Below, one piece after another: positions 1 through 64,000 of a stretch of 64,000 bases of DNA. Source of the stretch: Pedobacter sp. SYSU D00535 (GTDB lineage Bacteria > Bacteroidota > Bacteroidia > Sphingobacteriales > Sphingobacteriaceae). Made by a program: the position numbers and the translations under genes. Numbering within the stretch: the first letter of the stretch is position 1; every line of letters begins with the position of its first letter. The notes beneath the pieces were generated by a model. That model was not told the DNA's origin. It saw only the letters and a program-made list of their open reading frames with translations, and searched no databases. Location: the NCBI RefSeq assembly GCF_017355855.1, contig NZ_JAFEWD010000010.1, positions 62,001-126,000 on the forward strand, given 5' to 3'.

Positions 1-292
1 ATTTGATTTAGCGATTTTGGAGAACGGGCAGTATAACGAAGCCTGGCGGTATATCCATACGCTACCACAAGAGGTACTTCAGGCGGGTCGAGACCTGCGG
101 GCGAAACGTGTCTTTCCCGTTCATTCGGGAAAATTTGATCTTGCCGGGCATCCCTGGAATGAACCGCTATCAAAATTGACTGCATTAAATAAGCAAGCAG
201 GCCTTTCGCTTATTACTCCCATGATCGGGGAGCTTGTAGAATTAGACAACTCCAATCAGTCTTTTAAAAGATGGTGGGAAAACTCCCGCTAA
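1..292 (+). CDS. MBL-fold metal-dependent hydrolase, C-terminal fragment
   Basis: The reading frame is open from base 2 (FDLAILENGQYNEAW...) to the TAA at 290-292, so this is the 3' end of a gene that starts outside the window; the in-frame TTG at 17 is not a real start. The residues RVFPVHSGKFDLAGHPWNEP, with the late histidines, match the C-terminus of the UlaG/NAPE-PLD-like branch of the metallo-beta-lactamase superfamily, where these histidines help hold the metal centre. The substrate cannot be told. It lies upstream of the tRNA and is probably chromosomal flank rather than part of the mobile element. Confidence 0.75.
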   Translation, partial: FDLAILENGQYNEAWRYIHTLPQEVLQAGRDLRAKRVFPVHSGKFDLAGHPWNEPLSKLTALNKQAGLSLITPMIGELVELDNSNQSFKRWWENSR

Positions 293-427
293 AGAACTTA
301 TGGAGAGTTTTATGAAGTTTCGTTTTCGGAGGTGTTAAGGAGTTAGTTCAAATAGAAGAGCTTAAGGCATTTAAACCATGTGTTCTACTTCTTTTACACC
401 TGTTTAAACGATTTTTCAATTTTCTTA

Positions 428-458
428 TTTGAGAATTTAGACGGAATAAGTACATTTG
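428..458 (+). promoter_or_regulatory. Bacteroidota sigma-A promoter of the tRNA gene
   Basis: TTTG at 428-431 and TACATTTG at 451-458 match the Bacteroidota consensus TTTG(-33)/TAnnTTTG(-7) with a 19-nt spacer. Transcription would begin about 7 nt later, roughly 20 nt before the mature tRNA 5' end at 487. The fit of sequence, spacing and position makes this the clearest promoter in the window. Confidence 0.75.
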
Positions 459-486
459 CCGACCGCAAAACGATAATGTTTTAGCT

Positions 487-560
487 GCGCCTATAGCTCA
501 GTCGGTTAGAGTAGAAGACTCATAATCTTTTGGTCCCTGGTTCGAGCCCAGGTGGGCGCA
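487..560 (+). tRNA. tRNA-Met (anticodon CAT)
   Basis: A complete cloverleaf can be folded by eye. The acceptor stem GCGCCTA/TGGGCGC (487-493 and 553-559) has one G-T pair; the D arm starts at GCTC; the anticodon stem GAAGA/TCTTT carries loop CTCATAA (anticodon CAT); the T arm is CCTGG-TTCGAGC-CCAGG; the discriminator is A. CCA is not encoded. It does not look like an initiator tRNA because the first acceptor pair is a matched G-C. A lysidine-modified tRNA-Ile(CAT) cannot be fully excluded. The integrase 280 bp downstream suggests that the 3' end of this gene is the attachment site. Confidence 0.95.
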
Positions 561-587
561 CAGAGTAGTCACTCAAAGAACACTAAA

Positions 588-620
588 ACCCTGTAAATAG
601 CAGTATTTACGGGGTTTTTT
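588..620 (+). terminator. Intrinsic terminator of the tRNA transcript
   Basis: ACCCTGTAAATA (588-599) pairs with TATTTACGGGGT (604-615) over 12 positions with one T-G wobble, around loop GCAG. A run of T follows (the last stem T plus 616-620). This is a textbook Rho-independent terminator 27 nt past the tRNA. Confidence 0.85.
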
Positions 621-704
621 GTTTAATTATCCCCTCAACTTCCCCAAAGAAAGCCAAGGTTCTTGTTACCTAACTGACTACCTGTTTTTAGTTTTTACTT
701 TTGA

Positions 705-787
705 GGTAACAGAAAGTGCTGTAATAATTTGAAGATCAATAAAATACAGCTTAAAAAGTTGATCAAAAAAACGCACTTTCTGCTACC
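705..787. promoter_or_regulatory. Inverted-repeat region before the integrase (putative arm or regulatory sites)
   Basis: GGTAACAGAAAGTGC (705-719) and GCACTTTCTGCTACC (773-787) are inverted copies, 14 of 15 positions identical, 53 bp apart. Nearby are extra ACCTG copies (around 680-684, 785-788 and 796-800) and the palindrome CCTGAAAACAGG just before the integrase. Repeats of this kind between a tRNA and a tyrosine recombinase gene are usual for arm-type binding sites or autoregulation of int. Which of these roles applies is inference. Confidence 0.5.
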
Positions 788-842
788 TGCAGGTTACCTG
801 AAAACAGGATGAATTCTGAATTGAAAATTTAAAAGCAATTGT

Positions 843-2063
843 ATGAAAACATCACAGTCATTTCGTGTGCACTTCACGATCAGAGCCGACAAGGCTAAAG
901 AAGGGAAAGCGCCTATCTATGCTAGTGTAACAGTAAACAAGCAACGGTGCCACATTGCGTTAAAGCAGGTGATAGACGTAAAAAACTGGGATACCGGCAA
1001 AGGCGTGGCAAAAGGTAACCGGGAAGAGGTAAAAGCAGTCAATAACTATCTTACACAGGTAAGGACTGCCTTAGGTAATTGTTATCAGCAATTACAATTA
1101 AAGGGAAAGCTGTTAAGTGCAGAAGCGATAAAAGATGCGTTTCTCGGTACAGGCGAAGAAGTCTATACGCTGAAAAAGCTAATTGACTACCATAATGAGA
1201 CAGCTAAATCTTCCTTAAAGTGGAGCACTCTTAAACACTACTATGTTACCCAACGCTATTTGGAGAAGTTTATTCAGCAAAAATTTAAGGCTTCAGACCT
1301 CTACCTACATGAGCTGAATTACAAGTTCATTCACGACTTTGAAATCTTTCTTCGAAACCATAAACCCAAGGATCATCAAAAGCCTCTGAATAATAATGGC
1401 ATTATGAAGCATCTTATCCGGCTTAAGAAAATGGTTCACCTGGCGGTTCGGCTAGAATGGATCACTAAAGATCCTTTCATTAACTACCAACTTAAAATTT
1501 TGAAAGTTACCAGAGAGCATTTATCGCCCAAAGAGCTAGCTGCAATGGAGAGCAAGGAATTTACTATTGAGCGGATTGATATGGTAAGAGACCTTTTTGT
1601 TTTTTGCTGTTATACTGGACTTGCCTACGTCGATGTCATCCAGCTGACTCCTCATAATATTGTTGAAGCCGCAGATGGAGAATTTTGGGTGAGAACATTC
1701 CGGCAGAAAACAGAAACGCCTGTAAATACCCCTCTTCTTCCAAAAGCAGTAGACATTATTAAGAAATACAAGGGAAATATCCGAGCAGAGGTAAGCAATA
1801 CAATATTCCCTATAATCTCCAATCAGAAGGTAAACAGCTATCTGAAGGAGATTGCTGATTTGTGCGGCATTAAAAAGAATATTACTTTCCATTTAGCTCG
1901 TCACACATTTGCCACTACCGTTACCCTTTCCAACGGCGTTCCAATCGAAACAGTAAGCCGGATGCTAGGCCATACTAAGATTGCCACTACTCAGATATAC
2001 GCGAAGGTTCTTGAAAAGAAGATCAGTGAGGACATGGCAGCACTTAGGAAGAAACTAGCATAA
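843..2063 (+). CDS. int: Tyrosine recombinase (ICE/island integrase)
   Basis: This 406-residue site-specific recombinase would catalyse integration and excision of the element. It has an Arm-DNA-binding N-terminus (about residues 5-95), a SAM-like core-binding domain (about 105-205) and a catalytic domain (about 220-395). The motif HLARHTF near 349, the GHT triad and the nucleophilic tyrosine in QIYAKV near 385 are visible, and a candidate beta-strand lysine lies in FRQKTETP. The usual first catalytic arginine is absent: the motif reads TGLAYVDV (about 258) where many recombinases have TGLR. Bacteroidota integrases such as IntDOT also lack this Arg. The position next to the tRNA supports tRNA-directed integration. 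A strong hairpin follows the gene. Confidence 0.95.
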   Translation: MKTSQSFRVHFTIRADKAKEGKAPIYASVTVNKQRCHIALKQVIDVKNWDTGKGVAKGNREEVKAVNNYLTQVRTALGNCYQQLQLKGKLLSAEAIKDAFLGTGEEVYTLKKLIDYHNETAKSSLKWSTLKHYYVTQRYLEKFIQQKFKASDLYLHELNYKFIHDFEIFLRNHKPKDHQKPLNNNGIMKHLIRLKKMVHLAVRLEWITKDPFINYQLKILKVTREHLSPKELAAMESKEFTIERIDMVRDLFVFCCYTGLAYVDVIQLTPHNIVEAADGEFWVRTFRQKTETPVNTPLLPKAVDIIKKYKGNIRAEVSNTIFPIISNQKVNSYLKEIADLCGIKKNITFHLARHTFATTVTLSNGVPIETVSRMLGHTKIATTQIYAKVLEKKISEDMAALRKKLA

Positions 2064-2073
2064 ACTAAAAAGC

Positions 2074-2103
2074 AAAGGAACTTTTTTTCGGGAAAGTTCC
2101 TTT
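2074..2103. terminator. Hairpin terminator between integrase and DUF1016 gene
   Basis: AAAGGAACTTT (2074-2084) and AAAGTTCCTTT (2093-2103) form a perfect 11-bp inverted repeat with an 8-nt loop, 11 bp after the integrase stop. The flanking A and T tracts would let it act in either direction. It probably separates int from the downstream gene. Confidence 0.7.
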
Positions 2104-2118
2104 CTAACAACTCTCATC

Positions 2119-3111
2119 ATGAACATTAATCCATCTTTAATAAAAGAAATCAAATCAATAATTCAATCATCTAGATACGAGGCAGCGAAGGCAGTCGATC
2201 ACCAAAGGGTGCTAATGTATTGGCACCTCGGTAAACGAATTTTTGAAGAAGAACAGCAGGGGCAAGATAGGGCGAAATATGGTACCCAATTGATTAAGTA
2301 TATTTCGAAGGAACTCCAACCTGAATTCGGGAGTGGTTTCTCCTCTCGAAACTTAAATATGTTTCGGCAATTTTATCGAGCTTTTCCAATTGTGCACGCA
2401 CTGCGTGCACAATTCTCTTGGACACATTACAGGAAGCTGATAAGTATTGATTCTGAGGATAAACGAAATTTCTACATAGCTGAAACAGAGAAAAATCATT
2501 GGGCCGCCCGGCAGTTGGAAAGGCAGGTTGATAGTCATTTATATGAACGTCTGCTTTTGAGCAATGATAAAGAAGATGTTTTAAAAGTTGCCCGAAATGA
2601 AAAGTATCCTATTGAGCCGCAAGAAATAATAAAAGACCCGATGGTTTTAGAGTTTCTTGGTTTAAAGAGAGAATCTGCTTACTACGAAAAGGATTTGGAG
2701 CAGGCTCTTATCACTCACCTTCAGGATTTTTTATTGGAGCTAGGAAACGGCTTTTCTTTTATAGCGCGTCAACGACGAATTCACTTAGATGGAGATGACT
2801 TCTTTGTCGATCTTGTTCTCTATAACCGGCTTCTTCAATGCTTTGTGATTGTTGAGATTAAGACGCATAAACTCACCCATCAGGATATTGGACAGCTACA
2901 GATGTACGTGAATTATTTTGATAGGGTCGAGAAGTTAGCTCATGAGAATAGAACAATCGGAATTCTCCTGTGTGCCGAGAAGAATAATGCAGTTGTCAAG
3001 TTTTCTTTGCCGGAGGATAATAAGAATATCGTTGCAAGTAAGTATGAATTGTATTTGCCTTCAGAAGAGCAATTGTTAAAGGAACTTGAAAAGGAAATGG
3101 ATAAGATATAG
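2119..3111 (+). CDS. YhcG/DUF1016-family PDDEXK nuclease protein
   Basis: 330 residues, close to full length for the YhcG family. The N-terminal half (about 5-165) is the helical DUF1016_N region (MYWHLGKRIFEEE, FSSRNLNMFRQFY). The C-terminal half is a PDDEXK-fold nuclease domain with D in FFVDLVLYN (about 231) and E-x-K in VIVEIKTHKL (246-248), followed by the helix motif GQLQMYVNYFD. Family members are common on mobile elements and beside restriction systems, but their role is not settled. It sits alone behind the integrase terminator as accessory cargo. Fold assignment is firm; biological role is unknown. Confidence 0.85.
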   Translation: MNINPSLIKEIKSIIQSSRYEAAKAVDHQRVLMYWHLGKRIFEEEQQGQDRAKYGTQLIKYISKELQPEFGSGFSSRNLNMFRQFYRAFPIVHALRAQFSWTHYRKLISIDSEDKRNFYIAETEKNHWAARQLERQVDSHLYERLLLSNDKEDVLKVARNEKYPIEPQEIIKDPMVLEFLGLKRESAYYEKDLEQALITHLQDFLLELGNGFSFIARQRRIHLDGDDFFVDLVLYNRLLQCFVIVEIKTHKLTHQDIGQLQMYVNYFDRVEKLAHENRTIGILLCAEKNNAVVKFSLPEDNKNIVASKYELYLPSEEQLLKELEKEMDKI

Positions 3112-3729
3112 GCACGATACGTCTATGCTAGTGGAAGTTGCATAAGTTGGTGAAAATGTTGGACTACTTTAAAGATGGAGATACAAGGAGGGGGGGCGGA
3201 CTTGCTAATCTATCAGCGCTTCTAGAATTGAGGAATTTCCTACTAACCATCGCCGGCCATCAATTTGGGCGTTGAATTAAATATTTTCCTAAGGCCTAAG
3301 CGTACGATTTACGGAAGTTGTCAAAAGTGCTTGCGACGGCTATCTCGTCACTACAGATATTTATAGTTAGGTGAACAACCGAAGGAATTCGACGATAAGT
3401 TGCAGGAAAAAGCGACCGGTCTAGCATACTGCAAAGCAAAGGTTGATGTCAACAAAAGCATTGTTCGTCCGCCTAATCCAAGAGTTGGTGTAAAAATTGA
3501 GGTTGACGGCCTTCTTCATTACCAAATTTAGACTTTATGTTTATCTTTGCTTCGATGAGTTAAGGCAATAGTATTAAACGCGCTCTCCTATATCTTATTG
3601 CCAAAAGATGAATAATTATTTATTGGTTGCATTGTTTTAAATGCGAATGATTTATTTAAGCCTGTCTTGAGGAAAAACCTAAACGGAGAGCCTTAACTAA
3701 ATTGCAGCAAACCCTGATTGAATCACAAT
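3112..3729. other. Intergenic stretch, probably decayed coding DNA
   Basis: No intact gene is visible. An open frame from about 3367 to the TAG near 3531 (LGEQPKEFDDKLQEKATG...) has coding-like composition but no ATG and a stop directly upstream, so it may be the remnant of a lost gene. TATCTTTG at 3542-3549 resembles a Bacteroidota -7 box and could be the promoter of the operon that starts at 3730, with a leader of about 170 nt; its -33 box is poor. Confidence 0.4.
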
Positions 3730-6300
3730 ATGAAAAAGGTCCTAGTACTTTTAGGCTTTACCTTTACTTATACACTTTTGGCATCTTCACAAACAACTCC
3801 TGTTGGTCGTGATGTAAAAGACAGCAGCTATAAAACAGACACAAAAACAGATTCAGCTTTAACTCCGGCGAGAAGTATTAAAACGAGTGCCTGGGGCCCT
3901 ACTAAATGGTTTAACAATACTAGAATTGTTGATTCCGCAGTTAAAAAGCTTAGTGGGCGACTGGGAAAAAGGTTTGAAACGCGGACAGATACTACTGGTG
4001 TTAAAAAAGTCTCGAACATTGAAGTAAGTAATAGAATGGAGCGCCTAAGCCGCGATTCAAAGTCGCAATTTGAGGGTGTTTCGATCAAAAAAGAGGATCC
4101 TCCCTTTAAGCTAACTTTTGGGAACGACTTCATGTATATGCAGGAAACGCCTCTAAAGGGTACACCAGGTTTTGCTGATATCTTTTCTGTTGCAACAGAG
4201 GTGCAGGTCGGGAAAATTCCTCTAAAATTTGATTTTGCTAAAAGTTATAATTCAGATACTGGTTTTGATCCGCTGCAGAGCAACCTTTTTAAACTGAATT
4301 TTGACAGGCAGAAGTTTTCAGGTCTGTTTAAAGGCGACCTTCAGCGCTTCCTTGAGTTTAAGAAGAATTACTTGTCCGGGATGGAATTTCCACAGTTTGC
4401 AAGGAAAAGTATCAGGGACAAATTGAGGGGAGTCCAAGGTGCCTCAGATTATACGAAATATTCGACACTTAATTCCTTTCTTGATGATCCCCGGAATACC
4501 ATCGAACTTTTTAGTATGGATGAGATTGCCCTCAGGAAACAATTGAGAGCGTTGATGCAGCAAAAGCAGGAAGAGATTCAAACTAAAGCGAAAGAAGGCT
4601 TGAACCCATACGAAGGCAGCTTGATTAATAGGACGGACAGTTTAAAAAAGAAAACGGGGAATGCTATCCGTAGTGGAAAGATGACTACAGATAGTATATT
4701 CTTTGCCCAGGCTGAACAGAAAAAAATCACTCAGGGAGTGGACAGCATCATTTCGGTGGTAAACTCACTTAAAAAGCAGTTAAGGGAGAATGGTTTGAGC
4801 GCCCAAAATCTGGAAGTTCTTCAATATTATTTATCGGGGAAGGACAAACTGGATGATATCGATCTTTCAATAATGGCCGAAATGGAAAAACAGCAGAAAA
4901 CTAGCAAGTTACAGTATATGCTTGGGAAGGTTCAATCCTTTCAGACTGGAAGCTTTGCTGCTAAAATTCCTGGAAGCTCATTAAACAGGGATATGTTTAT
5001 ACAAGGAGCTGATCTTACCATTAACACAAGGAGAGGCCCGGTGCAGGTAGGCTGGGGTAGTCAGAGGGATGTAGGGCTACCAAAGGATAACGGCTTTGAG
5101 AATTCGACCTATTCCTTTCCCAGAAATATTTCCTATTTGAGTGTGGCAACTCACAGTAGCACTTTTGGCAGCGGCCGTTTGTCGTGGGTTGGCGTCTTCA
5201 ATAAAACGGACGATAATTCAGTTAGCCCCGTAAACGCCTTATCAAGAACAACGATGGCTTTCACAATTAGTCAGAGCCTCAAAATGAATACCTTGGGGAA
5301 TCTTACCTTCGATATTTCTAAATCAGCGAGCCAATATAATAATACTATATCCGCTTATCACGAGAATTTATTCCTTGATAAGAGCGCATTGGGTAATTAT
5401 TTTACCGATGAGCTGTTTGAAACACTTTCTCTGGGAGTAAACCATAGTTTAGAGCTTAAGAAGGCAGCGTTTTCGAATAATTTCTATTTCAATTATTCCG
5501 GCTTGGGTTACCAGAATCCGGGGGCAGCTGGTGTTTCGAATATGAGAATGCGCCTAGGCACGAACCTGAAAAAGCGTTTTTTTAGTAATAAGTTCTCTCT
5601 TGGCGTCAGAGCAGACCTAAAAAATACGCCAGTGAGCTATTCCTCCAACTCTCAATGGAAGAATTTCCAAGTCCAAATAGACGGACGATATTCCATAAGC
5701 AGGCAGTATAACATTAGCTTAAAATATATGGAAAACGGGATGAACAAGATAAGCGATATGAGAACGCCAGTTTATTCATCCCGTAAGTTTCAGTTCAGTG
5801 GCAATGGTCGGTACAGAATAGGGAGCTATTATAGTTTCAGCAACCTGAATATCGCAAAGCAACTATTTGACAATAAATTCAATCTTTCAGATGTCGCCGG
5901 TACAGCAATAATTTCAGGCACTGCTGCAAATAGTAATTTTTTGACATTGAACTACACCCATACTGTCGTGATGAACCAATTTACCATATCAGGATCACTG
6001 TTTGGAAACAAGGAACTGTCTGGTGACATGCTGATGGGGGACATGATTAATTCGGAAGCCGGCTGCCAGTATCCTTTATTTAAAAAATTAAACCTCTCAT
6101 CTTCCATGACCTATTTGGATAACAAGGGAGTAGCACGGCAGTGGGGAGTGAAACAGAATATCCATTGGTTGGCAGGGAAGCACTTTGATATCAGTGCATA
6201 TTTGGATTTGAGAAGGAATTTAATCGAACCAATATATAAAAGTCTTTATACGACAGGAAGAGGTGAGCTGTCAGTAAGATATTACCTGACTAATAACTAA
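3730..6300 (+). CDS. Putative outer-membrane beta-barrel protein of the Rhs operon
   Basis: The start is taken as ATG 3730, not the in-frame TTG 3718, because MKKVLVLLGF...LLASSQ then forms a clean Sec signal peptide. The mature protein has a polar linker (about 20-110), a stretch of strands, a helical and probably coiled-coil insertion (about 250-400, rich in K, Q and E), and then about 450 residues of alternating strands and turns (for example RMRLGTNLKKRFFSNKFSLG) typical of an outer-membrane barrel. I do not recognise the family. It is the first gene of the operon, 7 bp before the next. An outer-membrane channel or anchor for the large secreted partners is plausible but inferred; a structural scaffold is the alternative. 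Confidence 0.7.
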   Translation: MKKVLVLLGFTFTYTLLASSQTTPVGRDVKDSSYKTDTKTDSALTPARSIKTSAWGPTKWFNNTRIVDSAVKKLSGRLGKRFETRTDTTGVKKVSNIEVSNRMERLSRDSKSQFEGVSIKKEDPPFKLTFGNDFMYMQETPLKGTPGFADIFSVATEVQVGKIPLKFDFAKSYNSDTGFDPLQSNLFKLNFDRQKFSGLFKGDLQRFLEFKKNYLSGMEFPQFARKSIRDKLRGVQGASDYTKYSTLNSFLDDPRNTIELFSMDEIALRKQLRALMQQKQEEIQTKAKEGLNPYEGSLINRTDSLKKKTGNAIRSGKMTTDSIFFAQAEQKKITQGVDSIISVVNSLKKQLRENGLSAQNLEVLQYYLSGKDKLDDIDLSIMAEMEKQQKTSKLQYMLGKVQSFQTGSFAAKIPGSSLNRDMFIQGADLTINTRRGPVQVGWGSQRDVGLPKDNGFENSTYSFPRNISYLSVATHSSTFGSGRLSWVGVFNKTDDNSVSPVNALSRTTMAFTISQSLKMNTLGNLTFDISKSASQYNNTISAYHENLFLDKSALGNYFTDELFETLSLGVNHSLELKKAAFSNNFYFNYSGLGYQNPGAAGVSNMRMRLGTNLKKRFFSNKFSLGVRADLKNTPVSYSSNSQWKNFQVQIDGRYSISRQYNISLKYMENGMNKISDMRTPVYSSRKFQFSGNGRYRIGSYYSFSNLNIAKQLFDNKFNLSDVAGTAIISGTAANSNFLTLNYTHTVVMNQFTISGSLFGNKELSGDMLMGDMINSEAGCQYPLFKKLNLSSSMTYLDNKGVARQWGVKQNIHWLAGKHFDISAYLDLRRNLIEPIYKSLYTTGRGELSVRYYLTNN

Positions 6301-6307
6301 AGAGGAG

Positions 6308-7405
6308 ATGAGAAGAATATTGATAACGCTTGTATTGCTGCTCGTATGTAGGTCAGCTTTTTCCCAGCTGAATTTCCAATTCGTCCCTGAGATCCATGGC
6401 AGAAATATTGAAGGGCTGTTGAATGCAAAAATTTCGAACGCGGTTGCGAGACGAGCTGTAAGTTTAACTGTAACTGTTAGTGAAAGAACGAAGGGAAGGG
6501 TGCTATCACTAAAAACAGCAGCCTTTAATTTGCCAGTAGGAACTAATACCATTCCAGTAAACGCGGTAAGATCTGCGAAGATTCAATTTGCATCTAGCGG
6601 TATTGCCAACAGGATGCGTCAGAGTGGCCTATTGCCAGAAGGCGACTACGAGTTTTGTTATACTTTGACTCCTGAACAGGGATATTATGATCCGGAAGTT
6701 CCTTTGGAGCAATGTTTTGATGCAGAGCTCACCCCTTTTGCTCCTTTAACGCTTGTGGAACCATACAACCAGGATAAGGTCTGTGAGACGAGGCCTTTGT
6801 TTAGTTGGCAACCATCCTTCCCCCATGTGCAAGGGGGGACTTATCAGCTTTTACTTGTCGAATTAAGGGGGGATCAAAAGGGACCCGAGGCCCTTAACTA
6901 TAACTTACCTTTAATAAGTCAAAGCAATATGATCAATCCCGTGATGCCTTATCCGGCTTCATTTAGAGAATTGCAACCTGGTAAGCGTTATGCCTGGCAG
7001 GTGAGTATCTATAAGAACCAGACGGTGTTGAATCGCTCGGAGGTATGGGAATTTACCGTCGACTGTAGGGACACTGTAACAGATACCAAGCTAAACTATG
7101 ACGGCTTCAGGGATATCGAGGACCTCGCCCAGGGAAATTTCTACGTTGCCGATGGATACCTACAGTTCGGACTCACTAATTCTTATGGTGAGCAGAACCT
7201 TAAGTATGAAATTGACTGTATCAGCGATCCTGAGCTAAAAGTAAAGTCACTACCTGCTTTAAAACTGGAAAGGGGAAAAAACAGGATAGTTATAGATCTC
7301 AGGTCTAAGCGTGCGTTCAAACATGACTATTACTATATTCTCAAAGTATGGCTACCGAATGGAAGTGTGAAAAGTTTGAGGTTTGTGTTTAAAGATAAGT
7401 TATGA
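6308..7405 (+). CDS. Secreted protein with Ig/FN3-like domains
   Basis: 365 residues with an N-terminal signal peptide (MRRILITLVLLLVCRSAFSQ). The middle (about 140-255) reads like an FN3/Ig-type beta-sandwich: RPLFSWQP, YQLLLVEL, and GKRYAWQVSIYKNQTVLNRS ending in a W-E-F strand, with paired cysteines. The C-terminal third is another all-beta segment. No enzyme motif is seen. It overlaps the next gene by 4 bp (ATGA), so translation is coupled. A periplasmic or surface adaptor between the barrel and the Rhs proteins fits the context but is not shown by the sequence. Confidence 0.65.
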   Translation: MRRILITLVLLLVCRSAFSQLNFQFVPEIHGRNIEGLLNAKISNAVARRAVSLTVTVSERTKGRVLSLKTAAFNLPVGTNTIPVNAVRSAKIQFASSGIANRMRQSGLLPEGDYEFCYTLTPEQGYYDPEVPLEQCFDAELTPFAPLTLVEPYNQDKVCETRPLFSWQPSFPHVQGGTYQLLLVELRGDQKGPEALNYNLPLISQSNMINPVMPYPASFRELQPGKRYAWQVSIYKNQTVLNRSEVWEFTVDCRDTVTDTKLNYDGFRDIEDLAQGNFYVADGYLQFGLTNSYGEQNLKYEIDCISDPELKVKSLPALKLERGKNRIVIDLRSKRAFKHDYYYILKVWLPNGSVKSLRFVFKDKL

Positions 7406-7836
7406 GAACGATAGGGTATTGCTTTTACTTCCTTGTAGTTCTGTTTGGACTTTCGGGCTGCAGGCAACAAAAAGGTAATGAGGAAGCAGGCAAGGAAGAG
7501 GAGATAGCTCTGGGAGTGATGAAGGTAGCCGGGAGTGGTGGCGGCGACCGGGACTATCGGGTAAGAATATTTCCTTCGAAAGACATGCTGGAAGGGAGGC
7601 AGGATATTCAGACGGCTATGTGGTACGATGCAGACAGCTGCTTCTTTTTGCTTGCCGGTAGCGAGAAGATTTACCCAAATCTCCAGGAGCCGGTAGCAAA
7701 CGGAACTAAGAATAGTTTTGAGTACCTCCTCCTTTTTCCTGAGGTACCAGGAATTCCCGAAAAGAGTTTGAAGCTGGTTTATAGTGACCGGCATTTCAAC
7801 AGAAAGACATATGTTTTGAATTTACACAAAGATTAA
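7402..7836 (+). CDS. Small putative lipoprotein in the Rhs operon
   Basis: 144 residues with a type II signal peptide: a hydrophobic stretch ending in the lipobox LSGC, after which the charged residues RQQKGNEEAGKEEE begin the mature chain. The rest is short and probably beta-rich. No recognised family. It sits between the Ig-like protein (ATGA overlap) and the giant shell protein (26 bp gap). Membrane anchoring is supported by the lipobox; its task in the system is unknown. Confidence 0.65.
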   Translation: MRTIGYCFYFLVVLFGLSGCRQQKGNEEAGKEEEIALGVMKVAGSGGGDRDYRVRIFPSKDMLEGRQDIQTAMWYDADSCFFLLAGSEKIYPNLQEPVANGTKNSFEYLLLFPEVPGIPEKSLKLVYSDRHFNRKTYVLNLHKD

Positions 7837-7862
7837 CAAAGATATTTTTACTTAACCTTATT

Positions 7863-10800
7863 ATGGTATTTAGTATTCCCACAAGGAGGAAGATTGCATT
7901 ATCTTTAATAGGCATCTTCATCCTGGATATTGCTACACCTGCTTTAACCTACGCACTCACTTCAGGGCCAACACAGCCAGAAACACAGGCCTTTCAGCCT
8001 GCCAGTGTTTCTGATATGGTTGATCTTAGCACAGGTGATTTCAAATATAACATTCCGTTGCTCGACGTGGACGGATATCCGGTGAACCTGAACTACCAGT
8101 CCGGTATTGGAATGGATGATGAGGCGAGCTGGGTGGGCCTCGGATGGAACCTCAACATCGGTGCTATTAACAGGCAGATGAGGGGGATTCCTGACGATTC
8201 ATTCGGAGATCCTATTATTTCTGAAACCTCAATGAAGGACAAGATCACAATAGGTGGGAGAGGGAACGTTAAGGTGGAGCTAAAAGGAAAGGATAAGAAG
8301 GTAAAATTACCAAGAAAGCTAGCAAAAAAGTTTAAGATGACGGTTTCAGGCACTGTGAATGTGGGGATTTTCAACGACAATTACACAGGGATAGGAGCTG
8401 AGGTTGGAGTGAATCCGGGAATTTCAGTATCGAGTTTGAATGACGGACTGTTGACAGCTGGAATGGGACTTGGAGTTGTTTCAAATACAGTAAGTGGTGC
8501 AGGAGTAGACGTAAGCCCTTATATAAATATGTCATGGCAGAATAAGAGGAGTTGGGATTTGAGTGTAAGTGCCGGGGCAAGTTACAATCTCGGCTATAAC
8601 TCCAGGTCAGGGATGAAGGATATAACTTTAGGTAAGAGCTTTTCCGGCAGTTTTACAGGGAAAAATGTAGGAGCTGCAGCTAGTTTGGACGCTTCAACAT
8701 CATTGGTAAGTTATAACACGGAACCTGTAAGCCCTACAATCCAGGTCCCTTTTGAAACTACTCATCACTCGTTCAGCTTAGACGCAGGAGGTGCAGAACT
8801 TATCATTTTTGCCGGTGGAGGTATTGCGGGCTATCGCACTGTAAGGAAGGTAAAGGATTATAAAACTGAAAAAAAAGGCTATGGCTTTTTGTACTCCGAT
8901 AAGGCAAAGGGGCGGAATGATGCTGTGATGGATTTCATCAGAGAAAAGGATAATCCCTACATTCCTGGAACGCCGAATATAGCAATGCCGGTTCAATTAC
9001 CTGACCTGTTTACGTATACCAGTCAGACGGGTAGTGGGCAGTTTCGCTTGTATAGGAGCACGGGAGCTTTTGGCGATCCTGAAGTTCAGGATAAATCGGA
9101 AACGTATACCGGGGGCGCAGATCTGGGAATAGGTGCTTCATCCGTCCACCTCGGCTTGAAGTATTTCGATCAGAAAACCACGAATTTTTCCCGTAAGTGG
9201 GAGGACGGGAATAACTATTTAAGCAAGGGGGATTTCCAGGTGTACAAATCTGCGGAACCCCAGAAAGAGCATGTATACTTTCGGGTTGTGGGAGAAAAAA
9301 GCGTTGAAGGTCCTAACCTTAATAATTTCTTCAAAAATAATAGTCCGGTAGCCGTTCCGACCTCTGCACGTACTACCGGGGCCAACTTTCGGAAAGCAGA
9401 CGGTTCGATAGAAGCGACAGGAAATATTGAAAACAGCGAGAGACAGGGAAAGCGTACTGTTATTTCGTATCTGACGGCAAAAGAAGCCATGAAAGCAGCT
9501 TTAGATCCTGCCATCAAATTTTATCGTTTGAATGATCCTGCAACATTTGCAGTGCCTGAAGATCATAATAGTGAGTTATTGCTAGAACAGATTCTTCCTC
9601 GCGCAAAAGATTATAGGAAGGACGATCATATTTCTGAAATCAGCGTCAATGATGACGGAGGGGGGCGTACTATCTACGGTATCCCAGTGTATAATGTAGT
9701 TCAACAGGAACTCTCGTTCGCAGTCGGTAACGAAGGAAAGAACGACTATATCGTCCAAAATAAGAATCAGGTGCAGTTCACTATAGACGGGGACAAACCC
9801 TTTCACAAAAAAGGTATTGATGAGTATTTTCAACGTCAAACTTCACCAGCATACGCATCCTCATACCTCCTTACGGCTATTTTATCTCCTGACTATATAG
9901 ACCGAGGTGAAAAAGGAATTTCCGCTGAAGATGCGGGAACAGCCATCAAATTTAATTACTCTAAGTTGAATGGACTATATAAATGGCGTACCCCCTACGC
10001 TACAAATACGGCTACTCTTAGTAAAGGGCTTCTTGCAGATGCAGACGACGATAAGGCCAGTATCGTTTACGGAGAAAAGGAAATAACTTACCTCCATTCC
10101 ATCGAAACGAAAACCAAGATCGCCTACTTTATAACATCGGAAAGGCTCGACGGACTGGGCGTTCAAAACTGGCTTGGGGGAAAAAATCAGGACTTTCGCC
10201 AAAGAAGATTGACTGAAATTATCCTTTATTCTAAGGCCGACGTAAGCAAACCTATAAAGAGAGTAAAGTTTGAATACAATTATGATTTGTGTCCCGGTAC
10301 CCCTAATTCAATCGACGCTAATGGAGGGAAGTTAACTCTTAAAAGGGTTTGGTTCGAATATGGAAATACCTCAAAGGGGAAGAACCATCCCTACACATTT
10401 TCTTACAAAATGAAGATCAGCGGTATCCAACCCCAATATGAGAATATGACTGCTGACAGGTGGGGAACTTATAAACCTGATAACCAAAACCCGGTTCTTC
10501 CTGGCTTTCCTGCCCCGCAAAATGACGTGTTTCCGTATAGCAATCAAAATCAGTCGGAGGCAGACGAGAATGCAGGGTTGTGGAACCTCGAACAGGTGGG
10601 GCTTCCAACGGGCGGGACAATAAACGTCAGCTATGAATCGGACGATTACGCATACGTTCAAAATAAAGATGCTATGCGCATGCAGCACTTCGAATATCTA
10701 GTGGGGCATGACGGGAATCCGATCAGCAGCTCCGACCCGGAAGCCCTTTCGAAGGCGAAGGGACTAAGGGTAAAGCTCAGCAAACTGCCGGAAGATGCGC

Positions 10801-13800
10801 CTCCTGGAACAGATGTTACCCCCTGGTTTAAAAAGACCTATCTAAATGGGTCGGATTACTTATATACGAAGTTTTATGTGAAGATGTCAACTGCTTTCTG
10901 TGAAAGTTATGGAAAGGATTTTGACTTTGTCCCTTGTTATGCTAAAGTCCGCTCAGTTAACATATACGGGAGTGAGGTAAATGTATTTTTTGATGAGATT
11001 GATGAAAAAGGGGTTAAAGATAAGAACCCTATCTGTATAGCTGGATGGCAGAAACTAAAAAACGATTATCCAAAGTATGCAAACAAAGGCTTCAGTAACA
11101 GGGCTCAGGACGGGGATGCTCAATCTAATATAAAAAGGGCTATCAAAGCCTTGGGGAGTTCTATAACAAACTTGGGCGAGCTTACTGAAAGCTTTTATAG
11201 AAAAGCTAACAGACGGAAATTTGCAACCAGCTACCAGCATGCCTTGAGCTTCGTTCGTTTAACAGAAACCGATGGTATTAAGCTAGGAGGGGGAGTGCGG
11301 GTCAAACAGGTTCAGATTCGGGATAACTGGCAGGAAATGTCGACCTCCGCAGCTGTTGATAGAACATACGGGCAGAAGTACACCTATAGAACTAAAAGGG
11401 ACGGTCAGGAGATCAGCAGCGGGGTGGCAGCTTATGAGCCTAATATTGGGGGGGATGAAAATCCTTTGAGGGAGCCAGTGCCGTATGTTCAGGATATAAA
11501 AGGGGCGATAAGTAATTACTTCAACCTGGAAGAACCTTTTGGAGAGTCATTTTATCCGGCGCCCTTAGTTGTATATAGCAAAGTGAAGGTAGAGGATCTG
11601 GGAGCTACCGAGAGAACACCTGCTACAGGATATATCATGAACGAGTTCTACACTGCCAAAGATTTTCCTGTTCGGGTAGGAATGCTGAAGCTCGTCACGG
11701 ACCCCTACCGTCCAAGTAAGCTATATAAAGTGCTGGCCAGCACTAATATCGAGGAACTCGCACTGTCACAGGGATACAGTGTCGAGTTGAATGATATGCA
11801 TGGAAAACCAAAGGCAACCAGGATTTTTAACCAGGCAAATGCTGAAATATCCTCGATTGTTTATAATTATTTTACAGAGCCGACGGGGCCTGAAGAATGG
11901 CGTTTAAAGAACGGGGTACAGGTGGTGAACCAGGACGGAAGCGTCGTAGAACGAACAATAGGAAGGGATGTTGAATTCTTTACCGATATGCGAGAGCAAC
12001 TCTCATCTAACAGTGGCAAATCAATCAATCTCGGACTGGATTTTCCCCGCATTTTCCCAATCCCTCACTGGCCCAAGCTTAATAATAGCGACTATAAGCT
12101 GTTCCGTTCTACATCTGCGGTTAAAGTAGTGCAATATTACGGTGTTCTTAAGGAGGTAATTAAGACAGAAAATGGATCTTCTATAAGTACAGAGAACATC
12201 GCATTCGACGGACTTACGGGAGAAGCGCTCGTTACCAAAACTCAGAACGAATTTAACGACGATATCTATTCTGTAAACCTTCCTGCGTATTGGATATACA
12301 AGGGGATGGGAGCAGCCTACCAGAATCTGGGAATGTATATTGAGAACCTCGATGGATTAACCATAAGCAACTCTCCATATAATCAACTTTTAAACCCAGG
12401 AGATGAAATAATAAGTATCAGAACTGGTACTTCTTATTGGGTAGTGGAAACTAATGGAGTCAAAAGACTTATAAAAAAGGATGGAAGTATCTACAAAGGT
12501 TCGATTGCTACCGCGAAGTTAGTTAGATCGTCCTTTAGAAATCTTCTGCAGGCCACTACCGGTTCCCTTGTATGCCTTACCAATCCAATTACAAATGGGC
12601 ATTTTGCGTTTGCTTTAAATGCTGGTTTTGAAGATCTGAAAGTGATTAATGCTTCTGTCCAGACGTATGACGACAAATGGGTAGTTGAGGACATTGATGA
12701 AAAGGTCCCAGTATTAAATTCGCTTGGACTCTGTAGTGACATTCCCGGTTCAGATGGTCTAATGGATCATCGACACAACTCAATTACCCGGACAGATGGT
12801 AAGCTGCCGTCAAAATTCTGGATTGACAGGCAACAAGGCGGCGGTGGCGCATATGGAAGATGTGGGATCAAGCTATGTGAAACGAAATTTGGAGAGACAG
12901 TTGAAGCAGTTGAAGCTGGGCTTGAATCAAGTTTCGAGATCTCAACAGAAGGGGATTATGTTTTCGCTTTTACTGGAAACACGAATAGGTCCAAATGGAG
13001 GATCACAAACTGCACTGACCCAACCTTTCAAGAGATCTCGGATGTTTCCTCCGATCAGTGCAGCCTAAATCATATGCTTTTGTACGTCTATCATTTAAAA
13101 CCGGGCCGTTACATTATTGATTATTCTTTTGGAGCCTACCGACGCGCTTCGGTCTCAAACCCTTACATTTTCCCCGACAGAACTGGAGGGTTCGAAATTT
13201 ATACGAACACGTTTTCCGAATTAATTCATACTGATGACGCCGGGTCAGGGGTGAATATTATAAATAGCTCCAGAATGCTAATTGGCACAGGTAAATATCG
13301 TGCGTATCAAAAGGTGAAGCACTTTGGGAGCGATGAGGTGGAAAAGAGCTACTTACACGGTAATGTCATCGACTACTGCGACATAGATGCTCAAAGAGGG
13401 GATCCCTTCATAAACCCCTACTATAGGGGATATTTGGGAAACTGGTATCCTTTCGAGAAATATGTATTTCAAACTCAAAGAGAATACAATAATATCTTTA
13501 GGACTGATAAAAAGGGACTTGATACAAGAAATTCTGGATATTTCAGTTCCTACAACCCATTCTGGAGATATTCAAATTCGGGCTGGGTTAGAAATGGAGC
13601 TGGACAGGGCTGGCTGGCGGCAAGTGCTGTCAGCCTATATGATCGCTATGGGCAGGAATTGGAAAATAGAGATGCGTTGGGACGCTACAGCGCCGCCATC
13701 TTTGACTTTAATGGAGAGCTCCCTGCTGCCGTCGCTTCAAATGCTATGAACAGGGAAGTTTATGTGGAAGGATTTGAGGATAATAATTTTCGGAAAGAAA

Positions 13801-14486
13801 ACGGCCTAGGAAAAGGCATAACAGAATTTAGGCAGGAGAGTGGAGAGGAAATATTTAAAAGTGCGGTTAACACAAGAGCGCACTCAGGAAATTATAGTCT
13901 AGTGATTCCTGCCTCGGGTATGATACTTTCTTCCTTTACTCATGGCAATACCCATAAGGGACATTCAGGACAGTACTTCGAAATAGCCGCGACGAATGAA
14001 TACCAGTTGCTAAAAGGAAAGGGTATTTATCCAAACGGCTTTGAGCCTAAACCATCTACTGCATATATAATCAATGCCTGGGTGAAGGATGGTCATCCAG
14101 AAAATAAAAACCTGGACCTTACTTATTCTGTAAATGGACAGCTTCTGAACTTTAGATGCAAAACAGTGGTCGAGGGCTGGAAGTTGATAGAAGGAACGTT
14201 CACGAGTCCCCCAACTAACACGAATTTCAATCTCCAAATAGTAGCTTCGCCTGGAGCAGAAGTTTTCATCGATGATATCCGAATACATCCTTCTAACTCA
14301 CATGTAAAATCCTACGCGTATGATGAGAAGAACTTTAAGCTGATGGCTGAACTGGATGAGAACGGCTTTGCGACTTTTTATGAATATGATGACGAAGGCT
14401 CATTGGCAAGGGTGAAAAAAGAAACAGAGCGAGGAATTGTTACAATTAAAGAGAGCAGATCTTCCTATAAAAAGAGAGCATTGTAA
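7863..14486 (+). CDS. Giant SpvB/TcB-like secreted shell protein
   Basis: 2207 residues with an N-terminal hydrophobic signal (RRKIALSLIGIFILDIA). Residues about 50-105 (VDLSTGDFKYNIPLLDVDG, NLNYQSGIGMDDEASW, VGLGWNLNIGAI) match the opening of SpvB/TcB-type and related Bacteroidota Rhs-like proteins. A very long beta-rich body follows. Near 1966-2143 is a carbohydrate-binding-like jelly roll (AHSGNYSLVIPAS ... VFIDDIRIHP), and the last 60 residues contain a YD-type repeat (ATFYEYDDEGSLARVK). It stops just after this repeat and has neither Rhs core nor toxin, as if the chassis continued in the later genes of the operon. A role as the TcB-like half of a cocoon is inference from order and motif. 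Confidence 0.75.
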   Translation: MVFSIPTRRKIALSLIGIFILDIATPALTYALTSGPTQPETQAFQPASVSDMVDLSTGDFKYNIPLLDVDGYPVNLNYQSGIGMDDEASWVGLGWNLNIGAINRQMRGIPDDSFGDPIISETSMKDKITIGGRGNVKVELKGKDKKVKLPRKLAKKFKMTVSGTVNVGIFNDNYTGIGAEVGVNPGISVSSLNDGLLTAGMGLGVVSNTVSGAGVDVSPYINMSWQNKRSWDLSVSAGASYNLGYNSRSGMKDITLGKSFSGSFTGKNVGAAASLDASTSLVSYNTEPVSPTIQVPFETTHHSFSLDAGGAELIIFAGGGIAGYRTVRKVKDYKTEKKGYGFLYSDKAKGRNDAVMDFIREKDNPYIPGTPNIAMPVQLPDLFTYTSQTGSGQFRLYRSTGAFGDPEVQDKSETYTGGADLGIGASSVHLGLKYFDQKTTNFSRKWEDGNNYLSKGDFQVYKSAEPQKEHVYFRVVGEKSVEGPNLNNFFKNNSPVAVPTSARTTGANFRKADGSIEATGNIENSERQGKRTVISYLTAKEAMKAALDPAIKFYRLNDPATFAVPEDHNSELLLEQILPRAKDYRKDDHISEISVNDDGGGRTIYGIPVYNVVQQELSFAVGNEGKNDYIVQNKNQVQFTIDGDKPFHKKGIDEYFQRQTSPAYASSYLLTAILSPDYIDRGEKGISAEDAGTAIKFNYSKLNGLYKWRTPYATNTATLSKGLLADADDDKASIVYGEKEITYLHSIETKTKIAYFITSERLDGLGVQNWLGGKNQDFRQRRLTEIILYSKADVSKPIKRVKFEYNYDLCPGTPNSIDANGGKLTLKRVWFEYGNTSKGKNHPYTFSYKMKISGIQPQYENMTADRWGTYKPDNQNPVLPGFPAPQNDVFPYSNQNQSEADENAGLWNLEQVGLPTGGTINVSYESDDYAYVQNKDAMRMQHFEYLVGHDGNPISSSDPEALSKAKGLRVKLSKLPEDAPPGTDVTPWFKKTYLNGSDYLYTKFYVKMSTAFCESYGKDFDFVPCYAKVRSVNIYGSEVNVFFDEIDEKGVKDKNPICIAGWQKLKNDYPKYANKGFSNRAQDGDAQSNIKRAIKALGSSITNLGELTESFYRKANRRKFATSYQHALSFVRLTETDGIKLGGGVRVKQVQIRDNWQEMSTSAAVDRTYGQKYTYRTKRDGQEISSGVAAYEPNIGGDENPLREPVPYVQDIKGAISNYFNLEEPFGESFYPAPLVVYSKVKVEDLGATERTPATGYIMNEFYTAKDFPVRVGMLKLVTDPYRPSKLYKVLASTNIEELALSQGYSVELNDMHGKPKATRIFNQANAEISSIVYNYFTEPTGPEEWRLKNGVQVVNQDGSVVERTIGRDVEFFTDMREQLSSNSGKSINLGLDFPRIFPIPHWPKLNNSDYKLFRSTSAVKVVQYYGVLKEVIKTENGSSISTENIAFDGLTGEALVTKTQNEFNDDIYSVNLPAYWIYKGMGAAYQNLGMYIENLDGLTISNSPYNQLLNPGDEIISIRTGTSYWVVETNGVKRLIKKDGSIYKGSIATAKLVRSSFRNLLQATTGSLVCLTNPITNGHFAFALNAGFEDLKVINASVQTYDDKWVVEDIDEKVPVLNSLGLCSDIPGSDGLMDHRHNSITRTDGKLPSKFWIDRQQGGGGAYGRCGIKLCETKFGETVEAVEAGLESSFEISTEGDYVFAFTGNTNRSKWRITNCTDPTFQEISDVSSDQCSLNHMLLYVYHLKPGRYIIDYSFGAYRRASVSNPYIFPDRTGGFEIYTNTFSELIHTDDAGSGVNIINSSRMLIGTGKYRAYQKVKHFGSDEVEKSYLHGNVIDYCDIDAQRGDPFINPYYRGYLGNWYPFEKYVFQTQREYNNIFRTDKKGLDTRNSGYFSSYNPFWRYSNSGWVRNGAGQGWLAASAVSLYDRYGQELENRDALGRYSAAIFDFNGELPAAVASNAMNREVYVEGFEDNNFRKENGLGKGITEFRQESGEEIFKSAVNTRAHSGNYSLVIPASGMILSSFTHGNTHKGHSGQYFEIAATNEYQLLKGKGIYPNGFEPKPSTAYIINAWVKDGHPENKNLDLTYSVNGQLLNFRCKTVVEGWKLIEGTFTSPPTNTNFNLQIVASPGAEVFIDDIRIHPSNSHVKSYAYDEKNFKLMAELDENGFATFYEYDDEGSLARVKKETERGIVTIKESRSSYKKRAL

Positions 14487-14499
14487 GCAGTTTAAAGAG

Positions 14500-15291
14500 A
14501 TGAAAGGTATTGCAACAATAATAAAGAAAAGTTATTTGGCAATTGCGCTTAGCTGTATTACACTGGCATGTGTGGCAATTAGCGCAGAGGTATTCAAGTC
14601 TGAAAAAGGGGAAGCTCGTTTACCAAAAAAGGCAGGGAGGTCATTGAAGTCAGAAACTGATGAACAGCTTCTGTCCAAGATGGAAAGGGTATGCTCCATG
14701 CTGGATATTAACAGACCGGAGTGTTTTGTTGAAGGTTCAGTCAGTTCTTATACTCAAGGAAATACTTTAGACGTAGAGGGAACACTTCCTTATATCTATA
14801 GCAAGCGGGGAAATGATTTCTATTACAAATTAGGTCAAACCGAGACAATAAATGCCAAGGGCTTGTACATCTATATCGACCCGGACGCGAAGAAGGTCTT
14901 GCTCTCCGACCAAAAAGTCCTTACGGATAGTTCCCCCAATGCTATTCATGAGCTTTTTAAACAAATTTTAGAAGATCGTTTTGCTGTTAGAACTAAGTTT
15001 GAGGGTGATAATCAGGTGATTACACTTCTGAATGAGATGCATTTAAGTTGCAAAGAATATAGCGTAAGTTTTGATACGTTGAGTCTAAAGCCGAACAGGG
15101 TTTTTTGCAGGATGCCCAACTCAAATGCTGCAGGATCCACAGGGGGTGACCTTGTCCTTGATATGCGCCTGCAAACAGTTTCCAGTATTTCTCAAATTGA
15201 AAAGTTTGTGTCAAAGCCTGTGATAATTCGGGACGATAATAAATGGACGCTCAGCAAGGAGTTTCAAGGATATGAGTTGGTGATAATGTAA
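14500..15291 (+). CDS. Secreted protein of unknown function in the Rhs operon
   Basis: The start is taken as ATG 14500 (13 bp after the giant gene's stop, with AAAGAG just upstream), giving MKGIATIIKKSYLAIALS..., a signal peptide or N-terminal membrane anchor, and a 263-residue product. Earlier in-frame codons overlap the upstream gene and would bury the signal. The mature part is mixed alpha/beta with four cysteines (VCSMLD, ECFVEG, LSCKEY, FCRMP) that could form disulfides outside the cytoplasm. No family recognised. Its place between the two giant proteins suggests an accessory or chaperone role for their export or assembly. Confidence 0.55.
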   Translation: MKGIATIIKKSYLAIALSCITLACVAISAEVFKSEKGEARLPKKAGRSLKSETDEQLLSKMERVCSMLDINRPECFVEGSVSSYTQGNTLDVEGTLPYIYSKRGNDFYYKLGQTETINAKGLYIYIDPDAKKVLLSDQKVLTDSSPNAIHELFKQILEDRFAVRTKFEGDNQVITLLNEMHLSCKEYSVSFDTLSLKPNRVFCRMPNSNAAGSTGGDLVLDMRLQTVSSISQIEKFVSKPVIIRDDNKWTLSKEFQGYELVIM

Positions 15292-15373
15292 GCGCTAAAG
15301 ATTGAGTTCAGAGAATATCTGTTCCGCTTTAGAGTAAAAATAGAATATAGATACCTTAAACAATAGTTGGTCT

Positions 15374-18300
15374 ATGGTAAGAATTTTACAAAAGACTTTT
15401 ATACTGATATTTCTTTTATCACTTCTGAAGACTGAAAAGAGTAAGGCAGGCGAGGAGCCTTACGAGTCGTTTCTAAGAGGCACTTTGAGCAAGGGCGCGG
15501 TAGTGTCAATACAAGACGAGAAATTTAATAATCCATCCTTCAACAAGGAACTTATCACTGATATGTCTGTGGATAATTTTATCTCACTCAGAATCTTGGA
15601 TGACACCCCTATCAATCAGTCTTTTAGCTGCACGGTATCCCTGAGGGTCGAATATTTTAGTGATCCTTCGCAAACAGATCCTACCGTAATCGATCCTGTT
15701 AATCTTACTGTCAAGTACACCAACGATGGGACTGCTGTACTTCAGGATCTGTATAAATTTAATTCAGGATACCTGGTGAATGTTCATATAACAAACATTA
15801 GTAGTCCCGAACTTGGGGAAACTCTTCCTCCGGTATTGCAAATAAGCAATAAGATCATAGTTAACAGGATATACAAATTCACTCCGGATCTTGGTTTGGG
15901 TCTAATAGGAACCCTAAATAGTAATAACAGCGTAAATACGAGCTTTGGCTCTCTTAGTTTATCATGGCCAGCTGTAATAGGTGCCCAAGAGTATGACCTG
16001 GAGTGGGTCGCAGTAGATGAAGGAAGTGAATTTGAAGCCACAGTCAACAGCATGGCTGCAGGGACTGAGGTTGCAGGAATGGCCGACAAGTTGTTCCGAA
16101 ACAATGCAACGAGGATAACAACGGATGATAACGCTTATAAACTCGCATTGGTTTTTAACTCGAAGTATATTGTTTCGAGGATAAGGCAAGTTGCTTACAA
16201 TGCTCAGGGGGTGCGGGTAGAGGGCGATTGGCAGTATAAACAGAATAATGCGTCCAGAAGCTATGCTGTTTGGAATATCGAGAATTTATGGCATGAGAAG
16301 AACTTAAACTGGCAATACTCTGTAGCCTACGCGGAAGAGGGAAAAAAGAAAGAGGTAATAAGCTACTTCGACGGTACCCTTCGGGGCCGTCAAACTGCTA
16401 CAATTAACAGTTCAGATAATGTGGCGGTGGTGCAGGAGAATATTTACGACGAGTTTGGCAGGGCTGTGGCAAATATTCTTCCCGCTCCGGTAAAAGAAAA
16501 TGCGACTGGCTCCGAAAACCTTCATTTTTTTAGGAATTTTAACAGAAATCTTAATAATCAGCCTTATACCTTTGCGGATATAGCCCAACTTTGCGAACTA
16601 AAACCTTCAGCCCTCAGTACTTCCTCAGGGGCATCAAAATACTATTCAGACAAAAACCAGTTTATAGCGGAGAATGGATTTAAAAGTAACAGAAACTTTG
16701 ATAAATACATCCCCCATGCCGAGGGGTACCCGTTTTCCATAACTCAGTACACCGCAGATAATACCGGTCGCATCAAAATTCAGGGTGGAGTAGGACAAAC
16801 CTTTCAACCTGGATTGGCAGATTTGAGTAAAACAACGAAATACTTCTACGGTACTCCTACTCAGGGAGAGTTAGACCGGCTATTTGGAAATGACGTGGGA
16901 TATGCGAACCACTACCTGAAGAATATGGTGATTGATCCTAACGGGCAGATTAGCATTAGTTATTTGAATGCCAGCGGAAAAACGATCGCAACAGCTTTAA
17001 CGGGAAATGCTCCTGATGGTATGGATGCCCTTCCCTCGTCGGAAAATGCAGCAAAAACGCAGAGAATCTCGCTGCTCACGCATCCGCAGTTTCGGTTTGA
17101 TGCGTCTGCACTCAGCCTCTCGGCGAGCACGACTCACCTGGTGTCTGCCCCGGGGAAGGTATTAATTGAATACGATATCGAAAGATTAATAGCATGTTAT
17201 ACTGAAGGGACATTTAAGCTATGCAAGGATTGTTTCTACGATCTTAGTATTAGAATCACGGATGATTGCGGAGAAGAAGTGTTTAACAATAGTAGTGCCC
17301 CCGTAAAAATTGGATATGCGGGCGTAGCGGAAGTAAAGTCTATAGAACCAGACTTCAAGAAAATCGGAGAGTATAATGTCACCTTCAATTTTGTGTTGAG
17401 CAAGCAAGGAATGGAAACTTATGCTGACAACTTTATCAGAGAAGGCCAGGTAGATGGCCAGGTGAAGAAAGAGCTGGTATTCGTGAAGAAATATCTGGAT
17501 GAGCTTGGCTTAGGAACGTTCGGAGGTTGTGAAAGATGCAAGGAAGCGTTGGGAACACAGGAGGATTTCACGGAGATGTTCAAGGAGAAGTTGCTGGAAC
17601 TGCAGCTCGCTACCACCGATATCAGTGCTTTGGAGGACTGGATCAGCGGGAAGTACCAGGTTCTGAGTCAGCAGTGTCAGGCGCTCCAAGCCTCCTGCGT
17701 GGCTCCTTCGCCTTGTGAGAAGTATATAGGCCCAATGCTAGAAGACGTTTCCCCGGGTGGCCAGTACGCCATGTTTGATACTAACAACAAGGTTCTTGAG
17801 CCTGAACTTAACGTATTAAAAAACTACTGGGCCACTGAATTTAGTCTTCCTGCAGGTTCTACGGCACCTGAGGCAGATCTTGTAACTCTTGACGACGGCT
17901 CGGTCATTTCGCCGTATGATGAGGCCTTTGTTTTGGAGACAGTAAATGGGCAAAAGGTTTTTACTGCGAAGAACCTGCTTGTACACTGGAAGCCGGAATG
18001 GGCTCACCGGTTTCTTAAATACCACCCGGAACAGTGTAAGCTGGAGTTCTGTGAGGCTAATAAGCAGTACGTAGCGTGGGATAATCTCGTTAGTGAGAAA
18101 ATAACACACTCGGAAACTTCTAGCATCCCAGGCGCAGTAGGTACCTATAATCACAATAGCCCTTCCTGGCTCCTCGACATTGATCCTTTCTTTAATACTG
18201 GGCCCGGAGCGATATATAAATTGGCAATACAAAAAGACCTCACTCAGTACACAAGTGAAGTACTGGGAGCAAGTGTTGCGACTAAGAATGTACAGCAATT

Positions 18301-18814
18301 TATCGATTACTTCCTATACTGTGGTGATGCAAAAGGTAGAACTAATAACAACAGGATTGCGGGAACAAATAATATAGACTGGGAAGCATGCAATCCAGTT
18401 GCTGACTGCCGGGTACCCAACAGAGAATGGCAACAATACCAGGAAATGTATCTGGAACTAAAGGAAGATTATTATAAAAAGTATCGTGATGAAGTTTACT
18501 GCCCTTACAAGCAGTGTCTCATAGGTATTCCTGCTGCTTTACCAATTCCAGGAGAAATAAGCGCCCGAGATTTTTATATAATGAAATCGACTTCTGTCTC
18601 TGCCTGTAGCGGCATGGAACAAAGAATCGATGTGCTGCTGATGAACGGAAAAACGTTAAAACCGACGAAAGTGCTGGTATACATCCCTGGGCAAACAGGT
18701 GTAGCAGAGCTTGATTTCAATATAGGAGAAACTGTAAAATCAGTTTGTGTGCCGTTTAACATTCCAGCGAGTGCCATGAAAGTTAGCGATGTTTTAGTAC
18801 TTGAAGAACCATGA
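15374..18814 (+). CDS. Rhs-associated protein with DUF6443-type cap domain
   Basis: 1146 residues with an N-terminal signal peptide (KTFILIFLLSLLKTEKSKAG). After beta-sandwich segments (about 60-300; LSWPAVIGAQEYDLEW is FN3-like), residues about 325-390 (EVISYFDGTLRGRQTATI, then ENIYDEFGRAVANILPAP) match the DUF6443 region that normally opens Bacteroidota Rhs proteins directly before their YD repeats. The C-terminal half has several CxxC/CxxxC pairs (CERCKE, CQALQASC). It lacks the Rhs core and any toxin; these are in the next gene, which overlaps by 4 bp (ATGA). The pair looks like one Rhs protein divided into two translationally coupled chains. Confidence 0.75.
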   Translation: MVRILQKTFILIFLLSLLKTEKSKAGEEPYESFLRGTLSKGAVVSIQDEKFNNPSFNKELITDMSVDNFISLRILDDTPINQSFSCTVSLRVEYFSDPSQTDPTVIDPVNLTVKYTNDGTAVLQDLYKFNSGYLVNVHITNISSPELGETLPPVLQISNKIIVNRIYKFTPDLGLGLIGTLNSNNSVNTSFGSLSLSWPAVIGAQEYDLEWVAVDEGSEFEATVNSMAAGTEVAGMADKLFRNNATRITTDDNAYKLALVFNSKYIVSRIRQVAYNAQGVRVEGDWQYKQNNASRSYAVWNIENLWHEKNLNWQYSVAYAEEGKKKEVISYFDGTLRGRQTATINSSDNVAVVQENIYDEFGRAVANILPAPVKENATGSENLHFFRNFNRNLNNQPYTFADIAQLCELKPSALSTSSGASKYYSDKNQFIAENGFKSNRNFDKYIPHAEGYPFSITQYTADNTGRIKIQGGVGQTFQPGLADLSKTTKYFYGTPTQGELDRLFGNDVGYANHYLKNMVIDPNGQISISYLNASGKTIATALTGNAPDGMDALPSSENAAKTQRISLLTHPQFRFDASALSLSASTTHLVSAPGKVLIEYDIERLIACYTEGTFKLCKDCFYDLSIRITDDCGEEVFNNSSAPVKIGYAGVAEVKSIEPDFKKIGEYNVTFNFVLSKQGMETYADNFIREGQVDGQVKKELVFVKKYLDELGLGTFGGCERCKEALGTQEDFTEMFKEKLLELQLATTDISALEDWISGKYQVLSQQCQALQASCVAPSPCEKYIGPMLEDVSPGGQYAMFDTNNKVLEPELNVLKNYWATEFSLPAGSTAPEADLVTLDDGSVISPYDEAFVLETVNGQKVFTAKNLLVHWKPEWAHRFLKYHPEQCKLEFCEANKQYVAWDNLVSEKITHSETSSIPGAVGTYNHNSPSWLLDIDPFFNTGPGAIYKLAIQKDLTQYTSEVLGASVATKNVQQFIDYFLYCGDAKGRTNNNRIAGTNNIDWEACNPVADCRVPNREWQQYQEMYLELKEDYYKKYRDEVYCPYKQCLIGIPAALPIPGEISARDFYIMKSTSVSACSGMEQRIDVLLMNGKTLKPTKVLVYIPGQTGVAELDFNIGETVKSVCVPFNIPASAMKVSDVLVLEEP

Positions 18815-21800
18815 AGAGATTTATACTGATTATATTAACTTTTCTATATGCCACTTATGGCCGTGGTCAAGAAGCTCAGATTACAGCATCGGGTCCTACA
18901 ACTTTTTGCGAAGGAGGTTCAGTAGTATTAACAGCGAGCCAAGGTTCAAGTTATTTGTGGAATAACGGAGCCACCGGCCAATCTATTACGGTAAATCGAT
19001 CAGGAAATTACGCAGTTACAGTTTCAGGAACTGGATGGACTTCTTCCGCTTCAATTAGGGTAACGGTAAATCCGATTCCTCTTGGTGAAGTGACTGTTAT
19101 ACGTGATAACGCAATGTTAGTCTGGGAGTTTACCTTTGACAAGGAAGGGAATATCTATGTTATTGATGGGACGAATGACAGAGTAGTAAAATGGAGACCA
19201 AATGAAGCTACCGGAGTTATTGTAGCAGGAGGGCATGGTCGCGGAAACGGTTTGCACCAACTTCATCAGCCCCAGTCGGCCGTCGTTGATAATGCTGGAA
19301 ATATTTTTATTGTCGACCACGGTAATGACAGAATTGTAAAGTGGACTCCGAACACATCATCTGGGCAAATTGTAGTACAGGGTGCACCGAATAGTCCATT
19401 GTTTGCAAATCCAAAAGGAATTACCATTGACGCTTCCGGAAACTTATATGTCGCGGATGTAAATAATCACCGGATAGCGAAGATCAATCCGACTATGGGC
19501 ACCGTGGTGACGGTGGCTGGTGGCAACGGGCAGGGATATTGGCCTAATCAGCTTTTTAATCCTGCTGATGTCGAGCTGGATTCGAAAGGGAATCTATATA
19601 TCCTAGACGTGGGGAATTACCGGATTCAGAAGTGGGTACCCGGTGAATTAACTGGTACGACAGTTGCCGGTGGAAATGGACAAGGTTCTGCTCTCAATCA
19701 ATTCGGTCTTACCTTTGGTTTTGATCTTGACGAGAACGACAACATTTATATCCAAGACGCATACCGAACATTAAAATGGATACCAGGAGCTCCGGAGGCT
19801 CAGTTGGTATATAAATCAGGAGCAAACAATGCGTATCACGTAGCATTAGACAACGAACAAAATATCTTTATCGAACAGAGGTTTAATGCCCTTCGTAAGC
19901 TAGTAAATGAGCCAATAATTAGAGCAGAGGGGCCTACAGAGTTATGTGCAGGCAAGTCTGTCACATTATCGGCTCCATATAGGGGGCAGAACAACGGACC
20001 ATATACATACAAATGGAGTAACGAAAAGGAAGGCTCTGTTATCGTGGTGAACGTCCCTGGTAAATACACCTGTACAGTTATCAATGAGTACGGGTGTTCT
20101 GTCATTTCAAATGAAATTGAGGTAACCACTATTCAAAAGCCTTTAATTACAGGCCCGGAGGTAATTTGCCCTGGGGAGACAATAACATTAAGTGCACCTC
20201 CAGGCTATACTTACTTTTGGAGTAATGGAAAAACAGAACAATCCATCCCTGTAAATTCCGTGGGAGACTATTCTGTTACTGTAACGAATGCTCTCGGCTG
20301 CTCCTTAACCTCGGATACGAAAAGGGTGACCGACGTTCCTCTCCTCTTATCGCCAACGATTACTCTGACCGGTTCTTTATGTACAAATAACTTAAGTTTG
20401 ATAACAAATAACAATTCTGACTTTAGTAGATGGTTTAAGGACGGTGTGGAGATAGGGAAAGGCGGGGCGATCAGTGTGTCCAGCCCGGGTGTTTATACCG
20501 TTAAAGTTGTGAACCCTTGCGGGCCGCAACTAACATCCGAACCAGTAACAATACATCCTCCTATTGTGCCTGCTCCCCTTATCACTGCCAACGGCACTTT
20601 TCCTATATGTGCGGGAACTTCTGTCAAGATTACTGCCGACGCATCAGAGGAAGAAGCACTTACGATTCATTGGTTCCGGAACGGAAAGAAGTATGCGAGT
20701 GGTAAAAACTTTATTGATGTAAAGCTCCCCGGGGAATATACAGCGAAAAGGACAACAGAATGTGGTAGCTCCAATTTTTCTAACCAGCTCAACGTGACGG
20801 TTGATTATAAGCTTCGAGCTAAGAAGTCTCATTTCGACGATATCGACAAAACGGTCCCTGAATACGACTACGACGCAACTGATACCCAGCAGAAGGAAGA
20901 GATGCTGGCCGAGATTGAAGATGCGTGTGAGGGACAGGCGGATGTGTGGATGCGTAATTTGGCTTCCGCGGGCCTCAGTTCTATCCAACAGACCGAACTT
21001 CGCGCAAAACTGGTGGCAATTTGTAAAGCAGGTGGAGACTTTGAGCACGGCATGGGCTCCAGCACGTTGCCTCCCGGCGCTACCGGCCCGATTCCTTCCA
21101 GCTTCGCCGATGCGATTAGACAATACGCTCCAAATGGCGTATTCACGGCCCAGCTTAATCCATGGTTGCTTGATTCTCCTTATCCCTACGACAAGCAGCC
21201 AAGTCTTTCCGGTAAGGAGATAGGAAGCAGCAGTGCAGAGATCTGTACCCGTCTACAGGAATTAAAACAGGCTTGCGGAAATCCCGCAAGTACTACAGAG
21301 TTCTATAATTGCCTTAGTCAGAAATATGAGGAAGCACTGAACATAACCGAGGAGGAATTCGCGGACCTGCTGAAGTCCTGTGACAGGTGTAATTATATCC
21401 TGAATGCCTCTATGCCTTTGCCGGCGTTTCTTGATCCGTATTCTAAAGGATGTATCACCAAGGCAGAGTTTAACCAGGCAGTTAGTGAATTGACAGGTCA
21501 GGTTCCCGGTCTGACAACCGCGGATGTAAATTACGAACAGATATTTGCAAATTACCTGAATCACAAATGGGGCTTCAGTATAGCATTCCACGTGTATCAG
21601 GATTATGCGGCGCTCCCTGATAACACCAGCAAGCTGTTATGCAATCAACCTGCCTTTCCAGGAGTCTTCGACGATGACTACGCAGATTTTAAAAAGGAGA
21701 TAGAACTGGCTGTCGGAAACGGAAGGCAAGATTATTCTAAATATATTCCGGAGATCCGCAAAAAAGCGATGCTGGAATACACTAATGTATGCTCTTCTGC

Positions 21801-24800
21801 GAAACCTTATGTAAATCTTACAGAAACCACCAAGACATATCATTACACATTATACTATTACGATCAGGCAGATAATCTGGTGAGAACCGTACCTCCCGAG
21901 GGGGTATCATTTCTGAATAGCGATCAGATAAAGATGGCTGAGAGATATCGGGAAAAGGATCTCGCAGTATGTGCATACAATGGGCCAACGTCTAATAGCA
22001 CCTTGTCTCTCGCGCAACAGTCCTTGAATACCATCATTTCAAGCAGCGCAACAAACAATACTGATGCAGCTATCGAGCTCTGGATGTATGATCAAAATGC
22101 TACGGGTGCACAAACCATTATTACTGCAGAAAAGCAGTATATGGTGCAGGTGTGCCTGGGTAACGGTAAAATCAATGCTGATATTTACACTATGCAGCCC
22201 GACGGAGTGGAAGGTGTGATAATTAGCAGGTCAAACCATATTAGCGGAAGTATCGGAACGCAGACACTTTTCAATTGGCACCACGTAGTGGTAAGAGGAA
22301 AGGACCTTGCTTCGGGTGAACTTGAACTCTGGCTAAACGGGCGCAAAGTAGATGGTACCAGTACCACTGGTGAAACGGGATGCGGTTGGGAAATAAGCAC
22401 CAGTCCTCTTGTACTGCCTCAGTTTATAGGCAACTTAAAGCACCTGCGCGTTTACAACCGGAGACTGGGGGATCAGGAGATCATCAACAATGCTGAAAGT
22501 GCTTGTTTTAACGCAAAAAGCATCGAGCAGCTGGCCTGGCATCGATTTAATATTCCGGACGAAATACTCGCCGGCGGAAGTACCAGTACCCTTGAACAAA
22601 GGTTTGAGCCAGTGTACCCTGATCACACGCTGGCTACAACCTACGCCTATAACAGCACCAACCAGGTAGTGCAACAGGTCACACCAGACGGTGGAACTTC
22701 ACGATTTTGGTACGATGATCTGAGTCGCCTGGTAGTGTCGCAGAACGAGAAGCAGCGAAAGGATACAGATAACGGAAAGGCGTTGTATAGCTATACGAAA
22801 TACGACGATCTGGGCCGCATTACGGAAGTCGGAGAGCGAAGGATGCTCACTACGGGATTTGAAGATCCTTCCTTTGTCAGCAAAGATAAATACCTGGCTT
22901 TCCTGAATGATGCTGCCGGAAGTAACCAGCAGATCACTCAAACTATTTATGACAATGCTCCTGGAGCTGAAAACGGTCCTGGGCTTCATACCGCTCTAGC
23001 TCAAAATAATCTCCGCAAGAGGGTAGCAGCAAGTGTTTATCGCGACACGCCCGAAAGCGCGGATATCAACGCCACCTACTATGACTACGATCTTAATGGT
23101 AACGTAAAAAGCTTATGGCAGCAGGTAAACGGCCTCGGCCTGAAAAAAATCGATTATGAGTACGACTTGGTAAGTGGCAAAGTAAATAAGGTATTTTACC
23201 AGAAAGGACAGGATGACCGATTCTATTATCAATATAAGTACGATGCGGAAAACAGGCTAACAGAAGTATGGAACGGCGTGGATCCAGCTAACCCTAAACA
23301 GGTGGCGTCATACCAGTACTATTACCACGGGCCGCTGGCAAGGACTGAATTGGGCGGCTTGCAAGACAAAGTGCAAGGGCTCGACTACGCATATACACTA
23401 CAAGGCTGGCTAAAGGGAGTAAATTCGTATGCCCTCAATCCTTCTGCAGATATAGGAGCCGACGGAAATTTTATGCCGAAAGACGTAATGGCTTATTCGC
23501 TGGGTTATTATAACGCAGATTATAAGCCTATTGGCGGCACTACCTCTAAAGCCTTCGCAATCAGTTATCAGGCAGGAACGAATGAGCTTGGCAGGAACTT
23601 GTACAACGGAAATATCAGCAATACCACTGTTGCATTGAGTAAGTTCAGAAATGGCGATCCGGTGGGTTACTCTTACCGTTACGACCAGCTAAACCGTTTG
23701 AAACAAATGAGGCAGACGGGCTTTGCTGCAAGTGCCAGCAGCTGGACAACCGATGCCGCCAACGAAGCCTATAGGGAGAATATCACTTATGATGGCAATG
23801 GTAATATCCTCAGCTTTTTAAGGTATGGTTCAGGCGATGGGAAACCAGTCGCAATGGACAACTTGAACTATGCTTACAGCAGGGATGCAGCGGGGAGACT
23901 ACAGAATAACCGCTTACGGCATGTTACTGATAATGTGTCTGCTGGAAGTTATGCTGAAGATATCGATAATCAGTCGCCGGACAATTATTCCTACGATGAT
24001 ATTGGTAACCTGGTTAAGGATACAGAAGGTGGTATCGATAAAATTGACTGGACAGTTTACGGAAAGATCAGGAGCATCAAAAAGACGGATGGTACTGTGA
24101 TCGCCTATAGCTACGATCCTTCAGGTAACCGTGTAAGCAAGACTTTGGGCGGGCAAACCAGTTATTACGTTCGCGATGCGCAGGGGAATAATCTGGGCTT
24201 ATACGAGAAATCAGGTAGCCAGTTGTTCTGGCGTGAGCAGGTGCTGTATGGAAGTTCAAGGGTGGGGATGTTCAGGCCCGACCTGGATCTCAACGGAGAG
24301 CAGAAAGCTACTGCCTGGTCCTTATGGGATAACCACGCCAACCTGCAGCAATATGAGCTGACGAACCATTTAGGAAACGTAATGTCTGTGATCTCTGGCC
24401 GACGTTTTGGTAGCCTGGGTAATTATACCGCAGATGTGGTTTCTCAGCAGGATTACTATCCGTTTGGGATGATCCAGCCTGGAAGAAGCTTTAGCTCCGG
24501 TGGTTACAGATACGGCTTTAATGGTAAGGAGAATGATAATGAGGTGAAGGGAGAAGGGAATCAGCAGGATTATGGGATGAGGATCTATGATCCGAGGTTG
24601 GGGCGCTTTTTGAGTGAAGATCCTTTGACAAGAAAGTACTCCTTTTTGACACCCTATCAGTTCGCGAGCAACTCTCCTATTATGGGTATCGACGAAGACG
24701 GCGGGGAGTTGAAGTATTACAACATCGACTGGGTGACTAGAAATGGTAAAAGTCAACTTTCGATTGCGAACCAGATCAAAACCGATAATGTGGCCTTAGG

Positions 24801-25455
24801 AGTTGTACTACGCCTTTCAAATGGATTGTTCTCTCAAGATATTAAACTAGGTGATCTTAACTACTCTACGCTGGGATTAAGTGCATTTGTGGTAGGCTAC
24901 AACGGTCAGTGGAAAGTTTTACCTAGTAGTATCGACCCTACTAATCTTCCCAATTTGAATGACCCGATCTGGGAAACTTTCGAGAGTCCGAGCGATTACA
25001 AGAGCCGAATTTATAACAATGCGCAAAATCTTATTGAAGGAGTATCTGCTTTATCAGATTTAAGAGATGTATATAAAACTCTTAAAAATCCAGTCAATAA
25101 AAGCAAATTGAATGCAAATGAAGTTAATAGTATACTTGCAAATAAATACAGCAAGAATAGGCCTAAGTATGGAAAAAATCAGGTTGAGGAGGTATGGGAG
25201 GCTGCTAAGGATGCAGATGGGAAAGTTTATGATCCAAATACCGGTCGCGAACTTTTCTGGGATAAGTCCAAAAAGCGGAATGGACAATGGGATATGGGAC
25301 ATAAACCAAAGTACAAGTATAAGGACGAACTAGAGCGTTTAAGACGTGGTGAAATTACGGAAGAGCAGTTCTTAAAGAATTACAAAGAATCAAAGAATTA
25401 TCGACCAGAAGGTGTCAGTGAAAATAGGTCTAGAAAGTATGATAAGAAAAAATAA
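18811..25455 (+). CDS. Rhs-repeat polymorphic toxin with GH-E (HNH/Endo VII) nuclease tip
   Basis: 2214 residues with an N-terminal signal peptide. In order: an Ig-like domain (about 30-90), NHL-type beta-propeller repeats (about 100-370, for example NIYVIDGTNDRVVKW), Ig-like modules starting with (I/L)CxGxxVT-type strands (about 375-640), a helical Cys-containing part (about 690-1020), a LamG-like jelly roll (about 1075-1225, DAAIELWMYD ... WHHVVVRG), YD repeats (about 1260-1870), and the Rhs core (about 1880-1965, DPRLGRFLSEDPLT, YQFASNSPIMGIDEDG). The variable tip ends in VYDPNTGRELFWD, GQWDMGHKPKYKY and NYRPEGVSENRSRKY, the signature of the GH-E nuclease family (PF14410), a predicted DNase. 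The A+T-rich tip differs from the YD body, as expected for swapped toxin modules. Confidence 0.9.
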   Translation: MKRFILIILTFLYATYGRGQEAQITASGPTTFCEGGSVVLTASQGSSYLWNNGATGQSITVNRSGNYAVTVSGTGWTSSASIRVTVNPIPLGEVTVIRDNAMLVWEFTFDKEGNIYVIDGTNDRVVKWRPNEATGVIVAGGHGRGNGLHQLHQPQSAVVDNAGNIFIVDHGNDRIVKWTPNTSSGQIVVQGAPNSPLFANPKGITIDASGNLYVADVNNHRIAKINPTMGTVVTVAGGNGQGYWPNQLFNPADVELDSKGNLYILDVGNYRIQKWVPGELTGTTVAGGNGQGSALNQFGLTFGFDLDENDNIYIQDAYRTLKWIPGAPEAQLVYKSGANNAYHVALDNEQNIFIEQRFNALRKLVNEPIIRAEGPTELCAGKSVTLSAPYRGQNNGPYTYKWSNEKEGSVIVVNVPGKYTCTVINEYGCSVISNEIEVTTIQKPLITGPEVICPGETITLSAPPGYTYFWSNGKTEQSIPVNSVGDYSVTVTNALGCSLTSDTKRVTDVPLLLSPTITLTGSLCTNNLSLITNNNSDFSRWFKDGVEIGKGGAISVSSPGVYTVKVVNPCGPQLTSEPVTIHPPIVPAPLITANGTFPICAGTSVKITADASEEEALTIHWFRNGKKYASGKNFIDVKLPGEYTAKRTTECGSSNFSNQLNVTVDYKLRAKKSHFDDIDKTVPEYDYDATDTQQKEEMLAEIEDACEGQADVWMRNLASAGLSSIQQTELRAKLVAICKAGGDFEHGMGSSTLPPGATGPIPSSFADAIRQYAPNGVFTAQLNPWLLDSPYPYDKQPSLSGKEIGSSSAEICTRLQELKQACGNPASTTEFYNCLSQKYEEALNITEEEFADLLKSCDRCNYILNASMPLPAFLDPYSKGCITKAEFNQAVSELTGQVPGLTTADVNYEQIFANYLNHKWGFSIAFHVYQDYAALPDNTSKLLCNQPAFPGVFDDDYADFKKEIELAVGNGRQDYSKYIPEIRKKAMLEYTNVCSSAKPYVNLTETTKTYHYTLYYYDQADNLVRTVPPEGVSFLNSDQIKMAERYREKDLAVCAYNGPTSNSTLSLAQQSLNTIISSSATNNTDAAIELWMYDQNATGAQTIITAEKQYMVQVCLGNGKINADIYTMQPDGVEGVIISRSNHISGSIGTQTLFNWHHVVVRGKDLASGELELWLNGRKVDGTSTTGETGCGWEISTSPLVLPQFIGNLKHLRVYNRRLGDQEIINNAESACFNAKSIEQLAWHRFNIPDEILAGGSTSTLEQRFEPVYPDHTLATTYAYNSTNQVVQQVTPDGGTSRFWYDDLSRLVVSQNEKQRKDTDNGKALYSYTKYDDLGRITEVGERRMLTTGFEDPSFVSKDKYLAFLNDAAGSNQQITQTIYDNAPGAENGPGLHTALAQNNLRKRVAASVYRDTPESADINATYYDYDLNGNVKSLWQQVNGLGLKKIDYEYDLVSGKVNKVFYQKGQDDRFYYQYKYDAENRLTEVWNGVDPANPKQVASYQYYYHGPLARTELGGLQDKVQGLDYAYTLQGWLKGVNSYALNPSADIGADGNFMPKDVMAYSLGYYNADYKPIGGTTSKAFAISYQAGTNELGRNLYNGNISNTTVALSKFRNGDPVGYSYRYDQLNRLKQMRQTGFAASASSWTTDAANEAYRENITYDGNGNILSFLRYGSGDGKPVAMDNLNYAYSRDAAGRLQNNRLRHVTDNVSAGSYAEDIDNQSPDNYSYDDIGNLVKDTEGGIDKIDWTVYGKIRSIKKTDGTVIAYSYDPSGNRVSKTLGGQTSYYVRDAQGNNLGLYEKSGSQLFWREQVLYGSSRVGMFRPDLDLNGEQKATAWSLWDNHANLQQYELTNHLGNVMSVISGRRFGSLGNYTADVVSQQDYYPFGMIQPGRSFSSGGYRYGFNGKENDNEVKGEGNQQDYGMRIYDPRLGRFLSEDPLTRKYSFLTPYQFASNSPIMGIDEDGGELKYYNIDWVTRNGKSQLSIANQIKTDNVALGVVLRLSNGLFSQDIKLGDLNYSTLGLSAFVVGYNGQWKVLPSSIDPTNLPNLNDPIWETFESPSDYKSRIYNNAQNLIEGVSALSDLRDVYKTLKNPVNKSKLNANEVNSILANKYSKNRPKYGKNQVEEVWEAAKDADGKVYDPNTGRELFWDKSKKRNGQWDMGHKPKYKYKDELERLRRGEITEEQFLKNYKESKNYRPEGVSENRSRKYDKKK

Positions 25456-25456
25456 T

Positions 25457-25930
25457 ATGGAGGAAATTTTAAGATTTATCAAGGAACGGAATATACCAAT
25501 GGTTAAGAAACATATTGGCAAGGCAGATAGACAAGCTGTTGACAGTTATGGGGATTCAGCAGTTCACCTTGCGGTTTTAGAAGAAAGTCATGATATCTTG
25601 CACCTCCTTATCCAAAATGGATTTCCCGTAAACTTGAGGAATGAGGAAGGTAAAACACCCCTCCACTTTTGTGCGGAATATAATCTTCTCAATCTCGCGG
25701 AAATGATTTTGAATGCCGGAGGCGACTTGTCGATTCAAGACAACTATGGTAATCAACCGTTATGGACCGCCGTATTCAACGTGAAAGGACGGCTTACACA
25801 TTTGGCGCTCGTAAGGCGTTTTCTAGTCGCGGGAGCTGATAGAGATCATAAGAATCACGCAGGAATGACTCCCATTTTGTTTGCGAAAAGGGTTGGCTAT
25901 TTGCCTCTTGTGTCGTTGCTAGAAAACTAG
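25457..25930 (+). CDS. Ankyrin-repeat protein, likely immunity protein to the GH-E toxin
   Basis: The start is taken as ATG 25457, one base after the toxin stop; the longer frame from 25412 would overlap the toxin. The 157 residues form about four ankyrin repeats (GDSAVHLAVLEESHDILHLL, GKTPLHFCAEYNLLNLAEMI, GNQPLWTAVFNVKG, GMTPILFAKRVGYLPL). There is no signal peptide, so it is cytoplasmic, where an immunity protein must meet the nuclease. Ankyrin proteins are a known class of immunity protein directly 3' of polymorphic toxins. The repeat fold is clear; the immunity role rests on position. Confidence 0.8.
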   Translation: MEEILRFIKERNIPMVKKHIGKADRQAVDSYGDSAVHLAVLEESHDILHLLIQNGFPVNLRNEEGKTPLHFCAEYNLLNLAEMILNAGGDLSIQDNYGNQPLWTAVFNVKGRLTHLALVRRFLVAGADRDHKNHAGMTPILFAKRVGYLPLVSLLEN

Positions 25931-25935
25931 GAAAT

Positions 25936-26403
25936 ATGGGAGGTGTGAAAGTTTATCTATTGTTTTTCTTGCATTTAGTTTCTTGCATTAACGTTGAGAA
26001 CCGGGAGCAGACGCGCTCCTCGCGAAAGATATATGTATTTAAACTTGATCATCAAAAGAAATCGTCCAACTTAATTACAGGTTTAATGATGGAAGGAGAC
26101 GTCGTTACAACTTTGTATTTAGACTCGCTATATTTTAGGCCCACAACTAGCGTTACTAGAATTGTCAAAGACAGTAGAACTGTTCTTTTTTTACGTTCTA
26201 TATCTTCTGATAATTTGAAGCTCCTTAATACTTCAATGAAGTGCGATTGCGTTGATCGAACGACCAGCGAATATGTAATTAAGATTGTAGAAGGGGAAGA
26301 TGTTCAGGAGTTTAAATTTAAAGAGATTTATGGATGTCCGCCACGCAGCCAATGTTCTTTCTTTGATCAGTTGAGGGATTGCTTTATAAGACTCCCGTCG
26401 TGA
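25936..26403 (+). CDS. Putative lipoprotein downstream of the ankyrin immunity gene
   Basis: 155 residues starting 5 bp after the ankyrin gene, so probably co-transcribed. The N-terminus KVYLLFFLHLVSC is a lipoprotein signal with lipobox LVSC. The mature chain has a short basic stretch and a C-terminal part with four cysteines in a CDC and CPPRSQC arrangement. No family recognised. It could be a second, envelope-side protective protein or an unrelated last gene of the operon. Confidence 0.55.
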   Translation: MGGVKVYLLFFLHLVSCINVENREQTRSSRKIYVFKLDHQKKSSNLITGLMMEGDVVTTLYLDSLYFRPTTSVTRIVKDSRTVLFLRSISSDNLKLLNTSMKCDCVDRTTSEYVIKIVEGEDVQEFKFKEIYGCPPRSQCSFFDQLRDCFIRLPS

Positions 26404-26414
26404 TCCGCAGCTTG

Positions 26415-26470
26415 TTCGGCATATTCCCTCTGCACTTCGAACTAAGTAATAAAAAGGGATTTGCAATCCC
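26415..26470. repeat. Dual-hairpin repeat, copy 1 (degenerate)
   Basis: Contains TTCGGCAT...CTTCGAA, a decayed form of the first hairpin, and the perfect palindrome GGGATT-TGC-AATCCC (26456-26470). It lies just after the lipoprotein stop and aligns with the copies at 26538 and 26645. Confidence 0.6.
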
Positions 26471-26537
26471 GCTAAACGAATAGATGATGAGATGAAATTA
26501 GGAAATGGTATTTAGCCCAATAAAAGAATGGTTGCTG

Positions 26538-26594
26538 TTCGACATGTTCTGAAAGGCATGTCGAATTAAGAGATAAAGAGGGATTTGTAATCCC
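26538..26594. repeat. Dual-hairpin repeat, copy 2
   Basis: Two inverted repeats in a fixed arrangement: TTCGACATG (26538-26546) with CATGTCGAA (26557-26565), then GGGATT-TGT-AATCCC (26580-26594). The trailing sequence GGAGATTG...AAAAAATGATGA is also shared with copy 3, so the full unit is about 107 bp. Confidence 0.8.
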
Positions 26595-26644
26595 GGTAGT
26601 AGGAGATTGCTTTACAGGTAGCAAAAAATGATGACTTGTTGCTG

Positions 26645-26701
26645 TTCGACATGTTCTGAAAGGTATGTCGAACTAAGAGATAAAGAGGGATTTTTAATCC
26701 C
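26645..26701. repeat. Dual-hairpin repeat, copy 3
   Basis: Nearly identical to copy 2 and exactly 107 bp further: TTCGACATG (26645-26653) with TATGTCGAA (26664-26672), then GGGATT-TTT-AATCCC (26687-26701), followed by GGAGATTGG...AAAAAAATGATGA. Confidence 0.8.
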
Positions 26702-27079
26702 GATATTAATTTAAGGGGAGATTGGATTGCGGTTAACAAAAAAATGATGAGCTAAAAAAGCAGAAGAGAATTTTATCACATAAAGAAGCTATTAGGAGCA
26801 GAGCGTTGCACTTACAGCTTGCAAGAGCAGTTCGGGCAGTATTTTTTTAGGCGAATTGTTCAAAAAAGTTGGCATTTGCAAAAAAAAAAAACACAAGTAG
26901 AACAAGGCGCTGAGGGTTATCCGGAAGAGTGAAACTCGTGCTAACTGGAAACTTGCTTTCCAAATAGTCAAAATGAACTAGAACAACTTTAAGAAAGATA
27001 CTTATCAAAATGGAAAAAAAGCAGAACGGGCAAGTGGTGGCCATAGATACGGTCGCAGTCACCTTAAGAACCGGTGCTG
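26702..27079. other. Non-coding stretch between dual-hairpin repeats
   Basis: No supported gene. It is A-rich, with a 12-A run near 26880. A 33-codon frame from ATG 27010 runs into repeat copy 4 and resembles nothing known. The stretch looks like a scar region downstream of the Rhs tip and immunity genes. Confidence 0.4.
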
Positions 27080-27135
27080 TTCAACATCTTCTGGCAAGTA
27101 TGTTCAAGTGAGAAGTAGAAAGGAATTTGTAATCC
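27080..27135. repeat. Dual-hairpin repeat, copy 4 (degenerate)
   Basis: TTCAACATCTTCTGGCAAGTA and the following TGTTCAAG recall the first hairpin; GGAATTTGTAATCCC recalls the second. The order and spacing are those of copies 1-3 but with more substitutions. Confidence 0.55.
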
Positions 27136-27236
27136 CTAGAACAGATAACAGATAAATGCCGAAAGAAAAGGTAGAAAAGGGATTTATTAAAAGAAAATAA
27201 ATTAAGAGGGAAACTGGAAAGACATTTATTACAATC

Positions 27237-28904
27237 ATGAAACACATTGTTACTTTATCATTGCTGTTGATTCTGGAGCTAACTTCCATTGCGCAAACAG
27301 GAACAACAAGACACGTTGGGGAAATAAGAATGTTCGTAGGACTAAAGGAACAAATTCCTCATGGTTGGTTGATTTGTAATGGGCAAACTCTAAATATTAC
27401 AGATTATCCTGAATTGTTTCAATCTATAGGTACAACATTTGGAGGCGATGGACAGATGACCTTCTCTCTTCCAGATCTTCGCGACAGAGTACCAGCGGGA
27501 TCTGGAACAATGACGCCTGTCGGAAGCGGGGGTGGCCAAAATAATGTGACGCTACTCGAGTCTCAAATTCCATCTCATTCTCATAATCTCATGGTTTCTT
27601 TTGATCCCGCGGATCTGCCTGCGGGCACGGCTCAAAGAGTTCTGGCGTCCTCTCAGGGAGCCTATTTTTATATTGAGGATATGGCGAGTATTGCTTTGCA
27701 TGAAAGCTCCATTTCTAAAACAGGCGGAGGCGAGTCTTTTGATAATAGAAGTGCGTTTTTGTCAGTACACTTTATAATATCAACTAAAGATGTGACAATA
27801 GATGAGAGCAATTTTGTACGCAGATTAGGTGACGAAGAGGTCTCAGGCCGAAAGACTTTCCTACAGCCGATCTCAAGTTCACCGCCAGTAAATGGTGAGC
27901 ATTTGACTACCAGATCATGGGTAGAAAGCAGGCTTGGATCCCTTGCCTTCGTCCCCAAAGTCCTCTTTCAGCCTATAAATAATGGTTTGAATGGTGTATT
28001 ATGGAATGAAATGGGCAATCTGGATGGGTATAATGGGAAAGTACCCAACTCTCCCTCTGGCTCCTGGAACGCCGCCTTTGTTTCCGTCGGAGGCGCAAAT
28101 AGAGGATTTCAACTAGTTTCAGAATATAGTGATAACAAGTTTTACATTAGGAAGCATAATGATGCAGGCTGGAGTACTTATCGTCAATTTTTGTTTCGCG
28201 ATGATATTGGTAGTGCAGGGTTCATGAGTACGCACAATGGTGGAAGTCTCTCTAATAAAATCCCTTTTATAGACGGCAATGGGACAACTGAGCTTGGGAA
28301 GAGCCTTGACTTTCACTCATCTAATAATAACGGTAATTATGATTTTGATTTCCGGATCTCTACTGACGAAACAGGAAACGCCAACTTTACCTCCCGTAGC
28401 GGAACTATTAATACAAATAATCTTCAATTAGGAAGTCATCATTTAGCATTCAAAGAGTCTACAGTACGGGATTGGTCTATAAAAGCAGCGAACGGTGATT
28501 TGAATTTTTCGAGTGGGGATCGAAATGGAAGAATAGTTTTCAACGCTAGTCAAATAGCGATCGGCAAACCTGCAGGCGGGGACTACCACCTGAGTGTGGA
28601 AGGTAACATTAAGGCAAAGTCGATAAAAATAGAGCCCACCGGTTGGGCTGACTACGTATTCGCGCCATCCTACAAATTGCCACCTCTGGCAGATGTAGAG
28701 AAGTTTATTCAAATAAACAAACACTTGCCAGGTGTGCCGTCAGAGGCGAAGGTGATAAAAGATGGTATTGATGTGGCAGACATGAGTGCCACCCTTTTGA
28801 AAAAAATAGAAGAACTGACCCTCTATATGATCGAAATGAAAAAAGAGAATGAGGACTTAAAGGGGCGTTTGAAAAAGCTGGAAGAAAAAGGACTCAACGA
28901 TTGA
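27237..28904 (+). CDS. Secreted phage tail-collar-like fibre protein
   Basis: 555 residues with a signal peptide (MKHIVTLSLLLILELTSIAQ). Residues about 25-85 are a tail-collar domain (GEIRMFVGLKEQIPHGWLIC, then NGQTLNITDYPELF, FSLPDLRDRVPAG), as in phage tail fibres and their bacterial derivatives. A beta-rich shaft follows, including an SGRKTF-type connector. The C-terminus (about 460-555) carries WADYVFAPSYKLPPLADVEKF, HLPGVPSEA and a final coiled coil, a module widespread in Bacteroidota fibre-like surface proteins and probably a trimerisation or folding unit. The same module closes the protein at 29627. It likely acts as a surface fibre or adhesin. Confidence 0.75.
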   Translation: MKHIVTLSLLLILELTSIAQTGTTRHVGEIRMFVGLKEQIPHGWLICNGQTLNITDYPELFQSIGTTFGGDGQMTFSLPDLRDRVPAGSGTMTPVGSGGGQNNVTLLESQIPSHSHNLMVSFDPADLPAGTAQRVLASSQGAYFYIEDMASIALHESSISKTGGGESFDNRSAFLSVHFIISTKDVTIDESNFVRRLGDEEVSGRKTFLQPISSSPPVNGEHLTTRSWVESRLGSLAFVPKVLFQPINNGLNGVLWNEMGNLDGYNGKVPNSPSGSWNAAFVSVGGANRGFQLVSEYSDNKFYIRKHNDAGWSTYRQFLFRDDIGSAGFMSTHNGGSLSNKIPFIDGNGTTELGKSLDFHSSNNNGNYDFDFRISTDETGNANFTSRSGTINTNNLQLGSHHLAFKESTVRDWSIKAANGDLNFSSGDRNGRIVFNASQIAIGKPAGGDYHLSVEGNIKAKSIKIEPTGWADYVFAPSYKLPPLADVEKFIQINKHLPGVPSEAKVIKDGIDVADMSATLLKKIEELTLYMIEMKKENEDLKGRLKKLEEKGLND

Positions 28905-29012
28905 AATAATTGAATTAATCTTAACTCTTTGATCGCTATTTCGTAAATAACAGCTTAATCGTTTTTAATACGCAACTATAACTGAATCACAAAATTTAAA
29001 CCATATCAAAAA

Positions 29013-29582
29013 ATGAAAAAAATAACAGTCCTAGTTTACTTAACATTTTTATTAACGGCAAACCTCGCTGCACAAACAGCTAAAGTTGATTCCGCTAACA
29101 TTATTGAAGGGGTGTATGTACTTAGCGAGACCGAGCGGGCACGGGTAACGGAAATTAATATGACCTTTGCTAAAAAAACACAAGAGCTAAGTAAGGCAAG
29201 TGAGAATAAAGAGAAACGGATACTTGATGCGAAAAAGCTGAGGCAGGAGAAAGAAGTAGCTATTAAAAAGGCATTGGGAGCAGAGGTATATAGGCTTTAT
29301 TCACAAAACCGCTTCAGCAAGGCAAAAAGTGACTCTCTGAATAACACCGCAAACGAAAAAGCCACTCTTTTTCAGCAAAAGTTGGGCGTCAGCAAAGAGC
29401 AGGCAACTGAACTGGCAAAGCTTAGAATCAATTTTGAAAGGCAGAAAAGGACTGCGGCAAATTCACCTTTCCCAAGTCAGGCAGAAGTGAAGAGCAGGAT
29501 CGCACTACTAAAAAAGGCTCATCTAGATCAGGTTAAGAACTTTCTACCTGCAGAAAAAATAGAAACGTACCTGAGCCTTTAG
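29013..29582 (+). CDS. Small secreted coiled-coil protein
   Basis: 189 residues with a signal peptide ending LTANLAAQ. The mature protein is almost entirely helical and highly charged (KKTQELSKASENKEKRILD, RQEKEVAIKKALGAEVYRLY), resembling small periplasmic helical proteins such as the Spy/LTxxQ group, although no LTxxQ motif is clear. It stands between the two fibre genes (108 bp after one, 44 bp before the next) and may assist their folding or transit. That role is inferred from context only. Confidence 0.6.
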   Translation: MKKITVLVYLTFLLTANLAAQTAKVDSANIIEGVYVLSETERARVTEINMTFAKKTQELSKASENKEKRILDAKKLRQEKEVAIKKALGAEVYRLYSQNRFSKAKSDSLNNTANEKATLFQQKLGVSKEQATELAKLRINFERQKRTAANSPFPSQAEVKSRIALLKKAHLDQVKNFLPAEKIETYLSL

Positions 29583-29626
29583 ATCTTTAAAGAGAAAAAC
29601 GATAGTCTCCTTACCACAATTTTCCC

Positions 29627-32600
29627 ATGCAGATTTCCAGGAACCGAAAATTACAAGTAACAGCAAGCCTCATTGCAATTGCTCTTTTTTTAGTTATAGC
29701 CAGCGGCTTTAAAGGTTATAGTACAGTTAATACAAGTGTAAAAGCGATCACCTTTTCTGAAATTAGAAAAAATAACGGTGTAAACCCGGGCGACACTGTG
29801 CTTAAAGGAAATAAGTTATTAATTACCGACACTGCAATAACAGTAGCAACACCAGCGAGTATCACCGCTTCTCTGATTGAAGATGAGTGGGGAGGGGGAG
29901 GGTTCTGGGGAGCTAATTTGGTGAATTACCGAGTTTATGCTTATAAAATAGTTAATGGCAAATATATCTTTTCCCCAGGCTATGCTACGCTCTCAAGTGA
30001 TTTTTCTGTTCCGCCTGGCGCCAATAGCTGGGTGTCGGTATCTATCTCTCCTGTACCCGGAGCCGATGGGTATCGGGTCTACGCCCGCAGTCTAGTTGAA
30101 GGGGAAGGTGATATTTGGGTTATTTCAGATTACAAGCAATATGGTGATATCAGCACGACCACCTTTGTAGACTATGATTTTTTTAGTAACGGTGGCTATG
30201 GCTATGAAAATGAGATTTTTTTCATGGAGGTCGGAGATCCGAATCTATCAAGGACCGTCCTTTCCCCAAGTACAAATGTGATTCAGGGCGACCTTAAGCT
30301 GGACGGCCTGATTGCATCTGATATCCATACAAGCGCAACAAGTCTAAGCTTTTATTCGGACACTACCGCGCGAAAAATGGTAGGACGGATAGGGTTAGGC
30401 CCTCAAAATACTTTAGCTTTTGGGATGAATAACAGTATGTCCGGTTATAGAAATATTGCTATGGGCTATTCTGCTCTATCTGCCAATATCGCTGGCTCCA
30501 GTAATATAGCTATCGGCAATTCTGCTTTATTTTCCAATACCAGTGGCTTCGAAAATATTGCAACAGGTAATTCTGCTTTAGCTTCAAATACGACTGGCTG
30601 GAGCAATACAGGAATAGGGCCAAATGCTTTATTTGCCAATACCACCGGGGGGTACAATATCAGCCTTGGAACGTCAGCGGGGGGGAATATAAATACAGGA
30701 AGTAATAACATTGCTATAGGAACAGAGGTTCATGTGCCATCAGGCGCCGCGAACAACCAACTTTCAATAGGCAATCTAATTTTCGGAACCAACTTGGACG
30801 GTAGGAATTCGAACATCTCTACGGGTAACATCGGAATAGGCACCAAGACGCCTGCCTTTAAGCTGGATGTTGCGGGTACAGGTAGGTTTGCAGGCAATTT
30901 GACATTGTCTAATACCCCTTCTACCTCCACTGGTTCTTATGATATTTTAACTAGAAATACCTCAACAGGAGCTATTGAAAAAATTGCAGCAAGCAGTCTA
31001 GGAGGAAATGAAACCGGTGTTGTGCATACGACAGGGGACGAAGTCGTGTCAGGAACTAAAACTTTTACAACTCGCCCTAAAGTCGGAGACATTGACGTTG
31101 CATTAACTTCTGATATTCCTACCAGAATATTTCAGTATAATATAGCAACAGGGCTCAATGCCTTGAATAATAATACTACAGGTAGCTATAATATTGCAAC
31201 AGGACAAAACGCTCTTAATGAAAATACCGAAGGTTCTAGTAATATGGCGTTTGGGGCAGACGTATTGTATTACAACACAACCGGTAATAGTAACGTTGCA
31301 ATCGGTAACCAAGCTCTTTATAAGAATACGTCCGGAAGCGGTAATATAGCAAGTGGTCAAGCTGCGCTATATAGTAATACGACAGGTAGTTTTAATATCG
31401 GAACTGGTTTGCATGCCTTATTTTATAATACAACCGGTTTTGAAAATATAGCAACCGGCTTTTCTGCTTTAAACCATAATACAACAGGGAGTTATAATAT
31501 AGCAATAGGGGGGAGTGCGTTAGTTAATAACACAACCGGTTTTAGCAACATCGCTATAGGTGCTAGCTCGCTCCGCCAAAGTAGTAGTACAAGCCACAAT
31601 GTCAGCATCGGGCATCGCGCAATGCATGACAATATTAATGGAGGAAGCAACGTAGCACTAGGCTCATTCGCGCTTAGTAAAAGCATTTCAGGTAATGTAA
31701 ATACAGCAACGGGCTTTCAATCCCTTCCTTCGAATACCACCGGGAGCGGGAACACAGCTTCAGGTGCTCATAGTTTATTTAATAATTCTGCAGGGGCGGG
31801 CAATAGCGCCTTGGGGATATATTCGATGTATAGCAATACTACAGGATCTAACAATACCGCACTTGGTGGTAGTGCCGGTAGAGATCTTCAATCTGGATAT
31901 GATAACACCTTCATCGGTTTTAGTTCGGGAGGAGGCCTCAAGACAGGGAGCGGGAATACAATTCTAGGCGCAAAAATCAATGTCGATACCGACAGCCTAA
32001 GTAACACTGTGATAATTGGCGATGGAGAAGGTGTCCAGCGTTTCTACAGCCCGGCCAGCGGGAACGTGCTACTTGGCCATCCAAATAATCCAACCGATAA
32101 CGGCTTTAAGCTTGACGTAAACGGCACTGGTAGGTTTGCGGGTAATTTAAGAACTGAAGGCGTTTTCGAATCAGGCACTTCTGGTAGTCTTAAAACCATT
32201 TCAGGTTCTGTTTCTGCAGATAGAACTTATACACTTCCTGATAAGGACGGTACTTTTGCTATGGTATCTGATATTGAAAATTCAGTTCCAACCAGCAATT
32301 CCATTACGAGTGCATTAGGTTATGTTCCTGCCAATGACATGGAAGCCATTCATAAAACAGGAGATGAAATAGTGTCAGGAATTAAGACTTTTACAACCCG
32401 TCCAAATGTAGGAGGAATTGACCTTGCTTTAACATCTGATATCCCTAGCGATTATGTTTCTAATGCTGTAAGTTTTCCACTGGTAAATGCTCATGCTGTT
32501 GGTGGGTACAGTATTCCTTCTCCTGACTTACGGTTCGTTCACAGCTATTCCGATGGGAATGCTGCTAAATATAAAATAGGATTCACAGACAATGGTTCTT

Positions 32601-33373
32601 TTTATTCAAACCTTGGGATGGTAGTTCCTAATTTAGAATTCACCTGCTCTTATGAAGGCTTCGGTATAACCGCTAATTCAAGAAGATTCAGCGTAAAATC
32701 TCCTTATATCACCTCAGGTCCTGTGTTGAGTACTGATATTACCAGTTATTCAGTTACTACCACTAATCTTGATCTCTATAAAAATTTGCAAGAGCGAAAT
32801 ATAAAGGGCTCTTTAAATGCCGGACTGCTTACAGGAAGCCGAACTTTTCGATTCCCTGATAAGAGTGGGGTGTTTGCTCTGGTAGAGGATATAACTAGCC
32901 TTGCCACAACTTTTCAACCAGCTTTAGGATACACAGCCGCTAATGATGCAAATGTAGTCCATCAGTCAGGAGCAGAGAGTATCTCAGGATCTAAAACGTT
33001 TACTAATAATTTAAAGATAGGCTCTGGCAGCCAGGATAATTTGAAACTTGAAGTGTTTGGCACGATTCAGACTAAAGCTATAAAGGTTTCACCCAACGGT
33101 TGGGCCGATTATGTCTTTGCTCCAAATTATAAACTACCTGCCCTAGCTGATGTAGAGAAATTCATCCAGGAAAATAAGCATCTACCAGATGTTCCGTCAG
33201 AAGCGGAGGTGAAAAAGGAGGGAATCGAATTGGGAGATATGAGCGCGGTGTTACTGAAGAAAATAGAAGAGCTTACACTCTATTTAATTGAGAAGGATAA
33301 GCAATTGCAGAAAGCCAATGAGAAGATTGATGAGCTGGCTAAAAAAGTAGAAGGTCTTTCTCAGGAAAAATAA
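29627..33373 (+). CDS. Large surface fibre protein with YadA-head-like repeats
   Basis: 1248 residues with an N-terminal membrane or signal segment (KLQVTASLIAIALFLVIASG). Residues about 268-370 and 503-790 are tandem repeats of about 14-15 residues of the form NIAIGxSALxxNTTGxx, as in the left-handed beta-roll of YadA-type trimeric adhesin heads. Three connector units (SGTKTFTTRPKVGDID, SGIKTFTTRPNVGGID, SGSKTFTNN) separate repeat blocks. The last about 100 residues share the WADYVFAPNYKLPALADVEKF/HLPDVPSEAE module and terminal coiled coil of the 27237 gene. No YadA membrane anchor is present, so the surface attachment route is unclear. Probable trimeric adhesin or fibre. Confidence 0.8.
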   Translation: MQISRNRKLQVTASLIAIALFLVIASGFKGYSTVNTSVKAITFSEIRKNNGVNPGDTVLKGNKLLITDTAITVATPASITASLIEDEWGGGGFWGANLVNYRVYAYKIVNGKYIFSPGYATLSSDFSVPPGANSWVSVSISPVPGADGYRVYARSLVEGEGDIWVISDYKQYGDISTTTFVDYDFFSNGGYGYENEIFFMEVGDPNLSRTVLSPSTNVIQGDLKLDGLIASDIHTSATSLSFYSDTTARKMVGRIGLGPQNTLAFGMNNSMSGYRNIAMGYSALSANIAGSSNIAIGNSALFSNTSGFENIATGNSALASNTTGWSNTGIGPNALFANTTGGYNISLGTSAGGNINTGSNNIAIGTEVHVPSGAANNQLSIGNLIFGTNLDGRNSNISTGNIGIGTKTPAFKLDVAGTGRFAGNLTLSNTPSTSTGSYDILTRNTSTGAIEKIAASSLGGNETGVVHTTGDEVVSGTKTFTTRPKVGDIDVALTSDIPTRIFQYNIATGLNALNNNTTGSYNIATGQNALNENTEGSSNMAFGADVLYYNTTGNSNVAIGNQALYKNTSGSGNIASGQAALYSNTTGSFNIGTGLHALFYNTTGFENIATGFSALNHNTTGSYNIAIGGSALVNNTTGFSNIAIGASSLRQSSSTSHNVSIGHRAMHDNINGGSNVALGSFALSKSISGNVNTATGFQSLPSNTTGSGNTASGAHSLFNNSAGAGNSALGIYSMYSNTTGSNNTALGGSAGRDLQSGYDNTFIGFSSGGGLKTGSGNTILGAKINVDTDSLSNTVIIGDGEGVQRFYSPASGNVLLGHPNNPTDNGFKLDVNGTGRFAGNLRTEGVFESGTSGSLKTISGSVSADRTYTLPDKDGTFAMVSDIENSVPTSNSITSALGYVPANDMEAIHKTGDEIVSGIKTFTTRPNVGGIDLALTSDIPSDYVSNAVSFPLVNAHAVGGYSIPSPDLRFVHSYSDGNAAKYKIGFTDNGSFYSNLGMVVPNLEFTCSYEGFGITANSRRFSVKSPYITSGPVLSTDITSYSVTTTNLDLYKNLQERNIKGSLNAGLLTGSRTFRFPDKSGVFALVEDITSLATTFQPALGYTAANDANVVHQSGAESISGSKTFTNNLKIGSGSQDNLKLEVFGTIQTKAIKVSPNGWADYVFAPNYKLPALADVEKFIQENKHLPDVPSEAEVKKEGIELGDMSAVLLKKIEELTLYLIEKDKQLQKANEKIDELAKKVEGLSQEK

Positions 33374-33432
33374 TGAAGATGCGATCATTTGAAGAGAAAT
33401 AATTAGCTTCACTGCTGCTTAGATCTTACAAG

Positions 33433-36400
33433 TTGGATAAGGGGAGAAAAAAATACAAACAGTATAGCCTGATACGGGTGCTCCTGTTGTTTTTTTTCTC
33501 CCTTTTTTTTCTAAGCGCTTCGGGACAGAACATTTCAAACAAGGGTAAAGAGTTCTGGCTGGGATATGGGCTTCATTCCTCCGGTATTGCCGGAAGCAGC
33601 CGGAAACTTGCACTTTACATTACGTCTGATGTAAATAGCACCGGTTATGTAGAGATACCCTCACTCGGTTATCGCTCAGATTTCAGTGTGGCCGCTAACT
33701 CCATCAAAGTAATCGACGACATTCCGGATCAGGCTCACCTTGGAGATGAGGGGAAATTTAATACAGGAATTCATATTGTTTCCCAGCAACCAGTCGTCAT
33801 TTACTCCCATATTTACGACAATCTGGTATCAGGAGCCAGTCTCATTCTCCCTGTTTCTGCACTTGGTAAAGATTATTACTCCATTAATTACAAGCAGATA
33901 TCAAATACAGATAATGCTTTCTCTTATTTTTTTGTAGTAGCAACCGAAGATCAGACAGAAGTGGAGATTACTCCCTCAGCGCGGACAAAAAATGGTTGGC
34001 CGGCGGGCGAAAGTCGTATCGTGACACTGAACAAGGGTGAGATTTATCAGGTATTGGGAGAATCTCAGGGGAGCGAGGTGGTAGGGACTGCTGGTCAAAC
34101 TTCGATCTATAATTATAAAGGGGCCGACCTGACCGGTTCAAGGATCAGATCAATAAGTACAGGTCTCCAGGCTTGCAAGCCTATCGCTGTTTTTTCCGGA
34201 AGTGGAAAGGTGGGGATTGGATGCAGTCCCACCGGCGTGGGAAGTTCGGACAATTTATACCAGCAGGTATATCCTACAAAAGCATGGGGCAAAAAGTTCT
34301 TTACGATACCTCTGAAAAGTAGAAGCTATGATGTGATCAGGGTATTTAAAAGTGAAGTAGGGGCTACCGTAAAAGTGAACGGTTCTATTGTTGCTGCTTC
34401 CAACTTTGTTAATGATTCATATTGTGACTTCCCGAGTTCGGGTGTAGCAGTGATAGAAGCTGACCGTCCCATTCAAGTGGTGCAATACGCTGTAGGGATG
34501 AATAAGTCAGAAAATTGCGGCTTTTATCCTGAAAATATCGGTGATCCCGAGATGATCTACCTAAATCCAGTGGAGCAGAATATCGATCAGATCACAGTCT
34601 ATTCCTCCGATAGGTACCGGATCCAACAGAATTATATTAATGTTACTATCAGAAAGACTGCAGTAGCCAGTTTCAATCTCGACGGAATTAGCCGGGCTTC
34701 TGAGTTTCTGGATGTCCCCGGTGATCCTGAATATTCCTACGCCCAGCTGAGCGTAACAGCCGGTGTCCATACCTTATCAGCAGCAGACGGGTTTAATGCA
34801 ATAGCTTATGGTTTTGGAACAGCAGAGTCCTACGGCTATTCCGCTGGTGCAAATGTAACGGGCCTCGAAATTACTGCTCGAAATAAAGCTACGGGAGAAA
34901 AGGTCAGCACTGGCTGCGTTGCTGAGCCCTTGCAATTTACACTGAGCCTGGTCTATCAGGCTAGTAGGATTAAGTGGAATTTTAAGAACGGCACTGTTCC
35001 CGCAGAGATTATCAACCCCGTCCCTGACTCGCATTATACTGCTAATGGCAAAACCTTTTATGTATACGAATTGCCGGAAGAAGTGGTATTCAACCTCGGG
35101 AAAGACTATGATGTCGAGGTGACGGTCGAAAAAAGTAGTGCTGATGGCTGCGGGGCAGCAGAGGTTATCCCGTTCGAATTTTCTGTCTACTCTCAGGCTA
35201 CGGTCGACTTCGAAGGGGTTGATGTTTGCGAGGGAGGAGAAACGGTCTTCATTGACAAGAGTGATGGGATGGGGCATCAATTGACAAGTTGGCACTGGGA
35301 TTTTGGAGATGGTCAAAGTTCATCAGAACAGAGTCCCAGGCATACCTATCTGACCCCGGGCACTTATTCAGTCACTTTGACTGTTACTACCGCATCTGGC
35401 TGTTCTCCTGTTAGCACAACTAAGCCGGTTAAAGTGTTGAAAAAACCGAAAGCTCACTTTAATAGTGTTGGGGCCTGCGTTAGTAGGAGTATTGTATTCG
35501 AGGATAGTTCAATAGGAGGCGACGGTAATATTTCCAAATGGACCTGGAAGATAGGAGATGGGACGACTAAGCAGGTTGCTTCAGGGGCGCCCGTCGTTCA
35601 CACTTTTCAAAGTCCCGGTATCTATAAAGTGAAGCTGGCAGTAGAAACGGCCCTGGGTTGTAAAGACAGTATCGAGAAGGAGGTGCAGATCTACGATGTT
35701 CCCGTAGCAGATTTCCTGGAGCCAGAAGCTTGCGTCGCGGATGCTTTCGCTATGTTTTCTAATACCTCAAGCATTGCTAACAACGGAGCTTTAAGCTACC
35801 TGTGGAATTTTGGAGACCCTGATTCTAGTCCTGGCAATCCTAATACTTCAACGTTGAAGGACCCACAACACAAGTACGCATCTGCCGGAATATATAAAGT
35901 CAGGCTGATAGCTACGTCCTCAAATGGATGTCGTGATACAGTTGAAAAGGACGTTACCATCAATGGCGCAACCCCGAGAGCAGCAATGGAAGTGATGAAT
36001 GCAGCAAGGCTCTGCAGTGGTGATGAAGTAAGTTTTATAAATAGATCCGAAGTCGACTTTGGTAAGATCACGAGGCTCGAATGGTATTTCGATTTCGCCA
36101 ACCACCCCGCAGAAGTGCTTATAGATGAAGAGCCAGTGCTTGGGAAAGTTCAAAAACACTCTTATCCTCCATTTTTCAACTCCGGAAAGAAGGAGTATTT
36201 GGTAAAGTTGAGGGCTTTTTCAGGAACAGCATGCGTCAGTGAGATTGTTGAGAGGATTTCAACCTGGCCAATCACTGAAATTGACTTTTCTCTTCCTCTG
36301 GTCACATGTTTGAATGAGACGGCGATTCCATTGGAAGGGTATGAAAAATTCGGTCTCGACGGAACAGGCGTTTTTAAAGGTGTAGGGGTCAGAGCAACAG

Positions 36401-37023
36401 GAGAATCTAAAGCTGTTTTTGAGCCCGCCCGGGCGGGTGCAGGAATACATCCCATCACCTTTCACTATACCTTAGCTAGCGGCTGTGAGGTTATTCTTTC
36501 CAAGGATATTACGGTCGAAGATGGAATAGCGGTAGACGTTGGTCCTGACCGGGAGATGCTGGCATGGGGAGAAGTGCTATTAAGTAGTTCGGTGAGCGGT
36601 AATGCACTTTCATATAAGTGGTCGCCAGCAGAGGGGCTGAACCGCGATGATATTCCTAATCCTGTGGCTGCTCCTTCGTCAGATATAACTTATACTCTAA
36701 CCATAATCTCAGATAAAGGATGCGTCGCCAAAGATGAGGTAAGGTTGAGCGTGTTGAATAGTCCCAGGATACCAAACGCGTTCACTCCCAATAGCGATGC
36801 AGTGAATGATGTTTGGGGGATAAAAAATTTAGAAAGTCTACCGAAGTGTACGGTGGAAGTGTTCAACAGATATGGAACAAAAGTCTACCAGTCCACCGGT
36901 TATTCAATCCCTTGGGATGGAAGGTATAAAGGAGAGGATCTTCCGGCGGGAACCTATTATTACGTTATCAATCCAGGCAATCAGAGGAAGAGTTTCACTG
37001 GGTATGTGTCTATAGTGAGGTGA
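33433..37023 (+). CDS. IgGFc-binding/PKD surface protein with type B T9SS sorting domain
   Basis: 1196 residues. TTG 33433 is the only start that keeps the signal peptide (IRVLLLFFFSLFFLSASGQ); no useful ATG is nearby. The mature N-terminus NKGKEFWLGYGLHSS opens an IgGFc-binding-protein N-terminal-like domain (about 30-480). Three PKD domains follow (HWDFGDGQSSSEQSP, WTWKIGDGTTKQ, LWNFGDPDSSPGN). The end (IPNAFTPNSDAVNDVWGIKN, VEVFNRYGTKVYQS, PAGTYYYVI) is the gliding-motility-associated C-terminal domain that directs secretion by the type IX system. It is therefore exported to the surface and probably adhesive. Confidence is high for domains, moderate for role. Confidence 0.85.
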   Translation: MDKGRKKYKQYSLIRVLLLFFFSLFFLSASGQNISNKGKEFWLGYGLHSSGIAGSSRKLALYITSDVNSTGYVEIPSLGYRSDFSVAANSIKVIDDIPDQAHLGDEGKFNTGIHIVSQQPVVIYSHIYDNLVSGASLILPVSALGKDYYSINYKQISNTDNAFSYFFVVATEDQTEVEITPSARTKNGWPAGESRIVTLNKGEIYQVLGESQGSEVVGTAGQTSIYNYKGADLTGSRIRSISTGLQACKPIAVFSGSGKVGIGCSPTGVGSSDNLYQQVYPTKAWGKKFFTIPLKSRSYDVIRVFKSEVGATVKVNGSIVAASNFVNDSYCDFPSSGVAVIEADRPIQVVQYAVGMNKSENCGFYPENIGDPEMIYLNPVEQNIDQITVYSSDRYRIQQNYINVTIRKTAVASFNLDGISRASEFLDVPGDPEYSYAQLSVTAGVHTLSAADGFNAIAYGFGTAESYGYSAGANVTGLEITARNKATGEKVSTGCVAEPLQFTLSLVYQASRIKWNFKNGTVPAEIINPVPDSHYTANGKTFYVYELPEEVVFNLGKDYDVEVTVEKSSADGCGAAEVIPFEFSVYSQATVDFEGVDVCEGGETVFIDKSDGMGHQLTSWHWDFGDGQSSSEQSPRHTYLTPGTYSVTLTVTTASGCSPVSTTKPVKVLKKPKAHFNSVGACVSRSIVFEDSSIGGDGNISKWTWKIGDGTTKQVASGAPVVHTFQSPGIYKVKLAVETALGCKDSIEKEVQIYDVPVADFLEPEACVADAFAMFSNTSSIANNGALSYLWNFGDPDSSPGNPNTSTLKDPQHKYASAGIYKVRLIATSSNGCRDTVEKDVTINGATPRAAMEVMNAARLCSGDEVSFINRSEVDFGKITRLEWYFDFANHPAEVLIDEEPVLGKVQKHSYPPFFNSGKKEYLVKLRAFSGTACVSEIVERISTWPITEIDFSLPLVTCLNETAIPLEGYEKFGLDGTGVFKGVGVRATGESKAVFEPARAGAGIHPITFHYTLASGCEVILSKDITVEDGIAVDVGPDREMLAWGEVLLSSSVSGNALSYKWSPAEGLNRDDIPNPVAAPSSDITYTLTIISDKGCVAKDEVRLSVLNSPRIPNAFTPNSDAVNDVWGIKNLESLPKCTVEVFNRYGTKVYQSTGYSIPWDGRYKGEDLPAGTYYYVINPGNQRKSFTGYVSIVR

Positions 37024-37448
37024 TAAGGAAGAGACGTCTCCTTGGACGGCCAAGTTCAAACCGTCTTCACAAGTGCGTGAATTCTTCCTTAAATTTAAAA
37101 GTAATTACGCATGTTATTTCGTCGCGATGTTCCATCGAAAACGAATTGAGAGGACTGGTTGAGGAATGCTCAATAGATCGGAATAAAATGTTGTATTCCC
37201 TTATCCCAGGATCGAACAGCTAACTCAATATTTTTCATATAGGTAACGGGAATCACTCCTCCCCATTCCTCTGTTAAGCCACCCTCCTTGTTAGTTTACA
37301 AACCTGTCACGAGAACATGGAATAAATCGGACTGACGAAGGAAGGAGAATTTATGCCGTGAAAGCTCTTGACGGGTGAAGGAAACGAGAGACCTTTGCTT
37401 ATCAAAGGAATGGGATTATCTTAACCATTAACCCTTATAAAAAAACAC
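37024..37448. other. Gene-free interval before the mobilisation operon
   Basis: No convincing gene or RNA. A 67-codon frame from GTG 37020 overlaps the previous stop and has no recognisable features. The interval marks the border between the surface-protein cargo and the conjugation module. Confidence 0.5.
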
Positions 37449-37468
37449 ACACCTCCTGTCATAGGTGT
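37449..37468. promoter_or_regulatory. Palindromic operator-like site before the mob operon
   Basis: ACACCT-CCTGTCAT-AGGTGT is an inverted repeat with an 8-nt spacer, 50 bp before the start of the first mob gene. It is the same over 19 of 20 positions as the site at 49389-49408 before the tra operon. Two long matching sites before two functionally linked operons point to a shared regulator. Confidence 0.65.
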
Positions 37469-37518
37469 TAAATTCATTCTCACAGCTTCCTGAACTTCGG
37501 ACTAAAATATTTACCCCT

Positions 37519-37854
37519 ATGACAAGCATAAAAGAAATGAATTCCGATCAAAGAAAGCAGAGTTTTTATAAAGATCAGTTGCTTACAGTTCAGGACCTTA
37601 TTGAATTCAAAGAGCAACTCATCTTAGACATTAAGAAACTATTGAAGGAAAATTCTGGTCAGCTGCCCCATAAATGGTTGAAGGCATTCGAAGTCAAAAA
37701 GCTATTAAGAGTTTCGGAAAGTAAGCTCCAGTATCTGAGAGACAAAGGCGTGATCCCCTTCAAAAAACTAGGTGGTGTTACCTATTACGACTACGACGAA
37801 ATTCAAGAGATAATGAAGTCAGATAAGTTTCAGGATCAATTGAAATTAGCATGA
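37519..37854 (+). CDS. Helix-turn-helix (excisionase-like) DNA-binding protein
   Basis: The start is taken as ATG 37519 (111 residues) rather than GTG 37465, which lies inside the palindromic site. Residues about 50-105 form a winged HTH of the MerR/excisionase type (KAFEVKKLLRVSESKLQYLR, then KGVIPFKKLGGVTYYDYDEI). Such proteins head mobilisation operons in many Bacteroidota ICEs and may control excision or transfer. It overlaps the next gene by 4 bp (ATGA). Its own target could be the palindrome just upstream; that is inference. Confidence 0.8.
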   Translation: MTSIKEMNSDQRKQSFYKDQLLTVQDLIEFKEQLILDIKKLLKENSGQLPHKWLKAFEVKKLLRVSESKLQYLRDKGVIPFKKLGGVTYYDYDEIQEIMKSDKFQDQLKLA

Positions 37855-38165
37855 AAAGGAAGGCAAGACGGATAGATCCGATGAAGCAAAAAAGGAGATC
37901 TAAAGCACCGGAAATCCCTATTCAAGTTACTGAATCTTTCGGATTTAACATTCCTCCCGAAACACTAGACGTCCTGATTTATTTTGAGCAGAAAGAAGCC
38001 GGGGAAGCTGCTCAGCACTTCGTCGATGAGCAAGAAAAGTCAGGCTGGAAGACGAAAACTGGGAAGCCTATCCGAAATTGGAAAGTACATGCAAGTGACT
38101 GGATTTTCAACTACAAACAAGAAAGAAAATTCAGCTTAAGAACTTCCAGGTTCTGCTCACTTTAA
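37851..38165 (+). CDS. Small basic protein of the mobilisation operon
   Basis: 104 residues, strongly basic at the N-terminus (MKRKARRIDPMKQKRRSK). The centre (EAAQHFVDEQEKSGWKTKTG, then IRNWKVHASDWIFNY) resembles the short segment with conserved W-K...W seen at the ends of phage and plasmid replication initiators (DnaD/primase-associated proteins). It is coupled to the HTH gene by an ATGA overlap. A role in DNA processing or replication of the element is plausible; no exact family is assigned. Confidence 0.6.
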   Translation: MKRKARRIDPMKQKRRSKAPEIPIQVTESFGFNIPPETLDVLIYFEQKEAGEAAQHFVDEQEKSGWKTKTGKPIRNWKVHASDWIFNYKQERKFSLRTSRFCSL

Positions 38166-38238
38166 ATATGAGGTACAACATGAGAATTAACAAAGATCCT
38201 GAAATGCGGAGGTAGACTGCCTCGCTTTGCTGCAGTCA

Positions 38239-38273
38239 GCAAGATGTACGTTTGTAATACAAACGAATCTTGC
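38239..38273. other. oriT: Candidate origin of transfer (nested inverted repeats)
   Basis: GCAAGAT (38239-38245) pairs with ATCTTGC (38267-38273), and inside it CGTTTGTA (38249-38256) pairs with TACAAACG (38258-38265) around a single A. All 15 pairs are perfect. The site lies in the 179-bp gap directly before mobC and the relaxase gene, where oriT is normally found in such elements. No nic site can be identified by eye. Confidence 0.55.
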
Positions 38274-38344
38274 CTCCCTTCCGAAGTCAGTCCGGGTAAA
38301 AAAAGAAGCAATCCTCCGAAGTCGGATTTTTTATAAAAGAACCT

Positions 38345-38755
38345 ATGAAAAGACAGGACGAAAATCGCTCAAAGATTTTTCTGTTGAGGTTAAAACCTGC
38401 AGAATTTCAACTAATTAATGATCGATTTAAAAAGACGAAATTTCGTAGTCTAAGCGAGTATACAAGGAGCGTGCTACTGGAAAAGCCGATTACAATTTTA
38501 TATAGAGATAAGTCCTCCGATGATATTCTAGAAGAGCTCATCTTACTTCGTAAAGAGCTCAATTTCTTTGGAAATAATTTCAATCAAACCGTCAGGAAAT
38601 TGAACAGTGTGAGTGGGATGCCGGAAGCAAAACATTGGCAGTCAGTGCTTGAAGTTTTGCGCGATCAACTGGAACCTTCAATCCGGCAAATCAAGGATCG
38701 GATCAATAACTATTCTGATTTATGGTCGCAAAAATTATTAGCGGAAAAAGTCTGA
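38345..38755 (+). CDS. MobC-like relaxosome accessory protein
   Basis: 136 residues. An N-terminal ribbon-helix-helix-like segment (IFLLRLKPAEFQLINDRFKK, then RSLSEYTRSVLLEKPI) is followed by a helical part with the sequence LRKELNFFGNNFNQTVRKLN, typical of the plasmid MobC/mobilisation accessory family that helps the relaxase open oriT. The last 34 bp overlap the relaxase start, so the two are translationally coupled. Upstream is the candidate oriT. No start nearer the oriT site is needed. Confidence 0.85.
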   Translation: MKRQDENRSKIFLLRLKPAEFQLINDRFKKTKFRSLSEYTRSVLLEKPITILYRDKSSDDILEELILLRKELNFFGNNFNQTVRKLNSVSGMPEAKHWQSVLEVLRDQLEPSIRQIKDRINNYSDLWSQKLLAEKV

Positions 38756-39984
38756 TCGGCGCCTTAAACTACAATGAAAAAAAGGTGCAACAGGGCAAAG
38801 CTGATTTGATCCATCAAAACGGATATGCAAAAGACATAATACATCTCAATTTCAACGACAAGCTACTTAGGTTAAAGGACTTGTCTTTAAGAAACGAACG
38901 TGTAAAAACGAACACGCTGCATATCTCTTTAAACTTTGCTACTGGGGAAAATCTTTCAACAGACTTAATTAAGGAAGTTGCTGACGAATACATGGAAAGA
39001 ATAGGTTTCGGAAGCCAACCTTACCTCGTGTATAGCCATAGCGATGCAGGCCATCCCCATGTTCATATTGTTAGCACCAATATTAAATCGTCCGGAGAAA
39101 GGATCAGCTTGCACAATCTTGGAAAGACAAAATCAGAGCTTGCGAGAAAGGCGCTGGAGGCGAAATTTGGGTTGACGCCAGCCAACTCAAGACAGAAAGA
39201 ACAGGATCTCAATATCCTTTCTCTTTCTAAAATAGAATATGGAAAAACAGATACAAAACGAGCTCTCGCTAATACTGTAAATGCTGTTATAAAAATATAC
39301 CGTTTTACCAGTCTTCCTGAGCTAAATGTCGTATTGCAGAACTTCAATGTCTTAGCAGACCGGGGCTCAAAAGACTCAAGGATGTATACAAAGAATTGGC
39401 TGATCTACTGGGCCATGGATGGTAAGGGAAATAAGGTTGGAGTGCCGATAAAAGCCAGCAGTCTTCCCGGTCGGCCGACTCTAAAATTTCTGGAGGAGAA
39501 GTTTAAACAGAACGAACAACTCAGGAAACCGTTCGTGCAAAATGTACGTGCATTGCTTGACGGTGTACTGAAGACAAAAGCGAGTCCGGCCGGATTTGCT
39601 CAGGCGTTGCATTCAAAAGGAATTCAGGTGGTATTTCGACGAAATGAAAGCAACTATATCTACGGTATCACTTACATTGATCACAATAACAAAGTAGTGT
39701 TTAATGGCAGCGATATCGGTAAGGATTACAGTGCAACTGCTTTGAATAAATATTTTGGAGATGCATCACATAAACTGTCATTGGTCGACAGGTCGCTCTT
39801 GGAAAAAACGTCACCAGCTTCTCAATCCAATAATCCTCTGTTTGCTGATCAAAGTATTACGAATCACGAGTTGGGTACATCTTTACTTGATGACCTGTTG
39901 AAGCCGGATTATTCTGAAGGCGGTGGTATCAGCAATCTATTCAGACATAGAAGAAAGAAGAAAAGAAAAGGACTATCAAAATAA
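38722..39984 (+). CDS. mobB: MobB-type relaxase (MobA/VirD2 family)
   Basis: 420 residues. The nickase domain (about 1-200) has the putative catalytic tyrosine in LNYNEKKV (Y17) and the metal-binding triad HSDAGHPHVHIV (about 105-116), the hallmark of MOBP-type relaxases (PF03432). It would nick oriT, stay covalently bound to the 5' end and pilot the strand to the recipient. The C-terminal part is basic (RHRRKKKRKGLSK). It is followed after 7 bp by the coupling protein. Length and order (accessory, relaxase, coupling protein) are normal for Bacteroidota ICEs. Confidence 0.95.
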   Translation: MVAKIISGKSLIGALNYNEKKVQQGKADLIHQNGYAKDIIHLNFNDKLLRLKDLSLRNERVKTNTLHISLNFATGENLSTDLIKEVADEYMERIGFGSQPYLVYSHSDAGHPHVHIVSTNIKSSGERISLHNLGKTKSELARKALEAKFGLTPANSRQKEQDLNILSLSKIEYGKTDTKRALANTVNAVIKIYRFTSLPELNVVLQNFNVLADRGSKDSRMYTKNWLIYWAMDGKGNKVGVPIKASSLPGRPTLKFLEEKFKQNEQLRKPFVQNVRALLDGVLKTKASPAGFAQALHSKGIQVVFRRNESNYIYGITYIDHNNKVVFNGSDIGKDYSATALNKYFGDASHKLSLVDRSLLEKTSPASQSNNPLFADQSITNHELGTSLLDDLLKPDYSEGGGISNLFRHRRKKKRKGLSK

Positions 39985-39991
39985 TAAACCT

Positions 39992-41995
39992 ATGGGAACC
40001 GGTGAAAATGAACAAGGATTGCGAAAGATCATTGATTTTACAAGAATGCTTTCGATAGCGATACTAGTAATTCACTTCTATTTGAGCTGCTATGCAGTTT
40101 TCAACGCACATGGCTTTTCCTGGGAAATTACAGACCGGATTCTAATTGCGCTGTCAAGAATGAAAGTTTTCGATTCTATTCTTTCTGCAAAAATCGCAAG
40201 TCTAGTGCTTCTAATGATTTCGTTACTTGGTGCCAGGGGGAGAAAAGATGAAAAGACGAACATTCAATACTTGGTTGTCTCTTTGGCAACGGGTCTTCTC
40301 CTTTTTTCGATAAGTACTTTGGTTTTCAGCTTCGAAATCGCCGCACACGTCAAGGCGATCGCTTATATATCCAGCACTTCGACTGGCTATATTCTTATCC
40401 TGACCAGCGGCACTCGCTTAACTCGATTGCTGAAATTGAATTTAGTTAGCGATGTATTTAACAAAGAGAATGAAACTTTTCCACAGGAAGAAAGAAAACT
40501 GGAAAACGAGTATTCTATAAATCTTCCTTCGACTTATTACTATAAGGGCAAGATCAGGGGTAGCTGGATCAATATTATTAATCCTTTTAGAGGTTCTTTG
40601 GTTCTGGGTACACCCGGAGCTGGTAAGTCATATTTTGTTATTCGGCATATTATTGCCCAGCATCTTCAAAAGGGGTTCAGCATGTTCATCTATGATTTCA
40701 AGTACGACGATTTAACAAGGATAGCCTACAACACATTGCTGAAAAGCAGTTCCGGAAATGATAAGCGCAAGTTTTTCGTGATCAATTTTGACGACCTGAA
40801 CAAAACGCATCGCTGCAATCCTCTGGAGCCTGCTAGTATGATCGATATAACAGACGCAACAGAAGCTTCGCGTACCATTATGCTTGGCCTGAACCGAGAA
40901 TGGATCAAGAAGCAGGGAGATTTCTTCGTGGAATCTCCCATCAATTTTGTGACAGCCATTATCTGGTACTTGAGAAAGTACAAGGATGGCGTATTCTGCA
41001 CACTACCACATGTTATTGAGCTTATGCAGGTGGAGTATAAATATCTATTTGCAGTACTTAGCCAGGAGCCCGAAATTGAAGTGCTGATCAATCCTTTTAT
41101 ATCTGCATGGAGGAATGAAGCCTACGATCAACTCGAAGGCCAAGTTGCCAGTGCTAAAATAAGTATGGCGCGATTGTCATCTCCTTCCTTGTATTATGTT
41201 TTATCGGGAAATGATTTCACGCTGGATCTCAATAATCCGGATTTTCCAAAAGTCATTTGTATGGGTAATAATCCTCAAAAGCAGCAGGTGTATGGAGCGG
41301 TATTAAGTTTATACATCTCCCGAATGATTAAGCTGGTGAATCAGAAGAACAAACAAAAATGTAGTCTTATATTCGATGAGTTTCCAACTATCTATTTCAA
41401 TAATATTGATAGTCTTATCGCCACCGCCCGCTCTAATAAAGTTGCCACAACTTTAGCTGTTCAGGATTATAGTCAATTAAAAAAGGATTATGGCAAGGAA
41501 CAGGCAGAGGTTATATTAAACATAGTGGGAAATGTAATTGCTGGCCAAGTTACGGGAGATACAGCAAAACAGTTATCCGAAAGGTTCGGCAAAATTCAAC
41601 AGGAGCGACAATCGATATCAATAAATAGTTCCGATACCTCTGTCAGCCGTTCCACTCAACTTGATTTTGCGATACCTGCGTCAAAAATATCTACATTATC
41701 TTCTGGCGAGTTCGTTGGTATGGTAGCAGACGATCCTCAGAATAAAATTGACCTGAAGGTTTTCCATAACGAGATAGTAAACGATCACGAGGCTATACAA
41801 CTAGAAGAGGATCATTACAAAGATATCCCGAAATTGAGAGCAATTGACAAGGAAAGTGTCCTGGTGAATTATCTTCAGATAAAGCAGGATGTACAAGAAA
41901 TTATAGCTGGAGAATTTCCAGGTAAAGATGAACAACCTATAAAAAGCGACATTTCAACAGCAACATCAGGAATAATGAGGGGATTGCAAATTTAA
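39992..41995 (+). CDS. Type IV coupling protein (TraG/VirD4/MobC-type ATPase)
   Basis: The start is taken as ATG 39992, 7 bp after the relaxase stop; earlier in-frame codons lie inside that gene. 667 residues. The N-terminal part has several hydrophobic segments (MLSIAILVIHFYLSCYAVF, LVVSLATGLLLFSISTLVF) that anchor it in the inner membrane. The ATPase domain carries Walker A LGTPGAGKSYF (about 205-213) and Walker B CSLIFDEFPTIYF (about 459-467). It links the relaxosome to the transfer channel and drives DNA export. It is the last gene of the mob operon. Confidence 0.93.
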   Translation: MGTGENEQGLRKIIDFTRMLSIAILVIHFYLSCYAVFNAHGFSWEITDRILIALSRMKVFDSILSAKIASLVLLMISLLGARGRKDEKTNIQYLVVSLATGLLLFSISTLVFSFEIAAHVKAIAYISSTSTGYILILTSGTRLTRLLKLNLVSDVFNKENETFPQEERKLENEYSINLPSTYYYKGKIRGSWINIINPFRGSLVLGTPGAGKSYFVIRHIIAQHLQKGFSMFIYDFKYDDLTRIAYNTLLKSSSGNDKRKFFVINFDDLNKTHRCNPLEPASMIDITDATEASRTIMLGLNREWIKKQGDFFVESPINFVTAIIWYLRKYKDGVFCTLPHVIELMQVEYKYLFAVLSQEPEIEVLINPFISAWRNEAYDQLEGQVASAKISMARLSSPSLYYVLSGNDFTLDLNNPDFPKVICMGNNPQKQQVYGAVLSLYISRMIKLVNQKNKQKCSLIFDEFPTIYFNNIDSLIATARSNKVATTLAVQDYSQLKKDYGKEQAEVILNIVGNVIAGQVTGDTAKQLSERFGKIQQERQSISINSSDTSVSRSTQLDFAIPASKISTLSSGEFVGMVADDPQNKIDLKVFHNEIVNDHEAIQLEEDHYKDIPKLRAIDKESVLVNYLQIKQDVQEIIAGEFPGKDEQPIKSDISTATSGIMRGLQI

Positions 41996-42143
41996 AACTC
42001 TCTTTTAAGAAGATACTATTTGTCGCCATGACAACCAATGTTTCAACATACAAATTCACTTCTCCTTTGTTTTTTCGTTTTGTAAACATTTTTCCCACTT
42101 CCCCCGTTAATATTTCACCTAACCAAACCAAAGCCTAGATAAT

Positions 42144-42719
42144 ATGATTAAAGCATCCTCGCACGACAAAGGCTTAGTGATTGATATCCTCACCAAGTCT
42201 TTTGACACTAATCAAAGTGTGAATTACATTGTAAAGCAAGATAAGCACCGAGAAAAACGGGTAGAGGCCTTAATGGACTACTCTTTTGAAGTTTGTTATT
42301 CGTTCGGCGAAGTCTTCCTGTCTGAAAATAAAAAAGCCTGTGCATTGATCCTTTACCCGGATAAGAAGAAAACGAACCTTAAATCCATACTTCTGGACAT
42401 CAAACTTATTCTTCACTCTGTAGGAATAAGCAATGTTCAGAAAGCACTTTCCAGAGAATCAAAGATTAAAAAACTACAGCCAAAAGAGCCGATGTACTAT
42501 ATCTGGTTCATTGGAGTAGATCCTGAATATCAGAATTCGGGCATAGGGTCGAGTTTGCTACAAGAAGTAATTGCCGATAGTTCACAGAAAAAGCGACCGT
42601 TATACCTAGAAACCTCCACTCTCAAAAACATCCCCTGGTATAAGAAATTCGGATTTGATATCTATAACGAACTTGACCTTTCCTATAAGCTTTTCTTCCT
42701 GAAAAAGGACGTAGCCTAA
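42144..42719 (+). CDS. GNAT-family N-acetyltransferase
   Basis: 191 residues. The acetyl-CoA-binding motif A is clear: YIWFIGVDPEYQNSGIGSSL (Q/R-x-x-G-x-G/A form), followed by motif B NIPWYKKFGFDIYNEL. The substrate cannot be told. It stands alone between the mob operon and the regulatory genes, 24 bp before the LuxR-type gene, with which it could be co-transcribed. Resistance, toxin or metabolic roles are all possible for such ICE-borne acetyltransferases. Confidence 0.85.
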   Translation: MIKASSHDKGLVIDILTKSFDTNQSVNYIVKQDKHREKRVEALMDYSFEVCYSFGEVFLSENKKACALILYPDKKKTNLKSILLDIKLILHSVGISNVQKALSRESKIKKLQPKEPMYYIWFIGVDPEYQNSGIGSSLLQEVIADSSQKKRPLYLETSTLKNIPWYKKFGFDIYNELDLSYKLFFLKKDVA

Positions 42720-42743
42720 TAAGCGATTACAAAATCTACTCCT

Positions 42744-43706
42744 ATGAATGTGTTTGGAACCGAAATGCATGTAGTGACATTTGTATTCGTCCTACTGGAA
42801 ATAATCATGTTTTTTTATCAACTTCTGTATTACCTGTTCAGACCACAGGATAAAAGCAGAATGTGGTATCTCGTGCTGTTGAGCTTATTGATCATTTACA
42901 ATATCACCGGAGGCCTTTTTCCTGATCCCAAATTAGACATCCCAATTAAGGTTCAGAACATAGCAGCTTACGGTAGCGGATTTCTAATGGCGTCATACTT
43001 CCCATATTACTTTTATAGAGCATTTGAATTGAAGAGACTTCGCTTTCATGCACTTTATGGTGTACCGCTATTTCTTATTTTGCCCTACATCTTGTTCTTT
43101 GTTATTGGGTATTCAATAGATGGTGATTTGAATCTTGCGATAAGATATGGGGTTGCTGTTCCGTTTATATACTCCATTGTATTACTTTATGCAATATCTA
43201 GGGCTGTTTGGCTAAAGTATAAGGAGAGGACTAATCAAAACAACTTTATTGAAGTACTGGCCGTCTATTGTGCTATTATCCCCTGGGCATCCCTCGCTTT
43301 ATTGTCTTATTTGCATGCCAGCCAACTTGTGGAAGTAGTTTGTACGAACGGTGGTTTTATTGTCATTACCGTTCTCTTTATTTCACGATATATTGCGAAA
43401 GCTCGTGTCGAGTATGAACAGCTTAAGGAATTCAACAATCTCGCAAATCAGCCTTCAATTTTTGAACAAAACTGTAAATATTTCCAATTGACCTCCCGTG
43501 AAGCAGAAATTGTGGGTTTAATAAGACAGGGGTGCAAGTATAAAGATATCGCTGACAAACTGTTTCGGTCAGAGAAGACAGTAACTAAACACGTTCAGAA
43601 TGTTTTCGAGAAAGTCGGCGTAAACAATAGAACCGAGTTACTTCACAAACTCGAACAAAAACCTATCTCTGGCTCTAATTCTGTTTCTGAAGCGTCTGAA
43701 GCATAA
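42744..43706 (+). CDS. Membrane-bound LuxR-type transcriptional regulator
   Basis: 320 residues. About 220 N-terminal residues form roughly seven transmembrane helices (for example VTFVFVLLEIIMFFYQLLYY, ALYGVPLFLILPYILFFVI). After a short linker, the C-terminal 60 residues are a LuxR/GerE helix-turn-helix (TSREAEIVGLIRQGCKYKDI, then EKTVTKHVQNVFEKVGVNNR). It is a one-component sensor-regulator working from the membrane; the signal is unknown. Its neighbour is rteC, so control of excision or transfer is likely. Confidence 0.85.
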   Translation: MNVFGTEMHVVTFVFVLLEIIMFFYQLLYYLFRPQDKSRMWYLVLLSLLIIYNITGGLFPDPKLDIPIKVQNIAAYGSGFLMASYFPYYFYRAFELKRLRFHALYGVPLFLILPYILFFVIGYSIDGDLNLAIRYGVAVPFIYSIVLLYAISRAVWLKYKERTNQNNFIEVLAVYCAIIPWASLALLSYLHASQLVEVVCTNGGFIVITVLFISRYIAKARVEYEQLKEFNNLANQPSIFEQNCKYFQLTSREAEIVGLIRQGCKYKDIADKLFRSEKTVTKHVQNVFEKVGVNNRTELLHKLEQKPISGSNSVSEASEA

Positions 43707-43777
43707 AATACTACTTTTTGCGTAGTACGAATACTAGGAAAAACGTATTTACAAGCGGCACACTTTCAGCCATTTTT

Positions 43778-43840
43778 GTGGTAGAATTGACGCTCTCACC
43801 TTTCTAAAGTGTGAAATCGCTATACATTTATCTACCACAC
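43778..43840. promoter_or_regulatory. Regulatory region of rteC with flanking inverted repeat
   Basis: TGTGGTAGA (43778-43786) and TCTACCACA (43832-43840) form a perfect 9-bp inverted repeat ending one base before the rteC start. The 45 bp between them include GTGTGAAATCG (43810-43820), a string also present at 49405-49415 right after the tra-operon palindrome. The layout suggests an operator loop or a leader stem that would hide the start codon. Confidence 0.55.
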
Positions 43841-43841
43841 T

Positions 43842-44675
43842 ATGAAAACATTTACCGAACGCTTGTACCATGCAATGGAAATCGAACTTTATGAATTATC
43901 AATACAAACAACCTCTGAATCAGAAAGACTCAAGGGAGCTATTAAGGTTTGCCGAAAGGCGCTGATTATCCTAAAGAAGTTTATCTCTTCCTATTTCTTT
44001 GAAAATATGGATGACGAAGTACTTTTCTTCAAACAGATTAAACCTCTATTTTACAGCCAATACATTTATTATGTAAGCCTCTATAATTTCTTAATCAAAA
44101 AACCTGCTGGAGGCGAGGACATGCTTAAAGAATATATTGTATCTGAACTGGCAGATTTAAAACGTTTCTTCGATCACAACCAAGTCTTTTACCAGTACTA
44201 TCGCACTCAAGCAACCTATATGGATAGCATCTACTTTACAAGGGGAACGGGTGATATTTATTCTGAACTGGAAGACTTTCAGGGAGATGAGATGTTTTCT
44301 ACTACCCACGATTATAAACTATCTAAAATCATAGCCAATGAAAAATTTCAGGAATACTTGGGTAAGCTCTTGAAGCCTGCTGGAATTGAATCACACCGGC
44401 TATCAGAAATTCCGGTAGTATGGACGAGCAATCAAACGGATTTGGTTGAACTGATCTACGCGCTTGTAGAATCTGGTGCTTTCAATAACGGCAACATTGA
44501 GATTAAGTACCTTATGAACTACTTCCAGAGTATGTTCCAAGTCGACTTAAACCATTATTATAGAAAGTATACGGATATTACTAATAGGAAAAAGGAACGT
44601 ACGGTGTTTCTGGATCGACTTAAAGCAGGGTTAATCAGAAAGATGGAGGAAAAGTATGAATTAAAGACAAATTGA
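43842..44675 (+). CDS. rteC: RteC-family regulator
   Basis: 277 residues matching the RteC domain (PF09357) over most of its length. It is helical, with the typical CRKALIILKKFISSYFFEN opening, FFKQIKPLFYSQYIYYVSLY, and a C-terminal DNA-binding part (LVELIYALVESGAFNNGNIE, then MNYFQSMFQVDLNHYYRKYT). In CTnDOT, RteC activates the excision operon; here it is expected to regulate excision or transfer. A perfect inverted repeat flanks its promoter region. No RteA/RteB two-component pair is seen; the membrane LuxR protein may replace it. Confidence 0.9.
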   Translation: MKTFTERLYHAMEIELYELSIQTTSESERLKGAIKVCRKALIILKKFISSYFFENMDDEVLFFKQIKPLFYSQYIYYVSLYNFLIKKPAGGEDMLKEYIVSELADLKRFFDHNQVFYQYYRTQATYMDSIYFTRGTGDIYSELEDFQGDEMFSTTHDYKLSKIIANEKFQEYLGKLLKPAGIESHRLSEIPVVWTSNQTDLVELIYALVESGAFNNGNIEIKYLMNYFQSMFQVDLNHYYRKYTDITNRKKERTVFLDRLKAGLIRKMEEKYELKTN

Positions 44676-44678
44676 GCC

Positions 44679-44716
44679 AATATCAAACTGATATTTAGGA
44701 CCAATTACTGATATTT
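44679..44716. promoter_or_regulatory. Repeat-rich leader of the HNH-like gene
   Basis: AATATCA-AAC-TGATATT (44679-44695) is a perfect 7-bp palindrome. Its right arm, ACTGATATTT (44687-44696), recurs directly at 44707-44716, five bases before the ATG. Such paired sites usually bind a repressor; no regulator is identified. Confidence 0.45.
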
Positions 44717-44721
44717 GTTGA

Positions 44722-45453
44722 ATGACGGAAGGAAACTGCGTACTATGTGGGAAGTGGGGACCGCTTACCTTTGAACATATTCCCCCACAGTGCGCATCAA
44801 ATAATAAAGTCATATACGTTCAGAAACACGAGCATCTTTTCGAGGAAAACAGCAAGCTGTTCGGGAAAAAAATGCGAAGTCAGCGGGGCTTTGGTAAACA
44901 AACGCTATGTGCATCGTGCAACAACGATACTGGAAGCTGGTATGTCAAAGATTTTTGTGAGTTTAGTAAGCAGGGTCTCGAAGTTTTTACGGCTAATACT
45001 ATTAAGGAATATGTACGAGGAGAGTATATTATTAAGCCTCAAAACGTTCTTAAGCAAATTCTAATGATGTTTGTGGCAGCGGATAGCGATGGTGCTGTAG
45101 GACAAATTGAAGGTGTTAGAGAATATCTGCTGAACAAAGACAACTGCAATTTTCCGCCAGATATAAAAATCTACCTGTATTCAAATTCTTCTAGCCACAA
45201 ACGACTTCTCGGTTATATGACAGTCTGGGACAAGGAAGGTGATCAACTAGTAAAGAAACAATGGTCAGAAATCAATTTCAAACCATTTGGGTATTTCCTT
45301 ACCCACAATAGTCCACCACCTAATCCCTTTTTGGTAGATATAACTGATTTCGGTTCTACTCCATTCGACAAAAAAATGATAGTAACTCTTACAACAGCTC
45401 ATCTTGTAGTCCAGAATCCCATGATCGGATATTACAAGAACGTTGAGTCGTAA
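44722..45453 (+). CDS. HNH-endonuclease-like zinc protein
   Basis: 243 residues. The N-terminus CVLCGKWGPLTFEHIPPQC and the later LCASCNNDTGSWY give the CxxC...H...CxxC arrangement of the HNH/zinc treble-clef nucleases; EHIPP supplies the catalytic-type histidine. The C-terminal 150 residues are unrecognised. It converges on the Gabija pair with only 40 bp between stop codons and is preceded by palindromes. It may be a separate defence nuclease or an accessory to Gabija. Its activity is predicted from motifs only. Confidence 0.65.
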   Translation: MTEGNCVLCGKWGPLTFEHIPPQCASNNKVIYVQKHEHLFEENSKLFGKKMRSQRGFGKQTLCASCNNDTGSWYVKDFCEFSKQGLEVFTANTIKEYVRGEYIIKPQNVLKQILMMFVAADSDGAVGQIEGVREYLLNKDNCNFPPDIKIYLYSNSSSHKRLLGYMTVWDKEGDQLVKKQWSEINFKPFGYFLTHNSPPPNPFLVDITDFGSTPFDKKMIVTLTTAHLVVQNPMIGYYKNVES

Positions 45454-45493
45454 GATCTTCCATTCAAAAATCATCGCCCCATTTACGGTTAGA

Positions 45494-47197
45494 TTAAGGA
45501 AGAATCTGAACATTAAATCCAATTGCTTCCAAAGCGGTTTTATTTGTTCTAGACAAAGCGGGCGTCGAAATATATAGATGTTCCTTGGCTCTACTAATTG
45601 CAACATATTGAACTCGGTGCTCCTCCTTAGCAGTTAAGTCTGTATTTAGGAGAAAAGAGAGTGCTGTGTTTTCATTATAGGCTTTCCCTCGCGTCGCTTC
45701 CAGTATGACTAATACACATTCGAACTCATCTCCCTTAGCTTTATGGATAGTCCTGCAATTTCCTGACTCACACAAATTTTTCACCGCTATAGCGACATGG
45801 GTATAAGGCGTGGAATTATAAAAAGTTTGTGCTCCACCCGCCCGTAAATTTGAGAATGATTTTATGTTAGTTCTTATAAAGTCTACCATATTAATCAAAT
45901 TACCTGTTGAGTAGCTGCTGTAATTAGCAAGGAGTTTTTTTAAAGCGATTAAAGTTTGTTTCTTATCGTCAACAGTTTTATTCCGATTAAATAATTTTCC
46001 TAGAGTCTTTAAGGCATCTTTAAAGAAACCAAGTCTCGCATATTCGACCGCTTTTATCGAATCAGATACAGCGCGCCTCCTTTCGGATGTTGTATCCTTT
46101 GCTTTAAGTTCTTGAAGAAGATTAGAGTGAGTATTAATTCCTAGCCCCTTTTCTAGCGCATTTGCTGTTGAGTTTTCCCGGCAGAGTGAGAATATCTCAT
46201 TTGTCGGATGCTTATTTGCAACCCAAGACAAAGCTGCTAATTTATCACCAACAATTATGGTAGGATTACTGCCAGAAACATTCCGAAGTGATTTTTGAGT
46301 AAGATCTGGACGAACCTTGTTTAATAAATCAACGATCTCATTTGTACTACGCCAATTGCCTTGAATTTCATATTCACATATATTAGGTAAAGAAAAAGTT
46401 CTTAATTGTCCCGGAATTGCTCCCAAAAATGAGTAGATAGACTGCATTTCGTCCCCAACAACACCTACAATAGTTTCCATAGCTCCTATAGATTTAAGAA
46501 GAGCAATTTGAATGGGACTTGTATCTTGAAACTCATCAATTAGAAAATACGGAAACTTAGCCCTTAATACCGTAAGGATAAATGGACGTTTCTTAATTAA
46601 TTCGTAACTAAAAAATAGCACATCGTCATGATGGAGAAGCCCCTTTGACCACAGTATCTTTTTATACTCCAAATATCCATCATTACTAAAATACTGAACT
46701 GGGCGAGGTGGACGAACAATCAATTCGTCTGTATTAGCAGGATTAAACTTCCATTGTAAGCTGTCCCAGGTTGCGACAATAAGATCATTGTCTCTTAATC
46801 GTCTTTGTCCCGTTCTAGCTTTCCAATCTTCAATAGTTTGATAACCGCTAAGGACAATATCATCATGTCCACTAATATTTTTTGCATCTAATTCATAATC
46901 CTCTGCAATCAAATGAACGTACGGTTTTACAATGTGTTCATATAGGAAACTATGAATAGTGCTAATCTCCAGCCGTCCCGCGTGATCACCTACTCTCTTT
47001 AATATGGTTTCGGTAGCGACATTTGTATAAGTGATACATGCAATTTTTCCCTGGATTTTTAATCTCCTACTATTGTTTAGAATATTCTTTATGTGATTAA
47101 CAAGAAAAGTGGTTTTTCCTGCTCCAGGACCCGCCAGTACTTTAAAGTGCTGTTCGATATCAACTACTATATCGTCCGAGTTAATAATTATTGGCAT
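45494..47197 (-). CDS. gajB: GajB-like UvrD/REP helicase (Gabija defence)
   Basis: 567 residues with superfamily 1A helicase motifs: Walker A LAGPGAGKTTFLVNHI (about 21-35), Walker B YFLIDEFQDTSPIQ (about 220-233), GDEMQSIYSFLGA, TIHKAKGDEFECVLV and the closing YVAISRAKEHLYIS (about 530-543). At 567 residues it is shorter than UvrD itself and near the size of GajB. Its start overlaps the end of the OLD-type nuclease gene by 10 bp, the gajA-gajB order of Gabija systems. In Gabija, the helicase-like partner is activated by DNA ends and works with the GajA nuclease against phage. Assignment by motifs and pairing. Confidence 0.9.
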   Translation of the reverse strand: MPIIINSDDIVVDIEQHFKVLAGPGAGKTTFLVNHIKNILNNSRRLKIQGKIACITYTNVATETILKRVGDHAGRLEISTIHSFLYEHIVKPYVHLIAEDYELDAKNISGHDDIVLSGYQTIEDWKARTGQRRLRDNDLIVATWDSLQWKFNPANTDELIVRPPRPVQYFSNDGYLEYKKILWSKGLLHHDDVLFFSYELIKKRPFILTVLRAKFPYFLIDEFQDTSPIQIALLKSIGAMETIVGVVGDEMQSIYSFLGAIPGQLRTFSLPNICEYEIQGNWRSTNEIVDLLNKVRPDLTQKSLRNVSGSNPTIIVGDKLAALSWVANKHPTNEIFSLCRENSTANALEKGLGINTHSNLLQELKAKDTTSERRRAVSDSIKAVEYARLGFFKDALKTLGKLFNRNKTVDDKKQTLIALKKLLANYSSYSTGNLINMVDFIRTNIKSFSNLRAGGAQTFYNSTPYTHVAIAVKNLCESGNCRTIHKAKGDEFECVLVILEATRGKAYNENTALSFLLNTDLTAKEEHRVQYVAISRAKEHLYISTPALSRTNKTALEAIGFNVQILP

Positions 47198-49251
47198 GCC
47201 CAGGAGATTGCGTCGTTTAAGTATGATGGCACTGCAAAAGGTTCTGGTGTTGTTGCTGTCAGATTCTCTTCCAATTTAGCGGCAATTTCTAATGCATTTC
47301 CTCCCTTTGATACACTATTTAAATATCTGGCGGCTAATAACGCTTTCATCTTAGTCGTATCATCCCAGCTTCCGCCATTGCATGCTAGCAAAGAATCTGT
47401 TATTCGAGTATTTTCATCACTTTTGTGCATCGTGTTAGCAGCAATAACAGCATTTACCGTATCCCCCTTTTCGTAATGCTTCTTGAGTTCCTTTAATTCT
47501 GCTTGATTTGATACACTGTCTGTAATTAATAGCTCACTACCTGGGTTTTTTAACATTAATTCGTACTCTAAAGTCTTGCCGAGATTCGGATCTTGAGAGA
47601 AAAAACGAATGTTCGGGTGACTCGCATATTGGGTAACTTGTGCATTACCGGCAGTTAAGTACTCGTATGTTGCAGAATCTTGATGCAACTCAAAGGGATA
47701 ACATTTTTTGTGTTTATTATCTGCTCCTATTCTTTTCCGGGTAGGGTCTTGATCGGTAATACAAGCAACTCTTTTGTGAATTGTATGAGGAGTATTTGAA
47801 TCAAAAAGTTTCAGGAAATGATCAAAATACCGACCACCTATATTTATCACGACTGTATGAGTATCTTCTATATTTTTACCAGCATACCGACCTAAAGTCG
47901 GAATGATAAGTTGTTCTGCAATACCTTCAACCATTATGATATTTTTTGCAAACAGCATATCTGACCTTGTGGCATCCAAAAATCGCTGTACATATGCCTT
48001 AGAATTTTTCCCTGCGGCATCATTCGAAAATACCTTTCCCGGATAACCTATGTTTACCGTTCCGCTATTATTGCCGCTTAAGCATATAATCTGATCTAGG
48101 GAAACTGCTGCTGTTATATTCGTAGAGTGACTAGTTATAAAAATTTGTCTTGCATTCTGTGTTTCATGCGAATGGAGAAATTTTAGAAGCTTGTACTGAA
48201 GTGAAGGATGTAGATGTGCCTCTGGTTCTTCAATTACCAATACAGGGAATACTTTCGCATTACTACCCAAATACTCCCCATTCGTATCGACTTGCATTTT
48301 TGCAAGAAGCAGCGACATGTAGATTAAGTTGTTATATCCCAGCCCATTATGGGTAGCCGGTATTTCGATACCTGTTGTATGAGTTATAATTAATTTCAGA
48401 GCAGAGTACATCTCGATTTCTGAAATTTGGCCATCAAATCCCGGTTTCGCACCATCAAATGCCGCGCCTGTTTCATCTGCATATTTCATGATATGATCGC
48501 GGCCTTCTTTCATTCGATTTTGTAATTGAGTAATTAAAGCCAAAGCATCCGCAGAGAAGGTCTGCTTATGAAGCAAAATTTCGCTATGCTTAGTCGCTTT
48601 ATCTTTCGTAGTGTCGTTTTTTATCTGGAAATCCATGAAGAAGTCAATGACTTCCCTGAGTAAGGAAGAACGACCGGTCAACATATCTCGTTCTACATCT
48701 CGAATTGCATGGAGAAACTGGTAATCGAATTTTTGTAAATTTTCAGAATCTGCTAGGCTTTGAAGAGCAGGATTCCCTCCATAAATCTTATAAACATACT
48801 TTCTAAGAAAATCATGTTTAATCTTCAACCAGGCATGTTTTAGGTCAGTCTCCCCTGCAAGTGCCGTTAAATAAGTGTAATGTTCTGCTTCTGGCAAAAA
48901 GAAGACATAGGTTAGTTTAGCTTGATATGGCGAGTCAAGCTTTGTTAACCAGGGAGAAACAGTTACGAGATCATCACCCGTTAAATCTTCCCCGCTACTT
49001 TCCATTATAGATAGAGTCACTGTCACTTTAGGAGGTTGAACTCTAAGATCAGCAAGTGGAATATTTTTATTAAAGTCGTCTATCTCTAATTTCCTCGAGG
49101 ACTTATTATCAAGAACAAGGGATAATGCTTTTAAAAGATTAGTTTTCCCTGCGTTATTGTGTCCAATTATTACGTTTACCCGCTCATTAAAGTCAACTTG
49201 GTTATCCTTAAAATTTCGGAAACCTTCAATACGAATACTATTTATGTACAT
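47188..49251 (-). CDS. gajA: GajA-like OLD-family ATPase/TOPRIM nuclease (Gabija defence)
   Basis: The start is taken as ATG at 49251 (MYINSIRIEGFRNFKDNQ), the normal OLD opening, rather than the TTG 21 bp upstream; 687 residues. The ABC-type ATPase has Walker A IGHNNAGKTNLL (about 30-40), Walker B VLVIEEPEAHLHPSLQ (about 335-345) and ITSHSTN. The TOPRIM nuclease follows with glutamate in IIMVEGIAEQL (about 440) and the DxD-type motif ITDQDPTRKR (about 498). Paired with a UvrD-like helicase, this is a class 2 OLD protein, that is Gabija GajA, a nucleotide-sensing DNA nickase. It is about 100 residues longer than the best-known GajA. Confidence 0.9.
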   Translation of the reverse strand: MYINSIRIEGFRNFKDNQVDFNERVNVIIGHNNAGKTNLLKALSLVLDNKSSRKLEIDDFNKNIPLADLRVQPPKVTVTLSIMESSGEDLTGDDLVTVSPWLTKLDSPYQAKLTYVFFLPEAEHYTYLTALAGETDLKHAWLKIKHDFLRKYVYKIYGGNPALQSLADSENLQKFDYQFLHAIRDVERDMLTGRSSLLREVIDFFMDFQIKNDTTKDKATKHSEILLHKQTFSADALALITQLQNRMKEGRDHIMKYADETGAAFDGAKPGFDGQISEIEMYSALKLIITHTTGIEIPATHNGLGYNNLIYMSLLLAKMQVDTNGEYLGSNAKVFPVLVIEEPEAHLHPSLQYKLLKFLHSHETQNARQIFITSHSTNITAAVSLDQIICLSGNNSGTVNIGYPGKVFSNDAAGKNSKAYVQRFLDATRSDMLFAKNIIMVEGIAEQLIIPTLGRYAGKNIEDTHTVVINIGGRYFDHFLKLFDSNTPHTIHKRVACITDQDPTRKRIGADNKHKKCYPFELHQDSATYEYLTAGNAQVTQYASHPNIRFFSQDPNLGKTLEYELMLKNPGSELLITDSVSNQAELKELKKHYEKGDTVNAVIAANTMHKSDENTRITDSLLACNGGSWDDTTKMKALLAARYLNSVSKGGNALEIAAKLEENLTATTPEPFAVPSYLNDAISWACQ

Positions 49252-49388
49252 GAATCTATTATGATAATCCAATAGGATAGCTAAAGATAATATTTTTAAC
49301 AGCCCTAATCTTGATTCCCTCTCAAATCGGCTTTATCGAAAATTTTTCAACTGACAATATCGACCGAACAATTCCAACAAAAAATTAC

Positions 49389-49408
49389 ACACCTCCTGTC
49401 TTAGGTGT
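49389..49408. promoter_or_regulatory. Palindromic operator-like site before the tra operon
   Basis: ACACCT-CCTGTCTT-AGGTGT, followed by GAAATCG. It differs at a single base from the site at 37449-37468 before the mob operon and shares GTGTGAAATCG with the rteC leader. It lies 75 bp before the first tra gene and on the far side of the gajA start, so it probably regulates tra. Confidence 0.65.
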
Positions 49409-49482
49409 GAAATCGACACTCAATCCCTCCCCAAATTTGCTTTCACTTACTGCAATGGAGCAGCAAGATAAAATTGAAAGCA

Positions 49483-49749
49483 ATGCTCGCATCTATCTCC
49501 TGGCAAGAATACTTAATTGCCATCGTCACAATTGCTACAGCCTACTACGCGGTTGTAATAGCCGCGTACTTCAGGACTGAAGCATTTGCCCTCTTAAAAA
49601 ATTCCCGACACCGTGGAACACCTTCGCGACCACCCGTTCAGAACGATATAATGGGTAAGGCCAAAGAAGATGTTCTGGCGAAATCCCTTTCTGCGGATGA
49701 CATCCAATTTAGCTTAGAGACGGAAACAGATTATTCACAAGACCAATAA
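49483..49749 (+). CDS. Small membrane protein, first gene of the tra operon
   Basis: The start is taken as ATG 49483 (the TTG 9 bp upstream is possible). 88 residues with one N-terminal transmembrane helix (YLIAIVTIATAYYAVVIAAY), then a polar cytoplasmic or periplasmic tail. Its size and position before TraE resemble the small TraD-like or hypothetical genes of Bacteroidota transfer operons. It has no catalytic motif. Exact equivalence to a CTnDOT Tra protein is not certain. Confidence 0.65.
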   Translation: MLASISWQEYLIAIVTIATAYYAVVIAAYFRTEAFALLKNSRHRGTPSRPPVQNDIMGKAKEDVLAKSLSADDIQFSLETETDYSQDQ

Positions 49750-49759
49750 CAGTATACTT

Positions 49760-50095
49760 ATGAAAAACACTATCAAAGCTTTGAGAACTTACGGTAAGCA
49801 TTCAAAGAAAGCCTTCATCACAGCAGCCACACTATTAATCTCTGTTGCAATCTATGCGCAGGACGGTAACGCTGGCATAACCGAAGCTACCGGAAAAATA
49901 CGAGGCTACTTCGACACCGGTACGGATCTCATGTACGCAATCGGGGCAGTTGTTGGTTTGGTTGGCGCAATAAAGGTCTACCAGAAATGGAACAGTGGCG
50001 ATCATGATACAGGTAAAGTAGCCTCTGCCTGGTTTGGCAGCTGCGTATTTCTGGTAATTGTAGCAACAGTACTTCAATCATTTTTCGGGATATAG
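49760..50095 (+). CDS. traE: Conjugative transfer protein TraE (DUF4134)
   Basis: 111 residues: N-terminal signal-like helix (KAFITAATLLISVAIYAQ) and two further hydrophobic helices (LMYAIGAVVGLVGAIKVYQK, then CVFLVIVATVLQSFFGI), the standard DUF4134/TraE pattern, with KWNSGDHDTGKVASAWFGSC between them. It is comparable to VirB2/VirB3-like inner-membrane parts of the channel. It lies 2 bp before TraF. Confidence 0.9.
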   Translation: MKNTIKALRTYGKHSKKAFITAATLLISVAIYAQDGNAGITEATGKIRGYFDTGTDLMYAIGAVVGLVGAIKVYQKWNSGDHDTGKVASAWFGSCVFLVIVATVLQSFFGI

Positions 50096-50097
50096 TT

Positions 50098-50421
50098 ATG
50101 GCCAGCATCTATCACATCAACAAGGGCGTAAATAAACCTATTGAGTTCAAAGGCTTGAAAGCGCAGTACATCACCTATCTGGCATTCGGACTGGTTATCC
50201 TCCTTCTACTTTTTTCAGCGATGTACATTCTAGGGATTAACCTCTTTATCTGCATCGTAACGATAGCCATTTCGGGAACAGCTTTGTTTATGACCGTTTT
50301 TCGTCTCAGCCATAAGTACGGGCAATATGGCCTTTTGAAGAAAGCTGCAAGGCGATACGTCCCAACAGCTATAAAGGCAAGATCAAGAAAGGTTTTCAAA
50401 TTCCTGTACGGGAAAGATTAG
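50098..50421 (+). CDS. traF: Conjugative transfer protein TraF (DUF4133)
   Basis: 107 residues. After a short soluble N-terminus (YHINKGVNKPIEFKGLKAQY), two adjacent transmembrane helices (ITYLAFGLVILLLLFSAMYI, then LFICIVTIAISGTALFMTVF) form the DUF4133/TraF fold. It is VirB3-like and works beside the TraG ATPase, which starts 8 bp downstream. It is normal in size and order. Confidence 0.9.
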   Translation: MASIYHINKGVNKPIEFKGLKAQYITYLAFGLVILLLLFSAMYILGINLFICIVTIAISGTALFMTVFRLSHKYGQYGLLKKAARRYVPTAIKARSRKVFKFLYGKD

Positions 50422-50429
50422 GAGGACTT

Positions 50430-52904
50430 ATGGCAAATGCAATCGAAATAGAGAAAATGCTGCCGATTTATAAGGTAGAGAATAATTCTATCCTTTCCAT
50501 GTTCGGCGATATAACCATTGCTTACAAAATCACGCTACCGGAAATTTTCACTCTCTCTGTCAATGAGTATGAAGCATTTCACCAGGCCTGGGTAAAAGCT
50601 ATCAAAGTACTGCCAAAACACAGTTGTTTCCATAAGCAGGACTGGTTTATGGCAGATAATTACAAAGCAAATTTCATCGATGGATCCGGCACCTCCAGCT
50701 TTTTATCCGGAGCAAGCGAACGCTTTTTTAACGAGAGGCCCTATTTGAACCACCAGTGCTATGTCTTTTTATCAAAGAAACCAGAAGGACGACGCCTGGC
50801 AAGCTCAGCTTTCTCAAACTTGTTCAGGCGTTCTGTGGTCCCGTCTCAGTCTTTAGATAAGTATTTCGTAGACGAATTTTCAGATAAAGCTAACCAGTTT
50901 GAACGCATACTTGCAGACAGCGGGTTCATTGAAATCAAGCGTTTAAATGCAGATGATTTGGTGGGTACAAAAGAGAAGGCGGGCATTTTGGAACGCTATT
51001 GTTTTCTACTTCAGGCGGAATCACTTCCATCTATCAGTGACATTCATCTTAAGGATGAAATCCGAATTGGTGACCGCTATTGTCACCTATATACTTTATC
51101 GGACACAGAAGCAATGCCGGCGCTTTGCGGTTCCCGAATTAACTATGATAAATATAGTACTGACAGAACGAAATGTAGTATCGGATTTGCATCTCCTTTA
51201 GGCCAGCTGCTCAACTGTAACCACATTTTTAATCAATACATTTTTATCGATGACGCTGTAAAAACAATGAAGCAACTCGAAGCTAAACGTCTTCGTCTGC
51301 AATCATTATCCGCTTATTCACGTGAAAATGCAATCAGCAGAGATGCAACGCAAGACTTTCTGAACGAAGCAATCAGTCAGCAGCGGCTTCCTGTGAAAGC
51401 TCATTTTAATATTCTTGCCTGGTCGGAAAATGTCGATGACAAGAAAGAGTTGACCACGCTCGTCTCTTCGGCAATGGCCCAAATTGATGCTACCGCTAAA
51501 CGGGAAACAGATGGAGCACCGCAGATATGGTGGGCGGGCTTACCTGGAAATGAAGCAGACTTTCCAATGAACGATACATTCGACACGTTCGCGGAACAGG
51601 CCTGCTGCTTTCTTAATCTCGAAACCAATTATAAAACTTCTATCAGTCCGTTTGGAATTCGCCTGGGAGATCGATTGACAGGAAGACCGGTCCACGTGGA
51701 TATTTCCGATGAACCGATGAGGCTTGGAATCTCCACCAATCGTAATAAGTTTATCCTTGGGCCCTCAGGTTCCGGCAAGTCTTTTTTTACCAATCATATG
51801 GTGAGAAGCTATTACGAGCAGGGAACCCATATCGTGTTGGTTGACGTCGGCCACAGTTATAAAGGCTTGTGTGAAATGGTGGGAGGATACTACTTCACCT
51901 ACGACGAAGCAAATCCGATCAGGTTCAATCCGTTCTACATCAGCAAAGGAGACACGCTCGATACCGAAAAAAAGGAAAGTCTAAAAAGCTTAATACTCGC
52001 CCTGTGGAAGAAAGAAGATGAAGTACTGGAAAGGCCTGAGTATGTTGCCTTATCGAATGCTATTCAGGGATACTATGAAAAGCTAAGATGCGACAACGAG
52101 ATTTTCCCTTGCTTCAATACCTTCTATGATTATCTCAGGACTGAGTTTTCTGCTCAACTGAAAGCAGACAACGTAAAGGAAAAGCATTTCGACCTGGATA
52201 ATCTGCTGTATGTTTTGAAGCCTTTCTACAAGGATGGAGAGTTCGGCTACCTTTTGAATGCGACCGAAAATCTTGAACTTTTAAATGAGCGATTCATCGT
52301 CTTTGAACTGGATAACATCAAAGACCATCCAATCCTCTTTCCTGTTGTCACCCTTATTATCATGGAGACTTTTATCAGTAAGATGAGAAAACTGAAGGGA
52401 ATTCGAAAGATGATACTGATTGAGGAAGCATGGAAAGCCATCGCAAAAGAAGGTATGGCCGAATACATCAAATACCTCTTCAAGACGGTCAGGAAGTTTT
52501 TCGGCGAAGCAGTGGTGGTTACGCAGGAGGTAGAAGATATCATCAGCTCGCCGGTTGTGAAAGAGACCATCATTAATAACTCGGACTGCAAAATCCTCCT
52601 GGACCAATCGAAATATCAGAACAAGTTCGACCTCATTCAGGATTTACTCGGACTGACCGAGAAGGAGAAAGTCCAGATTCTTTCAATCAACAAAGCAAAT
52701 GATCCGCAGAGAAAGTACAAGGAGGTTTTTATCAGCCTTGGAGGACAGCTTAGCAAAGTCTATCGAACGGAGGTAAGCCCGGAGGAATATCTCGCATATA
52801 CTACCGAGGAGAGTGAAAAACTCAAAGTCCAGCAATACACCCAAAAGTATGGCAGCATTCAAAAAGGAATAGTTGCACTGGCAAGGGATTTACAAACTAA
52901 ATAA
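50430..52904 (+). CDS. traG: TraG-family conjugation ATPase (VirB4-like)
   Basis: 824 residues, normal for CTnDOT-type TraG. The N-terminal half is the VirB4-type CagE region; the C-terminal ATPase has Walker A FILGPSGSGKSFF (about 441-453) and Walker B KMILIEEAWKAI (about 660-671), with VVTQEVEDI and the NNSDCKILLDQS segment typical of the family. It energises assembly of the type IV channel. An in-frame ATG after AGGAGG-like sequence (ATTAGGAGGACTT) gives it an unusually good ribosome-binding site for this phylum. Confidence 0.93.
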   Translation: MANAIEIEKMLPIYKVENNSILSMFGDITIAYKITLPEIFTLSVNEYEAFHQAWVKAIKVLPKHSCFHKQDWFMADNYKANFIDGSGTSSFLSGASERFFNERPYLNHQCYVFLSKKPEGRRLASSAFSNLFRRSVVPSQSLDKYFVDEFSDKANQFERILADSGFIEIKRLNADDLVGTKEKAGILERYCFLLQAESLPSISDIHLKDEIRIGDRYCHLYTLSDTEAMPALCGSRINYDKYSTDRTKCSIGFASPLGQLLNCNHIFNQYIFIDDAVKTMKQLEAKRLRLQSLSAYSRENAISRDATQDFLNEAISQQRLPVKAHFNILAWSENVDDKKELTTLVSSAMAQIDATAKRETDGAPQIWWAGLPGNEADFPMNDTFDTFAEQACCFLNLETNYKTSISPFGIRLGDRLTGRPVHVDISDEPMRLGISTNRNKFILGPSGSGKSFFTNHMVRSYYEQGTHIVLVDVGHSYKGLCEMVGGYYFTYDEANPIRFNPFYISKGDTLDTEKKESLKSLILALWKKEDEVLERPEYVALSNAIQGYYEKLRCDNEIFPCFNTFYDYLRTEFSAQLKADNVKEKHFDLDNLLYVLKPFYKDGEFGYLLNATENLELLNERFIVFELDNIKDHPILFPVVTLIIMETFISKMRKLKGIRKMILIEEAWKAIAKEGMAEYIKYLFKTVRKFFGEAVVVTQEVEDIISSPVVKETIINNSDCKILLDQSKYQNKFDLIQDLLGLTEKEKVQILSINKANDPQRKYKEVFISLGGQLSKVYRTEVSPEEYLAYTTEESEKLKVQQYTQKYGSIQKGIVALARDLQTK

Positions 52905-52910
52905 GTTACC

Positions 52911-53603
52911 ATGAAGAAACTAATGATTCTGATGCCAGCCAGTATGATTGTGCTGATGGTGTCTATGCCTGTGGGACATGCAAATGCACAGGTAGCAATT
53001 TTAGAAGTCATAAAAGCTGGGGTAAAAAAGGTTATCAGAGCCGTAGATCTGAAGATTCAACGGATGCAGAACGAGACCATCTGGCTGCAAAATGCGCAGA
53101 AGGTGATGGAAAATCAGCTTTCTAAATTGAAGCTCACCGAAATCTCACAATGGACAGAGCGGCAAAGGGAGCTCTACAGTAAGTACTATACAGACCTATG
53201 GAAGGTGAAATCTGCAATATCATACTACCAGCGAATTAAAGAAATCACGACAAAACAGCTCTTTCTAGTGGAGGAGTATAAGAAAGCCTGGTACCTGGCC
53301 AGACAGGACAAAAATTTTAAGCCGGAGGAATTGGACTATATGTATGATGTTTACACCGGGATTCTTAATGAAAGCGCCAAAAACCTTGACCAGATCCTTT
53401 TGATAATAAACTCTTTCAAGACTCAGATGACTGATGCTAAAAGACTGGAGCTGATAAATGAGGCTGCCGATCGGATCGACGAAAATTACACCGACCTGAA
53501 GCAATTCAATACAAACAATATCCTAATGAGCTTGCAGCGGGCAAAAGGGCAAAAGCAAATTCAGGAGGTTCAAAGATTGTATGGACTGCAAATTTCTAAC
53601 TGA
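52911..53603 (+). CDS. traI: TraI-like conjugal transfer protein (DUF4141-like)
   Basis: 230 residues with a signal peptide (MILMPASMIVLMVSMPVGHA, cut near ANAQ) and a long helical mature part (LKIQRMQNETIWLQNAQKVM, LYSKYYTDLWKVKSAISYYQ). The pattern is that of the periplasmic TraI/DUF4141 proteins between TraG and TraJ, comparable to VirB5. It lies 6 bp after traG, and its stop is one base from the start of the next gene. Confidence 0.75.
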   Translation: MKKLMILMPASMIVLMVSMPVGHANAQVAILEVIKAGVKKVIRAVDLKIQRMQNETIWLQNAQKVMENQLSKLKLTEISQWTERQRELYSKYYTDLWKVKSAISYYQRIKEITTKQLFLVEEYKKAWYLARQDKNFKPEELDYMYDVYTGILNESAKNLDQILLIINSFKTQMTDAKRLELINEAADRIDENYTDLKQFNTNNILMSLQRAKGQKQIQEVQRLYGLQISN

Positions 53604-53604
53604 T

Positions 53605-54234
53605 ATGAGAGTCTCAATAATCCTCCTTCTTATACTTCTTTCCTCAATGGCTAAAGCTCAAACTTGGGATGAGTTCTTCAGACAGAAAGAGACACAAAAG
53701 AAATACCTGTTACAGCAACTAGCAGCCTTAAAACTGTATGCGGACCATTTGAGCAAGGGCTACGAGATCGCCGACAAAGGATTGAAAACCATCGAAGGAT
53801 TCACAAAAGGAGAATTCGACCTGCACTCGGCATTTTTCGAATCCTTGAAAGTTGTGAAACCTGCAGTAGCGAACAATAAAAACATCCGGGAAATTCTTAC
53901 CTGGCAAGCAGTGATTATCAAGGGGTATAATTCCCTTAACAGGGAGGCTATAAAGTCGGGCAATGACAAAAGCTATATCGAAAGCGTACGGTCTAAAGTC
54001 CTTTCAGACTGCGCTAGGGACGTAGAGGATCTATTGGCGGTGATAAGCTCAGGAGAACTGGAAATGAAAGACGACGAACGATTGAAACGTATTGATAAGC
54101 TTCATTCAGACATGCGTGACAAATACCAGTTCACTGAATCTTTCATAAGGCAGATAAAAGTGCTGAATCTGCAGAGGGAGCAGGAAAAACAGAATAGTAC
54201 AGTTTCCAAGAAGATCTACGGAATAACAAATTAA
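53605..54234 (+). CDS. Periplasmic transfer-operon protein, paralogue 1
   Basis: The start is taken as ATG 53605, one base after the previous stop, which gives a clean signal peptide (MRVSIILLLILLSSMAKAQ); an upstream in-frame ATG 53581 would overlap that gene. 209 residues, helical. YADHLSKGYEIADKGLKTIE and KGEFDLHSAFFESLKVVKP align with the next gene (LTDMKKGYEIVSKGYTAIKD, EGNFNLHDAFISRLLAVNP). Proteins of this kind in Bacteroidota ICEs are often auto-named TerB-like tellurite resistance proteins, but nothing here supports that role. A structural role in the transfer apparatus is likelier. Confidence 0.7.
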   Translation: MRVSIILLLILLSSMAKAQTWDEFFRQKETQKKYLLQQLAALKLYADHLSKGYEIADKGLKTIEGFTKGEFDLHSAFFESLKVVKPAVANNKNIREILTWQAVIIKGYNSLNREAIKSGNDKSYIESVRSKVLSDCARDVEDLLAVISSGELEMKDDERLKRIDKLHSDMRDKYQFTESFIRQIKVLNLQREQEKQNSTVSKKIYGITN

Positions 54235-54241
54235 ACTTATC

Positions 54242-54865
54242 ATGAAAGCGATATTGATAGTCATTGCTATAGCAGCAAGTTTTACTGCAAAGGCACAATC
54301 AGTCGAAGTGCAGCAATTATTACTCAACTACGAGAAGCTGACGCAGCTAAAGAATATCCTGACAGACATGAAGAAAGGTTATGAGATAGTCAGCAAAGGC
54401 TATACTGCCATCAAGGATATTTCGGAGGGGAATTTCAATCTGCACGATGCTTTTATAAGTCGCCTGCTGGCTGTAAATCCTGCTATCAAGAATTATAAGC
54501 GTGTGCCGGATATCATCAATCACCAAAAGAATATTGTAAAGGAATACCGTCAGGCCTTTAACCAGTTCAAAAACAGCGGAACATTTAGCTCGTCAGAGAT
54601 TAACTATCTGGGAGACGTATATGCCAACCTGTTTAATCAGACCCTGCAAAATCTGGATGAGCTTGCTACCGTTATTACCGCCTCAAAACTTAGCATGAGC
54701 GATGATGAACGATTAGAAGCAATCGACCGAATCTTTGCTGATACAGAAGATAAGCTCCAATTCCTCCGGGACTTCAATAGGAAGACGAATATTCTGGTGA
54801 TTCAAAGAACCAGAGAAAAGCAGGATATCGCGACAAGCAAAAAGCTCTATCAGATAAATCAATAA
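54242..54865 (+). CDS. Periplasmic transfer-operon protein, paralogue 2
   Basis: 207 residues, signal peptide MKAILIVIAIAASFTAKAQ, then helices. It is a tandem duplicate of the preceding gene: both share the KGYEI(A/V)xKG motif, the (E/G)(E/N)F(D/N)LH(S/D)AF motif and MxDDERLxxID near the C-terminus. It lies 7 bp after its paralogue and 9 bp before traJ, so both copies are in the operon. The duplication may give two distinct subunits, as both keep intact reading frames. Confidence 0.7.
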   Translation: MKAILIVIAIAASFTAKAQSVEVQQLLLNYEKLTQLKNILTDMKKGYEIVSKGYTAIKDISEGNFNLHDAFISRLLAVNPAIKNYKRVPDIINHQKNIVKEYRQAFNQFKNSGTFSSSEINYLGDVYANLFNQTLQNLDELATVITASKLSMSDDERLEAIDRIFADTEDKLQFLRDFNRKTNILVIQRTREKQDIATSKKLYQINQ

Positions 54866-54874
54866 GCTGACATT

Positions 54875-56083
54875 ATGAAAACGTTGAAAATTTTAATCAT
54901 CATTTTGATGATTACAGGGATGGCTTTGCCTCAAAAGTCCTTTGGTCAAGGTACAGCGACCGATATCCAGGGCCTGCAATCTGTGCTGGATCAGGTGTAC
55001 GACGATATGATTCCCCTTTGTAGTAAACTCATTGGTGTCGCCCGAGGAATAGCCGGATTTGCGGCGCTATGGTACATCGGAGCCAGAGTATGGAGGCAAA
55101 TCGCAGCTGCGGAGCCAATCGACTTCTACCCGCTGCTCCGACCCTTTGCTCTGGGAATGGCGGTAATACTTTTCCCTGCGGTACTATCAATGATGAATGG
55201 CGTTCTCCGACCTATTGTATCCGCTACCGGTGGTATGGTTAAAGATTCCAATAAAGCGATTGCTGCTCTACTAAAGAAAAAAGCGGATGCGATTAAGAAT
55301 AGCGACACCTGGAAAATGTATGTGGGTGAAGACGGCTCTGGCGACCGCGATAAGTGGTACAAGTACACCCATCCCGATAACTCCGGTGAGGAGGAAGGAG
55401 TGTTCGAAAGCATTGGCAACGACATCAGGTTCTGGATGGATAAGCAGTCTTACAATTTCAGAAACTCCATCAAGCAGTGGATGAGCGAAGTCCTGCAAGT
55501 TTTATACGAAGCCGCCGCTCTATGCATAAATACAATAAGAACTTTTTATCTCATTGTACTGGCAATCCTCGGGCCTCTGGTTTTTGGGTTCGCAGTGTAT
55601 GATGGATTCCAGCATACGCTAACGGTTTGGATCGCCCGATACGTGAATGTTTTCCTTTGGCTGCCGGTATCCAATATCTTCGGTTCCATTCTCGGGAAAA
55701 TTCAGGAAAACATGCTGAAGCTGGATATTTCACAGGTTGAAGGCTCCGGCGATACATTCTTCAGCTCGACCGATACGGCCTACCTGATTTTTATGGTCAT
55801 TGGAATCATAGGCTATTTCACAGTCCCGAGTATAGCCAACTATATAGTTCATGCAGGCGGAGGAAATGCACTTCTTCAAAAAGTAAACAGCCTGGTCAGC
55901 AATACCACTAACAGTGTACTATCAACCGCAAGCTCTGGTTCTGGAATGATAGCAGATACTCTTGGAGATCAAAGAGGAAGGATGACACAGGGAACGGCAG
56001 CCTTTTCAAATTCATCCGGGTATTTCCAGAACGGGAAAGACAATTCCTCAAAATTCCAGCACGATAAGCTTTCAGGAAATTAA
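54875..56083 (+). CDS. traJ: Conjugative transfer protein TraJ (VirB6-like)
   Basis: 402 residues with a signal peptide (ILIIILMITGMALPQKSFGQ) and several membrane helices: GIAGFAALWYIGARVWRQIA, LRPFALGMAVILFPAVLSMM, FYLIVLAILGPLVFGFAVYD and YLIFMVIGIIGYFTVPSIAN. This is the TraJ polytopic inner-membrane channel component. Size and position between the TraI-like genes and traK are typical. Confidence 0.9.
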   Translation: MKTLKILIIILMITGMALPQKSFGQGTATDIQGLQSVLDQVYDDMIPLCSKLIGVARGIAGFAALWYIGARVWRQIAAAEPIDFYPLLRPFALGMAVILFPAVLSMMNGVLRPIVSATGGMVKDSNKAIAALLKKKADAIKNSDTWKMYVGEDGSGDRDKWYKYTHPDNSGEEEGVFESIGNDIRFWMDKQSYNFRNSIKQWMSEVLQVLYEAAALCINTIRTFYLIVLAILGPLVFGFAVYDGFQHTLTVWIARYVNVFLWLPVSNIFGSILGKIQENMLKLDISQVEGSGDTFFSSTDTAYLIFMVIGIIGYFTVPSIANYIVHAGGGNALLQKVNSLVSNTTNSVLSTASSGSGMIADTLGDQRGRMTQGTAAFSNSSGYFQNGKDNSSKFQHDKLSGN

Positions 56084-56102
56084 CCTCTAAAACATCAATA
56101 CC

Positions 56103-56720
56103 ATGTTTCAACAACTCAAAAATATCGATACAGCGTTCCGACACGTCAGGACCTTCAGTATCATAATGGTTTTAGTCTGCATGCTTATTGCAGGCTTCTC
56201 CCTTGTAAAAAGCTATCAGGCAATTTCGACAGCTCAAAGCCGGATCTACATTCTGGCCAACGGAAAAATTCTGGAAGCGATTGCAGCGGAAAGAAAGGAT
56301 AATATTCAGGTAGAAGCGAAAGATCACGTGAAAACTTTCCATGAGTATTTCTTTTCTCTCGACCCGGACGATAAAGTGATAGAAGGAAACATAAGTAAGG
56401 CGATATACCTTGCCGACGGCTCTGCTAAGTCTCAATACGATAATCTGAAGGAGAACGGCTATTATTCCAACTTAATTTCCGCCAATATCAGCCAGGAGAT
56501 CCAGGTAGACAGTGTCCAGTTGGATGTCAATCAGTACCCTTATTTCTTCCGGTGTTTCGCTACTCAAAAACTGATCAGAGCCACATCTACTGCTACAAGA
56601 ATTCTGATCACGGAAGGATTTCTCAGAAACGTCACCAGATCCGATAACAATCCGCATGGATTTCTCATCGAGCGCTGGAAGACGATAAATAACAGGGATA
56701 CTACCGCTCAAAACCAGTAG
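56103..56720 (+). CDS. traK: Conjugative transfer protein TraK (VirB8-like)
   Basis: 205 residues. One N-terminal transmembrane helix (FSIIMVLVCMLIAGFSLVKS) and a periplasmic domain with HVKTFHEYFFSLDPDDKVIE, then ISKAIYLADGSAKSQYDNLK, highly typical of TraK. It bridges inner-membrane and outer parts of the channel. Nineteen bp after traJ; 2 bp before the traL-like gene. Confidence 0.93.
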   Translation: MFQQLKNIDTAFRHVRTFSIIMVLVCMLIAGFSLVKSYQAISTAQSRIYILANGKILEAIAAERKDNIQVEAKDHVKTFHEYFFSLDPDDKVIEGNISKAIYLADGSAKSQYDNLKENGYYSNLISANISQEIQVDSVQLDVNQYPYFFRCFATQKLIRATSTATRILITEGFLRNVTRSDNNPHGFLIERWKTINNRDTTAQNQ

Positions 56721-56722
56721 TC

Positions 56723-56947
56723 ATGCTATTTGTGAAAAACCTTAATGACCAAAAGCTAAGCCGCAAGCAGGAAGACCTGGCTCAAAGAATCGCTGAAAAG
56801 ATTATTAAACTTCAACTTTCGATAGCCGGATGGCTGAATGTTAAAACAGCAAATTTCTCGAAAGTTCAGAAAGAAATTTTCCTGCTTGTTATCAGCGCCT
56901 TTTTTGGCGCCATAAGCTTGTATCTCATCTTCCATTCAATCCAATAA
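56723..56947 (+). CDS. traL: Small TraL-like membrane protein
   Basis: 74 residues: a basic helical N-terminus (KLSRKQEDLAQRIAEKIIK) followed by one C-terminal transmembrane helix (EIFLLVISAFFGAISLYLIF). The place between TraK and TraM and the topology match TraL (DUF3989). Its short sequence makes the identification dependent on context. Confidence 0.75.
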   Translation: MLFVKNLNDQKLSRKQEDLAQRIAEKIIKLQLSIAGWLNVKTANFSKVQKEIFLLVISAFFGAISLYLIFHSIQ

Positions 56948-56970
56948 TTAATCATTTAAAATCAATAGCT

Positions 56971-58134
56971 ATGAAAAAGCAACTATCGGCGGAAACGCTA
57001 AGGAAACGGAAATTTTTAATGGTGTTGCCACTACTGGTATTTCCCTTTATGACGATGGCCTTCTGGGCATTAGGAGGAGGAAAAGGAATGCCTGACAAAG
57101 ACCTGGCGAAGCAGTCAAAAGAAGGATTTAACACGGATCTTCCGGATGCAAAGTTCAACCTGGAGGAGAAGAATGATAAATTCAGCATCTACCAGATTTC
57201 AGCGAGAGAGTCGGCAAACGCTGATGAAGAATCAGTTTTTAAAGGGCTTGCGTTTCCCGAAGACGCAGGCGCGGTTGATCCCAACGAACAGAAGATCAAC
57301 GAAAAGCTGGCACAAATCACCACTGAATTGAACCGAACTACACAATCGTCGGGAGAACCTTACTCCACAACTCGCATCGCTGCCAATCAACAAGCTTCCA
57401 ATATGGGTGCAGACGTAAACCGGCTTGAAAACTTAATGCAAAGCTTACAGGAAGGGAATGAGGATGATAAGGAAATGGCTCAACTAAACTCTATACTCGA
57501 AAAGGTACTTGAAATTCAAAATCCATCAAGGGTGCGAGAAAAACAAAAGGAGAATTTAATGGAGAGATCAACCGGAACTTTTTCTGTTCATGTAGCAGAC
57601 GGCCAGGAGGAGAAACAAGGTCTGTATGCTCTGGCCCGAAATATTAATGCCCAATATGCGGAAATCAGCGGAAACGCCATTGGAGCAACCATTCACCAGG
57701 ATCAGGAAATTGTAGCCGGTTCTGTAATAAAATTGCGTTTGCTGGACAGCATTTACGTTAGAGGTACGCTAATTCCGAGAAACGAGTTTGTTTACGGGAT
57801 TGCTTCTATTGATGATGAGCGTTTAAAGATCGATATCCCCACTCTCCGCTATAAAAATTCCATTCTTCCGGTCTCTCTTTCTGCCTTTGATCTTGACGGG
57901 CTGGAAGGTCTATACATTCCGGGAGCAATAACGCGTGATGCATCGAAAAAGGGAGTCGAGGAAGCAGTGCAAAGTTTGCAGATCATGACAATGGATCCCT
58001 CTGTATCTGCACAGGTAGCCGGTGCAGGAGTTCAAGCCGCAAAAGGTTTGTTCAGTCGCAAAGTCAAACAGGTACGAGTGAAGTTGAAGGCGGGATATCA
58101 GCTGCTCCTCAGAGATAATAGTCAACGAAACTAA
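56971..58134 (+). CDS. traM: Conjugative transfer protein TraM (VirB10-like)
   Basis: 387 residues. One N-terminal transmembrane helix (FLMVLPLLVFPFMTMAFWAL), a long polar and partly coiled-coil middle, then a C-terminal beta domain (GNAIGATIHQDQEIVAGSVI, then LDSIYVRGTLIPRNEFVYGI) typical of TraM. It spans the periplasm and connects to TraN. 23 bp after the traL-like gene. Confidence 0.93.
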   Translation: MKKQLSAETLRKRKFLMVLPLLVFPFMTMAFWALGGGKGMPDKDLAKQSKEGFNTDLPDAKFNLEEKNDKFSIYQISARESANADEESVFKGLAFPEDAGAVDPNEQKINEKLAQITTELNRTTQSSGEPYSTTRIAANQQASNMGADVNRLENLMQSLQEGNEDDKEMAQLNSILEKVLEIQNPSRVREKQKENLMERSTGTFSVHVADGQEEKQGLYALARNINAQYAEISGNAIGATIHQDQEIVAGSVIKLRLLDSIYVRGTLIPRNEFVYGIASIDDERLKIDIPTLRYKNSILPVSLSAFDLDGLEGLYIPGAITRDASKKGVEEAVQSLQIMTMDPSVSAQVAGAGVQAAKGLFSRKVKQVRVKLKAGYQLLLRDNSQRN

Positions 58135-58144
58135 TTCATCAGCT

Positions 58145-58930
58145 ATGAAAACATTCAAATCACTAATAATGCTGACATTGATCTGCATAGCGAATCTAGT
58201 CAGCGCTCAGGATACTGTTTATGTCAGCCACAATAAAACAACTGCAATAGAATTTCCTGCGAGGATTGCCAACCCGGTAAACGCCGGTCGTCATCTCATT
58301 GCTGCTGTTAAAGGTGATAATGTGCTTACTGTTAAAGCCTCAAAAGGCTTTCTCCCCTCCCAGATTCGTATAACAACAGAAGACGGGGAAGATTATCATT
58401 TCCCCGTCGCCTTCTCTTATGGCCGGGCTGGTCGGTTTTATCGTTTGGCTAACAGCCAGGAAACTGTAGCAGCAGATGCCCGACGGGAAACGCCAGAAGA
58501 AGAAGTCAGCTCAAAACTAGCATCAGGTAGAGTCCGAAATGTAGTGAGCAGCGACAGAAAGAGCAGAGTAAAAGCCGAACTCGGACAGATATCAGTGTTG
58601 GGAAATACTCTCTTTTATAAACTAAAAATCGAGAACAATTCCAGCATTAACTATGATCTCGATTTCGTCCGCTTCTACGTCCGGGATCTCAAAACCACGA
58701 AAAGGACAGTTACCCAGGAGCGGGAAATCTATCCAACGCAAGCCATTGGAGAATCAAAAAATACTATCACAGCCGGAGGCTCGGGACTTTATGTATTCAC
58801 CTTCGACAAGTTTCCACTTGCGAAAGGCCAGGCACTATTCACGGAGATTTACGAAAAGAACGGAGCCCGAAATTTGTACTTAAAAGTGAAAGCAAAGGAA
58901 AATGGTAAGGCGCGATTAATAAAGCAATAG
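58145..58930 (+). CDS. traN: Conjugative transfer protein TraN (DUF4138, VirB9-like)
   Basis: 261 residues with a signal peptide (LIMLTLICIANLVSAQ). The motif VYVSHNKTTAIEFPARIANP and the later NNSSINYDLDFVRFYVRDLK are typical of TraN/DUF4138, the outer part of the channel. It is 10 bp after traM. No TraO, TraP or TraQ follows, unlike CTnDOT. Confidence 0.93.
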   Translation: MKTFKSLIMLTLICIANLVSAQDTVYVSHNKTTAIEFPARIANPVNAGRHLIAAVKGDNVLTVKASKGFLPSQIRITTEDGEDYHFPVAFSYGRAGRFYRLANSQETVAADARRETPEEEVSSKLASGRVRNVVSSDRKSRVKAELGQISVLGNTLFYKLKIENNSSINYDLDFVRFYVRDLKTTKRTVTQEREIYPTQAIGESKNTITAGGSGLYVFTFDKFPLAKGQALFTEIYEKNGARNLYLKVKAKENGKARLIKQ

Positions 58931-58933
58931 AAG

Positions 58934-60019
58934 ATGGAATTCGATCATGAAAACGCTGCTAATCTGCGCGACTATTTTGAAAGTGAGTACTCGCAGGGGA
59001 AAAAGTGGTTTGCATACGCCCCCGACTCAGTCATTAAGGGAAAGTGGGATGTAAACTGCTTTTCCAGCCATCTGGATGCCCTGCAGTATGCTCATGATAA
59101 TACCTCCGCCTGGGAGATAATAGAAACCGGGTATGTGTCAGACGCTATCTATCACCTGAAAAAAATTTTAGATGTCAAACCAGCGCAGCATGAGGATAAA
59201 GACATTCAATACTCAAAATCAATAACATCTATGAATACGCAAAATTTAGAATTCCTTCAATCCAGCTTAAAGTATTTTGGATTCGGAGACAAACTTAACG
59301 AGGAGCTGAAGAAAAACATTGAACAACAAAAAGGAGAATTCCAGCTCCAGCTGCAGATTCCTCATTTCAATAACAAGATGAATTACACCCTCCATTTCAA
59401 AAAATCTGATTCCACAGAAATGTATTTCTTCAACCGAATGGATGCTAAACTGCAGAACGGAAAACCGGAGGAAGAAAAAAGCCAATCCTTTTATGTGAAT
59501 AAAGGGAACGGCATTACAGCAAAGGAGGCGTTTAATCTCTTGGAAGGCCGATCCGTTTTCAAAGACCTCATGAACAAAGAGGGGCAAAAGTACAGCGCAT
59601 GGCTCAAACTGGATTTTGAGAATGCGGATGATAAAGGCAATCACAAATTAAAACAGTTCAACGAGCATTACGGCTACGATCTGGAAAAGACCTTGGGTAA
59701 TTTTCCTATTAAGGAACTTGCTGATCCCGAACAAAAGAAACAACTCCTGGAGTCCCTCGAAAAAGGAAATGTGCAGCAAGTGACGATGAAGCAGGGTGAA
59801 AAAGAGCTGAAGTTCTTCATCGAAGCCGTCCCGCAATTCAAGAACATAAACGTTTACGATCAGAAGATGCATTCTGTAAGAAGGCAGAACGTTCAGATTT
59901 ACGGAAAGTCTGAATCAACCGGAGAAAAAGCCTCTCAAAAGCAAGCCCAAAAGAAGGATGCCGACCCGGAGCAGCCGAAGCAAAAGCAATCGCGTAAGCG
60001 AAAATTGTCTTTGTCGTAA
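58934..60019 (+). CDS. DUF3945-like protein at the end of the tra operon
   Basis: 361 residues starting 3 bp after traN. No signal peptide. The middle (about 135-310) has NYTLHFKKSDSTEMYFFNRM, GNGITAKEAFNLLEGRSVFK and YGYDLEKTLGNFPIKEL, a pattern seen in DUF3945/DUF4099-type proteins of Bacteroidota ICEs. The C-terminal 40 residues are a basic tail (KQKQSRKRKLSL) suited to nucleic-acid binding. Its function is not known; cytoplasmic and co-transcribed with tra. The operon's terminator follows at once. Confidence 0.75.
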   Translation: MEFDHENAANLRDYFESEYSQGKKWFAYAPDSVIKGKWDVNCFSSHLDALQYAHDNTSAWEIIETGYVSDAIYHLKKILDVKPAQHEDKDIQYSKSITSMNTQNLEFLQSSLKYFGFGDKLNEELKKNIEQQKGEFQLQLQIPHFNNKMNYTLHFKKSDSTEMYFFNRMDAKLQNGKPEEEKSQSFYVNKGNGITAKEAFNLLEGRSVFKDLMNKEGQKYSAWLKLDFENADDKGNHKLKQFNEHYGYDLEKTLGNFPIKELADPEQKKQLLESLEKGNVQQVTMKQGEKELKFFIEAVPQFKNINVYDQKMHSVRRQNVQIYGKSESTGEKASQKQAQKKDADPEQPKQKQSRKRKLSLS

Positions 60020-60024
60020 TCCAG

Positions 60025-60050
60025 GAGCCCGAGAGGGCTTCTTTAATTTT
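60025..60050 (+). terminator. Terminator of the tra operon
   Basis: GAGCCC-GAGA-GGGCTT forms a short GC-rich hairpin 5 bp after the last gene of the operon, followed by the T-rich CTTTAATTTT. It marks the end of the 10.5-kb transfer operon. Confidence 0.7.
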
Positions 60051-60109
60051 CATGCATTTTTTAATAAAAGCACAATTCTATATCTTAGTTATTCCATAAA
60101 CCTACTTAT

Positions 60110-60628
60110 ATGAAAAATATTCTAACCTGCTTACTACCAATCTTTATAATTGTATCCTGCTCATCGGAAAAGTTAGATCGTGAGAAAGCCTTGAAACTCT
60201 TGCAAGAGAGCCATCAATCCCAGTCTGCTACCTACAATATATTTGTTTCAGACCCTATGTACGCTAAAAGAATGCTTGATGCGGGATTGGAGAGCGAAGG
60301 TCTTTTAACTGTCCAACGGACGCAAAGTTTAGGGGATGCGGGAAAACCGCTGATCACGTTCACGGAAAGAGGAAAGACGTACCTGGTCCCGCAAACAGAA
60401 GAGGATAAAAAAGATAATATACAAAGGGTTAAAATAGCTGATGAGGCTATAGAAGAAGTTACCGGTATACAGATGTCAGATGGTGATAAAAAGGCTGTGG
60501 TGGAATATACGACCTCTTATAAGAACGTTACTCCGTTTGCGAAGCTGTCAAAAAGGAAGCTGGATGAAAAGGGCAGCCATAAGGCTAATTTTGTGTTGTA
60601 TGATGACGGGTGGAGAATGCAGAAATAA
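60110..60628 (+). CDS. Putative lipoprotein of unknown function
   Basis: 172 residues. Lipoprotein signal with lipobox IVSC (MKNILTCLLPIFIIVSCSSE). The mature protein is mixed alpha/beta and ends with KANFVLYDDGWRMQK. No family recognised. It is past the tra terminator and has its own likely promoter (TATCTTAG near 60081). It could be an envelope accessory of the element, for example entry exclusion or a pilus helper, but no motif supports a particular task. Confidence 0.65.
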   Translation: MKNILTCLLPIFIIVSCSSEKLDREKALKLLQESHQSQSATYNIFVSDPMYAKRMLDAGLESEGLLTVQRTQSLGDAGKPLITFTERGKTYLVPQTEEDKKDNIQRVKIADEAIEEVTGIQMSDGDKKAVVEYTTSYKNVTPFAKLSKRKLDEKGSHKANFVLYDDGWRMQK

Positions 60629-61184
60629 TATAAGCGCCATCATTTTCCGCAGTCCTAACTTATCTTTTTTGAAAGGAAATTAAGAATCACAAAATTCAAG
60701 TCAAGATAAAAATCACCCCTCGAAACTTCATTTTGGCTTTTGCTGAGGCAAAGTTATACCTCTTCAGCGAGCAAGGCCGTGCCCTTCAGGTTTCAACAAA
60801 AAAATCTCCAAACCTCCGCTTCGCTCCGGTTAGTATTTTTTTGCCGCAAAGCCTTGCCTCGCTCGCCCGCGCTCAAATATTTTGCCTCTATCGCAGCCAA
60901 ATGAGGCAATCTGCCGAAGTGATCTAATAAGGAAAAATTTAACAATTTTGTTGCTTGTCTGTGAGAAGAAGCGCGTTCTAGATTCAAAAAAGAGGGCAAC
61001 TTTACCTAGTATCAACTTTCAATTGATGCATCATCAAAGTTTCACCCGGTCTAGAGTCTTAACCAACTTAACCGGGAGAGTTGGACGAATTGAATCACGT
61101 GAGATCTTGAAGCGATATCAACCCTGATTAACACATCAAAACAATCCATACTTATCTGATATTTCAGTTATAAACTAAGTTCAA
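60629..61184. other. Non-coding stretch with structured GC-rich core
   Basis: No supported gene. Bases about 60730-60915 differ from the surroundings: GC-rich, with repeated CGCT/CGCTC strings (CCTCCGCTTCGCTCCGG, then GCCTTGCCTCGCTCGCCCGC) and two GAGGCAA copies. Short frames on both strands here have no family-like features. It may be a structural or replication/transfer element; the rest (60916-61184) shows nothing. Confidence 0.4.
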
Positions 61185-61517
61185 ATGGTCGACGTAGGAT
61201 ACGTAATAGGTAAAATAAGCGAAAGGATACCAGAGGCAGCGAGCCAGGAATTAAACGAGGCTGCAAACGGTGCAACCCCTCCAATAACGCCCGCGGTTAA
61301 ATCTGCTTTTATTGAAATTATCCGAGAGTTAAGTAACGAGGAGTTCGACCGTTTTCTTCAATACTTACTTCATATGGAACACCACATCACAACCACCAGT
61401 TCCTTTTACGGTACAGATGAGCCAGAAAAACTTCCGGAGGAGATAAGACAAAAGCTAATAAAGCTCGAATTTATTCAGAACGTGCGAGGTTGGTCCTTCT
61501 CAACATCAAAGGATTGA
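61185..61517 (+). CDS. Small hypothetical protein
   Basis: 110 residues, acidic, probably all-helical, no signal peptide (VGYVIGKISERIPEAASQEL, FIEIIRELSNEEFDRFLQYL). No family recognised. It converges on the ligase gene with only 2 bp between stop codons. The ATG at 61185 is the only sensible start. Confidence 0.55.
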   Translation: MVDVGYVIGKISERIPEAASQELNEAANGATPPITPAVKSAFIEIIRELSNEEFDRFLQYLLHMEHHITTTSSFYGTDEPEKLPEEIRQKLIKLEFIQNVRGWSFSTSKD

Positions 61518-61519
61518 TT

Positions 61520-64000
61520 TTAGAAAGAATCATGCAAAAGAACTCGCAGACGGTCGTTGTTTAATGCTATTACCTTTTGATCAAATAGTCCTGCAAAAAG
61601 ATCTCCCTTCTGCTTTATTCTTTTTATGATATTTTTCAACGTAAAATCTGCAGGGTTCAGTTTGTAATTTACTTCTTTCCATTCCAAGGGGGTAGAAACT
61701 GTGGGCAGGTGATAAGGCCTAACCGAATAGACAGAAGCTATAGTATCAGCGAAGTCGTTCTGACTATCGTCAATATATAGTAGATCACCTCTTTTTTCAA
61801 CAGATCGCTCACGTGTTGTTATTTCTGGTATGCGCCGCTGGACTTCGTCACAAATACTGCTACCAATTTTTCGCGCCAACCGAAAATCAAACCCCGAACA
61901 GGGGATGAAAATATGTAATCCGGTTTTACCGGAGGTTTTAATGAAGCTTGTTATCTTCAGTTCGTTTAATAATTCTCTGGTAACTAATCCAGTTTCGACG
62001 GCTTTCGCGAAGTCCTCGTCTGAGGGATCCAAATCAATCGTTATGTAATCCGGATACTCAGGGTTTATAGATGTAGATGACCAGGGATTTAAGTCAATAG
62101 CGCCAAGGTTGATTGCATATAAAAGAGTGGCGGTGTTATTGCAAATGAGGTAGTCAATTGTACTTCTTTTCCCTCTTTTTTTATGCTTTCGTTCAGTACA
62201 AAAGATTTCTGCAAACTCAGGTTGCCGGCCTTCCATGTCCTTAATGTACACCCCGGGGGCAGTTGGAGCGATATGCTTCAGGTACAAAGAAAGAGGTCGG
62301 TTTCTTAGATACGGCAAAATATAAGTCGATATCGATGCATAGTAGCTCAAAAGATCTGCCTTGCGGACACCCTCGTCTTTCCATAGAACTTTAGCAAGGT
62401 TGTGAACTGTGACAGGCACTCCCTCCACCGGCAGGTCATGTTGATCCTCGATCTCCATCTTATCCAGCTTTTTCCAGTTGCTGTCTTCATTCAGGTACAG
62501 GTGTTCTTCCGAAGAGGTGGGTGTATTTTGAGCGGTTTCTATGTCTTTAACCGAAGTTTTGTCTGTGCTCAGCTCTTCCTGCGGAATCTCCCGTACAACC
62601 GATCTTGGATCCTTATCCTGCCGAAAGCCAAGAAAAGTCGCGGGCTTTCGAATCCTTCCTGATTTCGTCCAGGTAGCAAAGGCAAAGTTGGCTACGAGCT
62701 CTGGTTTTACATAATGGATAGTGGCCCCTTTGGTATCGAGGACGGGATTGATAAAAGGAGAGTGAGGCACTTCAATTGCTTTTAGCATCTTCAATATGGC
62801 AGGCATATCTTTCTCTTTGTAGCCTCCTCCAGAACGACCTATCCACTCTAATCCACCGTCTTTATTATAAGCGCCAAAAAGCAAGGACCGGAACAAGCGT
62901 CCTTTCTCCGACTCTGCCCAGCCTCCGATAACAAACTCCTGTCGCTTTTGCGTGGGCACCTTCAACCAGTTTTCTCCGCGCTCCCCCGGTATATACGGAC
63001 TGTGCTTTCGTTTGGCGATGATCCCTTCCCAGCCTTTTTCCAGCATCTCCTGGTAGAGCATCTCGCCATACTCATACGATTTGCTGAACCGCAAGATCTG
63101 GTTACCATTCAAAAGCGCCTCCAAAAGCGCCTTTCTTTGTATCAAAGGTAAATCCATCAGGTTGTGGCCGTCCATCCAAAGGAGGTCAAATACACAGTAG
63201 TAGATCGGGCGAGTATCCCCGTTGTACAATTGCAGCGCATCAAAATCCGGTGCGCCTTCTTCGTTGAATACCACCATTTCTCCGTCTAATATCACCTCAT
63301 GTCCTAGATCCTCCAATGCCTGCACAACAACAGGATACTTTTTTGTATAGTCTAAATTACTTCGCGACCCCAGGCGTACCCTACCATCTTTTACGTAGCT
63401 GATGATTCGATAGCCGTCCCACTTGACTTCATATAAAAACTCTGAACGATTTTCGACCTCCCGGTTCAGCGTCGCTAGCATTGGTTTAATAGCCCCCGGA
63501 AAAGTGGGTTCAGAGCTGCTGTCATTACTGATTGAACCTGTTTTCTTCTTACTCCCGGGGGGCTTTGCCTTGCTCCGGTTGCTTTGCCACGCCGGAGCAC
63601 TTATATTCTCCGCCATTTCTTCAATGCTAAGTCCCGAAACCACCGATTTGTCCTTGTCTCTAACGTCTTTGTCGGAAGCGTGCTTATCCTTTACCTTCGA
63701 TAGCAGCCAAGCGTTTTCTCCCTTTTCCCTGTTTCTGACGAGCAAGAATTCCCCTTTAAGTTTTTTGCCCTTCAGAACGATGTGCAGACTGTTTTTATAA
63801 TAGTGGGAGAGGAGCCAGTGTTCCTGCTCCTTTTTCCCTTTGATCTTTTCGGCCGGTTCATAGGTTCCCTGGTCCCAGATGATGGCGGTCCCACCCCCGT
63901 ACTGGCCTTCCGGAATGCTACCTTCGAAGTCCTTGTAATCGAAGGGATGGTCTTCGACCTCTTGTGCCAACCGATGATCGCTGGGATTTAAAGAAGGGCC
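61520..64000 (-). CDS. ligD: DNA ligase D (LigD), N-terminus beyond window edge
   Basis: The frame stays open to base 64000 (GPSLNPSDHRLAQEVEDH...), so the first few dozen residues are outside the window; the TTG read as a start at 63970 is internal. Domain order is 3'-phosphoesterase (VEDHPFDYKDFEGSIPEGQY), ATP-dependent ligase with the adenylated lysine in YEVKWDGYR (codon 63422-63424), then polymerase/primase (LAKVLWKDEG, TIDLDPSDEDF, TSGKTGLHIFIPC). It repairs double-strand breaks by non-homologous end joining, normally with Ku. No ku gene is seen here. Whether it is part of the element or chromosomal flank is open. Confidence 0.95.
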   Translation of the reverse strand, partial: GPSLNPSDHRLAQEVEDHPFDYKDFEGSIPEGQYGGGTAIIWDQGTYEPAEKIKGKKEQEHWLLSHYYKNSLHIVLKGKKLKGEFLLVRNREKGENAWLLSKVKDKHASDKDVRDKDKSVVSGLSIEEMAENISAPAWQSNRSKAKPPGSKKKTGSISNDSSSEPTFPGAIKPMLATLNREVENRSEFLYEVKWDGYRIISYVKDGRVRLGSRSNLDYTKKYPVVVQALEDLGHEVILDGEMVVFNEEGAPDFDALQLYNGDTRPIYYCVFDLLWMDGHNLMDLPLIQRKALLEALLNGNQILRFSKSYEYGEMLYQEMLEKGWEGIIAKRKHSPYIPGERGENWLKVPTQKRQEFVIGGWAESEKGRLFRSLLFGAYNKDGGLEWIGRSGGGYKEKDMPAILKMLKAIEVPHSPFINPVLDTKGATIHYVKPELVANFAFATWTKSGRIRKPATFLGFRQDKDPRSVVREIPQEELSTDKTSVKDIETAQNTPTSSEEHLYLNEDSNWKKLDKMEIEDQHDLPVEGVPVTVHNLAKVLWKDEGVRKADLLSYYASISTYILPYLRNRPLSLYLKHIAPTAPGVYIKDMEGRQPEFAEIFCTERKHKKRGKRSTIDYLICNNTATLLYAINLGAIDLNPWSSTSINPEYPDYITIDLDPSDEDFAKAVETGLVTRELLNELKITSFIKTSGKTGLHIFIPCSGFDFRLARKIGSSICDEVQRRIPEITTRERSVEKRGDLLYIDDSQNDFADTIASVYSVRPYHLPTVSTPLEWKEVNYKLNPADFTLKNIIKRIKQKGDLFAGLFDQKVIALNNDRLRVLLHDSF

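What the first reader, a model, noticed from the sequence alone, without database searches (positions are those of the whole stretch)
15374..25455. Rhs protein split in two: cap in one chain, YD repeats, core and toxin in the next
Seen: the DUF6443-type motif (SYFDGTLRGRQ, YDEFGRA) sits in the 1146-residue protein, whereas the YD repeats and Rhs core are in the next gene, coupled by an ATGA overlap. Known: DUF6443 normally opens the same chain that carries the YD repeats. Inference: a two-chain (with the 7863 gene possibly three-chain) cocoon.
Basis: partly seen in the sequence, partly recalled or inferred. Interest (0 to 1): 0.65.

Follow-up and report, generated by a model that had tools for sequence, protein, structure and literature searches.

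The report
Toxin shell split into two proteins
A giant Rhs toxin that relatives make as one protein is here encoded as two exported proteins, each keeping its half of what is probably one hollow shell, inside a conserved and apparently undescribed gene cassette of Bacteroidota.

Summary
DUF6443 is found only in the 1146-aa protein (P2). YD repeats, Rhs core and a GH-E nuclease tip are in the next gene (P3), which starts in an ATGA overlap. Of 183 distinct relatives, 161 carry both halves in one chain. P2 aligns to its very end with the fused chains; P3 aligns from about residue 671 on. The break falls in a 1000-1500-aa insertion between two shell strands, and the new P3 N-terminus brings a signal peptide, an NHL propeller and Ig domains. 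The tree needs three changes between fused and split; in the five readable split loci elsewhere the second chain also starts like a signal peptide. Both window halves keep the conserved residues, so this is not decay. The P3 shell folds like TcC, one half of a two-chain Tc cocoon, and its conserved first strand is unfolded in the P3-only model. I read it as one shell closed by two separately exported chains. Contact is inferred, not shown; co-folding was not possible. P1 (7863) precedes DUF6443 in 135 of 138 loci, so a three-chain shell is possible but untested. The operon also holds a LolA-like gene, a lipoprotein and a probable outer-membrane barrel.

The parts
3718..6300 (+). 860-aa protein with signal peptide, probable outer-membrane beta-barrel; conserved first gene of the cassette
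   Evidence: Upstream of P1 in 34 of 56 loci with at least 2 kb of upstream sequence; in 200 genomes found only in the four that hold the close form of the system, always beside it. Barrel is inferred from the sequence only; no Pfam, NCBIfam or PDB hit.
6308..7405 (+). 365-aa exported protein with weak Fn3-like similarity
   Evidence: Upstream of P1 in 51 of 60 loci; weak fn3 match.
7402..7836 (+). 144-aa lipoprotein
   Evidence: Lipobox-like LFGLSGC in the sequence; upstream of P1 in 67 of 87 loci.
7863..14486 (+). P1, 2207 aa, signal peptide, SpvB/TcB-like N-terminus (weak), YD-like conserved C-terminus
   Evidence: Its C-terminal module lies upstream of DUF6443 genes in 135 of 138 loci; SpvB hit in 2 of 21 and RHS_repeat in 4 of 21 members.
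14500..15291 (+). P6, 263-aa exported protein, LolA3-like (ATG at 14500; the ORF list gives TTG at 14437)
   Evidence: NCBIfam LolA3_fam E 1.2e-12, below the curated cut-off; between P1 and P2 in 116 of 138 loci.
15374..18814 (+). P2, first chain: signal peptide, beta-sandwich and FN3-like domains, DUF6443, inserted Cys-rich helical domain, C-terminal beta domain
   Evidence: homologous to the N-terminal 1140-1190 residues of fused relatives.
16292..17008 (+). Conserved DUF6443 region of P2 (residues 307-545); Pfam match at 16328-16516
18811..25455 (+). P3, second chain: signal peptide, Ig/PKD, NHL propeller, Ig domains, conserved linker, YD shell, Rhs core, GH-E nuclease tip
18811..20820 (+). 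P3 residues 1-670: N-terminus with no counterpart in fused relatives (signal peptide, NHL propeller about 19093-19905, Ig-like domains)
   Evidence: Similarity to fused chains begins at P3 644-703, one exception at 573; NHL; no NHL donor found in the genome.
21811..21960 (+). First conserved YD strand of P3 (residues 1001-1050, YHYTLYYYD...RTVPPEG)
   Evidence: Near-invariant in 56 sequences but pLDDT 40-51 in the P3-only model.
22606..24210 (+). YD-repeat shell of P3 (residues 1266-1800)
24454..24702 (+). Rhs core of P3 (residues 1882-1964)
   Evidence: TIGR03696, 49.8 bits.
25216..25443 (+). GH-E HNH/endonuclease VII toxin tip (residues 2136-2211)
   Evidence: PF14410, 81 bits, full-length match.
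25412..25930 (+). 172-aa ankyrin-repeat protein without signal peptide, candidate immunity protein (true start probably inside the ORF)
   Evidence: a 41% identical relative sits behind the toxin of L079.
25936..26403 (+). 155-aa lipoprotein after the toxin
   Evidence: Lipobox-like sequence; lipoprotein-like genes also follow second chains in L176, L178 and L179.

Best explanation
The gene pair 15374-18814 and 18811-25455 is one Bacteroidota Rhs polymorphic toxin whose single ancestral chain was broken into two. The break lies in a large insertion between the last DUF6443 hairpin and the first YD strand, so cutting it leaves the shell strands intact. The second chain gained its own start, signal peptide, Ig domains and NHL propeller. 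Both chains are probably translated in a coupled way (ATGA), exported separately and, I infer, join in the periplasm or at the surface, where P2 supplies the strands that complete the N-terminal end of the TcC-like shell of P3. The Rhs core is expected to cut off the GH-E nuclease tip inside the shell; the ankyrin protein is the likely immunity factor. Shown: domain assignment, homology to fused chains, three changes between fused and split on the tree, signal-peptide-like second starts, lack of decay, conserved operon. Inferred: chain contact, export route, self-cleavage, toxicity and target.
For: DUF6443 only in P2; YD, core and GH-E only in P3. Fused relatives L032-L035 align with P2 to residues 1085-1140 and with P3 from 669-701, in one chain. 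No separate second YD gene was found in the 80 named relatives. 161 of 183 distinct DUF6443 genes are fused. The tree needs three changes for the split state; starred branches force three. Second chains of five other split loci start like signal peptides. Window rows keep 96.8% and 98.7% of the conserved positions. P2 model pLDDT 86. The P3 shell matches TcC chains 4igl and 6l7i (TMt 0.63-0.64). The conserved first strand of P3 is at pLDDT 40-51 without P2. The three strongest P2-P3 couplings all fall between DUF6443 residues 502-528 and P3 1021-1025.
Against: No complex was modelled. Single coupling scores (6.6-6.9) do not exceed row-shuffle maxima (5.1-8.1); only their clustering is unusual, and shared ancestry is not removed. 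Low confidence at the start of the P3 fragment could partly be an end effect. Foldseek superpositions of P2 are poor globally (TM below 0.2).
Confidence: 0.62

Rival explanations
1. P3 works alone, like bacterial Teneurin-like proteins: its new Ig and NHL domains replace the DUF6443 plug, and P2 is left over or has another task.
For: P3 has signal peptide, NHL propeller, YD shell, core and HNH tip, the order seen in Teneurin-like proteins.
Against: P2 is undecayed. NHL lies about 640 residues before the first shell strand. P3 keeps the linker found in fused chains, and its first shell strand is unpaired in the model. The window's NHL profile found nothing in the other split loci.
Confidence: 0.17
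2. P1, P2 and P3 together form one three-chain cocoon, with P1 in the TcB place. This extends the best explanation rather than excluding it.
For: P1 lies upstream in 135 of 138 loci; its C-terminus is YD-like and nearly invariant; weak SpvB and RHS_repeat hits; the P3 shell is TcC-like, and TcC needs TcB.
Against: No P1-DUF6443 fusion was found, no PDB match, and P1 was not folded.
Confidence: 0.35
3. The split is an assembly or sequencing frameshift, or a decaying pseudogene.
For: Frameshifted or truncated copies do exist in relatives (L058, L159, L161).
Against: The new start has a signal peptide and 670 residues without counterpart in fused chains; conserved residues are kept; the same arrangement recurs in other lineages.
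Confidence: 0.04

Closest known systems
TcB-TcC (BC) cocoon of ABC/Tc toxins
   Same: Two chains make one Rhs shell; TcC-like shell with Rhs core and variable toxin tip; the P3 shell matches TcC chains.
   Different: The break here is after DUF6443, in a different place. Each chain has a signal-peptide-like start. A LolA-like protein and a probable outer-membrane protein are in the operon. No TcA-like gene was searched for.
DUF6443 Rhs proteins of Bacteroidota (fused form, e.g. Pedobacter zeae L068, Mucilaginibacter sp. L074)
   Same: Same domains in the same order, 45-48% identity over P2, same operon.
   Different: Fused forms are one chain of about 2600-4100 aa and have no match to the NHL domain found here.
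Bacterial Teneurin-like proteins (PMC13018210)
   Same: NHL propeller, YD shell, polymorphic tip; often a signal peptide.
   Different: One chain with an FN-plug next to NHL; reported from six phyla that do not include Bacteroidota; no DUF6443 partner.
TANFOR polymorphic toxins of Bacteroidetes (PMC7073777)
   Same: Large exported polymorphic toxins of Bacteroidetes.
   Different: No TANFOR match and no T9SS sorting domain was found in P1, P2 or P3.

Membership tests
Rhs polymorphic toxin | YD/RHS repeats followed by the Rhs core | tested here: met
   PF05593 and TIGR03696 in P3.
Rhs polymorphic toxin | Variable toxin tip after the core with an adjacent immunity gene | tested here: met
   Similarity to relatives ends after the core at about 1966-1993; GH-E tip; ankyrin gene next door. 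Immunity function not tested.
Rhs polymorphic toxin | Aspartyl self-cleavage at the core | not testable with these tools
   PIMGIDEDG follows RIYDPRLGRFLSEDP, a variant of the published PxxxxDPxG; cleavage needs an assay.
DUF6443 Rhs protein | DUF6443 and YD repeats in one chain | tested here: not met
   Separate ORFs; fused in 161 of 183 relatives.
Tc toxin BC complex | TcC-like half-shell | tested here: met
   TMt 0.63-0.64 to TcC chains.
Tc toxin BC complex | TcB partner with SpvB domain and propeller | tested here: inconclusive
   P1: SpvB hit in 2 of 21 members, best E 0.043; no PDB match.
Tc toxin BC complex | TcA pore subunit | not tested
   No TcA search was made.
Teneurin-like protein | FN-plug and NHL directly before the YD shell in one chain | tested here: not met
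   NHL at P3 95-365, first shell strand at about 1004; TEN_NHL below cut-off.
T9SS cargo | C-terminal T9SS sorting domain | tested here: not met
   None in P1, P2 or P3.

The most novel reading that the evidence does not exclude
The cassette encodes its own export or surface-display apparatus: a probable outer-membrane barrel, an Fn3-like protein, a lipoprotein and a LolA-like chaperone that move P1, P2 and P3 one by one to the outside, where they assemble into one toxin cocoon. Assembly from separate chains would explain why fission is tolerated repeatedly.
Probability: 0.3. Interest if true: 0.8.

Novelty: new variant of a known kind. Interest (0 to 1): 0.58.

Why it matters
Rhs shells are thought of as one chain, or as TcB plus TcC. 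Fission in the same region in three lineages shows where the shell can be opened without loss, and gives a way to ask whether a cocoon can close outside the cytoplasm from exported pieces. How Rhs toxins of Bacteroidota with signal peptides leave the cell is open; the conserved operon offers specific genes to delete.

Tried and rejected
Heterodimer prediction: the tool folds one chain of at most 1200 residues. Search for an NHL donor gene in the genome: only weak Ig-like hits. A T9SS sorting domain at the P2 C-terminus was considered and dropped: the same domain is internal in fused chains. T9SS cargo, TANFOR toxin and assembly error were considered and rejected as above. L159, L161, L058, L119 and L173 were not counted as splits (frameshift, truncation or contig end).

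Full report
Observation. The two ORFs, their ATGA overlap and the motifs are as described. Pfam places DUF6443 in P2 only, and RHS repeats, NHL repeats and the GH-E nuclease in P3; the Rhs core is in P3. The conserved DUF6443 region runs to about P2 residue 545 in alignments of 31 and 76 sequences, so the first chain holds all of it.

Relatives. In 200 genomes, 36 have a P2 match. Longer stretches showed that most carry P2 and P3 as one chain. In L033 and L034 P2 aligns to its residue 1140 and P3 resumes at 698-701. A scan of 84,980 genomes gave 347 relatives; the 80 kept are named, mainly Pedobacter, Mucilaginibacter, Chitinophaga and Niastella. In these, wherever the contig reaches far enough, DUF6443 and YD are in one ORF; a few end early at a contig end, and L119 ends early inside its contig. 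After adding more genomes, 161 of 183 distinct DUF6443 genes are fused. Six were read with a signal-peptide second chain (window included); a seventh (L164) is in the same clade but ends at its contig end; the rest are frameshifted, truncated or cut by contig ends.

Fission. A tree of 80 DUF6443 regions needs three changes between fused and split: the window sits among 25 fused rows (100/99), L041 beside fused L038 (100/96), and five rows form one clade (100/96). The bootstrap had not fully settled, so support values are rough, and the count cannot by itself tell gain from loss. In three members of that clade one to three tail-fibre-like genes lie between the two chains. Second chains in the five readable loci have YD strands and signal-peptide-like starts, and four reach the core within the stretch read. 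No SignalP was available; a hydrophobicity control is.

Structure. P2 models well (pLDDT 86): beta domains, DUF6443 strands, a helical Cys-rich insertion and a C-terminal beta domain. P3 995-2132 models at 76.6, with most of the shell above 80. Foldseek puts the P3 shell close to TcC chains; P2 finds the single-chain Rhs cocoon SGS1 first (E 1e-9) but with poor global superposition. SGS1 is a Tc-like Rhs shell decorated by domains inserted into the repeat sequence (PMC9935623), the same kind of place in which the window's chain is broken. The near-invariant first strand of P3 is unfolded in the P3-only model, as expected if its partner is in P2. Coupling analysis agrees in location but not in strength.

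Surroundings. P1 precedes DUF6443 genes in 135 of 138 loci and P6 in 116. Three more genes upstream are conserved: a probable barrel, an Fn3-like protein and a lipoprotein. The barrel gene occurs in four of 200 genomes, exactly those with the close form of the system and each time just upstream of it (Fisher p 1.5e-8 with the close group defined after seeing the P2 hits, 9e-4 against all P2-positive genomes). The cassette lies on a conjugative element with an integrase by tRNA-Met and relaxase, TraG, TraJ and TraM genes.

Literature. No paper in the library mentions DUF6443, and searches for split Rhs shells or this operon found nothing matching. The library lacks most subscription journals, so this is not proof of novelty. 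The two-chain BC cocoon is established (PMC10317148). Teneurin-like proteins are single-chain and were reported from phyla other than Bacteroidota (PMC13018210).

Verdict. The split is real, recurrent and not decay. The best reading is one shell from two separately exported chains. Contact, export route and activity remain to be tested.

Noticed in passing
487-58134: The cassette sits on a CTnDOT-type conjugative element: tRNA-Met 487-561, integrase 843-2063, relaxase 38722-39984, coupling protein 39923-41995, TraG 50430-52904, TraJ 54875-56083, TraM 56971-58134.
   Followed up: partly
3718-7836: Three genes upstream of P1 (probable outer-membrane barrel, Fn3-like protein, lipoprotein) are conserved with the Rhs cassette and look dedicated to it.
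   Followed up: partly
14500-15291: A LolA3-like exported protein lies between P1 and the DUF6443 gene in most relatives.
   Followed up: partly
L032 18892-19719; L056 1059-2045; L066 1420-2661; L091 19019-19924: Orphan Rhs core plus toxin cassettes lie downstream of or near the main toxin gene in many relatives.
   Followed up: no
L061 9958-12521; L063 11660-12544; L064 11122-12105: One to three exported tail-fibre-like genes sit between the two chains in one split clade; the window has a tail-collar protein at 27237-28904 and a fibre-like protein at 29627-33373 downstream.
   Followed up: no
45494-49272: A UvrD-type helicase and an OLD-like AAA/TOPRIM protein on the minus strand, a pair resembling Gabija-type phage defence, lie inside the conjugative element.
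   Followed up: no
L066 3817-9480: A relative that begins within P2 (matching residues 1003-1141) and runs into P3, lacking DUF6443; possibly a recombinant or truncated copy.
   Followed up: no
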